DNA of 64,000 nt. It comes from Streptomyces sp. PCS3-D2. Lineage in GTDB: Bacteria > Actinomycetota > Actinomycetes > Streptomycetales > Streptomycetaceae. Below the pieces are notes generated by a model. That model worked only from the letters and a program-made list of their open reading frames with translations, did no database searches and was not told where the DNA came from. The stretch spans positions 2,539,001 through 2,603,000 of the forward strand of contig NZ_CP097800.1 in assembly GCF_000612545.2 (NCBI RefSeq), in the 5' to 3' direction. This document shows, one piece after another, positions 1 through 64,000 of the stretch (its first letter is position 1; each line of letters opens with the position of its first letter). A program made the position numbers and the translations under genes.

Positions 1-134
1 CAGTTACGCAGGGCCTCGTGGTGCACGCCGAGTTCCTCGGCCATGCGGCGGATCACGGGCTTCGGCTCGGCGGTCTGGTACATCCGGACCGCACGCTCAC
101 GCAACTCCAGCGGGTACTTTCTCGGGGCAGGCAT
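1..134 (-). CDS. IS3-family transposase OrfA, N-terminal part
   Basis: Reading leftward from an ATG at 132-134, the first 44 codons give a protein starting MPAPRKYPLELRERAVRMY and continuing with a helix-turn-helix (RRMAEELGVHHEALRN). This is the canonical beginning of IS3-family OrfA DNA-binding subunits (HTH_Tnp_1 type). In this family OrfA is fused to the DDE catalytic OrfB by a -1 frameshift, but OrfB would lie outside the window. The gene is cut by the window edge, so its integrity cannot be judged. Confidence 0.8.
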   Translation of the reverse strand, partial: MPAPRKYPLELRERAVRMYQTAEPKPVIRRMAEELGVHHEALRN

Positions 135-203
135 CGTCTGGGCTCCTCTCATGAGACCCATCTGACCCTCTGTCACCCCACCCCGCATCTCGGGGGAACC
201 TCA
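1..203 (-). mobile_element. IS3-family insertion sequence, left end only (runs off the window)
   Basis: The minus strand opens with TGAGGTTCCCCC (complement of 192-203), the kind of TGA-plus-C-run terminus typical of IS3-family ends, about 70 bp upstream of an OrfA-type transposase start at 134. The rest of the element lies left of the window. The open frame of a phosphodiesterase gene begins immediately to the right of position 203, so the element appears to sit inside that gene. The exact boundary is inferred from the terminus pattern because the other end is not visible. Confidence 0.6.
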
Positions 204-204
204 C

Positions 205-1335
205 TACTGCTTGTACGCCCCCGCCCGGGACCTGGTCGTCGCGCTCGGACCGACCGTTGACGGGGCGGCCGAGGGGGTGGTGCAGCTCTCCTACCTGGGA
301 TGCGAGGTGACCTTGTATCTCCGGGTCGATCAGCATACGAACGTGATCACGGTGGGAAGCCACCGAGAGACCGCTGTCGTGGCCGACGGCCTCCGGCCCA
401 CGCGGCTGGACATCCCCGTGTCTTCGGGTTCCGTGTCCGTGGCGGTCTCCTGCCGCAGGCTCGACGAAGGCCAGATCGAGGTGCGTCTGGGAACCGCCGT
501 TATCACTCTGGGATTCGGCGGGCTCGATATGCCGGACCGCGCTGGTGAAGGGCCCGCGTCCCTGTACGTCGAATACACCGCCAATCCAGACCACACGTTC
601 CACGAGTCGCCTCGTGCCGAGTGGGTGGAACAGACCGCCCTCGACGTTCTGAAGCAGCATGACCCCGATGTCCTGTTCGTGCGCTTCAACCAGGCTGACC
701 ATGCCCAGGAGTTCCTTTACTGGCATGCGGTCCGAGGCACCTCCAGCGAACGAAGTCGCGCATGGCAGCAGATTCTGGACGTCTACGCCCGGATCGATGC
801 CTCCGTGATGCGGCTCGCCCGGGCCGTCGGTGAGCACACGGAGTTCCTCTTCTTCTCCGACCACGGCATCGACTACGTCGAGACCCACCTGCGCCCGAAC
901 CACGTGCTGGAGGACCTCGGCCTCGCCGACCGCATGGTCTTCCAAGGTGACAGCAACTGCGCCTACCTGTACGCCGACGCACCTCTGCCGCCGGCGGAGA
1001 AGAAGCGCCTCGACCGGGCACTGCGCGCACTCGATCATTCCATCAGCGTGCTCACTCCAGCCGAACAGGACCAGTTGAAGTTGCCGGTAGGCAGCCCGCG
1101 GCTGGGCCATCTCACGGTGACCTGCGGCCCGCACACCGAATTCCAGTACAGCAACGCGACACCGAGCGAGAGCGTGGCGTCCGCATCACACGGTTACCTG
1201 CCCAGCGACTCAGCCATGAGTGGCTTCTTCCGCTGCTTCGGCCGGGTAGCAGCGCGGCTGGCTCCCCCCAGCGACATCACGGGGGCCTCAGCCGTGGTCC
1301 GCAGCATTTGGCGGCAAGCGGCGCGGGAGATGTGA
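205..1335 (+). pseudogene. Alkaline-phosphatase-superfamily (type I phosphodiesterase-like) protein, 5' end removed by the IS element
   Basis: The frame is open from the IS boundary and codes for about 376 residues; the first possible start is a TTG at 211 with no convincing ribosome binding site. Recognisable superfamily elements are the FFSDHGI metal-binding motif (residues 214-220 counted from 211), an upstream NQADHAQE segment and a C-terminal SHGYLPSDSAM segment. The N-terminal part that in this superfamily carries the first metal-binding Asp and the nucleophilic Thr/Ser is missing. In the NQADHAQE segment, relatives as I recall have His where Glu stands here. I infer an insertionally truncated and probably inactive gene that once headed the operon continuing to 5125. 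Its substrate is unknown. Confidence 0.65.
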
Positions 1336-1337
1336 TC

Positions 1338-2252
1338 GTGCCGGAGAACCTTCCTTACGCATATGAGGTCGAGGGCCTGCACAAGCAGTTCGACGGATCC
1401 CCTAGGCCGGCCAATGGCGAGATCTCTTTTCACATCAAGCAGGGCGAATTCTTCGGGCTTCTGGGCAGCAACGGTGCGGGAAAGACAACCCTGATCAAGC
1501 AGATGATCGGACTGGTGCGACCGGACGGGGGGACGGTGAGACTGCTGGGGCGCGATGTCTTTACCCATCCTCGTTTCACGGCGGCCACGGTTGGCTACAT
1601 GCCCCAGACTGCCTTCGCCCTGAACAGCCTGACCGTCAAAGAGGCGGTCTACTTCAGTGCACACCTCCGCGGTGTCGCCGCCAAGGCGGCCCGCCGGGAG
1701 CGTGACGCCCTGTTGGAATTGCTCGGCCTGACCCACCTGGCCGGCAAGGTCGCCCGACAGCTCTCCGGCGGAGAACGCCGACTACTGCAGATCGCGGTGA
1801 CCTTGGTCGGATCACCGCCGGTGCTCATCTTGGATGAGCCCACCAACGAGTTGGACCCGTCTCGGCGCCGCCAGGTATGGCAGCTTTTCAGGGAACTGAA
1901 CCAACGTGATGGTCACACAATAATCCTCATCACCCACAACGCCATCGAAGCGGAACAGGTGATCGAGCGGGTCGGAATCCTCAAGGAAGGTCGGCTCGTC
2001 GCGCTGGGCGCTCCGGCCGAGCTGAAGTCCTCGCTCCATTCCCAGGTACGCCTGTCGATCACGCTGGGCGACGCACAAGTGCACGGGCTGCCTGACTATG
2101 TCCGGGTGCAGTCCGAGCACCGCGGCAAGGTCGTTGCCCTGGTCGACTCCGCCGATCTGCCGCACCTGACCAAGGACGTGGACCTCACCCAGTTCCCCGA
2201 GTTCACAATGCACACAGCGACACTGGAAGACGTGTATGTCAGCTACGCATGA
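1338..2252 (+). CDS. ABC exporter ATP-binding protein
   Basis: This is the nucleotide-binding subunit of an ABC-2-type exporter, about 304 aa. It shows Walker A (LGSNGAGKTT), the signature LSGGERRLLQIA, Walker B with VLILDEPTNELDP, and the switch His in ILITHN. The C-terminal 80 residues form the extra domain common in drug/lipid exporter ATPases. I chose GTG 1338 because GGGAGA at 1325-1330 lies 7 nt upstream; GTG 1332, overlapping the upstream stop as GTGA, is the alternative. It is coupled to the phosphodiesterase remnant upstream and overlaps the permease gene downstream by 17 nt, so the two should make one transporter. Cargo cannot be told from sequence. Confidence 0.9.
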   Translation: MPENLPYAYEVEGLHKQFDGSPRPANGEISFHIKQGEFFGLLGSNGAGKTTLIKQMIGLVRPDGGTVRLLGRDVFTHPRFTAATVGYMPQTAFALNSLTVKEAVYFSAHLRGVAAKAARRERDALLELLGLTHLAGKVARQLSGGERRLLQIAVTLVGSPPVLILDEPTNELDPSRRRQVWQLFRELNQRDGHTIILITHNAIEAEQVIERVGILKEGRLVALGAPAELKSSLHSQVRLSITLGDAQVHGLPDYVRVQSEHRGKVVALVDSADLPHLTKDVDLTQFPEFTMHTATLEDVYVSYA

Positions 2253-3024
2253 CAAAAAGCTCGGACTGAGCTTCCTTGGGCAGGTCTGGGACCTGTTCAG
2301 GATTCAGCTCACCAACTGGCGGTGGTCCTGGCCTCAGATGGTGCTAACTGGTGTGCTTGCCCCTTTGGTCAGCATCGCCGCCTTGGGGCTCTTCGCCCGG
2401 AACTCTGGCCACGCCGCGACCGAATATGTCCTGACCGGCAGTGTCACCATGGCGATCCTGTTCGAGACTCAAAACAAAATCGCCAGCAACTTCGCGTTCA
2501 TGCGCGGAAACGGCGCCTTCGAGTACTATGCCGCGCTGCCTGTCCGTCGCGAGGCTCTCATCTTTGCCACACTCGCAGCCTTCTCCATCCTGTCGCTGCC
2601 TGCCATCGCGGTCACCCTGCTGCTCGGCTCGGCCCTACTCGACGTCCCGCTCACGTTCTCGCCACTCGCCCCGCTGTGCCTCCTGCTCGCCCTGCTCCCT
2701 TCAGCCGGACTGGGGGCCTTCATCGGCAGCAGATCCGGAACCATCGAACAGGCTTCCTCTCTCAGCCTGGCCACCACGCTCCTCATGATGGCCGCAGGCC
2801 CGGTGGCAGTCCCACCAGAACTGCTGCCCGACGCACTGATCTGGATCGGCAACCTCAACCCGGCGGTCTACGCGGCCGACAGCCTGCGTCACTCCTTAAC
2901 GGCACCCGACGCCTCCCGGGCCCTTGCTGACATGGCGATTCTTGCCATCTTCGCCGGCGCGGTGTGGGGCCTGACCAGCACACGTATGCACTGGCGTGCC
3001 CGCTATGGGCGCCGCGCCTCGTGA
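2236..3024 (+). CDS. ABC-2 type exporter permease
   Basis: A 262-aa protein with about six hydrophobic segments, the usual topology and length of ABC-2 permeases. Examples are the stretch around residues 35-55 and the long helices between residues 100 and 160. A soluble N-terminus is followed by an amphipathic helix (FRIQLTNWRWSW), typical of the connector helix in this family. The ATG at 2236 lies inside the ATPase gene and is preceded by GGAAG, so translation is likely coupled. The ATPase/permease pair sits between a phosphodiesterase and an acyl carrier protein. That context suggests export of a lipid-like or acylated product, which is inference only. Confidence 0.88.
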   Translation: MSATHDKKLGLSFLGQVWDLFRIQLTNWRWSWPQMVLTGVLAPLVSIAALGLFARNSGHAATEYVLTGSVTMAILFETQNKIASNFAFMRGNGAFEYYAALPVRREALIFATLAAFSILSLPAIAVTLLLGSALLDVPLTFSPLAPLCLLLALLPSAGLGAFIGSRSGTIEQASSLSLATTLLMMAAGPVAVPPELLPDALIWIGNLNPAVYAADSLRHSLTAPDASRALADMAILAIFAGAVWGLTSTRMHWRARYGRRAS

Positions 3025-3063
3025 CGCAACCATCGATCACTCATCACGAAGGGAAACACATCC

Positions 3064-3309
3064 ATGACCGAGCAACAGTTCCTCGCAGTCCTCGCACCCC
3101 TGATCGAGGACATCACCGGGAACGCCTTCTCCCAGGAACAGCTGGACGTCACCTTCGGCGATCTGGACATCGACTCCCTCAACCAGATTGAGATCATCAG
3201 CCGTATCGAGGACGAGTTCGACTGCCAGATAGAGGACAGCACCCTGCGGACGATCCGTACGCCCCGCGGGCTGCTGGACCACATTTCGAAGTCCACCAGC
3301 CCCGCGTGA
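3064..3309 (+). CDS. Acyl carrier protein (stand-alone)
   Basis: An 81-aa acidic protein with the phosphopantetheine attachment motif DIDSLNQIEI (Ser38) followed by the conserved acidic helix II. It matches the usual length of discrete acyl carrier proteins. The start ATG is preceded by GAAGGG. A second, dedicated ACP outside the fatty-acid synthase locus normally serves polyketide, acyl-transfer or amino-acyl carrier roles. No ketosynthase, acyltransferase or adenylation gene is in view, so the partner enzymes must lie left of the window or elsewhere. The stop overlaps the start of the phosphatase gene (GTGA), so the two are co-translated. Confidence 0.9.
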   Translation: MTEQQFLAVLAPLIEDITGNAFSQEQLDVTFGDLDIDSLNQIEIISRIEDEFDCQIEDSTLRTIRTPRGLLDHISKSTSPA

Positions 3310-3995
3310 TCCGAAACCACTCGGGCGACCGGCCTCGGTCACTGGCCTGGTTCGCGTGGTGGGCAGCGGCCCACGCCGGTCTGTTACTCGTCCTCGTCAC
3401 CTTCCGGTGGGACGAACGGCTGAGCGAGATGCTCTGCGCCTGGAGGAGCAGCAGCGCGTCCAGTGCCCGGCTTCTCGAGGCACTGACCTCATGGGGCAAC
3501 CCGTGGCCCGTGACCATCATTGCCGCCGGATCCGCGTGCTTCGCGCTGATCCGGCGGAACATCACAGCTGCCGCAGTCCTTTTGGTCATTCCGTACGCCG
3601 CCACAGTGAGCTGCAACCTGATCAAGGGATGGGTTGAACGACAGCGTCCGTCCTTGGATTGTGCCTCGATTCAAGCCGACGGCTTCAGTTTCCCCAGCGG
3701 ACACGCGGTCGGTGTGACGACCGGATTCCTGCTGGCCGCGCTCTACTTCAGTTCCCAGATGCCGCGGGCCGTCTCCGCACTGATGCTGTTCCTTGCTGGG
3801 GTGAGCGCCGAACTCGTCGCGTGGAGCAGGGTCCTTCTCGGTGCGCACTTCAGTGTCGATGTGCTCGCTGGGCAACTCTTGGGCGCCGGCTGGCTGGCCG
3901 TCGCCGCCCTCGTGCTGCACCGCCAGTCAGTCAGCCGCTTGCAACGCGAGGCCTGTCAAGCAGGGTCGGACTCCCTGGACGAGCCCGTGTCATGA
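3306..3995 (+). CDS. PAP2-family membrane phosphatase
   Basis: A 229-aa integral membrane protein of the type 2 phosphatidic acid phosphatase family, which removes phosphate from lipid phosphates or isoprenyl diphosphates at the membrane. All three catalytic motifs are present: KGWVERQRP (KX6RP), PSGH near residue 130, and SRVLLGAHFSVD (SRX5HX3D). Five to six hydrophobic segments are visible. The GTG start overlaps the ACP stop codon. With an ACP, an exporter and a second phosphatase-superfamily gene in the same operon, a lipid-linked or phosphorylated intermediate is a plausible substrate, but that is inference. Confidence 0.88.
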   Translation: MIRNHSGDRPRSLAWFAWWAAAHAGLLLVLVTFRWDERLSEMLCAWRSSSASSARLLEALTSWGNPWPVTIIAAGSACFALIRRNITAAAVLLVIPYAATVSCNLIKGWVERQRPSLDCASIQADGFSFPSGHAVGVTTGFLLAALYFSSQMPRAVSALMLFLAGVSAELVAWSRVLLGAHFSVDVLAGQLLGAGWLAVAALVLHRQSVSRLQREACQAGSDSLDEPVS

Positions 3996-4002
3996 TGACG
4001 CC

Positions 4003-4653
4003 GTGCCGTTCAACCACAACGATCATTACCATGACCTGTTACTTCGTGAACTCCCCGAATCATGCCGAAGGGCCCTTGAGGTGGGCTGCGGCACAGGGAG
4101 GTTCGCACAAAAACTAGCGGTTCGAGGAATCGAAGTAGATGCCATTGACGTAGATAATCACGTCGTCACCGCCGCACGAGAGAAGAATTCTACTCTCGCT
4201 CTCCCCAGGCAGATCCGCTTCCAGCGGGCAGATATCACACGCCTAACCTTGACGCCGGACACGTACGACTACATCGCGTGCTTGGCCAGCATCCATCACG
4301 CCCCCTTTGAGACAGTGCAGAAGCTGCGCGCATCGCTCACCGCGAACGGCGTCTTGGTGATCCTCGGCTGCTACCGAGAAGCAACACTATGGGACCACAC
4401 CGTAAGCCTTCTGGTCGTACCTGTGAACGCTATTTGGCGTGCTGCGGTGTTCTTCCGAGAGAGCTGGTCAGGAAGCCGTGCCGATCGGGGCACGCAGTCT
4501 CCTTCAGCACCTGTGGCGCCCCCTTCGATGTCGCTTGCGGAGATCCGAGAAGACAGTGCTGAATATCTTCCAGGCAGGCGGATTCGACGCCTCCTCTTCT
4601 GGAGATATCTTCTGGTCTTTCACAACATGAAGGCAGGGCTGGGAAGTGATTAG
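4003..4653 (+). CDS. Class I SAM-dependent methyltransferase
   Basis: A 216-aa protein whose motif I (ALEVGCGTGRFA, residues 24-35) and acidic post-I residue (DAIDVD) mark a class I Rossmann methyltransferase. It has a post-motif ...YDYIACLASIHHA in the usual place. GTG 4003 was chosen because it falls just after the PAP2 stop and the protein then begins a few residues before motif I. The first half is clearly richer in A and T than neighbours (for example around 4110-4200), with codons such as AAA, GTA and TCT that are rare in this genome. This suggests recent acquisition. The methyl acceptor is unknown. Confidence 0.82.
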   Translation: MPFNHNDHYHDLLLRELPESCRRALEVGCGTGRFAQKLAVRGIEVDAIDVDNHVVTAAREKNSTLALPRQIRFQRADITRLTLTPDTYDYIACLASIHHAPFETVQKLRASLTANGVLVILGCYREATLWDHTVSLLVVPVNAIWRAAVFFRESWSGSRADRGTQSPSAPVAPPSMSLAEIREDSAEYLPGRRIRRLLFWRYLLVFHNMKAGLGSD

Positions 4654-5125
4654 CAGCCGGACACACATGATCTCTCAGCCACCGAGAAGATACGCCCTGG
4701 GGGCCACCTGCGTTACGTTCAACGACGTGGGACGTGTCCTTATTGCGCGCCGCCGCTCCCCGGAACGCTGGGAGCTGCCCGGCGGCTTGGTGGATCCGGG
4801 CGAGGCATTCCATGATGCCGCCACTCGCGAGACTTACGAGGAGACCGGGGTCCACGTCAAAGTCCACGGCCTGGTGGGCGTCTACCAGCATCCGAGCCGG
4901 GGCATCCTCGCAGGCATCTTCATCGCCACAGCCGTGTCGGGGGAACCTCGCCCAACAGCGGAATCCAGTGCCGCCGAGTGGGCGGACGTGGAGGATGCTC
5001 TCACGCGACTGCACCCCCTCTATCGACCGCGCCTTGAAGACGCCCTCACAGCCAGGGCTTCCGTGACGCTCCGCGTCCATGAAGGAACGGAGGTCCTCTC
5101 ACTCTTCGAGGCCACACACGTCTGA
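4646..5125 (+). CDS. Nudix hydrolase
   Basis: A 159-aa Nudix protein with a complete Nudix box: GLVDPGEA, then REtyEETGV around residues 48-70, with the metal-binding REXXEE residues intact. The family cleaves nucleoside diphosphates linked to another moiety. GTG 4646 overlaps the methyltransferase stop, so it is the last gene of the operon that begins before 205. A later ATG (4667) is possible. The C-terminal 40 residues after the fold are of unclear role. Substrate cannot be predicted from the box. Confidence 0.85.
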   Translation: MISSRTHMISQPPRRYALGATCVTFNDVGRVLIARRRSPERWELPGGLVDPGEAFHDAATRETYEETGVHVKVHGLVGVYQHPSRGILAGIFIATAVSGEPRPTAESSAAEWADVEDALTRLHPLYRPRLEDALTARASVTLRVHEGTEVLSLFEATHV

Positions 5126-5250
5126 CGGAACCGCTCGCCGCCGGGCTGCGATGTCGAGAACCACCTGCGTCTCCTCGGCGGACCTCGCGAGGCCAGGGGT
5201 CGGCCGCCAGCCGTTCGACGCAACGCTCTCTGGCCATCGACGGAGTCCAC
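5099..5250 (-). pseudogene. Possible C-terminal fragment of an unidentified gene
   Basis: On the minus strand this stretch reads as a plausible protein tail (ETQVVLDIAARRRAVPSDV... ending at a TGA at 5099-5101) with no start codon or upstream body that fits. It overlaps the Nudix 3' end by 27 nt. I do not recognise a family. It may be chance coding in high-GC DNA or debris left by insertion events. Confidence 0.2.
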
Positions 5251-5427
5251 ATCTGAAGTGGCAATCAACCCGAAAATGCAAAGTCAACCTGCGCAGATCT
5301 GGGCCGCACTGACCAACACGTTTCTTCATCCCGCAGCTCAGAGCCGGATCCCGATGCAGCAACAATCGGGATCGGACACACGGCGGCCTCCCGGGCGGTC
5401 CCGGCGGCGGGCGGCAGGCCCCTGCCG
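5126..5427. other. Intergenic stretch between convergent genes
   Basis: About 300 bp between the Nudix gene (+) and the sulfurtransferase gene (-). Apart from the weak minus-strand fragment at its left, no gene, clear hairpin or repeat was seen. Confidence 0.4.
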
Positions 5428-6411
5428 TCACCGGCCGGGGCCGGTGGCCACCGGACGGGACGGCGAGGGCAGGCCCCACTCGCTCCAGGAGCCGTCGTAC
5501 ACCGCCAGGTCCCGGTAGCCGGCGAGGTCGGCGCCCAGGGCCAGGACACACGCGGTCACCCCGGAGCCACAGCTGAAGCGGAGGCGTTCGCGGCCGCCCG
5601 CGGCCGCCCCGAAGGCCGCGCGCAGTTCCCCGGGCGGGCGCATCAGGCCGTCGGGGCGCTGGAGTTGGCCGAACGGGAGGCTGACGGCGCCCGGCATGTG
5701 GCCGCCGCGCAGGCCCGGACGGGGTTCGGGGGCGGTGCCCTCGAAACGCTCGCGGGTACGGGCGTCCAGTACGGCCGAGTCCGGGTCGACCAGGGCCGCG
5801 GCGACGGCCTCGGCGTCGATCAGCAGCCCCGGACGGGGCCGGGCGGTGAAGGAGCCGCGCGGGCCCTCGTACCGCGGGCCGGTGGTCTCGACGGGCAGTC
5901 CGGCCGCCGTCCAGGCGGGCAGGCCGCCGTCCAGGACGGCGGCCCGGTCGAAGCCCGTGGCGCGCAGCATCCACCAGGCGCGGGCGCTGGAGTAGAGGCC
6001 GGCGCCGTCGTAGACGACGACGGTGTCGGTGTCGTGGAGGCCGAGGGAGCGCATCGCCTCGGTGAAGGCGGCGGGGCCGGGCATGGTGTGCGGGACGGGG
6101 GCCGCGTGGTCGGAGAGGTGGCCGTCCAGGTCGAAGGGGCGGGCGCCCGGAATGCGACGTCCGGCGGCGCGGTGGACGCCGACGGAGGCGTCGAGGACGA
6201 CCAGTCCGGGGGCGCCCAGCCGGGCCGCGAGCCAGTCGGCGCCGACCAGCGGTCCCGGGTGCGCGGGCCCGGGCTCGCGGGACCCCGGCCGGCCGGACCG
6301 GACAGGTCCGCACCCCGCGCGGTCGGGCTCGGGACGGCCGGGCTCGGGCTCGGGACGGCCGGGCTCGGGCAGGGGACGGCCGGGCTCGGGCAGGGGCATG
6401 GGCATGGGCAT
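5428..6411 (-). CDS. sseA: Two-domain rhodanese, thiosulfate/3-mercaptopyruvate sulfurtransferase
   Basis: A 327-aa protein with two rhodanese domains (about residues 60-185 and 205-320). The second carries the active-site loop CGSGVTAC, whose first Cys takes the sulfane sulfur; the CGSGVT form is typical of 3-mercaptopyruvate-type enzymes. Its start is supported by a perfect AGGAGG seven bases upstream of the ATG at 6409-6411. The first 35 residues are odd: a Met-Pro run followed by three copies of a PEPGRP-like unit encoded by a 21-bp tandem repeat, absent from ordinary family members. The catalytic domains look intact. Confidence 0.88.
   Translation of the reverse strand: MPMPMPLPEPGRPLPEPGRPEPEPGRPEPDRAGCGPVRSGRPGSREPGPAHPGPLVGADWLAARLGAPGLVVLDASVGVHRAAGRRIPGARPFDLDGHLSDHAAPVPHTMPGPAAFTEAMRSLGLHDTDTVVVYDGAGLYSSARAWWMLRATGFDRAAVLDGGLPAWTAAGLPVETTGPRYEGPRGSFTARPRPGLLIDAEAVAAALVDPDSAVLDARTRERFEGTAPEPRPGLRGGHMPGAVSLPFGQLQRPDGLMRPPGELRAAFGAAAGGRERLRFSCGSGVTACVLALGADLAGYRDLAVYDGSWSEWGLPSPSRPVATGPGR
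6331..6411 (-). repeat. Tandem repeats in the 5' end of the sulfurtransferase gene
   Basis: Three 21-bp units (6331-6351, 6352-6372, 6373-6393), nearly identical and beginning GGGACGGCCGGGCTCGGGC on the plus strand, are followed by three GGGCAT hexamers (6394-6411). All units keep the reading frame (21 and 6 are multiples of three). Copy-number change would therefore lengthen or shorten the Pro-rich N-terminus without a frameshift. The hexamers also supply three consecutive in-frame ATG codons. Confidence 0.9.
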
Positions 6412-6576
6412 GGCGGCACCTCCTGGAGGCTCGCGGGCGGTGTCACGGCCCGCCAGCGGTACGACGCGGTCGGCCCCATCCTGCGGCGCGCCCCCGCCGG
6501 GCCTTCAACCGCCCCGGGCGGCGGCCCGGGCGGGGAGCCGGCACCCCCTTCCGGCCACGGCACTAGTAGTGCTTGG

Positions 6577-6702
6577 TCAGGTCCGTATTGGGGTGGGTAT
6601 GTCGCGGTGACAGGTGGGGCAGGCGCCGTTCCATGTCGCGAGAAGGGTTTGTAGCTCGCGGATGATCCGGTAGAGGGTCAGGCCAGCGCCGTGTCTTTTG
6701 GG
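6577..6702 (-). other. Out-of-frame C-terminal tail of the IS701-like transposase
   Basis: In the -1 frame the minus strand encodes a tail containing GLTLYRIIRELQTLL and GACPTCHRD. From memory, this is the normal end of related Streptomyces transposases. The frame joins the main gene at CCC-AAA-A, read as GCC CCA AAA in the zero frame, and stops at 6577-6579 inside the left inverted repeat. The tail contains a CxxC pair that could bind zinc. Confidence 0.6.
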
Positions 6703-7943
6703 GCTCTGGCCAGTCGTTGCAGGGTGCAGAAGGCGTGCGCGACGGAGACGAGGGTGACGTGGTGGTGCCAGCCGTTCCAGGTGCGGCCCTCGAAGTGGGC
6801 CAGGCCCAGGGCCTGCTTCATCTCGCGGTAGTCGTGTTCGATGCGCCAGCGGAGCTTGGCCAGGCGGACCAGGGTGGTCAGCGGGGTGTCGGCGGGCAGG
6901 TCGGAGAGCCAGAACTGGACCGGCTCGGCCTGGCCTGCTGGCCACTCGGCCAGGAGCCAGCACTCCGGCAGTTCCGGTCCGTCAACAGTCTGGCGGACCT
7001 CGCGTCCGGCAGGCCGGATCCGCAAGGCCACGAACCGCGAGTACATCCGCTTGAAGCCGCTGCGGCCCGTGCCGGGCCGGGATCCCTCACGCCACTGCAC
7101 CGGCTTCGCCGCCTTCCGGCCGGCCGCGATGACCAGCTGTTTCACCGACTGCGGCTTGTCGGGGTACTTCGCCACCGGCGGGCGCCCGGTCCCGGAGTAC
7201 GGCTCGGCGACCGGCACCGCGGGGCCGGGCTGGGCCGAGAGGGTGGTGGAGATGCCCACGACGTAGTTGAGGCCGCGGGCCTGCAGGCCGTGCCGGAAGG
7301 CCGCGGCGTCGCCGTATCCGGCGTCCGCAATGGCCAGCGGCACCTCGATGCCCCACGAGCGGGTCTCATCCAGCATGTCCAGGGCCAGCTGCCATTTCTC
7401 CACATGCCCGATGTCGTCGGGGATACCGCAGGCGGTGCGGCGGGCGACCTTGTCCGGATCCGCCTTCACCGACCCGGGCGCCCAGGTCTCGGGCAGGAAC
7501 AGCCGCCAGTCGACCGCCGCCGAGGCATGATCCGAAGCCATGTGCAGGGAGACGCCCACCTGGCAGTTGGTGACCTTGCCCGCGGTGCCGGTGTACTGCC
7601 GCGACACACACGCCGAGGCATTGCCGTCCTTGAGGAACCCGGTGTCGTCGAAGACCAGCACGGTGGGCCGGATCGCCCTTTCCATCCTCCAGGCCAGCCG
7701 GGCCCGCACATGCGCCGGATCCCACGGACTGGTGGTGATGAAGTGGGCCAGGGCCTGACGGTTCCCGTCCTCGCCCAGCCGGGCGGCCATCGGCTCGACC
7801 GACTTGCGCTGCCCGTCGGTCAGCAGCCCACGCAGGTAGACCCGCCCCCACCGACGCTGATCATTCCGCGCGAACGGCTCGAAAACCTCCGCCGCGAAAT
7901 CCTCCAGATCACACCGCACCGCGGCCAAGTCCTCAGGCGTCAC
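6678..7943 (-). CDS. IS701-like DDE transposase
   Basis: A 421-aa transposase. Visible landmarks are the first catalytic Asp in VLVFDDTGF, a second in the AIADAGYGDAAAF segment, and the C-terminal acidic residue region RIEHDYREMKQALGL, the usual DDE arrangement of this family. GTG 7943 is the only in-frame start close to the right terminus. The zero-frame product stops at 6678, about 32 codons earlier than expected: the usual C-terminal tail of Streptomyces relatives is encoded in the -1 frame directly beyond a CCCAAAA heptamer (6696-6702). It is either frameshifted by mutation or expressed by recoding. Confidence 0.85.
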   Translation of the reverse strand: MTPEDLAAVRCDLEDFAAEVFEPFARNDQRRWGRVYLRGLLTDGQRKSVEPMAARLGEDGNRQALAHFITTSPWDPAHVRARLAWRMERAIRPTVLVFDDTGFLKDGNASACVSRQYTGTAGKVTNCQVGVSLHMASDHASAAVDWRLFLPETWAPGSVKADPDKVARRTACGIPDDIGHVEKWQLALDMLDETRSWGIEVPLAIADAGYGDAAAFRHGLQARGLNYVVGISTTLSAQPGPAVPVAEPYSGTGRPPVAKYPDKPQSVKQLVIAAGRKAAKPVQWREGSRPGTGRSGFKRMYSRFVALRIRPAGREVRQTVDGPELPECWLLAEWPAGQAEPVQFWLSDLPADTPLTTLVRLAKLRWRIEHDYREMKQALGLAHFEGRTWNGWHHHVTLVSVAHAFCTLQRLARAPKDTALA

Positions 7944-8008
7944 ACCCGATCAACGACACAGCCACTCAACTGGACACGCCACCAAAGACTGAACCTGACC
8001 AAGCCCTA

Positions 8009-9397
8009 CTAGGCTCCCGCGCAGCCGCCCGGCCGGGCGTAGACGGCGATCCGAGCGCCCCGCACGTCGGTGACCGAGCAGAGGTCGAAGCTTCCGGCCA
8101 GCACCTCCCGCTTGGCCTCCTCGCGCGGGTACGGGTCCAGGGGCTGGCCCACCGGGTCCTGCAGGGCGATCACCCGGGGCGAGGCGAGGAGGGCGGCGCG
8201 GATGTCTTCCGGGGGCAGCTCGGTGCCCTGGAGGCTGTGCGAGGCGGCCGGGCCGGCGGCGAGGGCGGCGTCGCGCAGGCCCGCGTAGACGTCGGGCGAG
8301 GACAGCAGCCACTCGCGCCGGCGGGAGGGCATGAACACCACCGTGTCCCCCGGGCGGGCCCGCTCCCGCACCTCGGCGGCCACCGCGAGGACGTCGTCCT
8401 TGCGGCTCTCCGGGGTGCGCAGCCACACCGACCAGACGCCGAACGGCACGAGCAGGGCGCCGGCCAGCACCCACGGCCACCATCCGCGGGCGGCGGCGAG
8501 CCGGGCGCCGGCCAGTAGGGCGGGCCCGGCCAGCGCGTAGAGCACGTACCGGTCGACATACCAGGGTTTGACCAGCGAGACCGCCATGAGCAGTCCGGGC
8601 GGGAGCAGGACCAGGGGCAGGGCGACCCGTACGAGGTCCTTGGGGGCGCCCCGCGCGAGGAGCAGGGAGGCGGCGCCCACCACGGCGTAAGCGGCCCAGT
8701 CCTGCCAGCTCGGCCGGCCGAGCCAGCCGAGCTGCTGCGGCGCCTGGCGCACGCTGACCACGGCGAGCGGCAGCAGCAGGGCCGCGACGGTCGCGGCGCT
8801 CCACCGCCATCCGCGCGCGTGGCGGGCGGTGAAGGCGTGGGCGAGCAGCGCCAGCGCGGCGAACTCGTGCAGCCAGCAGCCGATCAGCAGGACGGCGCTG
8901 TAGGCGACCCAGCGTTCGCGGAGCATCAGGTACGTGGACCACACCACGGCGGCCGCGACGAGTGCGTACGAGCGGCCCTCCTGCGCGTACGCCTGGACGG
9001 GCGGGAGGACGGCGTACACGCAGCCGGCGAGGAGCGCGGCCCGCTCCCCCACGAGCCGGTGCGCGACGGCGGCCACGCCCGCGGCGGCGAGGGCGGTGGC
9101 GGCGACGGAGGGCAGCCGCAGTGCCCACAGGCCGCCGTCCCAGACCTGGAACACTCCGTGCATGAGGACGTAGTACAGGCCGTGCACGGCGTCGACCCGG
9201 CCGAGGAGATCGAGGATCGCGCCGGGCGCGCGGTGCGCCACCTGCCAGGTGACGGACTCGTCGCGCCACATGCTGCCGCCCCGCTCCAGGCCCCAGAGGC
9301 CGAGGGCCGCGGCGAGCAGCGGCGGGAGCGTCCGCCATGGCGCGATGCGTCGGATGGCGGCCTCCTGAAGCTGTCGGATCGAGGGTGCGGACTCCAT
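8009..9397 (-). CDS. Polytopic GT-C/ArnT-like glycosyltransferase (mannosyltransferase type)
   Basis: A 462-aa membrane protein with about nine to ten hydrophobic segments. An early extracytoplasmic WRDES motif (residues 44-48) carries the Asp-Glu typical of GT-C enzymes that use polyprenyl-phosphate sugars, as in the GT39/ArnT-like group. The C-terminal 120 residues are soluble. I chose ATG 9397, which puts the motif at the usual distance after the first membrane segment; longer upstream reading is shadow coding over the divergent lipoprotein gene. The stop codon TAG is supplied by the CTAG target duplication of the adjacent IS. Acceptor and sugar are unknown. Confidence 0.75.
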   Translation of the reverse strand: MESAPSIRQLQEAAIRRIAPWRTLPPLLAAALGLWGLERGGSMWRDESVTWQVAHRAPGAILDLLGRVDAVHGLYYVLMHGVFQVWDGGLWALRLPSVAATALAAAGVAAVAHRLVGERAALLAGCVYAVLPPVQAYAQEGRSYALVAAAVVWSTYLMLRERWVAYSAVLLIGCWLHEFAALALLAHAFTARHARGWRWSAATVAALLLPLAVVSVRQAPQQLGWLGRPSWQDWAAYAVVGAASLLLARGAPKDLVRVALPLVLLPPGLLMAVSLVKPWYVDRYVLYALAGPALLAGARLAAARGWWPWVLAGALLVPFGVWSVWLRTPESRKDDVLAVAAEVRERARPGDTVVFMPSRRREWLLSSPDVYAGLRDAALAAGPAASHSLQGTELPPEDIRAALLASPRVIALQDPVGQPLDPYPREEAKREVLAGSFDLCSVTDVRGARIAVYARPGGCAGA

Positions 9398-9433
9398 ACT
9401 CGGGGGTGGACCCGAGTGTCTGCGGAGGTGGGT

Positions 9434-9973
9434 GTGCGCGCGTTCCGGGCAGTGGCGGCGGTGCTTCTGGGTGGGGTGGTCCTGGCGGGGTGCGGACCGT
9501 CCGATTCCGGTGGTGGCGACGACGCGCCGCCGCAGGGCTCCACGGGGGCGGGCGCGAGCGCCGGCGCGCGTACGAGCACGGGCGCGGCCCCCGACACAGG
9601 CGCGAGCCCCGGCGCGAGTGCGGTGCCCGCCCCCGGCGAGACCCTGGTCCGGGTCACCCGCAGCGGGGGCTTCGCGGGCGAGACCCACACGCTCATCGTG
9701 AAGGGTGACGGGTCCTGGTCCCGGCTGGACGCGAAGGCGAAGCCGGAAGGCACCGGAAGGCTGTCGGAGCCGGAGCTGGCGGCGCTGCGCACCGCGCTCC
9801 GGGAGGCGGACTTCGCCCGTCAGCCCAGGATCGCCACGGGCGGCCCCACGGTCTACGACGGCTTCTTCTACGCCTTCGTGCACGGCGGGTACGAGGTCGC
9901 GGGCGACCAGGGGTCCCTGCCGCCGGCCCTGACGAAGGTGGCGGAGGCGCTGCCGCCGTTCACCCGGGACTGA
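9434..9973 (+). CDS. Putative lipoprotein
   Basis: A 179-aa protein with a signal sequence ending in the lipobox LAGC (Cys22-23), so it should be lipid-anchored outside the cell. After the Cys comes a low-complexity Gly/Ala/Ser/Thr linker (about residues 30-65). A compact domain follows, with TLVRVTRSGGFAGETHTLIV and a C-terminal YDGFFYAFVHGGYEV segment. I know of similar Streptomyces lipoproteins but no defined function. GTG 9434 was preferred because GGAGG at 9424-9428 precedes it by 5 nt; GTG 9416 and 9428 are alternatives. The gene is divergent from the glycosyltransferase. Confidence 0.75.
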   Translation: MRAFRAVAAVLLGGVVLAGCGPSDSGGGDDAPPQGSTGAGASAGARTSTGAAPDTGASPGASAVPAPGETLVRVTRSGGFAGETHTLIVKGDGSWSRLDAKAKPEGTGRLSEPELAALRTALREADFARQPRIATGGPTVYDGFFYAFVHGGYEVAGDQGSLPPALTKVAEALPPFTRD

Positions 9974-10182
9974 GTTCCCGCGGCGGCCGGACCGGGAGTC
10001 CGCGCGGCCGGGCGCACCGCTGCCCGCCCGCCGGAATCCGGTCCCGTGGCGGGGCGCACACCCGGTACAACCCATTCCATTTACTCAGGTCCACCGCATA
10101 TGCCGTGACCGAACCCCACGTAGCCGCAGGCCGGAGCCTCCTCTACGCTGCACCCCATTCAGCGGGATCTTCAGGGGCGGAC

Positions 10183-10923
10183 ATGGAACAGACACACACC
10201 ACCCACACCGGCGCCGCGGCAACACCCGGTGCCCAGCGGCGTGTGCTCGTCGTCGAGGACGACCGCACCATCGCGGAGGCCATCTCGGCCCGGCTGCGCG
10301 CCGAGGGTTTCCAGGTGCAGACGGCCGCCGACGGCCCGGCGGCCGTCGCCGCGGCGGAGAGCTGGCTGCCCGAGCTGCTGGTCCTCGACGTCATGCTGCC
10401 CGGCTTCGACGGGCTGGAGGTCTGCCGCCGGGTCCAGGCGCAGCGCCCGGTCCCGGTGCTGATGCTCACCGCCCGGGACGACGAGACCGACCTGCTGGTC
10501 GGGCTGGGAGTCGGCGCCGACGACTACATGACGAAGCCCTTCTCCATGCGCGAGCTGGCCGCGCGCGTCCATGTGCTGCTGCGGCGGGTGGAGCGGGCCA
10601 CGATCGCCGCCCACACCCCGCGCGGCGCCACCCTGCGCCTGGGCGACCTGGAGATCGACCACGCGCAGCGCCGGGTGCGGGTGCAGACCGAGGACGTCCA
10701 CCTGACCCCGACCGAGTTCGACCTGCTGGTGTGCCTGGCCGGGACTCCGCGGGCGGTGCTGTCCCGGGAGCAGTTGCTGGCCGAGGTCTGGGACTGGGCC
10801 GATGCCTCGGGCACCCGGACCGTCGACAGCCACATCAAGGCCCTGCGGCGCAAGATCGGCGCCGAGCGGATCCGTACGGTCCACGGCGTCGGGTACGCCC
10901 TGGAGACCCCGGCCCAGCCGTGA
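10183..10923 (+). CDS. OmpR/PhoB-family response regulator
   Basis: A 246-aa regulator with a receiver domain (phospho-acceptor Asp69 in LLVLDVMLPG, acidic pair EDD at 25-27, Lys118 in TKPF). A winged-helix DNA-binding domain follows from about residue 150, with LTPTEFDLLVCL and GTRTVDSHIKALRRKI. ATG 10183 gives a 20-residue N-terminal extension before the receiver, common in Streptomyces. Its stop overlaps the kinase start (GTGA), making a standard translationally coupled two-component operon. The position just upstream of kgd is conserved in S. coelicolor as I recall. The signal is unknown. Confidence 0.93.
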   Translation: MEQTHTTHTGAAATPGAQRRVLVVEDDRTIAEAISARLRAEGFQVQTAADGPAAVAAAESWLPELLVLDVMLPGFDGLEVCRRVQAQRPVPVLMLTARDDETDLLVGLGVGADDYMTKPFSMRELAARVHVLLRRVERATIAAHTPRGATLRLGDLEIDHAQRRVRVQTEDVHLTPTEFDLLVCLAGTPRAVLSREQLLAEVWDWADASGTRTVDSHIKALRRKIGAERIRTVHGVGYALETPAQP

Positions 10924-12011
10924 ACGGCCGGGCCGAGGGACCACCGCGGCGCCGGCGGCACACCGGCGGGCTGCGGCCCTTCTCGCCGTTCTCGATCAAG
11001 ACCAAGCTCGGCACGCTCGTGGTGGTCTCGGTCTTCATCACCACCGGCCTGCTGCTGGTGGCCCTGCGCACCGACACCGAGCTGCGGTTCATCACCGTCT
11101 TCTCGGTGATCGCCTCGATGCTGATCACGCAGTTCGTCGCGCACAGCCTCACGGCGCCGCTGGACGACATGACGACGGTGGCCCGGGCGATATCCCACGG
11201 CGACTTCACCCGGCGGGTGCGAGGCGCCGGACGCCGCGACGAGCTGGGCGACCTGGCCTCCACCATCAACCTGATGGCGGACGACCTGGAGGCCGTGGAC
11301 CGGCACCGCAAGGAACTCGTCGCCAACGTCTCGCACGAGCTGCGCACACCGATCGCCGCGCTGCGCGCGGTGCTGGAGAACGTCGTCGACGGGGTCTCCG
11401 CCGCCGACCCGGAGACCATGCGCACCATGCTGAAGCAGACCGAGCGCCTCGGCCGGCTCGTGGAGACCCTGCTGGACCTGTCCCGGGTGGACAACGGGGT
11501 GGTGCCACTGCGGGCCCGCCGCTTCGAGGTGTGGCCGTACCTGTCCGGGGTGCTGAAGGAGTCGGGGCTGGCGGCCGCCGGCCGGCCGGGGCTGCTCTCC
11601 GGTTCCGGTGGGCACACCCGCAACGACGTCCACCTCCACCTGGACGTCTTCCCGCCCGACCTGTGCGCGTACGCCGACGCCGAGCGGCTGCACCAAGTGG
11701 TGGCCAACCTGATCGACAACGCGGTCAAGCACAGCCCGCCGCACGGCCGGGTCACCGTCCGGGCCCGGGCCGGGGAGCCGCCGGACAGCCTGGCGCTGGA
11801 GGTCCGCGACGAGGGGCCCGGGATCCCGGAGGCCGAGCGCCACCGGGTCTTCGAGCGGTTCAACCGGGGCAGCGCCCGCAGCGGCGACGGCGGCACCGGT
11901 CTGGGCCTGGCGATCGCCCGCTGGGCCGTGGAGCTGCACGGCGGGCGGATCGGGGTGGCCGAATCGTCTCGGGGCTGCCGCATCCTCGTCACGCTTCCGG
12001 GCAGCTCATAG
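10920..12011 (+). CDS. Two-component sensor histidine kinase
   Basis: A 363-aa membrane kinase with two membrane segments at about residues 32-49 and 57-77 separated by a very short outside loop, and a HAMP linker (about 78-127). An H-box NVSHELRTP follows with His139, then the N-box NLIDNAVKHSP, the G1 box DEGPGIP and the G2 box GTGLGLAI. The tiny periplasmic loop suggests it senses membrane state or a partner rather than a soluble ligand, which is inference. GTG 10920 overlaps the regulator stop. Confidence 0.93.
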   Translation: MNGRAEGPPRRRRHTGGLRPFSPFSIKTKLGTLVVVSVFITTGLLLVALRTDTELRFITVFSVIASMLITQFVAHSLTAPLDDMTTVARAISHGDFTRRVRGAGRRDELGDLASTINLMADDLEAVDRHRKELVANVSHELRTPIAALRAVLENVVDGVSAADPETMRTMLKQTERLGRLVETLLDLSRVDNGVVPLRARRFEVWPYLSGVLKESGLAAAGRPGLLSGSGGHTRNDVHLHLDVFPPDLCAYADAERLHQVVANLIDNAVKHSPPHGRVTVRARAGEPPDSLALEVRDEGPGIPEAERHRVFERFNRGSARSGDGGTGLGLAIARWAVELHGGRIGVAESSRGCRILVTLPGSS

Positions 12012-12249
12012 GTCCCGTGTTGACGTAGGGTTCGACTGGAAAGGACATGATCTCGGCCACACGTACCCGGGGTCCGTCAGGGGTGCGAAGCCAAGAGGCC
12101 GCAACCTGGCTGCCTCCTACCCGAACCAGGCTGGTTTCCCGCCATTCCACGTCACGAAACCCGCCGTTCGATGTGACCTGCATGACGTAAGTCCCGCCCG
12201 GCCTGCATGCAGCGGCCGAGGAGGCGTAGCCTTTATTCCCGCTGTCCAT
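11989..12249 (-). CDS. Small hypothetical protein, opposite strand between the kinase and kgd
   Basis: An 86-aa frame from ATG 12249 that reads like a real protein: [18 protein letters not shown] and [15 protein letters not shown] have balanced composition rather than the Arg/Pro/Ala bias of shadow frames. Local GC is lower than in neighbouring genes. It overlaps the kinase 3' end by 23 nt tail to tail. No family recognised, and the ribosome binding site is not convincing. Confidence 0.4.
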
Positions 12250-12281
12250 ACCTTGTGAAGCGGAAGAGGGCGGTTGCCGCC

Positions 12282-15200
12282 GTGTCGCCACAGTCCCCCA
12301 GTAACTCGAGCACCACGACCGAAGCAGCAGAGGGCGGGAAGAACCCTGCCTCAGGCTTCGGCGCGAATGAGTGGCTCGTCGACGAGATCTATCAGCAGTA
12401 CCTCCAGGACCCGCAGTCGGTCGACCGGGCCTGGTGGGACTTCTTCGCCGACTACAAGCCGGGGGGCGCTGCCGCTCCGGTGACGTCGGCCGGTCCCGAC
12501 AAGTCCACGCCGACGGACGGCGCCTCCGCACAGGCCGCCACCGCCGTCGCCCGGGCCCCGCAGGTCGCCGACGCCGCCACGGGGGCGGCGGACGCCGCGC
12601 CCGCGCGCACGGCGACGCCGACTCCTCCGCCCGTGTCAGCTCCTGCCCCTGCTCCTGCCATCCCCTCTGGTGCCCCTGCTGTGACTGTCACCTCCCAGGC
12701 CCCGGCCGCCGCACCGGCCGCGCCCGCCCCCGTAGCGCCTCAGAAGGCCGCGCCCCCCGTTGCGAGCACCGGCTCCACCGGAGCGGCTGGCGCCGCGCCC
12801 GCCACCGAGGCCCCCGCGGGCCCCGAGCTGGTGACGCTCCGCGGCCCGGCGGCAGCCGTGGCCAAGAACATGAACGCCTCCCTCGACGTCCCGACGGCCA
12901 CCTCCGTCCGCGCCGTCCCGGTGAAGCTGCTGTTCGACAACCGCATCGTCATCAACAACCACCTGAAGCGGGCCCGGGGCGGGAAGATCTCCTTCACGCA
13001 CCTCATCGGCTACGCCATGGTCCAGGCCATCAAGGCCATGCCGTCGATGAACTACTCCTTCGCGGAGAAGGACGGCAAGCCGACCCTGGTCAAGCCCGAC
13101 CACGTGAACTTCGGCCTCGCCATCGACCTGGTGAAGCCCAACGGCGACCGCCAGCTCGTCGTCGCCGGCATCAAGAAGGCCGAGACCCTCAACTTCTTCG
13201 AGTTCTGGCAGGCCTACGAGGACATCGTCCGCCGCGCCCGCGTCGGCAAGCTGACGATGGACGACTTCACCGGCGTGACCTGCTCCCTCACCAACCCCGG
13301 CGGCCTGGGCACCGTCCACTCCGTGCCCCGTCTGATGCCCGGACAGTCGGTCATCATGGGCGTCGGTTCCATGGACTACCCCGCCGAGTTCCAGGGCACC
13401 TCGCAGGACACCCTGAACAAGCTGGGCATCTCCAAGGTCATGACCCTGACCTCGACCTACGACCACCGGGTCATCCAGGGCGCGGCCTCCGGCGAGTTCC
13501 TGCGCATCGTCGCGAACCTGCTCCTCGGCGAGGACGGCTTCTACGACTCCGTCTTCGAGTCGCTGCGGATCCCGTACGAGCCGGTCCGCTGGAACCGCGA
13601 CATCGACGCCAGCCACGACGACGACGTCACGAAGGCCGCCCGGGTCTTCGAGCTGATCCACTCCTACCGGGTCCGCGGCCACGTCATGGCCGACACCGAC
13701 CCGCTGGAGTACAAGCAGCGCAAGCACCCCGACCTCGACATCACCGAGCACGGCCTCACCCTGTGGGACCTGGAGCGCGAGTTCGCCGTCGGCGGCTTCT
13801 CCGGCAAGTCCATGATGAAGCTGCGCGACATCCTCGGCGTGCTGCGCGACTCGTACTGCCGCACCACCGGCGTCGAGTTCATGCACATCCAGGACCCGAA
13901 GCAGCGCCGCTGGATCCAGGACCGCATCGAGCGGCCGCACACCAAGCCGGAGCGCGAGGAGCAGCTGCGCATCCTGCGCCGCCTGAACGCCGCCGAGGCC
14001 TTCGAAACCTTCCTGCAGACGAAGTACGTCGGCCAGAAGCGCTTCTCCCTGGAGGGCGGCGAGTCCGTCATCCCGCTGCTCGACGCCGTCATCGACTCGG
14101 CCGCCGAGGCCCGGCTCGAAGAAGTCGTCATCGGCATGGCCCACCGCGGCCGCCTGAACGTCCTGGCGAACATCGTCGGCAAGTCGTACGCGCAGATCTT
14201 CCGCGAGTTCGAGGGCAACCTCGACCCGAAGTCCATGCACGGCTCCGGCGACGTCAAGTACCACCTCGGCGCCGAGGGCACCTTCACCGGCCTCGACGGC
14301 GAGCAGATCAAGGTCTCGCTCGTCGCGAACCCCTCGCACCTGGAGGCGGTCGACCCGGTTCTGGAGGGTGTCGCCCGCGCCAAGCAGGACGTCATCAACA
14401 AGGGCGGCACGGACTTCACGGTCCTCCCGCTCGCGCTCCACGGGGACGCGGCCTTCGCCGGCCAGGGTGTCGTCGCCGAGACGCTGAACATGTCGCAGCT
14501 GCGCGGCTACCGCACCGGCGGCACCGTGCACGTGGTCATCAACAACCAGGTCGGCTTCACCGCCGCCCCGGAGTCCTCGCGTTCCTCCATGTACGCGACC
14601 GACGTGGCCCGCATGATCGAGGCGCCGATCTTCCACGTGAACGGCGACGACCCGGAGGCCGTCGTCCGCGTCGCACGGCTCGCCTTCGAGTTCCGCCAGG
14701 CGTTCAACAAGGACGTGGTCATCGACCTCATCTGCTACCGCCGCCGTGGCCACAACGAGTCCGACAACCCGGCCTTCACGCAGCCGCTGATGTACGACCT
14801 GATCGACAAGAAGCGCTCGGTGCGCAAGCTCTACACCGAGTCGCTCATCGGTCGCGGCGACATCACCCTGGAAGAGGCCGAGCAGGCGCTCCAGGACTTC
14901 CAGGGCCAGCTGGAGAAGGTCTTCGCGGAGGTCCGCGAGGCCGCCACGCAGCCCGCCGTCTCCGCGGCGCCGACGCCGGACCAGGCCGACTTCCCGGTCT
15001 CGGTGAACACCGCGATCTCCCAGGACGTCGTCAAGCGGATCGCCGAGTCCCAGGTCTCCATCCCCGAGGGCGTCACCGTCCACCCGCGTCTGCTGCCGCA
15101 GCTCCAGCGCCGCGCGGCGATGATCGACGAGGGCACCATCGACTGGGGCATGGGCGAAACCCTCGCCTTCGGCTCGCTGCTGATGGAGGGCACCCCGGTC

Positions 15201-16187
15201 CGGCTGTCCGGCCAGGACTCCCGCCGCGGCACCTTCGGCCAGCGCCACGCGGTGCTCATCGACCGCGAGACGGGCGAGGACTACACCCCGCTGCTGTATC
15301 TCTCGGACGACCAGGCCCGCTACAACGTCTATGACTCGCTGCTCTCCGAGTACGCGGCCATGGGCTTCGAGTACGGCTACTCGCTGGCCCGTCCGGACGC
15401 GCTGGTGCTGTGGGAGGCCCAGTTCGGTGACTTCGTCAACGGCGCCCAGACCGTCGTCGACGAGTTCATCTCCTCGGCCGAGCAGAAGTGGGGCCAGACC
15501 TCCGGCGTCACCCTCCTGCTCCCCCACGGCTACGAGGGCCAGGGCCCGGACCACTCGTCCGCCCGCCCGGAGCGCTTCCTCCAGCTGTGCGCGCAGAACA
15601 ACATGACGGTCGCGATGCCGACCCTGCCGTCGAACTACTTCCACCTGCTGCGCTGGCAGGTGCACAACCCGGCCCACAAGCCGCTGGTCGTCTTCACCCC
15701 GAAGTCGATGCTCCGCCTGAAGGCCGCGGCGTCGAAGGCGGAGGAGTTCACGAGCGGTTCGTTCCGTCCGGTCATCGGTGACTCCACCGTGGACGCGAAC
15801 GCGGTCCGCAAGGTCGTCTTCTGCGCCGGCAAGGTCTACTACGACCTGGAGGCCGAGCGCGAGAAGCGCGGCATCACGGACACGGCGATCATCCGCATCG
15901 AGCGCCTGTACCCGCTGCCGGGTGCCGAGCTCCAGGCCGAGATCGCCAAGTTCCCGAACGCGGCGAAGTACATCTGGGCCCAGGAGGAGCCGGCGAACCA
16001 GGGTGCGTGGCCGTTCATCGCGCTGAACCTGATCGACCACCTCGACCTGGCGGTCGGCGCGGACGTCCCGGCGGGCGAACGCCTGCGGCGCATCTCGCGC
16101 CCGCACGGCTCGTCGCCGGCGGTGGGCTCCGCGAAGCGCCACCAGGCGGAGCAGCAGCTCCTGCTGAACGAGGTCTTCGACGCGTAA
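12282..16187 (+). CDS. kgd: Multifunctional 2-oxoglutarate dehydrogenase E1/E2-like (Kgd, SucA type)
   Basis: A 1301-aa TCA-cycle enzyme of the actinobacterial fused type. Domain order: a short N-terminal peripheral helix ([18 protein letters not shown]); an Ala/Pro-rich linker (about 60-175); an E2-like succinyltransferase catalytic domain (about 180-440, [12 protein letters not shown] near 389); and the ThDP-dependent E1 core from about 470 ([12 protein letters not shown] near 722, HRRGRLNVL-type segment upstream). It decarboxylates 2-oxoglutarate and passes the succinyl group on. GTG 12282 gives the [10 protein letters not shown] beginning I recall for the S. coelicolor protein. Part of the linker (12631-12700) uses CCT and GCT codons unusual here. 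Confidence 0.95.
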
Positions 16188-16201
16188 TCCCCGCAGCACC
16201 A

Positions 16202-16235
16202 GGAAGGCCCGGCCCCGCAAGGGGCCGGGCCTTCC
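16202..16235. terminator. Terminator after kgd
   Basis: A perfect 15-bp stem (16202-16216 with 16221-16235) closed by a GCAA tetraloop lies 15 bases after the kgd stop. There is no U-run, as is usual in Streptomyces. Confidence 0.85.
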
Positions 16236-16323
16236 GGCATTCCCCGCGCCAAGGCGTCTCCCCCCCTGCGACGAGCGATCCCGTTCACCCGGGCCCGGGT
16301 CGCGCCCGCCGTCGCCAGCATGC

Positions 16324-16357
16324 GCGCCAGGTGCGCCAGGTGCGCCAGGTGCGCCAA
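16324..16357. repeat. Short tandem repeat, 9-bp unit
   Basis: Nearly four copies of GCGCCAGGT in tandem lie between kgd and the next small genes. They are not inside a supported gene on either strand. Confidence 0.85.
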
Positions 16358-16505
16358 GAACGGCGCGCCCACGGTCGACCGCTTCGCGGCCTCCGCCTGC
16401 CGGATCGGCAACTACCGTGCGCGTTCGCATGCTTACGGAAAGAGACGGCCTTCTTTTTGTGCGCACAGGGAAACCGATAGGGCCCGGATTCCGGAAGTCT
16501 CCGAC

Positions 16506-16643
16506 ATGACAAGCGATCCCCCAGCAGCCTCACCCTCGTCCAGCCCAGGCCAGGTGCCGGCCATCAGCCCGGAGCTCCTCGACCGTGCTCGCGCCGGCTG
16601 GGAGCGCTTCGTTGCCTCCCTTGAGGAATCATCCGATGACTGA
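16506..16643 (+). CDS. Small hypothetical protein, first of a coupled pair
   Basis: A 45-aa frame with a Pro/Ser-rich N-terminus and a helical C-terminal half (ELLDRARAGWERFVASLEES). Its stop overlaps the start of the next gene (ATGACTGA), which supports real coupled translation. The size and pairing resemble small regulator or toxin-antitoxin operons, but no family is recognised. The ribosome binding site is weak. Confidence 0.45.
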   Translation: MTSDPPAASPSSSPGQVPAISPELLDRARAGWERFVASLEESSDD

Positions 16644-16923
16644 ACGGTACGAGTACCTTCCTCACCCCCTGCTGCGCCGCCGTGTACGCGATGTCACGTC
16701 CGGGATCGAGGGCGAGCTCATGGCTGTGATCAGCGAGGACGTCTCGGACTCGGTCCATCCCCTCTGGGTGGACCTGGCCTATGTCCGGGGGCCGTCCGGC
16801 CGCGAATTCTCCACTGCGGTCGACAACATCGAGTCAGCCGACCTTCCCCCCGGGTCACCACACCTGACCGGCCGGCACGAACCGGACAGACGAGGGGACG
16901 GACGGGCTCCCGAACATCCCTGA
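16636..16923 (+). CDS. Small hypothetical protein, second of a coupled pair
   Basis: A 95-aa frame starting MTERYEYLPHPLLRRRVRDV and continuing with a beta-rich segment (GELMAVISEDVSDSVHPLWVDLAYVRGPSGREFSTAV). The last 25 residues look like random high-GC coding (Pro, Gly, Arg, Asp), so the original C-terminus may have been lost by a frameshift. ATG 16636 lies within the end of the upstream gene, implying coupling. Function unknown. Confidence 0.5.
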   Translation: MTERYEYLPHPLLRRRVRDVTSGIEGELMAVISEDVSDSVHPLWVDLAYVRGPSGREFSTAVDNIESADLPPGSPHLTGRHEPDRRGDGRAPEHP

Positions 16924-17157
16924 CCACCGCCCCGGCGAAACACCGCCCACCGCAGCCGGTGTGCCGCGATGTGGCACACCCGTGCGGAGTTCGCCTGCAC
17001 CGTTCGCAGCACGGCGGGGCGGCGCCTCGCGCCCCGCTCCCCAGAGGGCGGGTGGGCAACCACCGGCTCGGGTGGTGGGGCCGGGGGGTGGGGGCGCCGA
17101 GTACGCAGGCACGCGTACCCGCCCCTCCCCCGCCCGCGTCGGCGCCCCGTACCGCCC

Positions 17158-20100
17158 TTACGGCTGTGGCTCGAAGTCCCAGTACGGTCTGGAGCGTTGT
17201 TTCGCCGAGACCGTATGGACGTGTTGGGCGCCCAGGGTGCGGGTCAGGCCCTTGATGCCCGCGTCCTCGTGTGTGCCGGCCTCCGTGTCCTCGCGTACGG
17301 ACCGCAGGTCAGCGGCCAGGGCGATCTGAGCGCTCAGGGTCATCGGGTGCTCGGGGCCCAGGACCCGCTCGGCCGTGCGCAGGGTTTCCCGGCTCAGGTC
17401 CAGGGCGTCCTCCAGTCGGCCGTTGATGTTGCGGTGTCCGGTGGCGTTGAGGGCGCAGCCGAGGGTCCAGGGGTGCCGGCTGCCGAGTGCGCCGCGCATG
17501 CCGACCAGCGCCTGCTCGGCCAGGGAGAGGCCCTCGGCGCGTTCGCCCTGGGCGCGCAGGACCAGGCCGAGGTTGCCGACCGTGCCGATGCTGTACGGGT
17601 GGGCGAGGCCGAGCTGCGACTGGTAGCCGCGGACCACGTCCTCGGAGATCCGGCGGGCCTCGCCGATGTCGCCGTACTCCCTGAGGTAGGTGGCGTAGTC
17701 GGAGGCGACCATCAGCGTCCACGGGTAGTCGACGCCGAAGACGCGGGTCGCGCGTTCCCAGACGGTGCGCAGGCGCAGGCCGGCCCCCGGGATGTCGCCG
17801 GAGCGGCGCAGGCACAGGCCGAGGTTGTGTTCGGCGCGCAGGGTCTGGGGGTGGCCGAGTCCGAGTACCTGGGTGTTGAGTTTGACGCCCTGTTCCTGCC
17901 GGGTCTGGGCCTCTCGGTAGCGGCCCATGAGCCGGAGTCCCATGGCGCACGCGATGCCGGAGGCGAGGGTGGAGATGTGCAGGGGCATCAGGACGCGTTC
18001 GCGGCGGCGCAGGGTGTCCAGGTCGAGGTCGTAGGCGTCCTGGTAGCGGCCGAGCAGCCGGTAGGTGGCGGCGAGGTTGTTCTGGGCGTCGAGGGTGATG
18101 GAGTCGTCCTCGCCGAGCAGTTCGCGGTAGGTGGCGAGGCAGTGCTCGAAGATCTCGCGGGCGGGTTCGAACTTGGCGATGCAGAGTAGGACGCCGCCGT
18201 AGGCGCTGGTGGCGCGCAGGCTCTCCAGGTCCTGGTCGCCGCGTTCGCCGGTGAGCCGGTCGGCGACGGCCCGGGTGAGGGTCTCGGCGCGGCGGAACAG
18301 GCCGAGGTTGCGCAGGGAGTTGCCGTACTGGTAGCTGAGCTCTCGGACCTTGGGGTGGTCCTCGCCGAGCCTGGCCCGCCAGATCTGGTCGGTCTCCTCG
18401 CACAGGTGCAGGCAGGTGCGGTATTCGCCGGCGAGGATCAGGTAGCGCAGGCAGTGCAGCAGGAAGTTCTGGATCCGCGGGTTGCTGCTGGTGATGGCGC
18501 CGGAGGGGAGGAGGTGGGGGACGAGTTCGGCGTAGCGGGGCCAGAGCCGGGAGTCGGAGGGCCGGCCGGGGTCGGCGGCGGCGAGGACCTGGCGGACCGC
18601 CCGGGCGAGTGGCTCGGCCTCCTCCTCGGAGAGGTCCTCGCGGACGATGCCGTGGACCATGCGGTGGAGCTGTACGGTCTCCAGCCCGCCGCCGCCCTCC
18701 TCCACGGGGAGGTCGGAGTACTCCAGTCGTACGACGGAGAACTGGACGAGCTTGTTGAGCGCGCCGTTCCACCGGATCTGGTCGTTGATGAGGCCGGCGA
18801 GCTGTTCGGGCACGTCGTCGGCGGGGAATTCGCGCAGCAGGCGCAGGGGGACCGGGCCGGGGGCGAAGAACACGAACAGCCGCAGCAGGGCGAGGGCGTC
18901 GGGGAAGTTCTCCCGGACGTTGTTGAGGAGTATGGCGAGGGCGGTGGGGAAGGGCAGCGGGTAGTCCTCGGAGACGGTGACGGCCTCGCGGGAGTCCATC
19001 CGGCGCTGGAGGAGGGCGAGGTAGTCGCCGACGGGCAGCGGGGAGTCGGCGAGCCAGCCTGCGGTCTGGTCGAGGGCGAGCGGGTAGTCCTCCAGGGCCT
19101 CGGCGAGCTGGTCGGCCTCGTCGGCGGTGAGGCGCAGGGCGCGGCGGCGGATGAAGGTGATCGATTCGGGGCGGGCGTAGAGGGGGACCTCGACGAGGCT
19201 GGTGTGCCGGGCGGCCCATTCGCGGTTGCGGGAGGTGATGATGACGTCGCCGGAGCCGCCCGAGGGGAGCAGGTCGATGAGGTCGTCGGGGTTGTCGCAG
19301 CCGTCGAAGACCATCAGCCACCGGCTGAACGGGGTTCCGCGGCGCAGCGCTTCGAGGACGGCCCTGATCTGCTCGCCGTAGCTGCCGGCGCCTCGGGGGA
19401 GGCCGAGGGCGGGGGCGAGTTCGGCGAGGCGTTCGCGCAGGGTGGGGCGGTCCTCGGCGGGGACCCACCACACGACGTCGTACTCGGAGGCGAAGCGGTA
19501 GGCGTATTCGGTGGCGACCTGGGTCTTGCCGACGCCGGAGAGGCCGAGGAGGGTGACGGTGGACGCGCCGGGCGGTGCTTCGGCGAGGGCCTGGCGCAGG
19601 GTGCCGATGACGTCGTTGCGGCCGGTGAAGCGGGGGTTGCGGCGCGGGACGCGGCCCCAGATCTCGGGCGGGTCGTTGGGGAAGCGGGGGCCGCGGCGGC
19701 CGGTTTCGGTGCCGATGCGGTCGGTGGGCAGTTCGAGTCGGCGCAGTACGCGGTATTCGGCCTCGTAGGCGTCGAGGCCCCACAGGTCGGTCTTCTCCAG
19801 TACGGCGACGGCGCTGGGCAGGGGCGCGTCGGTGAGGCAGACGGCGGCGAATCGGTCCGGGTGGGCGTCGGTGACCGCGCGCAGGGCGGTGTTCCACTCG
19901 TCGTCGGTGTGGGTGCCGGCGGAGAAGTAGCGTTCGCTGAGGACGAGGAGGACGCGGCTGCCGGAGCGGGCGAGGTCGTCCAGGGCCTGGGTGAGGCCGG
20001 GGCTGTTCTGCGGGTCCCAGCGCTGGAGGGCGACGCGGTGGCCGTGTTCCTCCAGGCGGTGGGCGATCCACACGGCCCAGGGGCGGTTGAAGCCCGCGAA

Positions 20101-20217
20101 GCTGATGACGAAGCGCTGGGGCCGCTGGGGTTGCTGCGGCAGGAGAGGCTGCTGGGGCTGTTGCGGTTGGGGAGGCTGTTGCGCCGATTCGCGGTCCTGC
20201 CGGCTACCGGTGGTCAT
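17158..20217 (-). CDS. fxsT: FxSxx-system TIR / NB-ARC / TPR protein (FxsT-like)
   Basis: A 1019-aa multidomain protein. A Gln/Pro-rich tail (11-34) precedes a TIR-like fold (about 34-160: RFVISFAGFNRPWAVWIAHRL, VLLVLSERYF). An NB-ARC/STAND NTPase follows with P-loop GLSGVGKT (225-232) and a Walker-B-like LMVFDGCDN. The C-terminal half is tetratricopeptide repeats in which LG..HP.TL motifs recur. This architecture is known as the TPR protein of FxSxx-COOH RiPP systems, and the maturase and precursor lie directly upstream. The Glu expected four residues after the Trp (WNTAL) in NADase TIRs is absent, so the TIR may be a binding module. It is the last gene of the operon, 64 nt after the HExxH gene. 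Confidence 0.85.
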   Translation of the reverse strand: MTTGSRQDRESAQQPPQPQQPQQPLLPQQPQRPQRFVISFAGFNRPWAVWIAHRLEEHGHRVALQRWDPQNSPGLTQALDDLARSGSRVLLVLSERYFSAGTHTDDEWNTALRAVTDAHPDRFAAVCLTDAPLPSAVAVLEKTDLWGLDAYEAEYRVLRRLELPTDRIGTETGRRGPRFPNDPPEIWGRVPRRNPRFTGRNDVIGTLRQALAEAPPGASTVTLLGLSGVGKTQVATEYAYRFASEYDVVWWVPAEDRPTLRERLAELAPALGLPRGAGSYGEQIRAVLEALRRGTPFSRWLMVFDGCDNPDDLIDLLPSGGSGDVIITSRNREWAARHTSLVEVPLYARPESITFIRRRALRLTADEADQLAEALEDYPLALDQTAGWLADSPLPVGDYLALLQRRMDSREAVTVSEDYPLPFPTALAILLNNVRENFPDALALLRLFVFFAPGPVPLRLLREFPADDVPEQLAGLINDQIRWNGALNKLVQFSVVRLEYSDLPVEEGGGGLETVQLHRMVHGIVREDLSEEEAEPLARAVRQVLAAADPGRPSDSRLWPRYAELVPHLLPSGAITSSNPRIQNFLLHCLRYLILAGEYRTCLHLCEETDQIWRARLGEDHPKVRELSYQYGNSLRNLGLFRRAETLTRAVADRLTGERGDQDLESLRATSAYGGVLLCIAKFEPAREIFEHCLATYRELLGEDDSITLDAQNNLAATYRLLGRYQDAYDLDLDTLRRRERVLMPLHISTLASGIACAMGLRLMGRYREAQTRQEQGVKLNTQVLGLGHPQTLRAEHNLGLCLRRSGDIPGAGLRLRTVWERATRVFGVDYPWTLMVASDYATYLREYGDIGEARRISEDVVRGYQSQLGLAHPYSIGTVGNLGLVLRAQGERAEGLSLAEQALVGMRGALGSRHPWTLGCALNATGHRNINGRLEDALDLSRETLRTAERVLGPEHPMTLSAQIALAADLRSVREDTEAGTHEDAGIKGLTRTLGAQHVHTVSAKQRSRPYWDFEPQP

Positions 20218-20281
20218 GCGGCCGTCTCCCTGGGCTGCGGGCGGTGGACGGGACTGAAAAGGTACCGCAGCGGACGGCCCG

Positions 20282-21538
20282 TCAGACCTTGGCGAACGGG
20301 GCGAGTTCGGGGTGTTCCTCGCACCAGGCGCGGCGTTCGCGGTCGACGGTACGACGGGCCGCGGCGTGCTGGTCGCCGGGGGGCGGGAGCTCGTCCATGG
20401 CCCGTTCGGCGGCGGCCATGGCGTCGGTGAACTCCCGTCCCGCCGTGGTCAGTCGGTCGTGTGCGCGCAGGGCGGGGAGGACGGCGGCGACCTGGGCGCG
20501 GATGCGGGCGTGCTGGGCCCAGGCGCCGCGGGCTCCGTAGAGCGCGGCGCGCTGCCAGTACCCGGCCAGCGCCAGGTGGGCGTAGGTGCCGTGCAGGAGT
20601 CCCTCCAGGGGGCGGGGGTCGCTGCGCCAGGGGGCCCAGTGGCGGGGCGCGGCGTCGGCGGTGTGCAGGGTCAGGACGTCGGCGAGGGCGGTCAGTTTGC
20701 CGTGCTGCACCTCGTGGACGAGGGTCGCGGCGAGAGCGGGCGGGGCCTGTGCGCGGGCGAGCACGGATCCGGCGGCCGCGGGCAGGGTGGCGCCGCTGGA
20801 GCGGGACCCGCCGGCCAGCGGTACGAGGGAGCGCAGCAGTTGTACGGTCTCCTCCGCGCGGACGGTGTCGTAGCGCTGGAGCAGGGTGAGCGCGCCGGAC
20901 CACTGGGTGTCCCACCGTTTGTGGCCCTTGGCGGTGAGGCGGCGGGCGGGGCGCAGGGGTGCGGGCCGTGCGGGGCAGGGGGCCCGGTAGGGGTCGAGGT
21001 CGTCGAGGGCGGTGCGGCCTCCGGGCAGTGCGTGCAGGGGCAGTGTGGCGGGGTCGTCGGGGTCCCAGGAGCGTTCGGTGAGCACGAGCGGGCCGGGGCG
21101 GTCCGGGCGCAGCAGGCCGAGCGTGGGCAGGACGAGGCGGCCGTGCACGGGCCGAAGGGTGTGGGTGAAGGGGATCCCCGCGCGCAGGGCGGCGGCCGCG
21201 GCGAGGGCGCCGAGGTGGGCGAGGTCGGGCGGCGGGCCGAAGGGGGTGTGCAGCCTGCGCAGGGTCTCCTCGGCCCAGACACCGGTGGCGGGGTAGTGCA
21301 GTACGTCGCGTACGGCGGCGGGGGCGCGGCGTTCGGCCTCCTCCAGCAGGGCCCAGTGCTCGGCGGCCTGGCCGGCGCTGCCGCCGGGGGCTGCGTCGAG
21401 GACGGCGCGGAGCAGGACCAGGCGTTTGGAGCGGCGTACGTCGCGGACCAGGCGGGTGCCTTCCGGGGAGGGCTCGGTGGAGGCGAGGGCGCGCAGGGTG
21501 TGGGAGGACACGCTGAAGGCGGTGAGGGCGGCGGTCAT
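20282..21538 (-). CDS. HExxH-motif peptide-modification protein (aKG-HExxH beta-hydroxylase-like)
   Basis: A 418-aa protein with an intact HEVQH motif at residues 275-279, inside a helical context (ALAATLVHEVQHGKLTALADVL). It matches the HEXXH-domain family found beside FxSxx radical SAM enzymes. Such domains were first called putative metallohydrolases and later linked to 2-oxoglutarate-dependent peptide beta-hydroxylation. In many loci a degenerate copy is fused to the C-terminus of FxsB; here it is a separate gene with both His and Glu preserved. ATG 21538 overlaps the FxsB stop (TCATGA), so expression is coupled. A role in hydroxylating the peptide is inference. Confidence 0.8.
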   Translation of the reverse strand: MTAALTAFSVSSHTLRALASTEPSPEGTRLVRDVRRSKRLVLLRAVLDAAPGGSAGQAAEHWALLEEAERRAPAAVRDVLHYPATGVWAEETLRRLHTPFGPPPDLAHLGALAAAAALRAGIPFTHTLRPVHGRLVLPTLGLLRPDRPGPLVLTERSWDPDDPATLPLHALPGGRTALDDLDPYRAPCPARPAPLRPARRLTAKGHKRWDTQWSGALTLLQRYDTVRAEETVQLLRSLVPLAGGSRSSGATLPAAAGSVLARAQAPPALAATLVHEVQHGKLTALADVLTLHTADAAPRHWAPWRSDPRPLEGLLHGTYAHLALAGYWQRAALYGARGAWAQHARIRAQVAAVLPALRAHDRLTTAGREFTDAMAAAERAMDELPPPGDQHAAARRTVDRERRAWCEEHPELAPFAKV

Positions 21539-22902
21539 GAGGCGGCCGCCGGGGGGCGGGCGGCGGTGGCGCGGCGCGGGCCGCCGGCGGCGTGCTGGAC
21601 GGCGGCGGCGATGTGCCGGATGAGGACCTGGAGGTCGGCGCAGTAGACGGACGGCTGCCGGAAGCCCTCGCCGGCGCGGTAGCGGTGCGGGTAGTGGCCG
21701 CCGCCGCAGACCTCGACGAGTTCGCAGGTGCGGCATCCGGCGGCGAGGGCGTCCCGTCCGAGCTGGCGGGCGGCGAACCCGGGGTGGTCGAGGAGTTGGT
21801 CGAAGCTGTGGGTGTCGAGGGCCATGCCGGTGGCCGTGGCCCCCTCGTACGCGGATTTCAGCGAGTCGGCCTGTTCGATGGAACCGTCGGTCTCGATGAC
21901 GGCGGTGGCGGCGGGCGCGAGCCCGAGGGTCTCGGTGGTGGCGGGCAGTCCGAACAGCAGGGCGATGATCTCTTCGAAGAGGCGGATGCGGGTGCGTCGT
22001 GCTCCGTCGCGCCACCAGCGTTCGAAGACGGCGAGGAGCCAGTCGGCGTACGGGTTCCCGCCGGGCCGGCGGTCTGGGCCCGGGGGCGGCGGGGCGCTCC
22101 AGTTGGCGAGCGGGAGCAGCAGGCCGACGGTGGGCGGGGCGAAGGCGAGCAGGGATTCGTAGGTCTCCACCGGGTCGTGGGCGAGGTCGACGACGCAGAG
22201 CACGCCGGCGTAGCTGTCGGGGTGGCGTGCGAGCAGGCGCAGGCCGCGGGCGGCGGCGCCGAAGCCGGGGCGGCCGCCGTGGTCGACGCGGCGGGTGTTG
22301 TGCGCGGGCAGCCCTCCGTCGAGGCTGACGCCGATGCGGATCCCGGCGGCGGCGAGGGCGGCGAGGCGGCCGCGGGTGAGGAGGGTGCCGTTGGTCTGGA
22401 CGGTGGCGGTGATCCGGGTGCGGGGGGTGGTGGCGGCGAGGGCGGCGCGCACGGCTTCCACGGGCGCGGCCAGTGCGGCGGGGGCCGTGAGGAGGGGTTC
22501 GCCGCCGTGCAGGACCAGGTCGACGCGGGGCAGGTCGTGGGCGGCGGCGTGCTCGGCGATCCGCTGCGCGGCGCGGGCGGCGGTGGTCGGGTCCATGGCG
22601 ACGGGCTGGTCGCGCCAGCCCTGGTCGGCCATCTCGTAGACGTAGCAGTAGGTGCAGGCGAGGTTGCAGCGGCTGCGGGTCTTGAGCACGAACTGGCGGA
22701 TGGGACGGGCCGGGTGGCCTGCCGCCCGCGCGGCGGCGACGTCGAGCCGGGTGTAGGGCCAGGGGGCGTTGCGGGCGTGCCGGGACGCGTGCGCCGCGGG
22801 GCCGGCCGCCGGCCGGACGGGGCCCGGGGCGGTGTGCGGCGCGGGGCCGGCCGGTCCGGCGGACGCGGGTGGCGGGGAGCCGTTCGTGATCGCTCGCCGC
22901 AT
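21535..22902 (-). CDS. fxsB: Radical SAM/SPASM peptide maturase, FxsB-like
   Basis: A 455-aa radical SAM enzyme. The 4Fe-4S site is CNLACTYC (Cys79, Cys83, Cys86), followed by the LHGGEP segment that contacts SAM. A C-terminal SPASM-type Cys cluster is CRTCELVEVCGGG...C (about 395-430), expected to hold auxiliary clusters. FxsB enzymes form a carbon-carbon or similar crosslink between an aromatic ring and the residue two positions later in a short precursor. ATG 22902 was chosen because GGGAGGGAG lies seven bases upstream; a GTG at 22926 is less likely. The first 40 residues are a disordered Pro/Ala stretch. The substrate should be the peptide at 23303-23503. Confidence 0.88.
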   Translation of the reverse strand: MRRAITNGSPPPASAGPAGPAPHTAPGPVRPAAGPAAHASRHARNAPWPYTRLDVAAARAAGHPARPIRQFVLKTRSRCNLACTYCYVYEMADQGWRDQPVAMDPTTAARAAQRIAEHAAAHDLPRVDLVLHGGEPLLTAPAALAAPVEAVRAALAATTPRTRITATVQTNGTLLTRGRLAALAAAGIRIGVSLDGGLPAHNTRRVDHGGRPGFGAAARGLRLLARHPDSYAGVLCVVDLAHDPVETYESLLAFAPPTVGLLLPLANWSAPPPPGPDRRPGGNPYADWLLAVFERWWRDGARRTRIRLFEEIIALLFGLPATTETLGLAPAATAVIETDGSIEQADSLKSAYEGATATGMALDTHSFDQLLDHPGFAARQLGRDALAAGCRTCELVEVCGGGHYPHRYRAGEGFRQPSVYCADLQVLIRHIAAAVQHAAGGPRRATAARPPAAAS

Positions 22903-23302
22903 CGCCGCGCTCCCTCCCCGCCCCACCGCCGGGGCGCCCCGGCGGACGGTCCATCCCTGCCCTTCCGCCGGTCCCGGCTAACGGCGGAAAGTGGTCAACT
23001 CGCCCGCACCGGACCGCTCTCGGACCTGCGTCCGTGGCCCGAACCCGTGCCCGAAGGGGGCGGTCCGGCAGCGGGGCCGCCGCGTGGGGACGTGCCCGGT
23101 GCCGTCGACGCCTTCGGGCCGGGCCGGGCCTGCGGGGCGCAGGGTTCGGGTCCTGGTGCGGGAGGCGGCACGGGGCGGGGCACGGGAGGGGAGGGGCCGG
23201 GGGCGGACCTCGGCCGGGCGGGGCACGAGGGCCGGACGCCCCATCGGCGTCGGGATCGCGCCGGGTGTGCTGCCGGGGCGGGCTTCCGGGGACCGGCGGG
23301 GG
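22903..23302. other. Long spacer between precursor and maturase genes
   Basis: A 400-bp GC-rich stretch separates the FxsA-like gene from fxsB, long for an operon otherwise packed with overlaps. An 88-codon minus-strand frame (22978-23244) has Arg/Pro-rich shadow composition and is not called. No clear hairpin or promoter was recognised. Confidence 0.4.
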
Positions 23303-23503
23303 TCAGGCAGCGCTGGAGTCGTAGGCGTTGAGGATTTCGGCCGGGTGGGCCACGCGTTCCACCAGGCCTTCGATCACCTCGGCCAGTACGGGATGGTCGA
23401 TCCCACGCAGCGCGGCCAGGTCGAGCCCGGAGAGGTCCGGCAGCCGCCCGGGGCAGCCGGTGCCGGTGGCCGCCGGCACCACGTCCTGACGTTTCGTCAC
23501 CAT
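23303..23503 (-). CDS. fxsA: FxSxx-type RiPP precursor peptide (variant terminus YDSSAA)
   Basis: A 66-aa peptide starting at ATG 23503 with GGGGAG nine bases upstream. A variable N-terminus is followed by the conserved leader-like segment LPDLSGLDLAALRGIDHPVL (21-40) and a helix to HPAEILNA. It then ends Tyr61-Asp-Ser-Ser-Ala-Ala66. Precursors of this family end Phe-x-Ser-x-x; here Tyr replaces Phe and one residue is added. A three-residue crosslink Tyr61/Ser63 by the adjacent maturase is the natural prediction. It lies first in the RiPP half of the block, with 100 bp upstream to the vWA gene. Confidence 0.8.
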   Translation of the reverse strand: MVTKRQDVVPAATGTGCPGRLPDLSGLDLAALRGIDHPVLAEVIEGLVERVAHPAEILNAYDSSAA

Positions 23504-23603
23504 GTGCCGCCGCTCCCCATGTCGCGTCGCATTCCGGACGGTCCCCTGCCTTTTCCCCCGGGGCGGTCGGCGGAAACAGCGGGCCGTACCCGCGGTGCGG
23601 CCC

Positions 23604-26600
23604 TCACTGCCCCGCCTCCAGGGCCCGCACCCGCGCGCGCAGCCCTTCGGAGCGCCCGTCGGGGTCGGCACCGATCCGCTTCCACAGCTGTAGCGCCGAG
23701 CGGTACTCCTCCAGGGCCGCCCTGGGCCGGGCGAGCCGCTCCAGCACCTCCCCGCGGGACTCCTGCACCCGGGCGGCCAGGCGCAGCGCGGTGTCCTCGC
23801 GGCCCGCCCGGCCGTCGGGCTCCTCGCGTCCCTCGTGGTCGTCGCGGCCCTCGCGGTCCGCCTCCAGGGCCGCCCGCCAGGCCAGCCGGTAGGACTCGGC
23901 GGCCCGGTCGAGGCGGTCCGCGGCCCGTGTGTGGCCGTGGATCTCCTGCTGCACATCGGCGTGGTCCCGCCAGGCGCGGGCCCGTTCGAGCGGGCCGCGG
24001 CTGTTGCGGACGGCCAGTTCCAACAGGTACTCCGCCTCCCGCAGGTCCACCGCGTCCCTGTCGTACGCGTGGCGCAGCCGCAGCCCGGTGGCCAGCCGCA
24101 CCAGCCGGTGGGCGGCTCCCGGGTCGGACTGCGGGACGGCCGCGCGGCTCTCGCGCAGGACGCGTACGGCCGCCCCGGTGAAGCGGCGGCCGCCGGCGCC
24201 GCGGGCGCGTTCCAGCAGGACGTCGCCCCACTCGGGAAGGAGGTCCCGGAAGGCCTCCCCGTCGCGGGGCGCGAGCCTGCGGGCGCGGCCGTAGGCCTCG
24301 GCCGCGTCCTCCAGCGCCACCGGGTCGGCGTCGCGGGCGTACCGCTCGCGGTGGACCCGGGCCAGGCACAGCAGGGCGGCCACCCGCAGCTCCGGATCCC
24401 CGCCGGTCTCCTCCAGAACGGTGGCCAGCTGCGCGGCGGCCTCCTCCAGCCGCGCCGGAAGGTGCCGCAGCGCGTCGGCCAGTTCCACCCGCACCCGCCC
24501 GGATCCGGCCCGGGACACCGCCCCGGATCCGGATCCGGCCGGCGGTGCGCTCAGGGCCGCCGCCAACCGGCCGGCGGCCTCTTCGGCCAGGGCTGTGCGC
24601 TCGGCCGGGTCGGGGGTGCGGGGCAGGAGCGCCAGCAGGACCCGGCCGAGGGCCCGGTGCAGCTCGTGGTGGGGTGCGGAGGCAGCCTCCGGGGCCGGTC
24701 CCGTGTCCTGCCCTGGTTCCCCGCCGGGGACGGAGCCCGCCAGGGGGGCCAGGGCCGCGCGGGCCGCGCGCAGCGCGTCCGTGTCGTCGCGCAGCCCGCC
24801 GAGCCGGATCAGGGTCTCGGCCCGCCGTACCGCGCAGTCCCGCCGCAGTTCCGGTGCGGCGGTGGGAGATGCGGCCGCCGCCGCGAACTCGCGGTCCGCC
24901 GCGGCGAGCAGCTCGGGGTCCGGGCCGGCGGCGAGCGCCCGCTCGTACAGCACCCGCCCGCGCGCCGCCCACGCGGCGGCGGTCCGCAGCCCGCTCACGG
25001 CCCGCTGGGCCTCGGCGAGGAGTTCCGGGTCGCGTTCGGCCGCCCACAACCGCAGCAGCGCGCCCGCCAGCTCCGTCTCGGCCTCCTCCGGCGGGTCCGC
25101 GGGCCCGACCGGGGCCGTGACCGCCCGCCGCAGGACCGCCACGGCCTCGTGCAGGGCCCGCGGACCCGCGTCGCCTTCGGCGTCCGCGTCCGCGAGGCGG
25201 TCCCGGGCGGCGCGCACCGCCCCGGCCCGGGCGGGCAGGGGGGCCGCCCGGGTCTCCCGTACCGGCTGCCCGTCCTGCGGTACACCGGGCAGGAAGCGCC
25301 GTACGACTTTGGCCGAAACCTGTGCGAAGGCCTGCGGGAGCCGCCCCCCGGGGTCCTGTTCCCCGTCGTCCGGCTCGGCGGCCTCCACCAGCGGTGCCAT
25401 GCCGGTCAGCTGTGCGACCGCGAGGGCGGGGAAGTTGCGCACGCCGGCGCCGAAGTGCGCCCCTACGTACTCCGAGCAGTGTTTGAGGACCAGCGCGGCC
25501 TCGTCGCGGCCCAGCGGCCCCAGCAGTACGTCCTGTACCCCGGGCACGAACTCGTACCAGTGTCCCGGGCCCGGTGCGCTGCGCCTCAGCAGCCCGCTGA
25601 GCAGTACTTCCGCCAGGTCCGACGGCTCGGAGTCCGGCAGCATCGTGCGCTGCACCAGGCGCATGACGGGCAGCGTCAGCGGGGCCGCCGACAGGTACAC
25701 GGCCAGTTGTACGGCGCGGGGCGCGGCCGAGGAGCGGAACCGTGCGACGAGTTCGCGCGGCGGGCGGGCGGCGGGCGGTGGCGGGACGGGCGCGGCCGGG
25801 TGGTCCGCCCGTACCCGGCCCACCTCGGCGGCGACCGGTCCGGTGCCGAGGCCGGCGACGAGCCGGGCCCATGCCCCGAGTGCGGTCGGGCTCGGCGGCA
25901 GCACCGGCACGGCGATCCCGCCCGCGGGCCGGCCGGGCAGCGGCGGCCGGTCCGGCCGGAACCGCAGCTTCGGTCCGGCACCCTCCAGCCGGGCGAGGGT
26001 GCCTCGCTCGGTCGGCAGCCAGCTGCGCCCCCACAACCGCTGCGGCAGGGGCTGGACCACCATGCACGGGGTGCACTCGGCCCAGCGGTGCAGCAGCCGC
26101 TGGGCCTGGCCCTCGCGCCACAGCGGCCCGGCGCAGTCGGAGACGACCATGGTCAGGGCCCGGCCGGTCGGGTCCCGCAGCTGGTCACCCGAGCGCAGTG
26201 CGGAGCCGGGGCCGGGGCCGCGTCCGAGCGCCGCCGTGCCGTCCTGCCGGCGGTGCAGGTAGTGCACCTGGACGTCTCGGAAGGCCCCCAACCGCTCGCA
26301 GACGGAGCGCAGTTCCTCGAACATCTCCTGCCAGACCGCCATGGAGGGGGAGGCGTCCATCACGAGCCGTACGGTTGCCTCCCGCCGGGTCTCCGGCCGC
26401 AGCACCGGGATGAGCAGGCCGAGGGCGCGGGCGCTGGCGTCGGCGGTGGCGCCCTCGTCGATCACCAGCCGGGTGGGCGGGGCCGACGGTCGGTGCCGCT
26501 GGAGGGCCCGTAGGGCCCGCTGGACGTCGAGGATGCGGGGCAGGGCGGCGGCGCCGGGCACGCGTACGGGTACTCCGTACTCCTCGGGCGACGGCTCGGG

Positions 26601-26918
26601 CGGCTCGCCCCCGGCCTCGCCGGCGCGGTGCGCCCCGGGTGCGTAGAGCCGCACGGGGTCCTCGGGATCCGCCTCCGCCCGTGCGGGGTCCACGGGCTCC
26701 ACCACCGGATCATCAGATTCCGCTTCTGGCCCCGGGCCCCGGGTGCCCGGGAGGTCCGGTCCGGGACCGCGGATGTGCCCGGCGAGCCAGAGGGCGTCGG
26801 CGAGTTCCTCGGCGGAGGGATCGAGCCCGGCCGCCCGCAGCAGGGCGGCCAGTTCCGGAACGCCGGGTGCGACGGACGGCGGCGCGGCGAGGCAGGGCGG
26901 TACGGCGGGTTCGGGCAC
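23604..26918 (-). CDS. SAV_2336-like vWA-domain protein with C-terminal TPR-like repeats
   Basis: A 1104-aa protein. Residues about 10-120 are a disordered acidic/Pro-rich region beginning with a short helix. Residues 180-400 form a von Willebrand A-like domain with a MIDAS motif DASPS (188-192), as in SAV_2336-type proteins. From about 600 to the end are Ala/Arg/Leu-rich helical repeats resembling TPRs (repeated LAEA..R-type helices). In ternary conflict systems the vWA protein works with a MoxR ATPase and a VMAP effector. GTG 26918 follows GAGG by nine bases and lies six bases after the MoxR stop. It is probably a cytoplasmic regulator/adaptor. Confidence 0.82.
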   Translation of the reverse strand: MPEPAVPPCLAAPPSVAPGVPELAALLRAAGLDPSAEELADALWLAGHIRGPGPDLPGTRGPGPEAESDDPVVEPVDPARAEADPEDPVRLYAPGAHRAGEAGGEPPEPSPEEYGVPVRVPGAAALPRILDVQRALRALQRHRPSAPPTRLVIDEGATADASARALGLLIPVLRPETRREATVRLVMDASPSMAVWQEMFEELRSVCERLGAFRDVQVHYLHRRQDGTAALGRGPGPGSALRSGDQLRDPTGRALTMVVSDCAGPLWREGQAQRLLHRWAECTPCMVVQPLPQRLWGRSWLPTERGTLARLEGAGPKLRFRPDRPPLPGRPAGGIAVPVLPPSPTALGAWARLVAGLGTGPVAAEVGRVRADHPAAPVPPPPAARPPRELVARFRSSAAPRAVQLAVYLSAAPLTLPVMRLVQRTMLPDSEPSDLAEVLLSGLLRRSAPGPGHWYEFVPGVQDVLLGPLGRDEAALVLKHCSEYVGAHFGAGVRNFPALAVAQLTGMAPLVEAAEPDDGEQDPGGRLPQAFAQVSAKVVRRFLPGVPQDGQPVRETRAAPLPARAGAVRAARDRLADADAEGDAGPRALHEAVAVLRRAVTAPVGPADPPEEAETELAGALLRLWAAERDPELLAEAQRAVSGLRTAAAWAARGRVLYERALAAGPDPELLAAADREFAAAAASPTAAPELRRDCAVRRAETLIRLGGLRDDTDALRAARAALAPLAGSVPGGEPGQDTGPAPEAASAPHHELHRALGRVLLALLPRTPDPAERTALAEEAAGRLAAALSAPPAGSGSGAVSRAGSGRVRVELADALRHLPARLEEAAAQLATVLEETGGDPELRVAALLCLARVHRERYARDADPVALEDAAEAYGRARRLAPRDGEAFRDLLPEWGDVLLERARGAGGRRFTGAAVRVLRESRAAVPQSDPGAAHRLVRLATGLRLRHAYDRDAVDLREAEYLLELAVRNSRGPLERARAWRDHADVQQEIHGHTRAADRLDRAAESYRLAWRAALEADREGRDDHEGREEPDGRAGREDTALRLAARVQESRGEVLERLARPRAALEEYRSALQLWKRIGADPDGRSEGLRARVRALEAGQ

Positions 26919-26924
26919 GGCCGG

Positions 26925-27947
26925 TCACCTCGGTCGGTCGAGGCGCTGGATGAGCAGGTCCGCGAGGTCCTCCCGGGTCGCCGGGGAGGTGTAGTGGGTC
27001 AGGTAGACGGCGTTGAGGAGCTGGTCGGCGGCGACCAGTTCGGACTGCGAGCGGCCCAGGAACTCGCGGATCAGGTCGCCGCCGAGCCGGGCGGCTTCCT
27101 CTCCGAGGTGGGCGCGGACCATGGTGGCGAGCCGTTTCTCGCCGGGCTGCCCGAGTTTGAGCTGGATGCAGCGTCGCAGCAGGGCGGCGGGGAAGTCCCG
27201 TTCGCCGTTGCTGGTCAGGATGATGAAGGGGAAGGACCGGCAGCGGACCCGGCCGCCCCGCACGGTCACCTTCGCCCCGTCGTCGGTGAGCACCTCGACC
27301 TCGGGCTCGGTGTCGGCGACCCGCTCCAGCTCGGGGAGGGCGAACTCCCCCTCCTCCAGCACGTTCAGGAGGTCGTTGGGGAGGTCGATGTCGCTCTTGT
27401 CGAGTTCGTCGACGAGCAGCACGCGGGGCCGTGCGGTGGGCAGCAGGGCGGTGCCCAGGGGTCCGAGCCGGATGTACCTGCCGATACCGGGGACCGCGGC
27501 GGGTGTTCCCGCCCCGGCCGCCGCCCCGCCGGCCGCGAGCTGCACGTCCTGGAGGCGGGCGAGGGCGTCGTAGCGGTAGAGCCCGTCCTGGAGCACGGTC
27601 CGCGACACCACCGGCCAGCGCAGCACCCGCCCCAGTTTCAGCTCGTGGGCGACGGAGTGCGCAAGGGTGGACTTCCCGGTTCCGGGAAATCCGGTCACCA
27701 GCAGCGGCCGCCGCAGGTACAGCGCCGCATTGACGGCCTCCAGCTCCTCGGGCTCCGGCCGGTGCAGTTCTGCGGCCTGCCGGTGCGCGCCGAGCCGGCG
27801 GGCGACGTTGCCCTCGGCGGCCGCGGCCGGGCCCGGCGCCACGAGGGGCCCGCCGTCGAAGTTCCGCCAGGGCGGCGGGTCGGGCAGGGCGTCGATGCCG
27901 TCGTGGGGTTCGCCGACCCCGCGGTAGATGAGCCAGTCGTCGTTCAT
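26925..27947 (-). CDS. MoxR-type AAA+ ATPase
   Basis: A 340-aa AAA ATPase with Walker A GFPGTGKS (86-93), Walker B VLLVDELDKSD, sensor 1 in FPFIILTSNGERDFP, and an arginine-rich RRCIQLKL segment; this is the MoxR pattern. The N-terminal DDWLIYRGVGEPHDGI segment is typical of the version that pairs with VMAP and vWA proteins. It sits between those two genes, with six bases to the vWA gene and 42 bases from the VMAP gene. It likely remodels or gates the vWA/VMAP complex using ATP; partner assignment is by context. Confidence 0.88.
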   Translation of the reverse strand: MNDDWLIYRGVGEPHDGIDALPDPPPWRNFDGGPLVAPGPAAAAEGNVARRLGAHRQAAELHRPEPEELEAVNAALYLRRPLLVTGFPGTGKSTLAHSVAHELKLGRVLRWPVVSRTVLQDGLYRYDALARLQDVQLAAGGAAAGAGTPAAVPGIGRYIRLGPLGTALLPTARPRVLLVDELDKSDIDLPNDLLNVLEEGEFALPELERVADTEPEVEVLTDDGAKVTVRGGRVRCRSFPFIILTSNGERDFPAALLRRCIQLKLGQPGEKRLATMVRAHLGEEAARLGGDLIREFLGRSQSELVAADQLLNAVYLTHYTSPATREDLADLLIQRLDRPR

Positions 27948-27989
27948 GGTGCCTGTTCCCTCCCTCGAAATCCGCCGGGCCGGCCGCCC

Positions 27990-30143
27990 TCACAGGTCGC
28001 CGTGGAGCGGCTCGACGTCCGGCAGCGGCCGCGCCGGGTCCTCCCACACCAGCCCCGCCCCTGCCGCCCAGTAGGCGTCCGGGTCCGCCCCGTGCGCCCG
28101 GCCCCGCAACGTCTGGAACCGCAGCGGCAGCACCTCCGCCCGCCCCGCGTCGGCCAGCTCCTCCCGCAGCCCGCGGTGGAACGGCGCGCACGGCACCCCG
28201 GGCTCCGGCGGCGGCCTGCGGGTCACGGCCACCCCGTAGCCGGCGTCCCGTACCGCGTGCAGCGACCCCAGTGTGGGCTCCTGGTCGGCGGCCCGGCAGT
28301 GCACCGGGACGGTGGTGTCGGGCAGGCCCGACAGCCACGCCGCGGACGGTGCGCGCGGACGGCCGCCCGCGCAGTCGGCCCGCTCGTCCTGGAGCGGTCC
28401 CGCCTGCACCCGGGTCCACCGGGCGGCGGCCCTGGCGGCCTCGTGGTCCGCCGGGTGGCCCTCCGGACCGCTCCGGCCCCGGTCCGCGCCCCGGGCGTCC
28501 GGACCGCCGGGGTGGCGCAGCACCACCGGCCGCTGCACGCCCAGGGGTACTCCGCCGGACACCGTCCAGTCCTCCACCGCCAGCCCGAACAGTTCGGGGG
28601 CCACCGCCACTTCGAGCAGGGCCGCGGCGACGTGGGTGTCGCAGCGCCGGAAGGCCTCGGCGAGCGGCGCCCGCAACCGCTCCGGCAGGTCCGCGACGGT
28701 GGCACGCACGCCCGAGTCCACGGGGGTCAGCCGGCCGGGGTGGGCCGGGCCCGCGAGCACCGAGACCCGCCAGTCGTACAGGTGCTCCCAGCCGTGGGCC
28801 CAGACCTCCAGCAGGACCGACGCCCCGGGCGGCAGTCCGCCGGCCCTCGGGGCGGGCCCGCCCGCCGCCCGGCCCGCCGAGGCGCGGCGGCGGCGCTCGC
28901 GCTCGGCGAGGCCCCGCTCGTGGCGCTCGCCCAGTTCACGCCGCAGCGGCCGCCACAGCCGCTCGGCCGTGGCCCGTACCCAGTCCCACAACTCCTCGTC
29001 GGCGCCCGGCGTCGGGGGTTCGCGGTAGTCGGCCACGCTGACGTCGGTCGCGTACCGGAGCATCGCCGCGGCCTCACCGCTGCCGCCCGGCGGGTCGTGC
29101 AGCAGTCCCAGCCCGTCGCGCCAGCTCAGCGGGGCCGGCGGCTGCGGGTCCGGTTCCTCGCCGCGAACCGCCTCCACCAGGGCGCGCACCGCCTCGGAGG
29201 AGCTCGGCGGGGGCAGTTCGGCCAGCAGCCCGCACAGGGTGGTGCGTTCACCGGGGGTGAGCCCTCCCCGGCCGCCGTACGGGTCCCGCTCCTGCGGCGG
29301 GAGCTCGCCGTGCACGTCGGTCCAGGTGCGGCGGTTGTCGAGGTCGCTGAGGTGCTGGTCGTAGTGGTACAGGTCGTGGGCCTGCATGATCCGGCGGTAG
29401 AGCCCGACCTGTCCCCGCGAGGCCATCGGGAGGGTGCGCAACTGTACGACGGAGACGGCGAGTCCGCCGCCTCCCGTCTGCCGTCGGGCCTTGACCACGC
29501 CGACGACCTCCCCGCGGGCCAGGTCCACGACCGGTCCGCCGGACATGCCGGGGTCGATCTCGTCGTCGGCGGCGAGCCGGATGGCGGCGCCGTTGCCGGC
29601 GGTGCCGCGCAGCCGGGTGGTGCGGCCGGTGATCTCGGGCGTGCCGAGGTCTTCCGTGCAGCCGAAGTAGGCGACCTCGTCGAAGCGCGGTCTGGAGCGG
29701 TCGGTCAGCCAGACGCAGGCGTGGGACACGGGGGCCAGGACCCGGACGAGTGCCAGGTCGGGCAGGTCCCACAGGGCGTGCCGGCCGGGCCTGCGCTCCT
29801 CCAGGCGCTCGGGCAGTACGCACTCCACGCGCCCGGTGACGGTCCCGGTGACGGCGCCCGGCGCGCCGGGGCCACCGTGGCGGGGTCTGCCGGAGTGGAA
29901 GGTGATGCCGACCTCACGGCCTGTCAGACGCATGGCGGCACCCCCTTCGCCGACCACGTGCGCGCACGTCAGGACCCAGCCGGGGGCGATGAAGAAACCG
30001 CTCCCCCAGGTGGGACCGGTCCGATGGCTGCCGGGGTTGTCATACCCGCCCGGCGGGGCGTGGACGCGTACCGTCGCCGCCTGGACGAGTGGTTCGAGGA
30101 GCTCGAAGGCGCGCGCCGTCCCGGTCGTGCGCCCGTCGGTCAT
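27990..30143 (-). CDS. Trypsin-like protease with VMAP-type C-terminus
   Basis: A 717-aa protein with three parts. The N-terminal chymotrypsin-fold protease (about 20-235) has the full triad: His62 in LTCAHVV, Asp129 in DLALVRV, Ser201 in DPGMSGGP. A small death-like effector-associated segment (about 295-350, LTPGERTTLCGLL) follows. A C-terminal domain of about 350 residues, as in vWA-MoxR-associated proteins, is rich in Trp/Arg (LLEVWAHGWEHLYDW). No signal peptide is seen, so the protease should act in the cytoplasm. It heads the seven-gene minus-strand block. I infer it is the effector that cleaves a target when the MoxR/vWA partners are triggered. Confidence 0.8.
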   Translation of the reverse strand: MTDGRTTGTARAFELLEPLVQAATVRVHAPPGGYDNPGSHRTGPTWGSGFFIAPGWVLTCAHVVGEGGAAMRLTGREVGITFHSGRPRHGGPGAPGAVTGTVTGRVECVLPERLEERRPGRHALWDLPDLALVRVLAPVSHACVWLTDRSRPRFDEVAYFGCTEDLGTPEITGRTTRLRGTAGNGAAIRLAADDEIDPGMSGGPVVDLARGEVVGVVKARRQTGGGGLAVSVVQLRTLPMASRGQVGLYRRIMQAHDLYHYDQHLSDLDNRRTWTDVHGELPPQERDPYGGRGGLTPGERTTLCGLLAELPPPSSSEAVRALVEAVRGEEPDPQPPAPLSWRDGLGLLHDPPGGSGEAAAMLRYATDVSVADYREPPTPGADEELWDWVRATAERLWRPLRRELGERHERGLAERERRRRASAGRAAGGPAPRAGGLPPGASVLLEVWAHGWEHLYDWRVSVLAGPAHPGRLTPVDSGVRATVADLPERLRAPLAEAFRRCDTHVAAALLEVAVAPELFGLAVEDWTVSGGVPLGVQRPVVLRHPGGPDARGADRGRSGPEGHPADHEAARAAARWTRVQAGPLQDERADCAGGRPRAPSAAWLSGLPDTTVPVHCRAADQEPTLGSLHAVRDAGYGVAVTRRPPPEPGVPCAPFHRGLREELADAGRAEVLPLRFQTLRGRAHGADPDAYWAAGAGLVWEDPARPLPDVEPLHGDL

Positions 30144-30277
30144 CCACGCCCCCCGCCCGCTCGTCGGACCTCCAGGCTAGCGCCGGGGACACCGGGGGCG
30201 GGAGGTGTCCCGGGCGCTGCGGATTATCCTGGCGGGAAACACCCCCTGCACGATCCCATCACGGCACGGAGCCCGAC

Positions 30278-30463
30278 TTGTACTTCACCGATCGCGGCAT
30301 CGAGGAGCTGGAGAAGCGGCGCGGCGAGGAGGAGGTCACCTTCGAGTGGCTCGCCGAGCAGCTGCGCACCTTCGTCGACCTGAACCCGGACTTCGAGGTC
30401 CCGGTGGAACGCCTGGCCACCTGGCTGGCCCGGCTCGACGACGAGGACGAGGACGACGAGTAG
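30278..30463 (+). CDS. DUF6104-like small acidic protein
   Basis: A 61-aa protein, MYFTDRGIEELEKRRGEEEV onward, with a very acidic end (DDEDEDDE). It belongs to a short actinobacterial family I recall as DUF6104, of unknown function and strongly conserved in Streptomyces. The TTG start at 30278 is the only one that fits the conserved beginning. It converges on sodN and shares the strong bidirectional terminator between them. Confidence 0.8.
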   Translation: MYFTDRGIEELEKRRGEEEVTFEWLAEQLRTFVDLNPDFEVPVERLATWLARLDDEDEDDE

Positions 30464-30492
30464 TCCGGCCGGGGCCGGACCACGGGCCGGTA

Positions 30493-30534
30493 CGCAGAGG
30501 GGCCCGTCCGCGATCGCGGACGGGCCCCTCTGCG
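30493..30534. terminator. Bidirectional terminator, 42-bp perfect palindrome
   Basis: Positions 30493-30513 are the exact reverse complement of 30514-30534. It lies midway between the convergent DUF6104 and sodN stops. Confidence 0.9.
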
Positions 30535-30548
30535 CGTGGAAGGAAGGC

Positions 30549-30944
30549 TCAGGCGGCCTTGGTCTCCCAGAAGATGCGGTCGATCTCAGCAATGAGGTCG
30601 AGGGCCTTCTGGCCGGTCGCCGGGTCGTTGGACGCCTTCGCGGCCGAGAGGGCCTTCAGGGTGTCGTTGACCAGGGTGTGCAGCTGCGGGTACTTCTCGA
30701 AGTGCGGCGGCTTGAAGTAGTCGCTCCACAGCACCGAGACGTGGTGCTTGGCGAGCTCGGCGCGCTGCTCCTTGATGGTGATGGCGCGCGCGCGGAAGTC
30801 GGCGTCGTCGTTGGCCTGGTACTTCTCCTGCACGGCCTTGACGGACTCGGCCTCGATGCGGGCCTGGGCAGGGTCGTACACGCCGCACGGCAGGTCGCAG
30901 TGGGCGGAGACCTTCGCCTTGGGGGCGAAGAGGCGGGAAAGCAT
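30549..30944 (-). CDS. sodN: Nickel superoxide dismutase precursor
   Basis: A 131-aa Ni-SOD. After a 14-residue propeptide comes the nickel hook HCDLPCGVYD, so that His15, Cys16 and Cys20 become His1, Cys2 and Cys6 of the mature enzyme. The remainder is the four-helix bundle typical of the family. It dismutates superoxide in the cytoplasm or cell envelope. The ATG at 30944 follows a strong AGGAGG-type site. It is divergent from its maturation protease gene at 31116, the usual Streptomyces arrangement. Confidence 0.97.
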   Translation of the reverse strand: MLSRLFAPKAKVSAHCDLPCGVYDPAQARIEAESVKAVQEKYQANDDADFRARAITIKEQRAELAKHHVSVLWSDYFKPPHFEKYPQLHTLVNDTLKALSAAKASNDPATGQKALDLIAEIDRIFWETKAA

Positions 30945-31115
30945 GGAGTTGTCCTCCTCGTGATCGTCTTCTCAAGGGGGGACATTACTCGCTGGAGAAC
31001 CGGATTTCGCGGGCGCCCCCATGGGCTTAGGACAAAAGTCCAGGGGCGCGGCCGGACCGGTGAGCGAATGTACGGGGCCGTGCGGCAGCATGCGGGAGTG
31101 AGGAGGTGGACACGC

Positions 31116-31538
31116 ATGGTGGAGAGCGCCCGCCCGCGCAAGCGGTTCGAGGTGGTGGAGGTGACGGGCCCGTCGATGGTGCCCACGCTGCTGGACGGGG
31201 ACCGGCTCGTGGTCCGGTACGGGGCCGCCGTACGGCCGGGTGACGTCGTGGTGCTGCGCCATCCGTTCCAGCAGGACCTGCTGGTGGTCAAGCGGGCGGT
31301 GGAGCGGCGGCCCGGCGGCTCCTGGTGGGTGCTGGGCGACAACCCGTACAACGAGACCGGCGACAGCACCGTCTACGGGCCGGTGCCGGGTGAACTGGTG
31401 CTGGCGACGGCGGTGCTGCGGTTCCGGCCGCGCGGGGAGGGTCAGCGCTCGCTGAGGGCCCGGTTGTCCTGGGCCGCCTCGTCGCTGCGCGTGCTGCGGG
31501 CCGACGCCTCTGCCTCCAGCCGTTTGCGGGCGCGGTAG
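31116..31538 (+). CDS. sodX: Nickel-type superoxide dismutase maturation protease
   Basis: A 140-aa S24/S26-type (signal-peptidase-like) serine protease with Ser20 in GPSMVPTLLDGD and Lys59 in LLVVKR as the Ser/Lys dyad. A conserved GDN box follows (LGDNPYNETGDSTVYGPV). It removes the SodN propeptide so the nickel hook can form. GAGGAGG lies eight bases upstream of ATG 31116. The last 97 bp overlap the 3' end of the opposite-strand CGNR gene; the extra C-terminal helix may be dispensable. Confidence 0.93.
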   Translation: MVESARPRKRFEVVEVTGPSMVPTLLDGDRLVVRYGAAVRPGDVVVLRHPFQQDLLVVKRAVERRPGGSWWVLGDNPYNETGDSTVYGPVPGELVLATAVLRFRPRGEGQRSLRARLSWAASSLRVLRADASASSRLRAR

Positions 31539-32071
31539 GCGGCCACGTTCGCCCGGGTGGCGCACCGGTCGGAGCAGTAGCGCCGGGAGCGGTTGGTGGA
31601 GGTGTCGAGGTAGGCGTTGCGGCAGGGCGCGGCCTGGCATAGGCCGAGGCGGTCGGGACCGTGCACGGTGAGGTGGAAGGCCAGGCCGAAGGAGGCGATG
31701 GCGGCGTAGCCGGCGGAGGCGTTCGAGGGGTGGTCGGCGAGGTGGATGTGCCAGTCGGGCCGCCCGGTCTCGTCGAGGGTCTGGTGGTCGGAGACCTGGG
31801 GGCTCACGGGGAACTCCATCAGCAGCGAGTTCAGCAGGTCGACGGCGAGGACCTCGTCGCCGCCGTCGGCGGCTTCGAAGACGGCCCGCAGTCGGCCGCG
31901 CACGTTGCGGAACCGCGTGATGTCGGTGTCCGTGACGCGGCGGGCCATCTGCTGGCTGACACCGAACAGGGCGCGGACGGCGTCCACCGAGGTGAGCGTG
32001 TCCTTGTTGCGGGCCGGCTCCTCGGTGTTGACCAGGCGCACGGCGAAGTCCGAGTAATGGGCCAGTTCCAC
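31442..32071 (-). CDS. ABATE/CGNR zinc-finger regulator
   Basis: A 209-aa protein with an N-terminal ABATE-type domain (about 1-150). A C-terminal CGNR zinc finger follows: LGLCQAAPCRNAYLD with a second Cys pair in RYCSDRCATRANVAAYR, a probable DNA-binding element. Family members are putative stress regulators. It overlaps the 3' end of sodX tail to tail. The upstream region is shared with the divergent methyltransferase gene at 32154. Confidence 0.87.
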   Translation of the reverse strand: MELAHYSDFAVRLVNTEEPARNKDTLTSVDAVRALFGVSQQMARRVTDTDITRFRNVRGRLRAVFEAADGGDEVLAVDLLNSLLMEFPVSPQVSDHQTLDETGRPDWHIHLADHPSNASAGYAAIASFGLAFHLTVHGPDRLGLCQAAPCRNAYLDTSTNRSRRYCSDRCATRANVAAYRARKRLEAEASARSTRSDEAAQDNRALSER

Positions 32072-32153
32072 TTGTAGTCCTTACGGCTGCGGATTAGTGT
32101 CTCTCGTAACGGCTGAGATGTCATCGAGGGTATTACGTAGGGAGGGGTTCGGG

Positions 32154-32963
32154 GTGGCGGATACGACGGATACGGCGGATACGACGAACGGGGCGGACAC
32201 GGCCGACGCGGGGCGAGGCGGCGCCGACTGGCAGGCCTGGCAGGACAGCTGGGACCGCCAGCAGGAGTGGTACATGCCCGACCGCGAGGAGCGGTTCCGG
32301 GTGATGCTGGACATGGTCGAGGCACTGGTGGGATCCACCCCCCGGGTGCTGGATCTCGCATGCGGTACGGGAAGTATCACGGACCGCGTCCTCAAGCGGT
32401 TCCCGGAAGCCACCAGTACGGGCGTCGATCTCGACCCCGCGCTGTTGACCATCGCCCGGGGCCACTTCTCCGGGGACCCGCGCGCGTCGTTCGTGACCGC
32501 CGACCTCAAGGACCCCGACTGGCGCTCGGCCCTCCCCCACCACGGCTACGACGTCATCCTGACGGCCACCGCCCTGCACTGGCTGCACAGCGAGGACCTG
32601 GCCGTGCTGTACGGGCAGCTCGCCCCCCTGCTGGTGCCCGGCGGGGCGTTCATGAACGCCGACCACATGCCCGACCCGGCCACCCCGCGCATCAACGCCG
32701 CCGAGCGCGCCCACCGGCACGCCGGCATGGACCGGGCCAAGGCGGCCGGTGCGCTGGACTGGCGCGAGTGGTGGGCGCTGGCCGCCGCCGACCCGGCGCT
32801 GGCCGAACCCACCGCCCGCCGTTTCGAGATCTACGGGGAGCACGCCGACGGCGACACCCCCTCCGCGGCCTGGCATGCCGAGACCCTGCGCGCCGCGGGC
32901 TTCGCGGAGGCCCGTACGGTCTGGCGCTCGCCCTCCGACGCGCTGGTCCTGGGCCTGAAGTAG
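32154..32963 (+). CDS. Class I SAM-dependent methyltransferase
   Basis: A 269-aa methyltransferase with motif I RVLDLACGTGSITDR and the acidic GVDLDPALL that binds the SAM ribose. The mid-domain (DVILTATALHWL) resembles trans-aconitate/small-molecule methyltransferases. GTG 32154 was chosen for GGAGG eight bases upstream; an ATG at 32118 is possible. Residues 2-20 are a low-complexity Asp/Thr/Ala run encoded by short GGATACGAC-like repeats. Substrate unknown. Confidence 0.88.
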   Translation: MADTTDTADTTNGADTADAGRGGADWQAWQDSWDRQQEWYMPDREERFRVMLDMVEALVGSTPRVLDLACGTGSITDRVLKRFPEATSTGVDLDPALLTIARGHFSGDPRASFVTADLKDPDWRSALPHHGYDVILTATALHWLHSEDLAVLYGQLAPLLVPGGAFMNADHMPDPATPRINAAERAHRHAGMDRAKAAGALDWREWWALAAADPALAEPTARRFEIYGEHADGDTPSAAWHAETLRAAGFAEARTVWRSPSDALVLGLK

Positions 32964-32995
32964 GAACTCCGCGAGCGGGGCGGCGGCAGGCCCCC

Positions 32996-33045
32996 GACAC
33001 GGCCGAGGGGTGGTACGGGATCCCGTACCACCCCTCGGCCGTGTC
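32996..33045. terminator. Bidirectional terminator, 50-bp perfect palindrome
   Basis: The arms 32996-33020 and 33021-33045 are exact reverse complements with no spacer. It separates the methyltransferase (+) from the ABC transporter operon (-). Confidence 0.9.
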
Positions 33046-33070
33046 CGCGTGCGGCGGCCGGCGCCGCCGG

Positions 33071-33835
33071 CTACAGCACCTTGGAGAGGAATGCCTTCGT
33101 GCGCTCGTGCTGGGGGTTGCCCAGCACCTCGCGGGGGTGGCCCGACTCGACCACGACGCCGCCGTCCATGAAGACGAGGTTGTCGCCGACCTCGCGGGCG
33201 AAGCCCATCTCGTGGGTGACAACGATCATGGTCATGCCCGACTCGGCGAGGTCCCGCATCACGTCCAGGACGTCGCCGACCAGCTCCGGGTCGAGGGCCG
33301 AAGTGGGCTCGTCGAAGAGCATCAGCTTCGGCTCCATGGCGAGCGCACGGGCGATCGCCACGCGCTGCTGCTGGCCGCCGGAGAGCTGGGAGGGGTAGTT
33401 CCCGCCCTTCTCGCCGAGGCCGACCCGGTCCAGGAGGCGGACCGCGCGCTCGCGGGCCACCGCCTTGGACTCGCCCTTCACCATGACCGGGGCTTCCATG
33501 ACGTTCTCCACGGCCGTCATGTGCGGGAAGAGGTTGAAGCGCTGGAAGACCATGCCGATGTCCCGGCGCTGGGCCGCGACCTCGCTGTCCTTCAGCTCGT
33601 AGAGCTTGTCGCCCTTCTGGCGGTAGCCGACGAGGTCCCCGTCGACGTACAACCGTCCGGCGTTGATCTGCTCCAGGTGGTTGATGCACCGCAGGAAGGT
33701 CGACTTGCCGGAGCCGGACGGGCCGACCAGGCAGAAGACCTCACGCGGGGCGACCTCCAGGTCGATGCCCTTGAGGATGTGCGCGGCACCGTAGGACTTG
33801 TGGACGCCCTCGGCCTTCACCATGGCAGTCGTCAT
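33071..33835 (-). CDS. Polar amino-acid ABC transporter ATP-binding protein
   Basis: A 254-aa ATPase of the GlnQ/HisP group: Walker [11 protein letters not shown]-loop [11 protein letters not shown], signature [15 protein letters not shown], Walker [14 protein letters not shown], switch His VTHEMGFA. The FNLFPHMT Q-loop stretch is typical of amino-acid importers. It is the last gene of a three-gene operon (binding protein, permease, ATPase) and its ATG overlaps the permease stop. It energises uptake of an amino acid. Confidence 0.94.
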
Positions 33836-34776
33836 CAGGCCACCGCCTTGCGGTTCGAGAGGCTGGACACTTTCGCCTTGATCTTCTGCAGCGGCGTGGG
33901 CGGCAGCGAGCGGAGCGCACCACGGGCGTAGCGGCGCTCCAGGTAGTACTGGCCGACGCTGAACACACTGGTCAGCGCGAGGTACCAGATCGAGGCGACG
34001 AAGAACATCTCCATCACCGCGAAGGATGTGGACGCGATGTCCTGGGCCGCGCGCAGCAGGTCGAAGTACTGCACCGCGACGACGAGCGACGACGTCTTGA
34101 GCATGTTGATGAACTCGTTGCCCGTCGGAGGCACGATCACCCGCATGGCCTGCGGCAGGACGACACGGCGCATGGTCTGCGTCCGGGTCATGCCCAGCGC
34201 GTGCGAGGCCTCGGTCTGGCCCTCGTCGACCGACTGGATGCCGGCCCGGACGATCTCCGCCATGTACGCGCCCTCGTTGAGGCCGAGACCCAGCAGGGCG
34301 GCCAGGAAGGGCGTCATGACCTGGGTCATCTCGTCCTTGTAGAACCCGAGGTTCAGGATCGGGAAGATCAGGGCGAGGTTGAACCAGATGAGGAGCTGGA
34401 CGTACACCGGGGTGCCGCGGAAGAGCCAGATGTAGAACCAGGCGATGGTGCTGGTGACCGGGTTCTTCGAGAGGCGCATCACGGCGAACAGGACACCGAG
34501 CGCCAGACCCAGGGCCATGGCGGTGACGCTGATCCAGATCGTGTTGCCGACGCCTCGCAGGATCGAGGGGTCGAACAGCTTCTCCGGCACGGTCGCCCAG
34601 CGCACGTTGCCCTGGGAGAAGGCGACGATGAGCGCCACGACCAGACCGATGACGACCACGGCACTGATCCAGCGGCCGTAGTGGCGGACCGGGATGGCGC
34701 GGATCGCCTCGGGGGGGACGGAACCGGCCGGCGGGGTGTCCGCCGGACCCGGGTCCTTGTCGAGCTTGTCAGTCAC
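33835..34776 (-). CDS. Polar amino-acid ABC transporter permease
   Basis: A 313-aa membrane protein of the HisM/GlnP type. The EAA loop ([27 protein letters not shown]) is followed by the conserved [22 protein letters not shown] segment. A cytoplasmic N-terminus of about 35 residues precedes five membrane segments. Only one permease gene is present, so it probably works as a homodimer. GTG 34776 is preceded by AAGGGCA. Confidence 0.93.
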
Positions 34777-34815
34777 AGTGACTGCCCTTCAGTGTGCTGC
34801 GGTGGTACGCGGAGG

Positions 34816-35778
34816 TCAGGAACCGGCGTTGATCTTGGCCTCGGTCACGGCACCGGAGCCGGCGTTCCACTTGTCCAGGGCGGCCTTGTAGGTGCCGTCC
34901 TTGATGATCGCGTCGAGGGCTTCCTTCAGCGCGTCGCGCAGCTCGGTGTTCTTCTTGTCCACCGCGATGCCGAAGAGGCCGGCGTCGGTCGGGTTGGCGA
35001 TGGCCTCGAACTCGTTGCCGCCACCCGCGGTCTGCGCGATGTACGCGGCGACCGGGGAGTCGTTCAGGTCGGCGGCGGCGCCACCGGCCTTCACGCGGGT
35101 CTGGGCCTCGGCGTCGGTCGGGAAGGACTCGATCTTGAGCTCGGCCTTGCCGTCCGTCTTGCACTTCTCGGCCTGGGTCTTCGCGGCGTCCTCGTAGGTG
35201 GTGCCGCGCTGCACGGCGACCGTCTTGCCGCACAGGTCGTCGAGGGTCTTGATGCCCTGCGGGTTGCCCTTCTTGACCAGGATGCCGGTCGAGGCGGAGA
35301 AGTAGTCGACGAAGTCGACGCCGGCACCGGTCTTGGCACCCTTGTCGTCCAGGCCCTCCTGGCGGGCCTTGGTGTCGGTCAGGGAGGACATGACCAGGTC
35401 GCTGCGGCCGGTCTGCATGCTGCCGATCAGCGTGTCGAAGGTGCCCGACTCGAACTTGAACTGCACGCCGAGCTGCTTGCTCATGGCCGCCGCGATGTCG
35501 GGGTCGACACCGACGATCTTGCCACCCTCGGTGAACTCCATCGGCGCGTAGGTCGCGTCGGTGCCGACCTTGATCACACCGGCGTCCTGGATCTTCTTCG
35601 GGAGCTTGGAGAAGAGCGGCGCGCTGCTGTTGTTCGCCGCACCCGAGGGGGTCGAGGACGCCTTGTCGGTCTGGTCGCCACAGCCGGTGAGGATCAGGGC
35701 GCCGGCAACCGCGATCGCGCCGACCGCGGCGATCCGGGACCGGGCAGCGGTCGTACGACGGGTGGTGCTTGCGGTCAT
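34816..35778 (-). CDS. Amino-acid ABC transporter substrate-binding lipoprotein
   Basis: A 320-aa extracellular binding protein (SBP_bac_3 fold). The signal peptide ends in LTGC (lipobox, Cys about 34), followed by a disordered Thr/Ser linker. The domain then runs through IKVGTDATYAPMEF, ...GVDPDIAAAMSKQLGVQFKF and SDLVMSSLTDT, typical of polar amino-acid binders. ATG 35778 has GGAGG nine bases upstream; an extended reading to 35889 adds an unlikely leader. It delivers the ligand to the permease/ATPase downstream. The ligand could be glutamate, glutamine or cystine, and the sequence does not decide. Confidence 0.92.
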   Translation of the reverse strand: MTASTTRRTTAARSRIAAVGAIAVAGALILTGCGDQTDKASSTPSGAANNSSAPLFSKLPKKIQDAGVIKVGTDATYAPMEFTEGGKIVGVDPDIAAAMSKQLGVQFKFESGTFDTLIGSMQTGRSDLVMSSLTDTKARQEGLDDKGAKTGAGVDFVDYFSASTGILVKKGNPQGIKTLDDLCGKTVAVQRGTTYEDAAKTQAEKCKTDGKAELKIESFPTDAEAQTRVKAGGAAADLNDSPVAAYIAQTAGGGNEFEAIANPTDAGLFGIAVDKKNTELRDALKEALDAIIKDGTYKAALDKWNAGSGAVTEAKINAGS

Positions 35779-36305
35779 GGCTTCGTTCCTCCGGCAGGGG
35801 TGGAAAAGCATCGAAAAACGGTCGGACACGCACCATCGAGTGTCGCGACCTTGTGTGATTACGGCATCTTGCCATTCGGACTGAGACATTCAGGCTGCCC
35901 GCCAGGTCAAAATCGCATAACGGGCGCCCCGGGCAGGCCAACAGGACTGCGGGCAAGGGGGTTCGGGGCCGCAGATACTGCCGTGACCAGGCCCTTTGGG
36001 CGCAGTTTCTACGGAGCGCCACGCCGCGCCGGACGTGAAGGTTTGGACTTTTCACCAAAAGGCGGGCGGTCGGTCTACGGTTGAGCCGGAATCGACTCGT
36101 CTGAGCGAGTGTTCTTCGGGTAGAACAGATCCTTACACCCCTCATCCGGGGCTCAGGGCGCGCGTGCGGCGCGCCCGCGCGTACGAACCTCCCCTTCGCG
36201 GAGACGGGCCAACCGTCGATGCGGAGTACGGACGCGGTGCCCGCCCACCCCTTAACCAGGAGTGGCCACCCTCAACGAACAAAAGGAATTAAGGGGTCAC
36301 ACGAA
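35779..36305. promoter_or_regulatory. Divergent promoter region between the amino-acid transporter and malic enzyme genes
   Basis: About 525 bp without a supported gene. It contains an inverted repeat TGTTCT-6-AGAACA near 36110-36127 and a CTTTT-4-AAAAG dyad near 36048-36062, both candidate operators. An AAGGGG lies nine bases before the malic enzyme GTG. No known regulator site was matched. Confidence 0.45.
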
Positions 36306-37508
36306 GTGGCAGCGGAGATCGTCAACCCTCGCAGCGACAGTGCGACGGACAACAACCCCGACGCGGTGTTCGCGCTGCACCGGGGCGGCAAGATGGCCAT
36401 CCAGGCCACGGTCCCGGTGAACGACAAGGACGACCTGTCCCTGGCGTACACCCCGGGCGTGGCGAAGGTGTGCACCGCCATCGCCGAGCAGCCGGAGCTG
36501 GTGAACGAGTACACCTGGAAGTCCAACGTGGTCGCCGTCGTCACCGACGGTACGGCTGTGCTCGGCCTCGGCGACATCGGCCCGGAGGCCTCCCTCCCCG
36601 TGATGGAGGGCAAGGCCATCCTCTTCAAGCAGTTCGGTGGCGTGGACGCGGTCCCGATCGCGCTCGCCACGAAGGACACGGACGAGATCGTCGAGACGGT
36701 CATCCGTCTGGCGCCGTCCTTCGGCGGGGTCAACCTGGAGGACATCTCCGCCCCCCGCTGCTTCGAGATCGAGCGGCGCCTCCAGGAGGCGCTGGACATC
36801 CCGATCTTCCACGACGACCAGCACGGCACGGCCATCGTGACGCTGGCCGCGCTGCGCAACGCCGCGAAGCTCACGGGTCGCACCCTCGGCGACCTGCGCG
36901 CCGTGATCGCGGGCGCGGGCGCGGCGGGGATCGCCATCGCCAAGATCCTGGTGGACGCGGGGATCGGCGACGTCTGCGTCACCGACCGCAAGGGCGTCGT
37001 GTCCGCCGACCGCTCCGACCTGACGGACGTCAAGGCGGAGATTGCGGGACTGACCAACAAGACCGGCCGGACCGGCTCGCTGGAGCAGGCCCTGGCGGGC
37101 GCGGACGTGTTCATCGGCGTCTCCGGCGGCTCCGTCGCCGAGGAGGCGGTGGCCACGATGGCGAAGGACGCGTTCGTCTTCGCCATGGCCAACCCGAACC
37201 CGGAGGTCCACCCGGACGTCGCGCACAAGTACGCGGCGGTCGTGGCCACGGGTCGTTCGGACTTCCCGAACCAGATCAACAACGTGCTGGCGTTCCCCGG
37301 CATCTTCGCCGGCGCCTTCAAGGTGCGCGCCACCCGGATCACCGAGGGCATGAAGATCGCCGCCGCCGACGCCATCGCCGGTGTCGTCGGTGAGGAGCTC
37401 GCCGCCGACTACGTGATCCCCTCCCCGTTCGACCCCCGCGTCGCCACGGCCGTCGCCGCGGCCGTCGCCGCCGCGGCCAAGGCCGACGGCGTGGCCCGTC
37501 TGGCCTGA
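36306..37508 (+). CDS. NAD(P)-dependent malic enzyme
   Basis: A 400-aa malic enzyme (oxaloacetate-decarboxylating), which converts malate to pyruvate and CO2 with NAD(P)H. Signature segments are LAYTPGVAKVC (with the catalytic Tyr), FEIERRLQEALDIPIFHDDQHGTAIV (metal ligands and Lys region), and the Rossmann AVIAGAGAAGIAIAKIL. The length fits the short bacterial form without a phosphotransacetylase extension. GTG 36306 is nine bases after AAGGGG. It is monocistronic and followed by a strong terminator. Confidence 0.95.
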   Translation: MAAEIVNPRSDSATDNNPDAVFALHRGGKMAIQATVPVNDKDDLSLAYTPGVAKVCTAIAEQPELVNEYTWKSNVVAVVTDGTAVLGLGDIGPEASLPVMEGKAILFKQFGGVDAVPIALATKDTDEIVETVIRLAPSFGGVNLEDISAPRCFEIERRLQEALDIPIFHDDQHGTAIVTLAALRNAAKLTGRTLGDLRAVIAGAGAAGIAIAKILVDAGIGDVCVTDRKGVVSADRSDLTDVKAEIAGLTNKTGRTGSLEQALAGADVFIGVSGGSVAEEAVATMAKDAFVFAMANPNPEVHPDVAHKYAAVVATGRSDFPNQINNVLAFPGIFAGAFKVRATRITEGMKIAAADAIAGVVGEELAADYVIPSPFDPRVATAVAAAVAAAAKADGVARLA

Positions 37509-37526
37509 CCGGGGACCCGTGCGGTA

Positions 37527-37570
37527 CGCGAAGAGGCCCGGCCGGATCACTCCGGCCGGGCCTCTTCGCG
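37527..37570. terminator. Terminator after malic enzyme gene
   Basis: A perfect 20-bp stem (37527-37546 with 37551-37570) and a TCAC loop begin 18 bases after the stop. Confidence 0.92.
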
Positions 37571-37738
37571 CGGGCGCGGCGCCCGCTCGGCGCGGTCCGG
37601 GCGGGCTCTGCCGGTCCCGCGCCGCCGCGACCGGCGCCCCGTCCATCGCCCCGAGGCCGGGCCCGGTGCGACGAAGGCCTCACCGGCATGGTCGCGGCAG
37701 GTCTGGAACCGCGCCCTACCGAGCGGTAGCGTCGCCGC

Positions 37739-38701
37739 ATGTTCGCTGCCTATGCCGCCCGAATCGACCGTGACCAGCCGCTGAACGGCCTTGTGCTGGG
37801 CGACCGCCCCGCGCCGCAGGCCCGCCCCGGCTGGGTGACCGTGAACGTCAAGGCCGCCTCCCTGAACCACCACGACCTGTGGTCCCTGCGCGGGGTGGGC
37901 CTGGGCGAGGAGAGCCTCCCGATGATCCTCGGCTGCGACGCCGCCGGGATCGACCAGGACGGCAACGAGGTCGTCCTGCACTCCGTGATCGGCCAGAGCG
38001 GCCACGGGGTCGGCCCGGACGAGCCCCGCTCGATCCTGACCGAGCGCTACCAGGGCACCTTCGCCGAGCAGGTGACCGTCCCCGCCTGGAACGTCCTGCG
38101 CAAGCCCGCCGAGCTCTCCTTCGAGGAGGCCGCCTGCCTCCCGACGGCCTGGCTGACGGCGTACCGGATGCTCTTCACCAACGCGGGAGTCCGCCCCGGC
38201 GACTCCGTCCTGGTCCAGGGCGCCGGCGGCGGTGTCGCGACCGCCGCGATCGCCCTGGGCAAGGCGGCGGGCCTGCGGGTCTTCGCCACCAGCCGGGACG
38301 AGGCCAAGCGCAAGCGGGCCGTGGAGCTCGGTGCGGTGGATGCGTTCGAGCCGGGCGCGCGGCTGCCGCAGCGGGTGGACGCCGTGATCGAGACCGTGGG
38401 TGCGGCCACCTGGTCCCACTCGGTGAAGTCCCTGCGTCCTGGCGGCACCCTGGTGATCTCCGGCGCCACGAGCGGCGACCGGCCGGCGCACGCCGAGCTG
38501 ACCCGGATCTTCTTCCTGGAGCTGAAGGTCGTCGGCTCCACCATGGGTTCAAAGGACGAGCTGGAGGACCTCCTCGCCTTCTGCGCCACGACGGGGCTGC
38601 AGCCGGTCATCGACGAGGTGCTGCCGCTGGACCGCGCGCGCGAGGGCTTCGAGAAGCTCGCTTCAGGCGACCTCTTCGGAAAGGTCGTCCTCAAGCCCTG
38701 A
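37739..38701 (+). CDS. Zinc-binding-dehydrogenase-family oxidoreductase (quinone oxidoreductase-like)
   Basis: A 320-aa medium-chain dehydrogenase/reductase. The N-terminal GroES-like domain contains NHHDLWSLRG and LGCDAAGI. The nucleotide-binding domain has GAGGGVATAAIALGKAAG for NAD(P)H. The catalytic zinc ligand pattern is absent, which places it with zinc-independent quinone reductase-like members. ATG 37739 fits the family beginning. Substrate unknown; single gene ended by the 38731 hairpin. Confidence 0.88.
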   Translation: MFAAYAARIDRDQPLNGLVLGDRPAPQARPGWVTVNVKAASLNHHDLWSLRGVGLGEESLPMILGCDAAGIDQDGNEVVLHSVIGQSGHGVGPDEPRSILTERYQGTFAEQVTVPAWNVLRKPAELSFEEAACLPTAWLTAYRMLFTNAGVRPGDSVLVQGAGGGVATAAIALGKAAGLRVFATSRDEAKRKRAVELGAVDAFEPGARLPQRVDAVIETVGAATWSHSVKSLRPGGTLVISGATSGDRPAHAELTRIFFLELKVVGSTMGSKDELEDLLAFCATTGLQPVIDEVLPLDRAREGFEKLASGDLFGKVVLKP

Positions 38702-38730
38702 CCGTCCGCGAGGCCTCCGCCCGGCCGCAC

Positions 38731-38773
38731 GTCCATCTGGGGTGACGCACCTCTCGCGTCACCCCAGATGGAC
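38731..38773. terminator. Hairpin terminator after the oxidoreductase gene
   Basis: A 17-bp perfect stem (38731-38747 with 38757-38773) around a 9-nt loop. Confidence 0.85.
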
Positions 38774-38800
38774 AGCCATGGCCGAAGCCACCGACAGGGC

Positions 38801-38893
38801 TCGAAGAAGGCCCTGGAGCAGTCCCTGCGCATCGCTCCGGGCCGCAAGGACCACCGCATCGGGAACCTGCACCTGCTGCTGGCCCTGCTCTCC
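38801..38893 (+). pseudogene. Fragment of a Clp N-terminal-domain protein
   Basis: The plus strand encodes KKALEQSLRIAPGRKDHRIG and then NLHLLLALLSR. This matches one Clp_N repeat (KRALE.SLR...DR.IGTEHLLLGLL). No complete domain or start/stop context remains, and a terminator hairpin follows directly. It is probably the decayed end of a stand-alone Clp_N gene whose body has been deleted; intact copies commonly neighbour PadR/DUF4097 pairs in Streptomyces, from memory. Confidence 0.6.
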
Positions 38894-38940
38894 CGCCCCG
38901 CGCAGCCGGCCCGTTCTCGGCGGGCCGGCTGCGCGGGGCG
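38894..38940. terminator. Terminator between the Clp_N fragment and the PadR operon
   Basis: A perfect 20-bp stem (38894-38913 with 38921-38940) and a 7-nt loop lie between convergent transcripts. Confidence 0.9.
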
Positions 38941-38965
38941 CGGATCTGGCCCGGCGGAGCCTGCG

Positions 38966-39886
38966 CTACGGCCGGGCGCCGAGGGCCGTCGCCAGTCGGG
39001 CGGCGGCGGCCGCGAGGTGGTCGCGGGCCTCGGCCACGCCGGCCGCGGTCACCCCGTGGTCCCGCGCGGCGTCGCGCACCTCGTCGCGGAAGCGGTCCAG
39101 CAGCCGGTCCAGGTCACGGGCGGGATCACCGGTCGGCGTCAGATCCGCGGCCCAGCCCGAAGCCCGACCCGCGCCGGCCGCCGCGTCAGCCGTAGCCGCA
39201 GCGTCGGGTCCGCCCGGCGCGCCCGGACCCTGGGCGCCGCCACCGAGCCAGGCACCGGCCAGGCTGCCCAGGACGCCGCCGGACCTGGCGAACTGCTCCT
39301 GGAGCTGGCCCGCGATGCGCTGGACCTCCTCGCGGGCCCGGTCCTGGGCCTCCTTGGCCTGGCGGCGGGCCGCCTGCGCCTCCTCGCGGGCCCGGCGGCT
39401 CTCGTCCTTCGCCCGGCGGGCCTGCTCCTTCCACTCCTGCCTGGCCTTGCGCAGCTCCTCCTTGGCCGCCTTCCAGGAATCCTCCTCGCCCACCCGGGTC
39501 GCCGAGGCGGAGGCCGCCGCCCGCATCTCGCGCCGCAGATCGCCCGCCGCGCCGCGGACGTCGCTGCGGATCTCCGCGGCCAGCTCGGTGACCGATTCGC
39601 GGATCTCCAGCTCCAGATCGGCCAGTTCACCGCTGCGGTCGGCCAGTTCGGCGCGCCCCGCCTCGGTGATGGAGTACACCTTGCGCCCGCCTTCGGTGGC
39701 GTACGTGACCAGGCCCTCCGCCTCCAGCTTGGACAGGCGCGGGTAGACCGTGCCCGCCGAGGGGGCGTAGAGGCCGTGGAAGCGCTCCTCCAGCAGGCGG
39801 ATCACCTCGTAGCCGTGGCGCGGGGCCTCGTCCAGCAGTTTGAGGAGATAGAGGCGGAGGCGGCCGTGGGCGAAGACGGGCGGCAT
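38966..39886 (-). CDS. PadR-family transcriptional regulator with long coiled-coil tail
   Basis: A 306-aa regulator. Residues 1-85 are the PadR winged helix (LRLYLLKLLDEAPRHGYEVI, GTVYPRLSKLEAEGLV, then the YSITEAGRAEL wing). Residues about 95-210 form a charged Arg/Glu/Ala coiled coil (EELRKARQEWKEQARRAK). A Gly/Ala linker and a short helical C-terminus (DPARDLDRLLDRFRDEV) follow. This is longer than classical PadR proteins. It is coupled to the DUF4097 gene one base away and probably represses the operon through the ATATCGCG sites upstream. Confidence 0.9.
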   Translation of the reverse strand: MPPVFAHGRLRLYLLKLLDEAPRHGYEVIRLLEERFHGLYAPSAGTVYPRLSKLEAEGLVTYATEGGRKVYSITEAGRAELADRSGELADLELEIRESVTELAAEIRSDVRGAAGDLRREMRAAASASATRVGEEDSWKAAKEELRKARQEWKEQARRAKDESRRAREEAQAARRQAKEAQDRAREEVQRIAGQLQEQFARSGGVLGSLAGAWLGGGAQGPGAPGGPDAAATADAAAGAGRASGWAADLTPTGDPARDLDRLLDRFRDEVRDAARDHGVTAAGVAEARDHLAAAAARLATALGARP

Positions 39887-39887
39887 C

Positions 39888-40829
39888 TCAGAGCACCTTC
39901 TTGTCGAGCGCGAGCGGAGCGGGGGCCTCGGGGTCGGCCTGCGGGCGGCGCAGCAGGGCGATGGCGCCGGAGACCGTGGTGGCCCGCAGGGTGCCGGCGC
40001 CGGAGCCGAGCGTGCCGGTGATCCGCTTGGCACCGAGCTGGCCGGAGACCCGCAGGTCCTCGAAGGCGTTGGACACGCCGCCGGTGGCGGTGTTGGCCTC
40101 GACGCGGGCGTCGGCGGGGTGCGGGAGGCGGATCGCGACCTGGCCGGAGACGGAGTTCAGGGCGATGTCCACCGGGCGCTCGGCGGCCGGACCGGGGTCC
40201 AGGTCGATCAGCATGTCGCCGCTGACCGAGTCGGCGCGCACGCTCACGTCGGCGCCGTCGACGACGGTCAGCCCGCCCGACACCGAGTGGAAGCCGAGGG
40301 CGCCGGTGACGGACTGGGCCTCGACGCTGCCGGACACCGTGTGCGCCTTGACCTGGCCGGACAGTCCGACCAGCGTGGCGTCACCGGAGACGCCCTTCAC
40401 GTCGGTCTCGCCGGAGATGCCGGAGACGAAGGCGGTCGCGTCGACCGTGGCGACGTGGACGCGGGTGGCGGCGGGCACGGTGAGGGTGACCGCGGCGCGG
40501 CGCTCCCACACCTTGCGGCCGGAGGAGGATCCGGACGACCAGGCCTTCCAGGGCTTGTCCTCGAACCACTGCTTGAGGCCCTGGGAGCCGTTCCAGGGGA
40601 CGTCCTCGTAGGAGACGGTGAGGACCCCGCCCTCCTGCACGACGTACAGGGGGGCTCCGTCGACCTCGGTGACCTCCAGGCGGGCCGGGCCCTCCTCGGC
40701 CGCGACCACGTTCACCGTGCCGCTCACGACGCGTACGCGGAGCTCGGCCACCGGCTCCTCGAAGGTGATCTTCTGCGGTTCGGCGAAGTGCCACGTCGAC
40801 CGCGACGGCTGGGACGACTGCTCTGACAT
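39888..40829 (-). CDS. DUF4097-family beta-helical protein
   Basis: A 313-aa protein built of repeating short strands with the SVSG / TVSG / GVSG pattern (residues about 130-290). This is the adhesin-like right-handed beta-solenoid of the DUF4097 family. There is no signal peptide or membrane segment. The ATG at 40829 has GAGGAGG nine bases upstream. These proteins usually sit with PadR regulators in Gram-positive bacteria and are linked to envelope stress, but the molecular role is unknown. Confidence 0.87.
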   Translation of the reverse strand: MSEQSSQPSRSTWHFAEPQKITFEEPVAELRVRVVSGTVNVVAAEEGPARLEVTEVDGAPLYVVQEGGVLTVSYEDVPWNGSQGLKQWFEDKPWKAWSSGSSSGRKVWERRAAVTLTVPAATRVHVATVDATAFVSGISGETDVKGVSGDATLVGLSGQVKAHTVSGSVEAQSVTGALGFHSVSGGLTVVDGADVSVRADSVSGDMLIDLDPGPAAERPVDIALNSVSGQVAIRLPHPADARVEANTATGGVSNAFEDLRVSGQLGAKRITGTLGSGAGTLRATTVSGAIALLRRPQADPEAPAPLALDKKVL

Positions 40830-40878
40830 GGTGCTGATCCTCCTCGTGCGTTCACGGACCGGGCTCGACGCACGCAAC

Positions 40879-40912
40879 ATATCGCGTCTTCTTCAGAACA
40901 CGATATATCGCG
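40879..40912. promoter_or_regulatory. Candidate PadR operator region
   Basis: Two ATATCGCG copies (40879-40886 and 40905-40912), the second embedded in the palindrome CGATATATCG (40901-40910), lie 50-83 bp upstream of the DUF4097/PadR operon. The AT-rich motif stands out from the surrounding GC-rich DNA. Confidence 0.5.
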
Positions 40913-41229
40913 CTTGGGTGAAGTCAAGCGCCACTCCGCGGTCCGCCGTCCGGGGGGCTGCACCCGGCATGCGGGCAGGCCGGCGCCGGGGACCCGGCCG
41001 ACGGCTCGCCGCGGACGGTCGCCCGGGATCCGGGGTACGGGCCGGCAGCCGACCGGCTTCCGGACCCCGGCCCGGGGTGCCCCCGGGCCGACCGGTCGCC
41101 GGGCATGCGCGCGGAATCGGGGGGCGGCCGATCAGGGCCCGCCGACCCGGACCGTCCGGCGCCGTGAACCGCGGGCCGGCCGCGTTCCGCGGGACGCCCC
41201 CCGGCGGGTCGCGAGGAGCCTCGCCGGGG
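40913..41229. other. GC-rich intergenic stretch
   Basis: About 315 bp of very GC-rich DNA between the PadR operon promoter and the 3' end of the LysR gene. Several short C/G-run inverted repeats (e.g. CCCCGGCCCGGGGTG around 41066) are present, but no supported gene. Confidence 0.4.
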
Positions 41230-42165
41230 TCAGGCAGCCTCCAGCAGCGGGCTCGCGTGGTGGTGCAGCCATGCCCGGTACGGGGGCGTGCGCAGGGCGG
41301 CCTCGCGGTAGGCCGCGCGGAGGTCCTCGTAGACCTCGGCGTGCGCGCCCGGGCGGGTCGCCAGGAGCAGCCGCACGGCCAGGGGATCCCCGCACAGCGG
41401 CCGGATCGCCATGTCCTCGCGCGGCCCGGAGGTCGGCTGGCAGGGTGCGACCGCCTCGCCGGAGATGATCAGCGAGGTCGCCGTGTGGTAGTCGGTGTGC
41501 AGCACTGGCGGGTCGAGTCCGGCCCCGGCGAAGACCCTGCGCAGGCCGTCCCACTCGCCGTCGACCGACGGATCCACCGCCCAGCGGTCCGCGGCCAGGT
41601 CCCGTAAGGAGACGATCTCCTGCCGCGCGGCGGGGTGGTCCCTCGGCATCGAGACGAACTGCGGCTCGCGCTCCATCAGCACGCGCGTCTGGAGCCCGTC
41701 GGGCAGCCGCAGCGGGCTGCCCTCCACCTCGTGCACGAAGGCCACGTCCAGTTGCCCCGCGGCCACCATCCTGAGCAGCGCGTTCGCGGACACGTCCACC
41801 AGGAGGGAGGTCTCGGTGTCGGGCAGCCGCCGATGGAGGCGCCGCAGCCACCCGGGCAGGGCCCGGCTGGCCGTCGAGCCGATGCGCAGCCGCGGGCCGT
41901 GGGCCTGTGCGCGGGCCTCCGCCACCAGAGCGGCCATGTCGGCGAGAAGCGGTCGGGCCCTGCCGAGCACGGTGCGGCCGAACGGGGTGGGCCGGCATCC
42001 GGTCCGCTCGCGCAGGAACAGCTCGCCGTCCAGGGCCCGTTCGATGCGGCGCAGCTGTGTGGTCAACGAGGGCTGGCTCACGCCGAGTTGCCGGGCGGCC
42101 TTGTGCAGGCTGCCGGCGTCGGCGATGGCGCACAGCGCGCGCAGGTGCCTGACCTCAAGCTCCAT
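41230..42165 (-). CDS. LysR-family regulator of the adjacent metalloprotease
   Basis: A 311-aa LysR-type regulator: N-terminal winged HTH (ELEVRHLRALCAIADAGSLH, then QLGVSQPSLTTQLRRIE) and a C-terminal two-lobe effector domain. ATG 42165 gives the family-typical beginning. It is divergent from the snapalysin gene, the same arrangement as snpR/snpA (mprR/mprA) of other streptomycetes, in which the LysR protein activates the protease. CCGATAG half-sites in the intergenic region are likely its binding sites. Confidence 0.9.
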   Translation of the reverse strand: MELEVRHLRALCAIADAGSLHKAARQLGVSQPSLTTQLRRIERALDGELFLRERTGCRPTPFGRTVLGRARPLLADMAALVAEARAQAHGPRLRIGSTASRALPGWLRRLHRRLPDTETSLLVDVSANALLRMVAAGQLDVAFVHEVEGSPLRLPDGLQTRVLMEREPQFVSMPRDHPAARQEIVSLRDLAADRWAVDPSVDGEWDGLRRVFAGAGLDPPVLHTDYHTATSLIISGEAVAPCQPTSGPREDMAIRPLCGDPLAVRLLLATRPGAHAEVYEDLRAAYREAALRTPPYRAWLHHHASPLLEAA

Positions 42166-42204
42166 GACCTGAGGGTAGGCCGGGCCCGTGGACCGCACCA
42201 GCCG

Positions 42205-42280
42205 CCGATAGCCCCCCGAATCCCGCCATTCTCATGCTAGTTGGGCTGACGAAATCCCCCCGATAGCCCGACGCTATCGG
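42205..42280. promoter_or_regulatory. Candidate LysR binding sites
   Basis: CCGATAG occurs at 42205-42211 and 42260-42266, and its complement CTATCGG at 42274-42280. The last two form a 7-7-7 inverted repeat with the T-N11-A spacing pattern of LysR sites. They lie between the divergent regulator and protease starts. Confidence 0.65.
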
Positions 42281-42375
42281 CCAGTGACATCATCCGCCGA
42301 CCCGTTCCGCTCCCGCAGACTCCGGTACCGAACGACCCACCCCCCACCGCACCGGACGAGTAGGAGCTCCCCCAC

Positions 42376-43044
42376 ATGCGCCACTCCCGTAAGGCCCTGC
42401 TGGCGACAGCCGTCGGCATCGGTCTCGCCGCCACCCTCGGCGCCGTCCCCACCGCAGCCGCCGCACCCGCCGCCGTCGGCAACGCCGCCAGCTACGCGGC
42501 GTACGAGCGTTCACCGGAGAACGCGGCCGCCAACCGCGCCTTCTTCGAGGCCGTGCAGCGCTCGGTGGCCGAGCAGCGCGCCGCCAACCCCGGCGCCCTC
42601 GCCGTCACCGTCACGTACAACACCCGTTACGCGCCGAGTTTCCGTACCCAGATAGCCAGCTCCACCCGCATCTGGAACAGCTCGGTCACCAACGTGAAGC
42701 TGCAGGAGGTGTCCTCCGGCGGGAACTTCTCGTACTACGAGGGCAACGACTCGCGCGGCTCGTACGCGAGCACGGACGGGCACGGACGGGGCTACATCTT
42801 CCTCGACTACCGCCAGAACCAGCAGTACAACTCCACCCGGGTGACCTCGCACGAGACCGGCCACGTGCTGGGCCTGCCGGACCACTACTCGGGCCCGTGC
42901 AGCGAGCTGATGTCGGGCGGTGGCCCGGGCACCTCGTGCCAGAACGCCACCCCGAACTACGCCGAGCGGACGCGCGTCAACCAGCTCTGGGCCAACGGCT
43001 TCGCCTCCGGCCTGGGCACGAAGGAGCTCGCCCCCACGGGCTGA
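42376..43044 (+). CDS. snpA: Snapalysin, secreted small neutral metalloprotease (M7)
   Basis: A 222-aa preproenzyme. A signal peptide ends around TAAAAPA (residue 30) and is followed by a propeptide of about 45 residues. The mature part then begins near [12 protein letters not shown]. The zinc site [11 protein letters not shown] (His159, Glu160, His163, Asp169) is the HExxHxxGxxD signature of family M7, and a downstream SELMSGG supplies the Met-turn. It degrades protein outside the cell. The divergent LysR gene should control it. Confidence 0.94.
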
Positions 43045-43045
43045 G

Positions 43046-43243
43046 TCACCGCTCCCGGCGCTCCACGGATTCCGTGCAGTCGGGGTTCCGACAGGGACCC
43101 CGACTCCACACCGGGACGAAGACCCCGAGTGACTTGCGCCGCCCGACCACCGTGTCGACGCGGCGCCCGCAGGCCGGGCACGTCTGCTGTTCGTGCCCGG
43201 CCTGCGGGGCCACCGTCTCGTGCGCGTGCTGTCCACCGGCCAT
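43046..43243 (-). CDS. Small zinc-ribbon protein
   Basis: A 65-aa frame with two Cys pairs, CPACGRR and PCRNPDC, the spacing of a zinc ribbon, and a His-rich start (GGQHAHETV). GGAGG lies immediately before the ATG, closer than ideal. It ends one base from the snapalysin stop, convergent. Function unknown; it may be a nucleic-acid or protein-binding ribbon. Confidence 0.55.
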   Translation of the reverse strand: MAGGQHAHETVAPQAGHEQQTCPACGRRVDTVVGRRKSLGVFVPVWSRGPCRNPDCTESVERRER

Positions 43244-43280
43244 ACCTCCACGGTAGGCCGGTTTTCACATCTCCGTCGGG

Positions 43281-43865
43281 TCAGCCCTTGCGGACGTAGG
43301 TGCTGACGATCTGGCCGCCGCCGAGGGCCGTGACCCCGGTGAGCTCCAGGGGCCGCACACCGAAGCCGGCGCGCGTCATCGGCATGCCGGTGCCCGCGAA
43401 GACCGGATAGGTCTTCACGACGAACTCGTCGATCTCGTCGATCAGCTGGGTGGCGAGGTCCGCGCCGCCGCAGAGCCAGATGCCGAGCCCGTCCCGGGCC
43501 TTGAGCTCACGGACGCGGGCCGCCACGTCACCGCTGATCAGCCGCACCTGAGGGTCGGGCGGGGTGGTGAGAGAGCGCGAGACGACGTACTGCTCGGGCA
43601 GGTGGCCGTAGGGGCTGCTCATACCGGCCTTGAGGCCGGGCTCGTAGGTGGCGCGCCCCATGAGGACCGCATCGAAGCGCTTGGGCGGGGTGTCGGCGAT
43701 CCCGAGCTGCGCGCGCGCCTGGGCGGCGATGGTCTCCGGGTACTCGGCCTTGAGGTGCTCGATGAATGCGCTGTCGAGGTGGCTGTAGAAGAAGTCGCCG
43801 TCGCCGTCCGGGGCGCCGATGAACCCGTCGACGGTGGTGGCGATGAAGTACGTGAGCCTGCGCAA
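43281..43865 (-). CDS. Dihydrofolate-reductase-family protein (RibD C-terminal type)
   Basis: A 194-aa protein with the DHFR/RibD-C fold. It begins RRLTYFIATTVDGFIGAPDGDGDFF and has FDAVLMGRATYEPG (cofactor-loop) and GLGIWLCGGADLATQLI near the end. Such proteins bind NADPH but mostly lack known substrates. The TTG start at 43865 has GGAAGAG six bases upstream and gives the usual family beginning. An ATG 33 bases upstream adds an unlikely leader. Confidence 0.82.
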   Translation of the reverse strand: MRRLTYFIATTVDGFIGAPDGDGDFFYSHLDSAFIEHLKAEYPETIAAQARAQLGIADTPPKRFDAVLMGRATYEPGLKAGMSSPYGHLPEQYVVSRSLTTPPDPQVRLISGDVAARVRELKARDGLGIWLCGGADLATQLIDEIDEFVVKTYPVFAGTGMPMTRAGFGVRPLELTGVTALGGGQIVSTYVRKG

Positions 43866-43999
43866 GCGATTCTCTTCCGTCCGACAGTGCCGCCACACCG
43901 GGGCACGTCAAGCAAAGTACTGCGGACAAAGTGGTTACGCAAGCTCCCGCCGCCTTCGGATCCGCCACCACCTCCGGGTCCGCCACCGCCTCCGGGCCG

Positions 44000-44593
44000 T
44001 CAGCCCCTGGGCTTGCGCCACATCGGCCACATCAGCGGCCCGTCGGGCAGTCGCACCGCCTCGCCGGTGAACTCCCAGCCGAGTCGCTCGTAGAGACCCC
44101 TGCTCCGCTCACTGCTCGCCTCCAGGTACGCCGGCACGCCCTCCCGGTCACAGCGCTCCAGCACCGGCCGCATCAGCTCGGTGCCCAACCCCTCCCCCTG
44201 ACGCCCCGGGGCGACCGCGATCATCAGCAGGTACTCGTGCTCCTCGGACGTCGGATGCACCGCGCCGGTCAGCCGCCCCACCAGCTCGCACCGCTCGTTG
44301 CCGGGGTCGGCCACGGCCCGCATCCGCGCCGGGACCTCGTCCTCGCCCTCCGGCTCACCCGCGGGGATCCGCAGCCACAGGGCCGCTGCCGAGCCGTCCA
44401 CCGCGTAGTCGATCCGACCCTCGTCCAGCGCGACGTCCACGAAGACGCCCAGGAACCTCCCGTGCACGGCGGCCCGGTGCTCCGGGTCCGGGAAGACCCA
44501 GCTGCTCACCGGGTCGGCGCGGAAGGCCTCGTCGAGCAGCCTCGCCACCGCGTCCCGGTCCGACCGATCCGCCTGACGTATCTCCAGCGCCAC
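44000..44593 (-). CDS. GNAT-family N-acetyltransferase
   Basis: A 197-aa acetyltransferase. Motif A is LLMIAVAPGRQGEGLGTELMRPVL with the Q/RxxGxG/A acetyl-CoA loop. An N-terminal EIRQADRSDRDAVARLLDEAF and a C-terminal SRGLYERLGWEFTGE are typical of the fold. GTG 44593 has AAGGG eight bases upstream. Substrate unknown. Confidence 0.87.
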   Translation of the reverse strand: MALEIRQADRSDRDAVARLLDEAFRADPVSSWVFPDPEHRAAVHGRFLGVFVDVALDEGRIDYAVDGSAAALWLRIPAGEPEGEDEVPARMRAVADPGNERCELVGRLTGAVHPTSEEHEYLLMIAVAPGRQGEGLGTELMRPVLERCDREGVPAYLEASSERSRGLYERLGWEFTGEAVRLPDGPLMWPMWRKPRG

Positions 44594-44660
44594 TGGCCAC
44601 ACCCTTCGCTCACGCGTCAACAACCGTCAGCGATACTAGAGTTGGCACCGCCATGCGGTA

Positions 44661-44698
44661 AGGCCCGTTCCGGCACCGTGCGGTGCGGGAACGGGCCT
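44661..44698. terminator. Terminator after the polyprenyl synthase gene
   Basis: An 11-bp outer stem (44661-44671 with 44688-44698) encloses a second 6-bp stem (GCACCG/CGGTGC). It lies 20 bases beyond the minus-strand stop at 44720. Confidence 0.8.
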
Positions 44699-44719
44699 CC
44701 CCCCGTCGTCCGCGGGCGA

Positions 44720-45766
44720 TCACCTCGTACGGCGCGTCACGAATTCCGCCAGCGACAGCAGCCCGCCCGCCGCCCCGAGGTCCGGCACGGCCCGGGACAG
44801 CTGCTGGACCGCGCGCCCCATCCGGTCGGCGGCCTGGGCCTGGGCCCAGTCCCGCCCGCCGGCCCGTTCCACCGCGTCGGCCGCCCTGCGCACGTCGTCC
44901 CCGGTCATGGGACCCGCGTACAGGTCGGCGAGCTGCCGGCCCGCCGCGGTGCCCGAAGTGAGGGCGGCCACGACCGGCAGGGACTTCTTGCGGGCCACCA
45001 GGTCGGCCCCTGCGGACTTGCCGGTGTGCCCCGGGTCCCCCCAGATGCCGATCAGGTCGTCGATCAGCTGGAAGGCCAGGCCCGCCTCCCGGCCGAAGGT
45101 GTCCATGGCGTCGACCTCCTCCGGTCCGGCCCCCGCGTACAGCGCACCCAGCGCGCACGCGCAGCCCAGCAGCGCCCCGGTCTTGGCCGCCGCCATGGTC
45201 AGGCACTCGTCGAGCGAGACGTCCCGGCGCTGCTCGAAGGCGCAGTCGGCCTGCTGGCCGGCGCACAGCTCGATGAGGCAGGCCGAGAGTCGGGACGAGG
45301 CCGCCGCGGCGGCGGGGTGCGGATCGTCGGCGAGCAGCCGCTGGGCGAGCGCCATCATGGCGTCGCCCGTGATGATCGCGTCCGGCGTGCCGAAGACCGT
45401 CCAGGCGGTGGCCCGGCCGCGGCGGCGAACGTCCTTGTCGATGACGTCGTCGTGCAGCAGCGTGAAGTTGTGCGCCAGCTCCACCGCCACCGCGGCCCGC
45501 ACGGCGTGGTCGACCGGTCCGGCGCCGCCCAACCCCTGCAGGGCCTGGGCCGCGGCGAGCACCAGGGCCGGGCGGATCGCCTTGCCGGGACTGCCCTCGG
45601 CCGGGGTTCCGTCCGCCTGCTCCCAGCCGAAGTGGTACATGGCCACGCGCCGCATCCCGCCGGGCAGGCTCTCGACGCTGCGGCGCAGTTCCGGGTGGAC
45701 CGCCTCCCTCGTCCGCTCCAGCAGGGCCGCGGCCTCCTGACCCTCGCCGGTCACGATCGCGCTCAT
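44720..45766 (-). CDS. Polyprenyl diphosphate synthase
   Basis: A 348-aa isoprenoid chain-elongating enzyme with the first Asp-rich motif HDDVIDKD (around 105-112) and the second LIDDLIGIWGD (about 230), which hold Mg-diphosphate. KAIRPALVL (61-69) binds homoallylic diphosphate. It makes geranyl, farnesyl or longer diphosphate; the residues before the first motif (ELAHNFTLL) do not settle the length. It starts five bases after the encapsulin shell stop, so both are in one operon. It is a likely cargo of that shell, although it lacks an obvious long disordered N-terminal loading tail. Confidence 0.9.
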   Translation of the reverse strand: MSAIVTGEGQEAAALLERTREAVHPELRRSVESLPGGMRRVAMYHFGWEQADGTPAEGSPGKAIRPALVLAAAQALQGLGGAGPVDHAVRAAVAVELAHNFTLLHDDVIDKDVRRRGRATAWTVFGTPDAIITGDAMMALAQRLLADDPHPAAAAASSRLSACLIELCAGQQADCAFEQRRDVSLDECLTMAAAKTGALLGCACALGALYAGAGPEEVDAMDTFGREAGLAFQLIDDLIGIWGDPGHTGKSAGADLVARKKSLPVVAALTSGTAAGRQLADLYAGPMTGDDVRRAADAVERAGGRDWAQAQAADRMGRAVQQLSRAVPDLGAAGGLLSLAEFVTRRTR

Positions 45767-45771
45767 CCCGC

Positions 45772-47178
45772 TCAGCGCCAGCGGCCGATCTCGACGTTCT
45801 CCAGCACGCCGAGCGCGTCCGGCACCAGCACCGCGGCGGAGAAGTACGCGGTGACCAGGTACGAGATGATCGCCTGCTCGCTGATCCCCATGAAGCGGAC
45901 TGACAGGCTCGGCTCGATCTCGTCCGGGAGGCCCGGCTGGTGCAGGCCGATCACGCCCTGCTCCTCCTCGCCGGTGCGCATGCACAGGATGGAGGTGGTG
46001 CGGGCGTCGCTGATCGGGATCTTGTTGCTCGGGAAGATGGGCACACCGCGCCAGGTGGTCACCCGGGTGCCGTCGACGTCCACCGTCTCCGGGTAGATCC
46101 CGCGCTTGTTGCACTCGCGGCCGAAGGCGGCGATCGCCTTGGGGTGCGCGAGGAAGAGCTTGGAGCCGCGCCGCATGCTGAGCAGCTGGTCCATGTCGTC
46201 GGGGCTGGGGCCGCCGTCGTGCGGCTGGATGCGCTGGTCGTAGTCGGCGTTGTGGAGCAGGCCGAAGTCGCGGTTGTTGAGCATCTCGTGCTCCTGGCGC
46301 TCGCGCAGCGCCTCGACCGTCAGCCGCAACTGCTGCTCGGTCTGGTTCATCGGGTGGTTGTAGAGGTCGGCGACGCGCGAGTGCACGCGCAGGACGGTCT
46401 GCGCGATGGAGAGTTCGTACTCGCGCGGGCGGGCCTCGTAGTCCACGAAGGTGCCGGGGAGGACGGCCTCGCCCTGGTGGCCGGCCGAGAGGTCGATCTC
46501 CGCCTCGCCGTACTTGTTGGTGCGCTGGGCGGGCGCCGAGCGCACGCGGTCCAGGTGCTCGCGCAGCGAGGGGACCCGGTCGGCCAGCAGCTGGAAGTCC
46601 TGCCGGGACAGGGCGAGGGCGGTGCCGGGGGTGGCGGCGCGGGCGGTGTACTCCCAAATCGATTCTTCATCGACGAGGGAGTCCTCGCCGAAGTAGGCGC
46701 CGTCGGCGACGGTCCGCAGGACGGCGTCGTCCCCGTAGGGGCCCGGACCGATCTGGTCGATGCGGCCGTGCGCGAGGAGGAAGACCTCGTCGGACGGGCT
46801 GCCGAAGGAAGTCAGCTCCTGACCGACCTCGAAGTCGATCTGTCGGCACCGCTGGGCGAGTTCACCCAGCACATCGAGGTCCTCGTAGTCGCGCAGCAGC
46901 GGGAGTTCGCCGAGCTCGGCCGGGATCACCTGGACCTGGGTCCCGGTCTTGACGAACTCCACGACGCCGTTGCCGACCGAGTAGCTCAGCCGCCGGTTCA
47001 CCCGGTAGGTGCCGCCCTGCACCGACACCCACGGCAGCGCCTTCAGCAGCCACCGCGAAGTGATCTCCTGCATCTGCGGCGCGGACTTGGTCGTGGTTGC
47101 CAAGTTCCGCGCGGCCGCCGTCCCCAGACTGCGCTGCGGTGTCTGGGCTTCGGACTCGGAACCTGCCTGGACCGACAT
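45772..47178 (-). CDS. Family 2B encapsulin shell protein with cNMP-binding insertion (EshA-like)
   Basis: A 468-aa HK97-fold nanocompartment shell protein. The N-terminal arm (about 1-90) contains [21 protein letters not shown]. Residues about 105-215 are an inserted cyclic-nucleotide-binding-like domain ([42 protein letters not shown]). The shell fold resumes with the E-loop and A-domain up to [27 protein letters not shown]. This is the architecture of EshA and other family 2B encapsulins, earlier annotated as Crp/Fnr-type proteins. Such shells enclose terpene enzymes, and the polyprenyl synthase is directly downstream. Ligand binding could gate the shell. Confidence 0.92.
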
Positions 47179-47375
47179 GTCTTTCCCTTTCGATCACTCC
47201 ATGGGTCTGCAGGGGCAGCCTTTCAGCACGCAACGTGGTGGGACCATTACACAAAAGGGTGGGACTACTCGACCGGGAGGCGGGGCACTGTCTCGGATCG
47301 AACTCCCCGCCCTCGCATCGCGGGAGGCCTTCGCGGCCCATCGGTTTCGGCCAAGACGGGACTCCTCCGCACTTT

Positions 47376-47398
47376 AATTTGTATCTGGGATGCGAATT
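47376..47398. promoter_or_regulatory. NsrR-type operator upstream of nsrR
   Basis: An imperfect dyad, AATTTGTATCTGGGATGCG then AATT, places AATTTGTATCT opposite AATTCGCATCC. It shares GCATC/ATGC elements with the hmp operator and lies 16 bases before the nsrR start, consistent with autoregulation. Confidence 0.75.
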
Positions 47399-47413
47399 TC
47401 CTACGGTGGCCCC

Positions 47414-47869
47414 ATGCGGCTGACCCGATTCACCGACCTGGCGCTGCGCACCCTGATGCGCCTGGCCGTCGAGGAGACGGACCTCCCGACCACCCGCGAC
47501 GTGGCGGCGACGATGGAGGTCCCCTACACCCACACCGCCAAAGTGGTCGCCAGGCTGCAACACCTCGGCCTGGTCGAGGCGCGGCGCGGCCGCGGCGGGG
47601 GGCTCGCCCTGACCGGCGCCGGACGGGCCGCCTCGGTGGGCGCGGTGGTGCGCGAGCTGGAGGGCGCCGGCGATGTCGTCGACTGCGACGGCACCACCCC
47701 CTGCCCGCTGCGCGGCGCCTGCGTGCTGCGCGGCGCGCTGCGCCGGGCACAGGAGGCGTTCTTCGCCGAACTGGACCCCCTGACGGTGAACGACCTGGTG
47801 GCAGCCCCGACCGGTCCGCTCCTCCTGGGCATCGCAAGCAGGGCACCCTCGGGGGCCGAAGGGCCCTGA
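47414..47869 (+). CDS. nsrR: Rrf2-family NO-sensing repressor NsrR
   Basis: A 151-aa Rrf2 protein: winged helix beginning MRLTRFTDLALRTLMRLAV with the recognition region TRDVAATMEVPYTHTAKVV. A loop carries Cys91, Cys97 and Cys103 (CDGTTPCPLRGAC) that bind the Fe-S cluster which nitric oxide destroys. The divergent-looking palindromes in front of it and in front of hmp fit a repressor acting on both. The next gene, hmp, is the standard NsrR target. Confidence 0.93.
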   Translation: MRLTRFTDLALRTLMRLAVEETDLPTTRDVAATMEVPYTHTAKVVARLQHLGLVEARRGRGGGLALTGAGRAASVGAVVRELEGAGDVVDCDGTTPCPLRGACVLRGALRRAQEAFFAELDPLTVNDLVAAPTGPLLLGIASRAPSGAEGP

Positions 47870-47973
47870 CCGTCGGGGCCGGTTGGCCGGTTACCGCCGC
47901 CCTCCGGACGCCATAGCCTCACCCCGACGGGAGTTCGAACAGAAGTCCGCACCGGTGCGGGCCTCTGCGATCA

Positions 47974-47998
47974 AAAATACGCATCTAAGATGCCAATT
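47974..47998. promoter_or_regulatory. NsrR-type operator upstream of hmp
   Basis: A dyad AATACGCATCTAAGATGCC then AATT (core GCATCT-A-AGATGC) lies 34 bp before the hmp start. It is nearly the same palindrome as at 47376-47398. Confidence 0.8.
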
Positions 47999-48031
47999 AA
48001 TGAACCAGTTCCACCACGCAAGGAGTTCCCC

Positions 48032-49228
48032 ATGCTGTCCGCGAAGTCGACCGCGACCGTCCGAGCCACCCTGCCCGCCATCGGAGCAGCCATCGGCGAC
48101 ATAACGGAGCTCTTCTACGCGAAGCTCTTCACGGCCCACCCGGAGCTGCTCCGCGACCTCTTCAACCGGGGCAACCAGAACGCGGGCCTCCAGAAGCAGG
48201 CACTCGCCGGCTCCATCGCCGCCTTCGCCACCCACCTCGTCGAGCACCCGGACACCCGGCCCGACGTGATGCTCACCCGCATCGCACACAAGCACGCCAG
48301 CCTCGGCGTCACCCGCGAGCAGTACGCGATCGTCCACCAGCACCTCTTCGAGGCGATCGCCGAGACCCTCGGCGAGGCCGTCACGCCCGAGGTCGCCCAG
48401 GCCTGGGACGAGGTCTACTGGCTGATGGCGAACGCCCTCGTGGCCATCGAGAACCGCCTCTACGCCGGGCACCGGATCGCCGCCGGCGACGTGTGGCGGG
48501 AGTGGACCGTCACCGGCCGCACCGAGGAGACGGCCGACTGCGCCACCTTCCGGATCACCCCCGCCGACGACGCCCCCGCACCCGCGCACCTGCCCGGCCA
48601 GTACGTCTCCGTCCAGGTCGAACTCCCCGACGGAGCACGTCAGATCCGCCAGTACAGCCTCTCCGGCGCGCCCGGCTCCGACGTCCGCACCATCACCGTC
48701 AAGCGGGTCCACGGCCCGGCCGCCGGGGGCCCCGACGGCGAGGTCTCCAACCACCTGCACACCCACGTCCGCACCGGCCACGCGCTGCGGGTCTCCGCGC
48801 CGTTCGGCGACCTGGTGCTGACGGACCGCGCGAACCCGATCCTGCTCGCCTCGGCGGGCATCGGCTGCACACCGATGCTCGCGATGCTGGAGCACCTGGC
48901 CGAGACCGGGCACACCGCACCGGTGACGGTGCTGCACGCCGACCGCTCCCCCGCGGACCACCCGCTGCGGGCCGACCACCGGGCCCTGACCCACAAGCTG
49001 GCCGACGCCTCGGCCCGCTTCTGGTACGAGGAGGCGGCGGAGCCCGGCGACGGCGAGGGCCTCATGAACCTCTCGGACCTGCACGTCGCCCCGGGCACCA
49101 GCGCCTACCTGTGCGGGCCGCTCCCGTTCATGCGGTCGGTCCGCGAGCAGCTGATCGCCAAGGGCGTGTCGGCCGCCGACATCCACTACGAGGTGTTCGG
49201 CCCGGACCTGTGGCTCGCCTCCGCGTGA
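48032..49228 (+). CDS. hmp: Flavohaemoglobin, nitric oxide dioxygenase
   Basis: A 398-aa flavohaemoglobin that oxidises NO to nitrate using O2, FAD and NAD(P)H. The globin domain (1-135) contains the proximal haem His in RIAHKHASLGV. The FAD-binding domain (about 150-255) has RQYSLSGAPG. The NAD domain (about 265-398) has ILLASAGIGCTPMLAML and the terminal VFGPD. ATG 48032 has AAGGAG six bases upstream. The NsrR-type operator in its promoter indicates induction by nitric oxide. Confidence 0.96.
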   Translation: MLSAKSTATVRATLPAIGAAIGDITELFYAKLFTAHPELLRDLFNRGNQNAGLQKQALAGSIAAFATHLVEHPDTRPDVMLTRIAHKHASLGVTREQYAIVHQHLFEAIAETLGEAVTPEVAQAWDEVYWLMANALVAIENRLYAGHRIAAGDVWREWTVTGRTEETADCATFRITPADDAPAPAHLPGQYVSVQVELPDGARQIRQYSLSGAPGSDVRTITVKRVHGPAAGGPDGEVSNHLHTHVRTGHALRVSAPFGDLVLTDRANPILLASAGIGCTPMLAMLEHLAETGHTAPVTVLHADRSPADHPLRADHRALTHKLADASARFWYEEAAEPGDGEGLMNLSDLHVAPGTSAYLCGPLPFMRSVREQLIAKGVSAADIHYEVFGPDLWLASA

Positions 49229-49356
49229 CGACTGTCCGGATTCGCTCGCTCACCGTACGAGAACAGTAGCCGCGGAAGGGCCGCCTCCACTAAACCGGAG
49301 CGTGACGATTCGGACACACGGGGTGTCCGTCGCGCACCGCACGAAGGGAGGCGGCC

Positions 49357-49947
49357 ATGGCCGCACCCATGTCCGCGGACCGGTTCATCAACGCACTGAG
49401 GAACGAAGGCCTGACCGTCGTCGAGGTCGGCGCCTGGCGCACGCACAACCGCAACCACAAGGGGCCCTGGGGCCCGCTGCACGGGGTGATGATCCACCAC
49501 ACCGTCACCCGCGGCACCGCGTACTCCGTCCAACTCTGCCGCAACGGCTACAGCGCCCTCCCGGGGCCGCTCTGCCACGGCGTGATCGGCAAGGACGGCC
49601 GTGTCCACCTGGTCGGCTACGGCCGCGCCAACCACGCCGGCCTGGGCGACCCCGACGTCCTGGCCGCGGTGATCGCCGAACGGCGGCTCCCCCCGGACAA
49701 CGAGGCCACCACCGACGGCAACCGCCACTTCTACGGCTTCGAGTGCGTGAACCTCGGAGACGGCGAGGACCCCTGGCCCCCGGCCCAGATCGACGCCATC
49801 GCCCGCGCGGCGGCGGCCGTGTGCCGGGTCCACCGCTGGACGGCCCGCTCGGTCATCGGCCACCGCGAATGGCAACCGGGCAAGGTCGACCCCCGCGGCT
49901 TCACGATGAACTCCCTCCGGGACCGCATCGCCGAACGCCTGAAGTAG
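49357..49947 (+). CDS. Peptidoglycan amidase (PGRP/amidase_2 type)
   Basis: A 196-aa N-acetylmuramoyl-L-alanine amidase-like protein: GVMIHHTVTRG (zinc His 47/48), GYGRANHAGLGD with a second His, and the C-terminal SVIGHREWQPGKVDPRGF containing the third zinc ligand region. There is no signal peptide or cell-wall binding domain, as in phage endolysins that need a holin. No other phage genes adjoin it, so it may be a domesticated lysin. ATG 49357 has GGGAGG upstream. Confidence 0.85.
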   Translation: MAAPMSADRFINALRNEGLTVVEVGAWRTHNRNHKGPWGPLHGVMIHHTVTRGTAYSVQLCRNGYSALPGPLCHGVIGKDGRVHLVGYGRANHAGLGDPDVLAAVIAERRLPPDNEATTDGNRHFYGFECVNLGDGEDPWPPAQIDAIARAAAAVCRVHRWTARSVIGHREWQPGKVDPRGFTMNSLRDRIAERLK

Positions 49948-49960
49948 CCGGCCGGGGCCC

Positions 49961-49988
49961 GGCACCGGGAGGCACCCCTCCCGGTGCC
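49961..49988. terminator. Terminator after the amidase gene
   Basis: A perfect 12-bp stem (49961-49972 with 49977-49988) and a 4-nt loop begin 13 bases after the stop. Confidence 0.85.
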
Positions 49989-50021
49989 GAGCCCCGCTAA
50001 GAGAGCTGTCGGGGTGGGGAC

Positions 50022-50341
50022 ATGACACGAGACCTGGCCTTCGGCGTCTACGCGGACGAGCGGGGACTGGCCGGCGTGACGAAGCTCGTCGAAGCCGCCG
50101 TGGCCCCCGCAGCGCCCGGATCGTCGCCGCGACCGTCATCGACCCCTGCCCGTACGACTTCCTGGCGGAGCAGTGGGCCGTGGAGCCCCCGGGCAGGGAC
50201 AGCGGCGCCCGCCGGACGGTCGAACTCCGCGTCCGCCTGACCTGCTCCCTGCGCACCTGGCGCTCCGTCCACCGCGCGGTGATCACATCCCTCTGCCCCG
50301 AGGGCCCGCACGCCTGCGCCGTCCCCTGGTTCGCCCTCTGA
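50022..50341 (+). pseudogene. Hypothetical protein gene with a frameshift
   Basis: From ATG 50022 the frame reads as a normal protein start (MTRDLAFGVYADERGLAGVT) up to about codon 29. It then turns into Ser/Arg-rich noise. The sensible continuation (RIVAATVIDPCPYDFLAEQW ... ending AVPWFAL) lies in the -1 frame and stops at 50339-50341. The join is at a C-run (GGCCCCCGC near 50111), a typical indel site. Together they would make a protein of roughly 105 aa of unknown function. Confidence 0.6.
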
Positions 50342-50362
50342 CAGAGGGCGCGCTCAGCCGAG

Positions 50363-50626
50363 GTGGGGCGCCGGCCGGTGGGAGACGAGGTCGGGCGGAT
50401 CACCATGTTCCTGCGGCACCTGGCGTCGGGAGATTCCAGCCCACTGACCTGCCGCAGCTACGGGTACGGAATGCTGCGGTGGTTCCGCCTGCTGTGGTTG
50501 TGGGGCATCGGGTGGGCGCGGGCGACGGAGCCCGAGGGCGCGGTGCTGACGGGGTGGCTGCGCTCGACGGCCACCCCGCAGCGTCAGCGGCACCGGGCCG
50601 ACACTCCGGTAAGCCACCGTTGCTGA
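50363..50626 (+). pseudogene. Tyrosine-recombinase N-terminal fragment
   Basis: The frame contains FLRHLASGDSSPLTCRSYGY, MLRWFRLLWLWGIGWARAT, the core-binding (SAM-like) domain pattern of phage/ICE integrases (FL..L....SP.T.RSYA..L..F..FL). The catalytic domain with R-H-R-Y is missing, so this is a leftover of an integrase gene. No attachment site or tRNA was recognised nearby. Confidence 0.6.
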
Positions 50627-50769
50627 CGGTGCCACACACCTCGTTCGGAGCAATGCTGGTAGGCCGCGCGCACTCGGCGGGATCACCGACCCGAAACCCG
50701 ACACAGTGCTGCCACCCGCGCGGACCGGTGGCCAGGATGCCGAACCGGTCCACGCGAGGGGTGGGGTGA

Positions 50770-51195
50770 CTACTGGCCGTGCTCGTTGAAGGCGGCCTCA
50801 AGGTCGGCGGCGACGCTCTCGGCGTCGCGGCCTTCGATGCGGTGGCGGGGGATGAAGTGGACGAGTTCGCCGTCCTTGAAGAGGGCGAAAGAGGGGTGGG
50901 ACGGCGGGATGTCGGGGAAGTAGGAGCGCATCTGCGCGGTGGCTTCGATGTCCTGCTCGTCGAACACGGTGAGCAGCCGGTCCGGGCGCTTGGCGTCGCC
51001 GGACAAGGCGAGCCGCACACCAGGCCGGGCCATGCCGGCCGCGCAGCCGGTGACGGAGTTGATGGCCACCAGGGTCATGCCGGTGTCGGCATCCTTCATG
51101 GCGCGGTCGACCTCGTCGGCGGTCAGCAGTTCGACGAAGCCGATGCTGGTCAGTTCTTCCCGGAAGGGCTTGACGAGCAGTGGAGAGTACGGCAT
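50770..51195 (-). CDS. Bacilliredoxin BrxA/YphP-family protein
   Basis: A 141-aa protein with the full bacilliredoxin fold pattern: MPYSPLLVKPFREELTSIGF, ALFKDGELVHFIPRHRIEG. These proteins remove bacillithiol-type or other low-molecular-weight thiol adducts through a CGC motif. Here the motif reads TGCAAGMARPG, so the first Cys is Thr and only one Cys remains. It may act monothiolically or be inactive. ATG 51195 has GAGG seven bases upstream. Confidence 0.85.
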   Translation of the reverse strand: MPYSPLLVKPFREELTSIGFVELLTADEVDRAMKDADTGMTLVAINSVTGCAAGMARPGVRLALSGDAKRPDRLLTVFDEQDIEATAQMRSYFPDIPPSHPSFALFKDGELVHFIPRHRIEGRDAESVAADLEAAFNEHGQ

Positions 51196-51297
51196 TCCCA
51201 ATCCTCACCAGAGGTAGCAAATGGCTCACCCAGAGTACGGGAGCATGTGTGCTGCGGGTGTACGTATCGCAACACACCGCGAACGCAGGGCACACAC

Positions 51298-51490
51298 CTA
51301 CCTGAGTGGAGTGCAGACAAGCAAGAAGTGCTGGATCCGCAGCCGTGGGCTGTGGTGCATGGGCAACGCCCCCGGCTCGGCCGGCGCCACGAAGCGGAGT
51401 TCCGCGCTCTCGTCCGAGATCGCCGGCGTGCCCCCGGCGATGCGGGCTGTGAAGCGGACGTTGGACTGGCGGCGGACCTCGCCGTCCCGT
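51298..51490 (-). pseudogene. C-terminal fragment of a duplicated Nudix gene
   Basis: The minus strand encodes the same C-terminal segment as the intact Nudix gene at 52207-52677 (FTARIAGGTPAISDESAELR and on to QHFL), without the Nudix box or a start. The DNA match to about 52225-52400 is close to 85 percent by eye. It is a non-functional partial duplicate lying downstream of the truncated regulator copy. Confidence 0.75.
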
Positions 51491-51508
51491 CGCTTCCGGT
51501 TCTCCCTG

Positions 51509-52189
51509 TCAGCCGACGGCCGTGCCCCGGCCCCACAGTTCCTCGGCGTGGTCACGGAAGCGGTCGAACATCCCTCCCGGCCCCTGCCGGCGCAGGTGCA
51601 GCAGCGGGGAGTCGTGCCCGATGACGGTCGCCAGGTGAGGGGTGACCAACGCCTCCCCATCGAACCTGAACACGCTCAGCCCCACATGGTTCATGGCGTC
51701 GGACGGTGCGCTGAAGCGCGCCTCCAGGCCGTCCAGGGCGGCAAGCTCCGCGAGGTGTTCCAACGTGATCCCAATCCGCGTCGAGACGGAGAGCGCGGCC
51801 GATTCGACCTCCTCCCGCCGTCGCGTGACCTCCCCGTCCGGATCCCCGAGAAGAAACCGCACCCGGCACCCGCTCTCGGCCTTGCGGCGGACGACGCCCG
51901 CGAAATCGGGCACCTGGGTCCAGAAGAAGGAGTTCGTGTACCCGGCGAGAAACACCTCGCCGGTCGCGTCATTCACCAGTCGGGCCCACACGGTGGACGG
52001 GGAGGCCGAGCGGTACGCGTACGAGTGGACGAGCTCCCGGTCCCCGCCAACCTTGACTCGGCTGGTGATCGCATCGGGCCAGATCATGTGTTCGTCCACT
52101 CCCCACACCCGGCACGTGTCGTGCCGGTTTTCGCGCGTGCGGCGTGAGCCCCTCGTCGGCGATCCAGCGTTCCACCCCTTCGCGGTCAC
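51509..52189 (-). CDS. Truncated homologue of the neighbouring HTH/PLD-like regulator
   Basis: The frame encodes about 190 residues similar to the C-terminal domain of the regulator at 52682-53422. Shared order: ...SPSTVWARLVNDATGEVFLAGY against a corresponding SVFVELLTTARERIDVLVYAA, then CRVRFLLGDPDGE against CTVRIAIGDADSE, and a shared GGMFD ending. The N-terminal helix-turn-helix part is missing, and residues before about 35 look non-homologous, so ATG 52086 (MIWPDAITS) may be the effective start. It may be inert or a non-DNA-binding paralogue. Confidence 0.5.
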   Translation of the reverse strand: MTAKGWNAGSPTRGSRRTRENRHDTCRVWGVDEHMIWPDAITSRVKVGGDRELVHSYAYRSASPSTVWARLVNDATGEVFLAGYTNSFFWTQVPDFAGVVRRKAESGCRVRFLLGDPDGEVTRRREEVESAALSVSTRIGITLEHLAELAALDGLEARFSAPSDAMNHVGLSVFRFDGEALVTPHLATVIGHDSPLLHLRRQGPGGMFDRFRDHAEELWGRGTAVG

Positions 52190-52206
52190 ACTCTCCGCGC
52201 GACCTC

Positions 52207-52677
52207 TTAACCGAGGTATGGGGCGGGTCGGCTCGCCAAGAAGTGCTGTACTCGCAGGCGTTGGGTGTGGTGCATGGGCAAGGCTCCCAGCTCAGCCGGC
52301 GCCACGAAGCGGAGTTCCGTGCTCTCGTCCGAGATCGCCAGCGTGCCCCCGACAATGCGGGCCGTGAAGCAGACGTTGAACTGGCGGCGGACCTCGCCGT
52401 CGCTGTACTCGATGATGTGCTTCGGGTCCGTGTAGGTGCCGACCAGTCCCGTAATCTCCACGTCGAGGCCCGTCTCCTCCTTGACCTCTCGGACGGCCGT
52501 TCCGGGGAGGGAGTCCGTGAGGTCCATCCCGCCGCCGGGGAGAGCCCACAGATCGTTGTCGCGGCGCCGTTGCATCAGGATGCGGCCCTGGTCGTCCGTG
52601 ACGACGGCTGAGGCTGCCACGACCATGCTGTTGGGCTCGGGAGCATGGGGATCGTCGTAGTACTCGGTCCGGGCCAT
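52207..52677 (-). CDS. Nudix hydrolase
   Basis: A 156-aa Nudix protein with a complete box (GGGMDLTDSLPGTAVREVKE, then ETGL), preceded by AVVTDDQGRILMQRRRDNDLWALP. The start ATG 52677 has GAGG nine bases upstream and lies four bases after the stop of the upstream regulator gene, so they form an operon. Regulator-Nudix pairs of this type recur in Streptomyces, but the substrate is not known. Confidence 0.88.
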   Translation of the reverse strand: MARTEYYDDPHAPEPNSMVVAASAVVTDDQGRILMQRRRDNDLWALPGGGMDLTDSLPGTAVREVKEETGLDVEITGLVGTYTDPKHIIEYSDGEVRRQFNVCFTARIVGGTLAISDESTELRFVAPAELGALPMHHTQRLRVQHFLASRPAPYLG

Positions 52678-52681
52678 CGGG

Positions 52682-53422
52682 TCACTCCTCTACGGGACGG
52701 GCCGTCTCCCACACCGCGTTGAAGCTGTCGGCGTAGGTGTCGAACATGCCCCCGGCTTCGTGACGGCGAAGGTGCCACACGGGCGCACCGTACGCGTTCA
52801 CGCCCCAGACGTGGGCGTTGACCAAGACTTCGTCGTCCGCCCGGTACAGGCTGTTGTAGAGGGTCGTGCTGTGCGTTCGCAGCTCGATGCCGGGCACGTC
52901 GGCCAGGGGCCGGTAGTGCATGAGGGCGAGACGGCAGCGGGATTCGATGCCGTGCCCGAATCTCTCTTCCTGTCCACGCTGCCTGACGGTCTCGCTGTCG
53001 GCGTCACCGATGGCAATCCGGACCGTGCAGCCGTCCGCCGCGCGTTCCCGAAGGAGGTCGTTCAGGCGGGGATACGCCTCGTGCAGGAACACCGCTGCGT
53101 AGACCAGCACGTCGATCCGCTCGCGAGCTGTCGTCAGCAACTCCACGAACACGGAGACGGGAAGGTCCGCTCGCTGGTCGTACAGCGCCACCAGTTCGGG
53201 ACTGACGGACCGCGCGGCACGGGCCTGTCTCAGCGCCGGCCACAATGCGTGGACGTCCTCGCCCAGCGTCTCGGCAGCCAACAGCGCCGTTGCCCGCCGT
53301 GGGGTGCGTCCGAGGTTGACCCAGCGTTCGACGCTCTTCGGATCGACGCCCGTGGCGCTCGCCAGCGATGCATGAGTCCAGCCGCCGGATGCCATCAGGG
53401 CCCTTAACCGCTCGTTCTGCAT
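52682..53422 (-). CDS. XRE-type HTH regulator with PLD-like C-terminal domain (DUF5919-like)
   Basis: A 246-aa protein. Residues 1-60 are a helix-turn-helix (WTHASLASATGVDPKSVERWVNLGRTPRRATALLAAE). Residues about 85-246 form a domain with DVLVYAAVFLHEAYPRLNDLL and CTVRIAIGDADSETVRQRG, resembling a degenerate phospholipase-D half lacking a clear HKD motif. I recall this region as DUF5919. It probably senses a small molecule and controls the following Nudix gene. Confidence 0.82.
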   Translation of the reverse strand: MQNERLRALMASGGWTHASLASATGVDPKSVERWVNLGRTPRRATALLAAETLGEDVHALWPALRQARAARSVSPELVALYDQRADLPVSVFVELLTTARERIDVLVYAAVFLHEAYPRLNDLLRERAADGCTVRIAIGDADSETVRQRGQEERFGHGIESRCRLALMHYRPLADVPGIELRTHSTTLYNSLYRADDEVLVNAHVWGVNAYGAPVWHLRRHEAGGMFDTYADSFNAVWETARPVEE

Positions 53423-53534
53423 AGGGACGTTCTACAGCCCATGGGACGTCCCGAAGTGGGAAACGTACGAGGTTCCCCCGTCCTGATCACCACGGCGACG
53501 ATCCCGGTACCAGCGAGGTACGAAGGGATCCGGA

Positions 53535-53735
53535 ATGGTGCGGGGACTGTGGCAGCAGGTCGAACAGCGTGATCCGTTTCCGGTGCCCGATCCCGATCCG
53601 ACGGACCCGACGTGCGACGTGTGTGCGGCCCTGGTCGTCCAGCGCGCGGAGTGCTACCGGCTGCGGGACCTGTCAGGGGTCGTGGACTGCAACGTCGAGA
53701 TCCGTAAGCACCCCCACACGAAGGTGAGCCGATGA
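53535..53735 (+). CDS. Small hypothetical protein with CxxC
   Basis: A 66-aa protein (MVRGLWQQVEQRDPFPVPD start) with CDVCAALVVQRAECYRLRD, a single CxxC plus further Cys residues, possibly a small metal site. GGGATCCGG precedes the ATG. Its stop overlaps the next gene (ATGA). It is divergent from the HTH regulator and seems part of the same accessory module. Function unknown. Confidence 0.65.
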   Translation: MVRGLWQQVEQRDPFPVPDPDPTDPTCDVCAALVVQRAECYRLRDLSGVVDCNVEIRKHPHTKVSR

Positions 53736-53959
53736 CCCGCGCCGTGCTGCGCTACGTCCCCCACACCATCCGGCACGCCCCGGAAGGCGGGGTGACCTAC
53801 GAGGCGTTCTGCGTCGCCGAAGGCTGCGGAGCCGAGTCGGGCGCGCACGACGAACAGGAAGGACCACAGGACTGGGCGCTCCGGCACGCCGGGCGGACCG
53901 GGCACGACCTGTTCCGGCGCGTGTTCACCGATCACGCCCGGGTCAGCCGCGACGCGTAG
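53732..53959 (+). CDS. DUF7848-like small protein
   Basis: A 75-aa protein starting MTRAVLRYVPHTIRHAPEGG with FCVAEGCGAESGAHDEQEG and HAGRTGHDLFRRV. The Cys-Gly/His arrangement resembles a small zinc-binding fold I recall as DUF7848 in Streptomyces. It is translationally coupled to the gene before it and followed by a terminator. Function unknown. Confidence 0.7.
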   Translation: MTRAVLRYVPHTIRHAPEGGVTYEAFCVAEGCGAESGAHDEQEGPQDWALRHAGRTGHDLFRRVFTDHARVSRDA

Positions 53960-54011
53960 ACCCCGGCCCGCTGGGCGACGGCGAGCAAGGCAGTCCAGCG
54001 CGCCGGCTTCG

Positions 54012-54047
54012 GCCCCGCTCACACGACCCGAATCGTGTGGGCGGGGC
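54012..54047. terminator. Terminator after the small-gene pair
   Basis: A 15-bp stem with one wobble (54012-54026 with 54033-54047) and a 6-nt loop. Confidence 0.8.
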
Positions 54048-54091
54048 TCTGACGTGCGACGGCGAGGACGGGAGCGCCTCACAATGGACGG

Positions 54092-55042
54092 GTGAATCGC
54101 CCCCCGAACCTTGACGTGCTCTTGCAGCCCCGCCCGCCGTCCCCGTTGCAGGAGATCCATGACGAGCGGTTCGAGCGGCACGGAGTCCGCCTGCTGCTGA
54201 AGCGGGACGACCTGATCCACACCACCATTCCGTGGGACACGGATCTGTTTGGACCAGTGGACCTGTACCCTCCGGGCAACAAGTGGCGCAAGCTCGCGCC
54301 CAACCTGCGCGCCGCCCTGCAGGCGGGGCACGACCGGCTCGTCACCTTCGGCGGGGCGTACTCCAACCACCTGCGGGCCACCGCTGCCGCCGGGCGGCTG
54401 ACGGGCCTCGGGACGGTCGGCATCGTGCGCGGGGACGAGCTGGCCGGACGGCCCCTGAACGCATCCCTCGCCCGGTGCGCGGCGGACGGCATGCGCCTGC
54501 ACTTCGTCTCCCGTTCGCGCTACCGCGCCAAGGCCGACCCGCAGGCACGGGCCCTGCTGCTGGACGAGGCGGGCGCGAGCGGGGCGTACGTCGTCCCGGA
54601 AGGCGGCAGCAACGCCCTCGCCCTCTCCGGCTGCGCGGAGCTGGGCCGCGAGCTCCGCGGCGTGACCGACGTGGTGGCGGTGGCCTGCGGCACCGGCGGC
54701 ACCCTGGCGGGGCTGGCCGCGGGGCTGGCCCCGGGGCAGCGGGCGCTGGGCGTTCCCGTCCTGGCGGGCGGCTTCCTGTCGGGGGAGATACGTTCCCTCC
54801 AGACGGAGGCGTACGGCGGCCCGGTCGGCGACTGGTCCTTGGCGGAGGACTTCCACCACGGCGGCTACGCCCGCGTCCCGGCCGCCCTGGAGTCCTTCGC
54901 CGCCGACTTCGGCTCCCGCCACGGCTTCCCGGTGGAACGCATCTACGTGGCCAAACTCCTGTGGGCCGTGACCGCCCTGACCGAGGCGGGCGCCTTCCCG
55001 CCCGGTACGTCGGTCACCGCCGTCATCACGGGCCGGCCGTAG
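54092..55042 (+). CDS. PLP-dependent ACC deaminase / D-cysteine desulfhydrase family enzyme
   Basis: A 316-aa fold-type II PLP enzyme: LLLKRDDLIHTTIPWDTDLFGPVDL, the PLP-Lys segment PGNKWRKL, the phosphate/substrate SNHLRATAAA, and a glycine loop ACGTGGTLAGLAAGL. Members open cyclopropane ACC or remove sulfide from D-cysteine; sequence alone does not separate them, though the D-cysteine type is commoner in actinobacteria. GTG 54092 follows the terminator directly. Confidence 0.88.
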   Translation: MNRPPNLDVLLQPRPPSPLQEIHDERFERHGVRLLLKRDDLIHTTIPWDTDLFGPVDLYPPGNKWRKLAPNLRAALQAGHDRLVTFGGAYSNHLRATAAAGRLTGLGTVGIVRGDELAGRPLNASLARCAADGMRLHFVSRSRYRAKADPQARALLLDEAGASGAYVVPEGGSNALALSGCAELGRELRGVTDVVAVACGTGGTLAGLAAGLAPGQRALGVPVLAGGFLSGEIRSLQTEAYGGPVGDWSLAEDFHHGGYARVPAALESFAADFGSRHGFPVERIYVAKLLWAVTALTEAGAFPPGTSVTAVITGRP

Positions 55043-55107
55043 CCCAGGCCCCCCAGGGGCCGGCACCACCGCCGCCCGCCCCGCCGAGCTCCCCGCAGGG
55101 GCAGGGG

Positions 55108-56688
55108 CTACGTCGACTCGCGGTACGCCGCCGCCTCCTCCAGGTCCAGCCTGCGCAGCAGCACCCGCAGCATCTCGTCGTCGATCCGCCGGTCGTCCCG
55201 CAGTGCGACGAAGACCTCCCGCTCGGCCTCGATCATCTCCCCCGCGAGCCGGCGGTAGATGTCGTCCGCGGACTCCCCCGTCAGCGGATTGACCTCCCCC
55301 AGCCGTTCCCACACGGCGTTGCGCCGCCTCTCCAGCACCGTCCGCAGCCGGTCCGCCAGCGGCGGCGGCAGCGTGGAGTTCTCCGGCTCCTCCAGCAACT
55401 CCGCCAGCCGCTCCTCCGCCGCCCGCGAGGCCTGGCTCTGCGCCTGCGCCTCCGCCAGCGTCTCGGCCTGCACGTCCCTCGGCGGCAGCTTCAGCACCCT
55501 GATCAGCGGCGGCAGCGTCAGCCCCTGCACCACCAGCGTGCCGATGACGGTGGTGAAGGTCAGGAAGAGGATCAGGTTCCGGTTCTGCACCGAGATCGGC
55601 ACGGAGAAGGCGATGGCCAGCGAGACCACGCCCCGCATCCCGGCCCAGCCCACGATGACCGGGGACTTCCAGTCGGTGTCCGGCTCCCGGTCCCGGATCC
55701 GCTGCGACAGCGCACGCGGCACGAAGGTCGCCGGGAACACCCATACGAAGCGGGCCACCACCACCACGAGGAAGACGGCGATCGCGTACCAGGCCGCCTC
55801 CATGCCCCGGTACTCGCCCAGCCCCGTGAGGACCACCGCCAACTGCAGGCCGATCAGCGCGAAGACGACCGACTCCAGGATGAAGGCGACCATCTTCCAC
55901 ACCGCCTCCTCCTGGAGCCGGGTGGCGAAGTCGACCTGCCAGTTGCGGTGCCCGAGGTACAGGGCGACCACCACCACGGCCAGCACTCCGGAGGCGTGCA
56001 CCCGCTCGGCCGCCGCGTACGCCACGAAGGGGATCAGCAGCGAGAGGGTGTTCTGGAGCAGGGGCTCCTTCATCCGTTTGCGCAGCTGGTGGATCGGCAC
56101 CATGAGCAGCAGGCCGACACCGATCCCGCCCACCGAGGCCACCAGGAACTCCGCGATGCCGCCCGCCCAGCCCGCGCTCATCCCGACCGCCGCCGCCAGC
56201 GCCACCTTGTAGACGGTGATCGCGGTGGCGTCGTTGACGAGGGACTCACCCTGAAGGATGGTCGTCAGCCGGTTCGGCAGTCCCAGCCTGCGGGCGATCG
56301 CGGTGGCGGCGACCGCGTCGGGCGGCGCGACCACCGCGCCCAGCACCAGCGCCACCGGCAGGGACAGCCCGGGCACCACCAGGTACGCGGCGTACCCGAC
56401 GACGAGCGTCGCGAAGAGCACGTAGCCGACCGACAGCATCGCGATCGGCCTGATGTTGGCGCGCAGGTCCAGGTACGAGCTGTCCACCGCGGCCGTGTAC
56501 AGCAGCGGCGGGAGCAGCAGTGGCAGGACGATGTGCGGGTCGAGCGTGTAGTCCGGCACGCCCGGGACGTACGAGGCGGCCAACCCGGCGGCGACCAGCA
56601 GGAGCGGCGCGGGCACCGGCGTGCGCCGGGCGAGTCCCGCCACGGCCGCACTGCCCGCGACGAGGGCCACCAGCTGCAATACCTCCAT
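55108..56688 (-). CDS. Na+/H+ antiporter (CPA1 family)
   Basis: A 526-aa protein with about twelve membrane segments over the first 400 residues. It includes the Asp-rich ion site LVNDATAITVYK and the upstream VVAPPDAVAATAIARRLGLP, both CPA1 hallmarks. A cytoplasmic tail of about 125 residues rich in Glu/Arg follows. It exchanges sodium for protons at the plasma membrane. ATG 56688 is preceded by GGAGGT-like bases on the minus strand. Confidence 0.92.
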   Translation of the reverse strand: MEVLQLVALVAGSAAVAGLARRTPVPAPLLLVAAGLAASYVPGVPDYTLDPHIVLPLLLPPLLYTAAVDSSYLDLRANIRPIAMLSVGYVLFATLVVGYAAYLVVPGLSLPVALVLGAVVAPPDAVAATAIARRLGLPNRLTTILQGESLVNDATAITVYKVALAAAVGMSAGWAGGIAEFLVASVGGIGVGLLLMVPIHQLRKRMKEPLLQNTLSLLIPFVAYAAAERVHASGVLAVVVVALYLGHRNWQVDFATRLQEEAVWKMVAFILESVVFALIGLQLAVVLTGLGEYRGMEAAWYAIAVFLVVVVARFVWVFPATFVPRALSQRIRDREPDTDWKSPVIVGWAGMRGVVSLAIAFSVPISVQNRNLILFLTFTTVIGTLVVQGLTLPPLIRVLKLPPRDVQAETLAEAQAQSQASRAAEERLAELLEEPENSTLPPPLADRLRTVLERRRNAVWERLGEVNPLTGESADDIYRRLAGEMIEAEREVFVALRDDRRIDDEMLRVLLRRLDLEEAAAYREST

Positions 56689-56743
56689 CGAAGATCAATC
56701 CTCCGTCGTCGCGCGCCCGCACCCTGGCCGTACGCTGGCCATC

Positions 56744-57004
56744 ATGAGCGAGTGCACCCACGTTGCCGAACTGCCGCGCCCCGAGCCGGTCCCGTCTGCA
56801 CAGACCTGTGCCGAATGTCTGGCCGTCGGCAGCCACCCGGTGCAGCTGCGGATGTGCCTGGGGTGCGGCCACGTGGCGTGCTGCGATTCCTCGCCGTTCC
56901 GGCACGCGACGGCGCACCACGGCGAGACCGGCCATCCCGTCATGCGGAGCTTCGAGCCGGGCGAGACCTGGCGGTGGTGCTTCGTGGACGGTTCGATCGT
57001 CTGA
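56744..57004 (+). CDS. UBP-type zinc-finger protein
   Basis: An 86-aa protein that is a single ubiquitin-hydrolase-type zinc finger: CTHVAELP, CAECLAVGSHPVQLRMCLGC, GHVACCDSS, then HATAHHGETGHPVM with the His ligands. Bacterial members of unknown role are frequent beside antiporters in actinobacteria. It is divergent from the antiporter with a 55-bp gap. Confidence 0.87.
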   Translation: MSECTHVAELPRPEPVPSAQTCAECLAVGSHPVQLRMCLGCGHVACCDSSPFRHATAHHGETGHPVMRSFEPGETWRWCFVDGSIV

Positions 57005-57209
57005 GGCGGGGTAGTTCAACCCTCCGCCGGTTCCCCCGATTTGCCCCCCGCAGACCTCTAGCCACTGTGCGTGCCCATGGGCTTACCATCGGTCACTGAC
57101 CGCAGGGCGGGAGCCTCACGGCGGGCGTGACGAGGGGTGCCGCGACACGATCGCCCGGATCGCGGTAGCGTCACCGGCGAAAAGAGCTCGTACCACCTTG
57201 GAGGTGAGG

Positions 57210-57623
57210 GTGTCCCAGATCGCAGGCGAGCCCGGGACTCAGGACTTCGTGGAAGTCCGGCTGCCCGCTGCGGGTGCCTACCTGTCGGTGCTGCGGACGG
57301 CCACGGCCGGTCTCGCGGCACGTTTGGACTTCACCCTCGACGAGATCGAGGACCTCCGCATCGCGGTGGACGAAGCCTGCGCGATCCTGCTCCAGCAGGC
57401 CGTGCCGGGCTCCGTCCTCAGTTGCGTCTTCCGGCTGATCGACGATTCGCTGGAGGTGACGGTCTCGGCGCCGACCACGGACGGACGCGCGCCGGAGCGC
57501 GACACGTTCGCCTGGACGGTCCTGTCGGCACTGGCCGGCAAGGTCGAGGCCACGGTCGAGGAGAACCAGACGGTGAGCATCAGCCTGTACAAACAACGCG
57601 GCGCGGGGCCAGGCCCGGCGTGA
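57210..57623 (+). CDS. Anti-sigma factor, RsbW/UshX (PrsH) type
   Basis: A 137-aa GHKL-type serine-kinase-like anti-sigma factor. Evidence is DEIEDLRIAVDEACAILL (the N-box-like helix) and TVEENQTVSISLYK at the end. The ATP-binding G boxes are degenerate, as in several Streptomyces antagonists. GTG 57210 lies five bases after GGAGG; TTG 57198 is the extended alternative. The stop overlaps the sigma gene start (GTGA), so antagonist and sigma factor are made together, matching the ushX(prsH)-sigH order of S. coelicolor. Confidence 0.9.
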   Translation: MSQIAGEPGTQDFVEVRLPAAGAYLSVLRTATAGLAARLDFTLDEIEDLRIAVDEACAILLQQAVPGSVLSCVFRLIDDSLEVTVSAPTTDGRAPERDTFAWTVLSALAGKVEATVEENQTVSISLYKQRGAGPGPA

Positions 57624-58645
57624 GCAGCGGGGAGATCCCGGTGCGGGGCGGGGATCGGCCCCGGGTACGGCACGAGGTCGACGGCGGCATCCCGGAGCAG
57701 CAGCACGCCCGGCCGCACCCGGCTGACGTGGATGCGGAAGACGGCTTTTTGGACTCGGCGGAGCGACGGGCGGGCCCTATGAGCGAGAACCAGCACGACC
57801 AATCACAGCCGGCACAGCCACCGGAGGCCGCTTCGCCGGCCCCGGCGGCGGGGTTCCCGGTGTCTTCGGCGCCTGCGGCGCTGCCCGATCCGCGCGACCG
57901 CAGCAGCGCGCGGGCCCTGTTCGTCGAGCTGCGGGCGCTGCCCGACGGCTCGCCGGAGAAGGCGGAGCTGCGCAACCGGCTCGTACGGATGCACCTGCCC
58001 CTGGTCGAGCACCTGGCGCGGCGCTTCCGCAACCGCGGGGAGCCGCTCGACGACCTGACCCAGGTCGCGACGATCGGCCTGATCAAGTCGGTGGACCGGT
58101 TCGACCCGGACCGCGGGGTCGAGTTCTCCACGTATGCCACGCCCACGGTGGTCGGCGAGATCAAGCGCCACTTCCGGGACAAGGGCTGGGCGGTTCGGGT
58201 GCCCCGGCGTCTGCAGGAACTGCGGCTGTCGCTGACGACGGCCACGGCCGAGCTGTCCCAGCAGCACGGGCGCTCCCCGACGGTGCACGAGCTGGCCGAG
58301 CGGCTGGGTATCTCCGAGGAGGAGGTGCTGGAGGGTCTGGAATCGGCCAATGCCTACAGCACGCTCTCCCTGGACGTCCCGGACACCGACGACGAGTCGC
58401 CGGCGGTCGCGGACACCCTGGGCGCGGAGGACGAGGCCCTGGAGGGCGTCGAATACCGCGAGTCCCTGAAACCGCTGCTGGAGGGGCTGCCTCCGCGTGA
58501 GAAGCGGATCCTGCTGCTGCGGTTCTTCGGCAACATGACGCAGTCGCAGATCGCGCAGGAGGTCGGCATCTCCCAGATGCACGTCTCCCGGCTCCTGGCC
58601 CGCACCCTGGCCCAGCTCCGCGAGAAGCTCCTCGTCGAGGAATGA
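57620..58645 (+). CDS. sigH: SigB/SigF-type stress sigma factor (SigH-like)
   Basis: A 341-aa alternative sigma factor. An unusual 100-residue Pro/Asp-rich N-terminus precedes region 2 (RMHLPLVEHLARRFRNRGEP, DDLTQVATIGLIKSVDRFDP). Region 3 (RSPTVHELAERLGISEEEVLE) and region 4 (LPPREKRILLLRFFGNMTQSQIAQEVGISQMHVSRLL) follow. It directs osmotic/developmental stress transcription. An internal ATG (57779) would give a shorter form lacking 53 residues; multiple SigH isoforms are known in S. coelicolor. GTG 57620 is coupled to the anti-sigma gene. Confidence 0.93.
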   Translation: MSSGEIPVRGGDRPRVRHEVDGGIPEQQHARPHPADVDAEDGFLDSAERRAGPMSENQHDQSQPAQPPEAASPAPAAGFPVSSAPAALPDPRDRSSARALFVELRALPDGSPEKAELRNRLVRMHLPLVEHLARRFRNRGEPLDDLTQVATIGLIKSVDRFDPDRGVEFSTYATPTVVGEIKRHFRDKGWAVRVPRRLQELRLSLTTATAELSQQHGRSPTVHELAERLGISEEEVLEGLESANAYSTLSLDVPDTDDESPAVADTLGAEDEALEGVEYRESLKPLLEGLPPREKRILLLRFFGNMTQSQIAQEVGISQMHVSRLLARTLAQLREKLLVEE

Positions 58646-58652
58646 GCCGGGC

Positions 58653-59099
58653 TCAGGAGGGAGACGGCCCCCCGATGCCGAGGGCCTCGGTCGCCGTCGG
58701 GTTCACGAGCAGTACGACGACGGCCGCCGCAGCCACCGCGAGGGCCACGGCGGCGGCGATCATGGCGCCGCCGGTGGTGTAGAGCGTCCAGGCCACCGGC
58801 AGCGCCATCAGCTGGGTGATCAGTGCCGGGCCGCGGCTCCAGCGGCGGCCCAGGCGCAGCCCGCGGGCGGCGACCAGCGGCAGCGCGGCGAGCGCGAGCA
58901 GGGTGATGCCGCCTGTCTCGGCCTGCTGCGGGGAGTCGGGGTCGCCGGCGATGCCGACGAACAGCATGTACACGCCGAGGCAGGCGAGCGCCAGGCCCTC
59001 CAGGGCGGTGAGCGCGGCCGCGGCCGTCAACCGGCGGGGCGGCGCGGCGGGCGCTTCGGCGGTGGGGGCGGGGGCGTTCGCGGGCTGCTTCTTACTCAC
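58653..59099 (-). CDS. Hypothetical four-helix membrane protein
   Basis: A 148-aa protein with a 24-residue Pro/Ala-rich cytoplasmic lead and four hydrophobic segments (about 25-45, 62-82, 90-108, 112-130). GTG 59099 gives a sensible MSKKQPANAP start. It converges with sigH with only seven bases between. The family is conserved in Streptomyces as far as I recall, with no known function. Confidence 0.78.
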   Translation of the reverse strand: MSKKQPANAPAPTAEAPAAPPRRLTAAAALTALEGLALACLGVYMLFVGIAGDPDSPQQAETGGITLLALAALPLVAARGLRLGRRWSRGPALITQLMALPVAWTLYTTGGAMIAAAVALAVAAAAVVVLLVNPTATEALGIGGPSPS

Positions 59100-59183
59100 C
59101 CATGCAGGGTAGCGGCGCCGTCCGGAGGCCGGAGGGGACGGGCAGTAGGGTCGGCTCGCGAAGGGGTGGGTAGTCTGGCGCTC

Positions 59184-60149
59184 ATGCGTGCACTTCTCGT
59201 GGCCAACCCAGCAGCGACGACCACCAGTGCGCGCACGCGCGACGTCCTGATCCACGCCCTGGCCAGCGAGATGAAGCTGGAGGCGGTCACCACCGAGTAC
59301 CGCGGGCACGCCCGGGACCTGGGGCGCAAGGCCGCGCACGAGGGGCTGGACCTGGTGGTCGCCCTGGGGGGCGACGGCACGGTCAACGAGGTGGTGAACG
59401 GGCTCCTGCACAACGGGCCCGATCCGGACCGGCTACCCCGGCTCGCGGTGGTCCCCGGCGGCTCCACCAACGTGTTCGCCCGCGCCCTGGGACTGCCGAA
59501 CGACGCGGTCGAGGCGACGGGCGCACTGCTGGACGCCTTGCGCGAGAAGCGGGAGCGGACAGTCGGCCTGGGGCTCGCGGCGGGGACCCCCGGTACGCAG
59601 GACGAGTCGGTGCCGGCGCGTTGGTTCACCTTCTGCGCGGGTTTCGGGTTCGACGCGGGTGTCGTGGGGCGGGTCGAGCAGCAGCGGGAGCGCGGCAAGC
59701 GTTCGACGCACGCACTCTACGTACGACAACTGATGCGCCAGTTCTGGGAGGAGCCGAACCGCCGGCACGGGACGGTCACGCTGGAGCGCCCGGGAGCCGA
59801 CCCGGTGAAGGACCTGGTGCTGTCCATAGTATGCAACACCTCACCGTGGACGTTTCTAGGGAATCGTCCGCTTTACGCCTCTCCGGAGGCATCGTTCGAT
59901 ACTGCGCTTGACGTACTGGCACTCAACCGTTTGTCAACTCCGGCCGTCGCTCGTTACGCGACACAGCTTCTGACCTCCACTCCTGAGCGGGGTCCACGCG
60001 GCAAGCATGCGGTGTCTCTGCACGATCTGACCGACTTCACCTTGCATTCGAAGGTTCCGCTCCCGTTCCAGATGGACGGCGATCACCTCGGGCTGCGCAC
60101 CAGCGTTCGGTTCACAGGCGTACGCCGTGCACTGCGTGTGATTGTGTGA
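59184..60149 (+). CDS. Diacylglycerol/lipid kinase (DagK-like)
   Basis: A 321-aa kinase of the diacylglycerol/sphingosine type. Evidence is VANPAATTTSARTRDVL at the start, the nucleotide loop VALGGDGTVNEVVNGL, AVVPGGSTNVFARALGLP, and the C-terminal MDGDHLG segment. It phosphorylates a lipid hydroxyl with ATP at the membrane. ATG 59184 gives the usual beginning. Confidence 0.9.
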   Translation: MRALLVANPAATTTSARTRDVLIHALASEMKLEAVTTEYRGHARDLGRKAAHEGLDLVVALGGDGTVNEVVNGLLHNGPDPDRLPRLAVVPGGSTNVFARALGLPNDAVEATGALLDALREKRERTVGLGLAAGTPGTQDESVPARWFTFCAGFGFDAGVVGRVEQQRERGKRSTHALYVRQLMRQFWEEPNRRHGTVTLERPGADPVKDLVLSIVCNTSPWTFLGNRPLYASPEASFDTALDVLALNRLSTPAVARYATQLLTSTPERGPRGKHAVSLHDLTDFTLHSKVPLPFQMDGDHLGLRTSVRFTGVRRALRVIV

Positions 60150-60472
60150 GTAGAAGGGCCCGTAGGCCTTTCACTCGAACGTTTACACGCCGGTCCACCC
60201 TCACGATGTAGGGCTGTGACCTAGTAGACACCGACGAATCAAAAAAAACTTTCCGGAAGGGGTTGTATCCCCGTCCGAGGTTTGCGAATCTCTTCATGGC
60301 GATCGGGACAGCCCGCGGAACCGGCACCCACACAGACCGCCAGAACCCCTCCACGAATCTCGAACTGATCACCCGCGTGAAACCGGGCGGTCGACCTTCC
60401 CTCACGGGGGGATTCGTGAAAGCGTTCACATTCACAAGCAACCTGCCCGCAATACAAGGAGATGGAGCAGCC
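60150..60472. promoter_or_regulatory. Long upstream region of wblE
   Basis: About 320 bp without a supported gene, ending in AAGGAGA nine bases before the wblE ATG. It contains an A-run (AAAAAAAAC at 60241-60249) unusual in this genome. The length and AT-richness fit a regulated promoter with a long leader, as reported for whiB-like genes; the sites themselves were not identified. Confidence 0.5.
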
Positions 60473-60730
60473 ATGGACTGGCGTCACAACGCCGTTTGCC
60501 GCGAGGAAGACCCGGAACTCTTCTTCCCCATCGGCAACACCGGTCCTGCGCTGCTGCAGATCGAGGAAGCCAAGGCCGTCTGCCGCCGTTGCCCCGTCAT
60601 GGAGCAGTGCCTGCAGTGGGCGCTCGAGTCCGGTCAGGACTCCGGCGTCTGGGGCGGTCTCAGCGAGGACGAGCGCCGCGCCATGAAGCGCCGCGCCGCT
60701 CGCAACCGGGCGCGCAACGCCAGCGCCTGA
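60473..60730 (+). CDS. wblE: WhiB-family Fe-S regulator (WblE/WhiB1-like)
   Basis: An 85-aa WhiB-like protein. The four cluster Cys are Cys9, Cys37, Cys40 and Cys46 (AVCREED, AVCRRCPVMEQC). The GVWGGLSEDERR turn and a basic tail RRAARNRARNASA contact sigma factor and DNA. Length and sequence match WblE/WhiB1, an essential NO-responsive regulator in actinobacteria. It is monocistronic and ended by the 60796 hairpin. Confidence 0.95.
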   Translation: MDWRHNAVCREEDPELFFPIGNTGPALLQIEEAKAVCRRCPVMEQCLQWALESGQDSGVWGGLSEDERRAMKRRAARNRARNASA

Positions 60731-60795
60731 CCAACGACTTTCGAGCCTCGACGCGCAGCGCGTAGCAACCGAAGAAGCGCTCAGCAACGCGCCCT

Positions 60796-60830
60796 TGAGC
60801 CCCGGACCGAAGCATTCGGTCCGGGGCTCA
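60796..60830. terminator. Terminator after wblE
   Basis: A perfect 15-bp stem (60796-60810 with 60816-60830), loop AGCAT, between convergent wblE and the kinase gene. Confidence 0.88.
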
Positions 60831-60902
60831 GTGCTGCTGCGGGACTACGCTCCGTGTGCACGACCCACCGACCACCGGTCACACCGAGTAACCGCCCGGC
60901 TG

Positions 60903-62372
60903 CTACTTCTGCGGGCTGGACGGCAGGTCGAGGACGACCTTGGTACCACGCGGCTCGGCCCGGACCATGTCGAAGGTGCCGCCGAGTTCCCCTTCCACGA
61001 GGGTCCGTACGATCTGCAGTCCGAGATTGCCGGCCCGCTGGGGGTCGAATCCCTCGGGCAGGCCGTTGCCGTCGTCGAGCACGGTGATCAGCAGCCGCCC
61101 GTCCTTGCGGCCGGTTCCGCTGCGCAGGGCGGCCACTTCCACGGTGCCCCGCTCGCCCTGGGGGAAGGCGTGCTCCAGGGCGTTCTGCAGGATCTCGGTG
61201 AGCACCATCGACAGCGGGGTGGCGACCTCCGCGTCCAGGATCCCGAAGCGGCCGGTGCGCCGGCAGTCGACCTTGCCCGGGGAGATCTCCGAGACCATCG
61301 CGATGACGCGGTCGGCGATCTCGTCGAACTCGACGCGCTCGTCGAGGTTCTGAGAGAGCGTCTCGTGCACGATCGCGATCGATCCGACGCGGCGCACCGC
61401 CTCGTTGAGCGCCTCGCGGCCCTGGGGGGAATCCATCCGGCGGGCCTGGAGCCGCAGGAGCGCGGCCACGGTCTGGAGGTTGTTCTTCACCCGGTGGTGG
61501 ATCTCCCGGATGGTCGCGTCCTTCGTGATCAGTTCACGCTCGCGACGCCGCAGTTCGGTGACGTCACGGCAGAGCACCAGGGAGCCGATCCGGGTCCCCT
61601 TCGGCTTGAGCGGGATGGCGCGCAGCTGGATGACGCCGCCGTTGCCCTCGACCTCGGTCTCGCGGGGGGCCCAACCGCTGGCGAGCTTGACCAGTGCCTC
61701 GTCGACCGGGCCGCGGGAGGGGGCGAGTTCGGCGGTGGTGGCGCCGAGGTCCTGGCCGACCAGGTCGGAGGCGAGCCCGAGACGGTGGTAGGCGGAGAGC
61801 GCGTTCGGGGAGGCGTAGGTGACCACGCCGTCGGCGTCGAGCCGGATCAGGCCGTCCCCGACGCGCGGCGAGGCGTCCATGTCGACCTGCTGGCCGGGGA
61901 AGGGGAAGGCGCCCGCCGCGATCATCTGCGCGAGGTCCGAAGCGGACTGGAGGTAGGTCAGCTCCAGTCGGCTCGGTGTACGCACAGTGAGCAGGTTGGT
62001 GTTGCGTGCGATCACTCCGAGTACCCGGCCCTCGCGGCGGACGGGGATCGACTCGACGCGGACCGGCACCTCCTCGCGCCACTCCGGGTCACCCTCGCGC
62101 ACGATGCGGCCCTCGTCGAGCGCGGCGTCCAGCAGTGGGCGGCGGCCTCGCGGCACCAGGTGGCCGACCATGTCGTCCTGGTAGGAGGTCGGGCCGGTGT
62201 TCGGGCGCATCTGGGCGACCGAGACGTACCGGGTGCCGTCGAGGGTGGGCACCCACAGCACGAGGTCGGCGAAGGACAGGTCGGAGAGCAGCTGCCACTC
62301 CGAGACCAGCAGGTGGAGCCACTCCAGGTCGGTTTCTCCGAGAGCGGTGTGCTGGCGTACGAGGTCGTTCAT
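60903..62372 (-). CDS. Cytosolic sensor histidine kinase, PdtaS-like
   Basis: A 489-aa soluble kinase. A GAF-type domain (about 10-140, ending in PVRREGRVLGVIARNTNLL) is followed by a PAS domain (about 165-265, GDGLIRLDADGVVTYASPNAL). An H-box of the HisKA_2 type, IREIHHRVKNNLQTVAALLR, precedes a HATPase with LTEILQNALEHAF and DDGNGLPEGF. No membrane segment is present. This matches PdtaS, whose partner PdtaR is an RNA-binding antiterminator regulator; that gene is not in the window. ATG 62372 was chosen; a GTG nine bases upstream is equally possible. Confidence 0.9.
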   Translation of the reverse strand: MNDLVRQHTALGETDLEWLHLLVSEWQLLSDLSFADLVLWVPTLDGTRYVSVAQMRPNTGPTSYQDDMVGHLVPRGRRPLLDAALDEGRIVREGDPEWREEVPVRVESIPVRREGRVLGVIARNTNLLTVRTPSRLELTYLQSASDLAQMIAAGAFPFPGQQVDMDASPRVGDGLIRLDADGVVTYASPNALSAYHRLGLASDLVGQDLGATTAELAPSRGPVDEALVKLASGWAPRETEVEGNGGVIQLRAIPLKPKGTRIGSLVLCRDVTELRRRERELITKDATIREIHHRVKNNLQTVAALLRLQARRMDSPQGREALNEAVRRVGSIAIVHETLSQNLDERVEFDEIADRVIAMVSEISPGKVDCRRTGRFGILDAEVATPLSMVLTEILQNALEHAFPQGERGTVEVAALRSGTGRKDGRLLITVLDDGNGLPEGFDPQRAGNLGLQIVRTLVEGELGGTFDMVRAEPRGTKVVLDLPSSPQK

Positions 62373-62728
62373 GGAGGGCACGGTGCGAGCGTACCCCGGG
62401 TACGCACGATGACTTTCCCCACGCCGGTACTCAGGAGTATCCAGGAGGGGCACGGGCCGCGTACTGTTGGAGGAAGTGACGGGTTTCGAGCTACCGTCAT
62501 TGGATGGACAGAACAGAATGGTCTAGTCCAGAATTGACTCAGAGTCTCCGCCCTCCCCGCACAGGAGGACGGACCGAGGGAGTCGCGCGCTCTGCCCTGA
62601 CCGCGCAGACACCTCTCACCGGCCGCCGGGAACCGCACACCTGACGGCCGTAAGTACTCCGGGCTACGGTGCCGGACGGGTTGAGGGTCCCGTCCTGCAC
62701 CGTGGCCCAGAGGAATTCCGGGCGCCCG
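62373..62728. other. Intergenic region upstream of the PdtaS-like kinase
   Basis: About 355 bp between the kinase start and the TetR stop. A TTGACTCAGAGTC stretch near 62534 has lower GC and may be part of a promoter; no gene or strong hairpin was seen. Confidence 0.4.
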
Positions 62729-63319
62729 TCAGGGCCAGGCCCGCAGGGCCCGCTCCGCCACCGCCTCCAGTTCCTCCCGGGTCGCCCCGTCGCGCGACTG
62801 CTGGGACATTCCCTGGAGCACGGCTCCGGCGTACCGGGCCAGCGCCCGCGCATCCGTGTCCGCGGGCAGCACTCCGGTGGCCACGTCGGCGCGGATCCGG
62901 CTCTCGAAGAGCTCCAGGTTGGCGTTGCGCCGCTCGCGAAGCGCCTCGGCCACCTCGTCCGAGGTGGTGTTGACGGCCGCGCTGATCACCATGCAGCCCG
63001 ACGGGTGGGACGGGTCGGTGTAGACCGCGGCCGCCTCCCGCAGGATGCGCTCCACGGCGGCGCGGGCGGTGGGCTCCTCGGCCAGCGCCACGCCGGCGAA
63101 GTCGCCGTACCGGCTCCCGTAGACCGCGACGACCTCGTCGAAGAGCGCGCGCTTGTCGCCGAAGGCCGCATAGAGGCTGGGCGCGCTGATCCCGATCGAG
63201 GCGGTCAGGTCGGAGATCGAGGTCGCCTCGTAGCCGCGTTCCCAGAAGGCCGTCATCGCCTTGTCCAGGGCGGCGTCACGGTCGAAGGAGCGGGGCCTGC
63301 CGCGCTGTCCGGTCACCAT
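62729..63319 (-). CDS. TetR-family transcriptional repressor
   Basis: A 196-aa TetR regulator: the HTH is RGRPRSFDRDAALDKAMTAF, ATSISDLTASIGISAPSLYAAF, and the tail is a helical ligand domain with GCMVISAAVNTTSDEVAEALR. It matches the group that controls a divergent short-chain dehydrogenase gene. ATG 63319 is preferred. Two TAGCGG-type palindromes between it and the SDR gene are probable operators. Confidence 0.9.
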   Translation of the reverse strand: MVTGQRGRPRSFDRDAALDKAMTAFWERGYEATSISDLTASIGISAPSLYAAFGDKRALFDEVVAVYGSRYGDFAGVALAEEPTARAAVERILREAAAVYTDPSHPSGCMVISAAVNTTSDEVAEALRERRNANLELFESRIRADVATGVLPADTDARALARYAGAVLQGMSQQSRDGATREELEAVAERALRAWP

Positions 63320-63331
63320 CCGCACATTCTA

Positions 63332-63380
63332 TAGCGGCCGCTAGGAAATCTGATACGGTCCATTTCTGTAACGACCGCTA
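63332..63380. promoter_or_regulatory. Candidate TetR operators, two copies
   Basis: TAGCGGCCGCTA (63332-63343, perfect palindrome) and TAACGACCGCTA (63369-63380), whose complement TAGCGGTCGTTA differs from the first at two bases, lie 37 bp apart between the divergent TetR and SDR genes. A single repressor could cover both promoters. Confidence 0.75.
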
Positions 63381-63402
63381 GCGATATGGGAGGGGGCGCG
63401 TC

Positions 63403-64000
63403 ATGGGCGTGCTCGAAGGCAAGACGGCACTGGTCACGGGCGGCAGCCGAGGGATCGGTCGGGCCGTGGCGGAGCGGCTGGCGCGGGACGGGGCGCTGGT
63501 CGCCGTGCACTACGGCCGCAATGCCGAGGCGGCCGAGGAGACCGTGGCGGCGATCGCGAAGGCCGGCGGGCAGGCCTTCGCGATCGGCGCCGAGCTCGGC
63601 GTCCCGGGGGACGCCGAGGCCCTCTGGGCGGCGTACGCGGCCCATCCCGCACACACGGAGGCGGTGGACATCCTGGTCAACAACGCGGGGGCGGCGGCCT
63701 TCGCCGGGATCGCGGACACCGACGAGGAGACGTACGACAGGGCGCACGCACTGAACGCCAAGGCTCCGTTCTTCGTGATCCAGCGCGGCCTGGCGCGACT
63801 GCGGGACGGCGGCCGGATCGTGAACGTGACCGGCACCCCGGACCTCGCCCTGCCGGCGATCCTCGCGACGGTCATGGCCAAGGGCGCCGCGAACGCCATG
63901 ACGCGCTCCCTGGCCGCGGAGCTCGCCCCGCGGGGGATCACCGTGAACTCGGTGGGACCGGGGATCACCGAGACGGACCTGAACGCGGCCCTGCTCTCCG
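63403..64000 (+). CDS. Short-chain dehydrogenase/reductase family protein, C-terminus cut by window end
   Basis: The first 199 residues of an SDR with the Rossmann motif TGGSRGIGRA, the NNAG motif and the C-terminal PRGITVNSVGPGITETDL pattern. At the catalytic position the family expects Tyr-x-x-x-Lys; here it reads Thr-Val-Met-Ala-Lys. The upstream catalytic Ser region reads NVTGTPD. The protein may therefore be a non-catalytic or atypical SDR. GGGAGGGGG precedes the ATG at 63403. It is divergent from its probable TetR repressor and runs past 64000. Confidence 0.85.
   Translation, partial: MGVLEGKTALVTGGSRGIGRAVAERLARDGALVAVHYGRNAEAAEETVAAIAKAGGQAFAIGAELGVPGDAEALWAAYAAHPAHTEAVDILVNNAGAAAFAGIADTDEETYDRAHALNAKAPFFVIQRGLARLRDGGRIVNVTGTPDLALPAILATVMAKGAANAMTRSLAAELAPRGITVNSVGPGITETDLNAALLS

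Follow-up and report, generated by a model that had tools for sequence, protein, structure and literature searches.

A chromosomal FxSxx-type VMAP-ternary block of Streptomyces whose parts are almost certainly inherited together

According to the excerpted text of Kaur et al. (2020, eLife, PMC7159879), a peptide-processing module is present in about 20% of the VMAP-ternary systems of actinobacteria. In that account, the FxSxx type is marked by a radical SAM-SPASM gene, a TIR-AP-ATPase-TPR gene downstream and a vWA protein with TPRs only. A peptide toxin or signal is proposed for the module, and action of VMAP-ternary systems on viruses or other invaders is itself an inference of that paper, as excerpted (PMC7159879). 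Among the literature matches listed, drawn mostly from papers outside subscription, none was an experiment on such a block or a relative. The window, a 64,000-nucleotide stretch of Streptomyces sp. PCS3-D2 DNA, contains on its minus strand at 17158-30143 seven co-directional genes that NCBIfam and Pfam profile searches identify as one conflict/RiPP block (Table 1). It is almost certain that this chromosomal block belongs to the VMAP-ternary conflict systems of FxSxx type (Kaur et al. 2020, PMC7159879) and that its parts are inherited together. The combination is not new, the same layout being given in Kaur et al. 2020 (PMC7159879, excerpted text); the idea of a peptide-linked immunity in a sequence-only reading of the same DNA is likewise close to the proposal published there. 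What we add to the 2020 description is the regularity with which the parts are retained, the variation in peptide chemistry and the chromosomal site.

The gene order and boundaries given by the sequence-only reading are borne out by coordinates and family scores, and its landmarks are correct: Ser201 is the serine of the GMSGGP motif of VMAP, Tyr61 lies in the precursor tail, and 23504-23603 is the gap between the vWA and precursor genes. By coordinates, intergenic gaps in transcription order measure 42, 6, 100, 376, 2 and 64 bp. The 376-bp gap between the precursor and radical SAM genes (22927-23302) seems variable in length among close relatives, and an Rfam search of 16000-31000, which included this gap, gave no match. 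Further reading frames in both gaps between the block and its borders had no Pfam match; searches of the block and of frames up to its borders in the window detected no transporter, export protease or additional protease family. The bordering genes are those that we take to be kgd and sodN. A consensus scan of 16100-30700 detected neither promoter nor terminator. A perfect 40-base GC-rich palindrome lies 3' of sodN (30494-30533) and may be a terminator without a T run. Co-transcription of the block with sodN was considered and is not favoured, given this palindrome and the divergent DUF6104 gene in between. Every block gene displayed a dN/dS of 0.06-0.37 in pairwise comparisons with five close relatives, values that are rough owing to a simple counting method and high G+C. 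Alignments revealed that catalytic residues are kept across related blocks.

Table 1. Features of the block, its borders and the lone HExxH genes of two relatives; positions refer to the window unless a locus is named.
Feature	Position	Strand	Family evidence
Trypsin-like VMAP protease with VMAP-C, first gene	27990-30143	-	Trypsin_2 47-216; VMAP-C 455-703, 116 bits, cut-off 27
MoxR-type AAA+ ATPase	26925-27947	-	Pfam AAA_5, 31.4, cut-off 22
SAV_2336-type vWA protein, long C-terminal region	23604-26918	-	NF041121 SAV_2336_NTERM, 458.6 bits, cut-off 200
FxSxx-type RiPP precursor, 66 aa, tail AYDSSAA	23303-23503	-	TIGR04268 FxSxx-COOH, 46.2 bits, cut-off 28
FxsB-family cyclophane-forming radical SAM/SPASM maturase	21535-22926	-	TIGR04269, 415 bits, cut-off 370
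HExxH protein, alpha-ketoglutarate-dependent peptide hydroxylase family	20282-21532	-	TIGR04267, 141 bits, cut-off 40
TIR/NB-ARC/TPR protein	17158-20217	-	NF040586 FxSxx_TPR, 832 bits, cut-off 300; TIR_2 71.5, cut-off 28
2-oxoglutarate dehydrogenase (presumed kgd), flank, convergent with block, outside system	12207-16187	+	Pfam E1_dh, 2-oxoacid_dh, Transket_pyr
DUF6104 gene, divergent from VMAP, between block and sodN	30263-30463	+	PF19599, 122.8 bits
Nickel superoxide dismutase (presumed sodN), other border of site	30549-30944	-	PF09055 Sod_Ni
Lone HExxH gene between kgd and sodN	L169 3498-4694; L170 9582-10784		

The four genes of the RiPP side were compared with their curated families. The precursor tail AYDSSAA is of the Y-x-S rather than the F-x-S form, with Tyr61 in place of the Phe of the sister locus L143; against the NF041709 YxD model the peptide reaches 43.7 bits, under the cut-off of 55. 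Curated scores place the precursor and its maturase among FxsA/FxsB cyclophane RiPPs (TIGR04268, 46.2 against 28; TIGR04269, 415 against 370), and a cyclophane product is predicted from this family membership. The CxxxCxxC motif of FxsB is kept in 56/56 and the HExxH motif of its neighbor in 60/60 of the sequences compared. Triceptide chemistry of FxsB enzymes, beyond what the family names say, is treated here as general background. TIGR04267 bears the NCBIfam name aKG-HExxH-type peptide beta-hydroxylase. The excerpted text of PMC12636437 describes the HExxH family by alpha-ketoglutarate-dependent hydroxylation, with backbone cleavage as an additional activity of two enzymes. One HExxH enzyme, PflC, is described there as cleaving a peptide without its leader, and fused radical SAM/HExxH proteins are cited as the subject of a 2024 study (PMC12636437, excerpted text). 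Given PflC, the HExxH protein of the window may also have a cutting role. Because six related blocks do without HExxH and hydroxylation is the activity described for its family, VMAP becomes the one recognised protease of the block, and this changed reading of HExxH shifts attention to VMAP in that capacity.

On the other side of the block, the order VMAP, MoxR, vWA with a VMAP-C domain is that of a VMAP-ternary system, and the window and almost every aligned relative have the protease, ATPase and vWA metal-site residues expected of one. Of the VMAP triad, Ser201 is kept in 63/63 aligned relatives and Asp129 and His62 in 62/63 each, the odd one being a gap. MoxR residues Walker A Lys92, Walker B Asp180/Glu181, sensor Asn247 and Arg258/259 were found in 66/66 related blocks of all three variants described below, and in the same set the vWA metal-site residues Asp188 and Asp261 were found in 65/66 and 66/66, respectively. 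The name MoxR is a putative assignment by resemblance to the published arrangement, the profile match being AAA_5. No Pfam family, neither vWA nor TPR, scored above cut-off in the vWA protein, the label of which reflects the NF041121 score and the metal-site motif. Scanning of six of the seven proteins against PADLOC anti-phage families yielded no full-length match, the matches being weak or partial (RT-Protease, IetA, pVip and others). Two relatives display oddities in this region. L087 has a Trypco1 domain near the start of its vWA reading frame (5846-9370), with the MoxR match of the same genome on a different contig, and in L147 (G254) the match to the vWA gene is broken into separate segments and VMAP was not found, possibly a sign of a decaying block.

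The last gene of the block encodes a protein with a good TIR fold; its Pfam NB-ARC match falls under cut-off (19.7 versus 23.5). TIR domains usually carry Trp-Cys before the catalytic Glu. Compared with bacterial and eukaryotic TIRs and with plant-type TIR-NB-ARC receptors, the window TIR is without this Trp-Cys. A single weak HMMER alignment (E 0.08) to a Toll-like receptor TIR (7ylf) pairs Glu107 with the Glu of that domain, and position 107 is E in 57/65 relatives and Q, D, A or T in the remaining 8. Of the features of a TIR NADase effector, the fold is present, and Glu107, kept in most members, is a plausible candidate for the catalytic glutamate. The view of this domain as a TIR without a catalytic residue, suggested by the lack of a Glu four residues after the conserved Trp, was dropped when the Glu before that Trp was found to align with the Toll-like receptor Glu. 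A single-sequence PDB search with the TIR domain returned one weak match, to the unrelated protein SAKe6FR. Because of the good fold and the plausible position of Glu in most members, the TIR is an equal candidate effector beside the VMAP protease, which counts against the protease as sole effector. In L146, a second TIR-NB-ARC-TPR relative lies downstream of the first, and L138 has a TPR piece at this place.

The sequence-only reading had joined the RiPP and MoxR-vWA-VMAP halves into one system and had proposed genome-wide co-occurrence as a check. We surveyed 46 genomes of the genus, in which a search at E<=1e-30 listed 75 SAV_2336 matches from 41 genomes and 43 FxsB genes from 29 genomes scored above cut-off; NF040586 data were taken from the 72 best rows of a longer list. 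FxsB lay 3.2-4.4 kb downstream on the same strand for 15/75 SAV_2336 genes, and an NF040586 (TIR-NB-ARC-TPR) gene was also present in 15/15 of these pairs. The resulting 20% matches the approximately 20% published (PMC7159879, excerpted text). The other half was absent within 12 kb on the same strand for 60/75 SAV_2336 and 28/43 FxsB genes, which are upper bounds as some contigs are cut. The genome of the window itself contains one joined block, plus two SAV_2336 loci and two FxsB loci standing apart. At the level of the phylum, FxsB was above cut-off in 9/246 genomes, the remaining matches scoring far lower and being taken as other radical SAM proteins.

Where the halves are joined, their arrangement is highly regular. 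All seven genes were present in 37 of the best 80 FxsB loci of the genome collection, a set biased to the clade of the window by being the best matches to an alignment headed by it, and gene order was identical in 37/37. A quick tree of 110 FxsB proteins placed the window in a clade of 70 (SH-aLRT 96), in which the vWA gene adjoins FxsB in 64/70, or in 50/56 without the window and the 13 loci fetched for having both. Of the six members without vWA, four lie less than 1 kb from a contig edge, L157 lies less than 3.7 kb from one, and L058 is split. L058 was considered as a natural RiPP half without the trio and was dropped because a different contig of its genome carries MoxR (87% identical) and a piece of vWA; the split may be an assembly fault or a rearrangement. 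One complete block, L113, falls outside the FxsB clade of the window. Uniqueness of the junction was also rejected, since the complete block recurs across many Streptomyces and on some contigs of Actinacidiphila, Streptacidiphilus and Actinoalloteichus. Protein distances co-vary across the halves with Spearman coefficients of 0.825-0.908, compared with 0.894-0.915 for proteins of the trio among themselves and 0.809-0.883 for those of the RiPP side (47/50 blocks; L147, L137 and L142 left out). This co-variation indicates shared inheritance rather than function, as vertical descent alone would give the same. Collectively, the halves are a recurring unit, not a chance junction; of the earlier claim, recurrent linkage stands, and each half is also encountered alone.

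Selection for MoxR, vWA and TIR-NB-ARC-TPR on one strand gave 66 blocks in three variants: 50 with both enzymes (type A), 6 without HExxH (type B) and 10 without radical SAM (type C). This split is no frequency, since the loci were partly picked for SAV_2336 near FxsB or NF040586; the count in the 46 genomes was 11 A, 4 B and 10 C. VMAP was present in 63/66 blocks (not found in L062, at a contig edge, L068 and L147) and a precursor in 66/66, covering all three variants. Of the type A tails, counted over 61 loci that take in 11 extra clade loci that are cut or incomplete, 27 had F-x-S, 22 F-x-N, 8 some other form and 4 Y-x-S (the window, L071, L075 and L140). Type B tails were Y-x-D in 6/6, and type C tails contained Trp in 10/10, both read by eye. 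Scored against NCBIfam models, L132 and L068, the two type B precursors examined, exceed the NF041709 cut-off of 55 (63.5 and 63.8 bits), and L128, the one type C precursor examined, has no match. Precursors of types A and C have a clear leader, which is weak in 4/6 of B (12-25 bits). In ten other loci (fused-type, trio-only and others), the precursor profile had no match at E<=1. Variation extends to the trio, where the vWA metal-site serines of type C are mostly Gly (8/10) and Ala (8/10). In a MoxR tree set up to omit 15 names, most of them close relatives, type C formed one clade (99), type B one clade (94) that includes the fused-type L171, and 35/37 type A rows one clade (95). As the variants are nearly clades, the match between tail and enzyme rests on very few independent changes, and the vWA serine change in type C shares this weakness.

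The recurring unit also has a recurring address. Wherever a block was recognised among the 46 genomes (25 genomes; 11 A, 4 B and 10 C), it was flanked by kgd and sodN on one contig, 25/25, a count that leaves out short-contig fragments beside kgd in G252, G257 and G271 and the fused type in G260. Convergent kgd was seen at 52/66 blocks, a set that overlaps the 46 genomes, and never in the other orientation; flank clustering, full of shadow reading frames, was used only to point to kgd. Of the 14 blocks where kgd was not seen, nine have 4.9-7.0 kb of flank and five less than 2.4 kb, and L139 and L144 of these five are on the kgd-sodN site by the genome survey. In G277, kgd is 21 kb from the block. 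Two close relatives without a block, G256 and G289, contain at this site a lone open HExxH gene with intact motif, 75% and 73% identical to that of the window, respectively. A leader-motif scan detected no precursor upstream of the lone gene in L169 or L170, and loss of the rest of the block is the simplest reading. At L171 (G260), also beside kgd, VMAP, MoxR and vWA genes are followed by an NB-ARC-like stretch, apparently a fused type at the same site. Searches of plasmids gave no match to the TIR-NB-ARC-TPR protein (E 1e-100) or FxsB (1e-60), and phages gave no match to FxsB (1e-40). An alpha-ketoglutarate-consuming dehydrogenase (12207-16187) borders a block with an alpha-ketoglutarate-dependent enzyme (20282-21532); this pairing may be coincidence, as type B blocks occupy the same site without the HExxH enzyme.

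The explanation that best accounts for the whole, which we advance tentatively, is that a modified peptide is read inside the cell and elicits a trio/STAND response that limits infection. By the chemistry of its family, FxsB would quite probably crosslink the precursor tail from Tyr61 to Ser63, and the HExxH protein would probably hydroxylate the peptide with alpha-ketoglutarate rather than act primarily as a protease. With no recognised exporter gene adjoining the block, although an unlinked exporter may exist, the peptide could plausibly be read in the cell, most likely by TIR-NB-ARC-TPR and possibly with the vWA metal site. A threshold set by MoxR and vWA might then free or restrain the VMAP protease, which would cleave the precursor or a partner. 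Conceivably, the activated STAND protein, the protease or both would harm or arrest the cell and limit infection in this way. Presence of a precursor in 66/66 blocks with TIR-NB-ARC-TPR beside MoxR and vWA counts in favour of the sequence-only reading that the NB-ARC protein senses the peptide and the protease acts as effector.

Several other explanations have to be set against intracellular reading of the peptide. Kaur et al. (2020, PMC7159879, excerpted text) proposed a peptide that is exported as signal or toxin; acting on other hyphae or competitors, it would have its release amplified or controlled by the trio and STAND protein. The short, C-terminal tail, on which RiPP maturation enzymes act by family, suits this proposal, but no transporter or export protease family was found in the block and the frames searched to its borders, and a STAND-type protein is retained in all three variants, so we consider export rather unlikely. 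The constant pairing of precursor and TIR-NB-ARC-TPR (66/66) is in keeping with a toxin-antitoxin-like arrangement in which only the modified peptide holds TIR-NB-ARC-TPR or VMAP inactive, the brake being lifted by disturbance of radical SAM or of alpha-ketoglutarate/iron. Sufficiency of either of two oxidative enzymes also fits, yet nothing in the analysis points to inhibition or toxicity, and such an arrangement is unlikely.

Shared position alone could in principle explain the block, with two separate systems using a favoured place beside kgd. Solitary halves elsewhere in the genus and the same site in 25/25 genomes are in keeping with this idea; it is nevertheless made improbable by the fixed order in 37/37 complete loci, TIR-NB-ARC-TPR in 15/15 pairs, co-variation across the halves, and the nine blocks lacking kgd in 4.9-7.0 kb of flank, though kgd may lie further away, as in G277. 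A more elaborate version of the intracellular reading, which we hold to be a long shot of about the standing of export, envisions a single immune locus that can swap one peptide chemistry for another. A cyclophane and/or a hydroxylation mark on the cytosolic peptide would be checked by TIR-NB-ARC-TPR and MoxR/vWA/protease as a sign of an undisturbed cell. If this were true, the radical-SAM-free, Trp-tailed type would be a RiPP type without an NCBIfam name (L128, one tested). Should a STAND receptor prove to bind the peptide as an internal ligand, RiPPs would gain a role beyond those of antibiotics and secreted signals. A recurring unit, natural variants with one enzyme, and block-free close relatives at the same site are ready-made comparisons for such questions.

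Comparison with known systems defines the place of the window block. Elsewhere in its own genome, L037 (C1:6037000-6056000) is similar in having an FxSxx precursor, an FxsB-type radical SAM protein and an NF040586 relative, and differs in the tail, IFNSAL, and in having no VMAP, MoxR or vWA match in 19 kb. The radical SAM protein of L037 is 750 aa with a C-terminal extension from which the HExxH motif is absent. A third FxsB gene of this genome, in L036 (C1:4410000-4429000), has a weak NB-ARC-region match (E 3e-4) about 2.3 kb upstream and no trio match. YxD-tail cyclophane RiPPs (NF041709) include the type B precursors L132 and L068, whereas the window precursor, with its Y-x-S tail, fails that model. 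Relative to the excerpted text of Kaur et al. 2020 (PMC7159879), differences emerge. The HExxH-type gene, treated there as the core of the module and as a zincin-like metallopeptidase cutting the precursor, is absent here from 6/66 blocks and belongs to a family for which hydroxylation is described; the separate TIR-AP-ATPase, there tied to the FxSxx type, is found here also in 10 blocks without radical SAM; and TPRs, there assigned to the vWA C-terminal region, have no Pfam match in that region here. The window nonetheless has the features of the FxSxx peptide-processing subtype, with a tail that is Y-x-S instead of F-x-S and a Pfam NB-ARC match under cut-off. Like the FxSxx VMAP-ternary systems of Kaur et al. 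2020 (PMC7159879, excerpted text), it is an actinobacterial locus that unites trypsin-VMAP, MoxR, vWA, precursor, radical SAM-SPASM and HExxH-type genes with a separate TIR-AP-ATPase-TPR gene.
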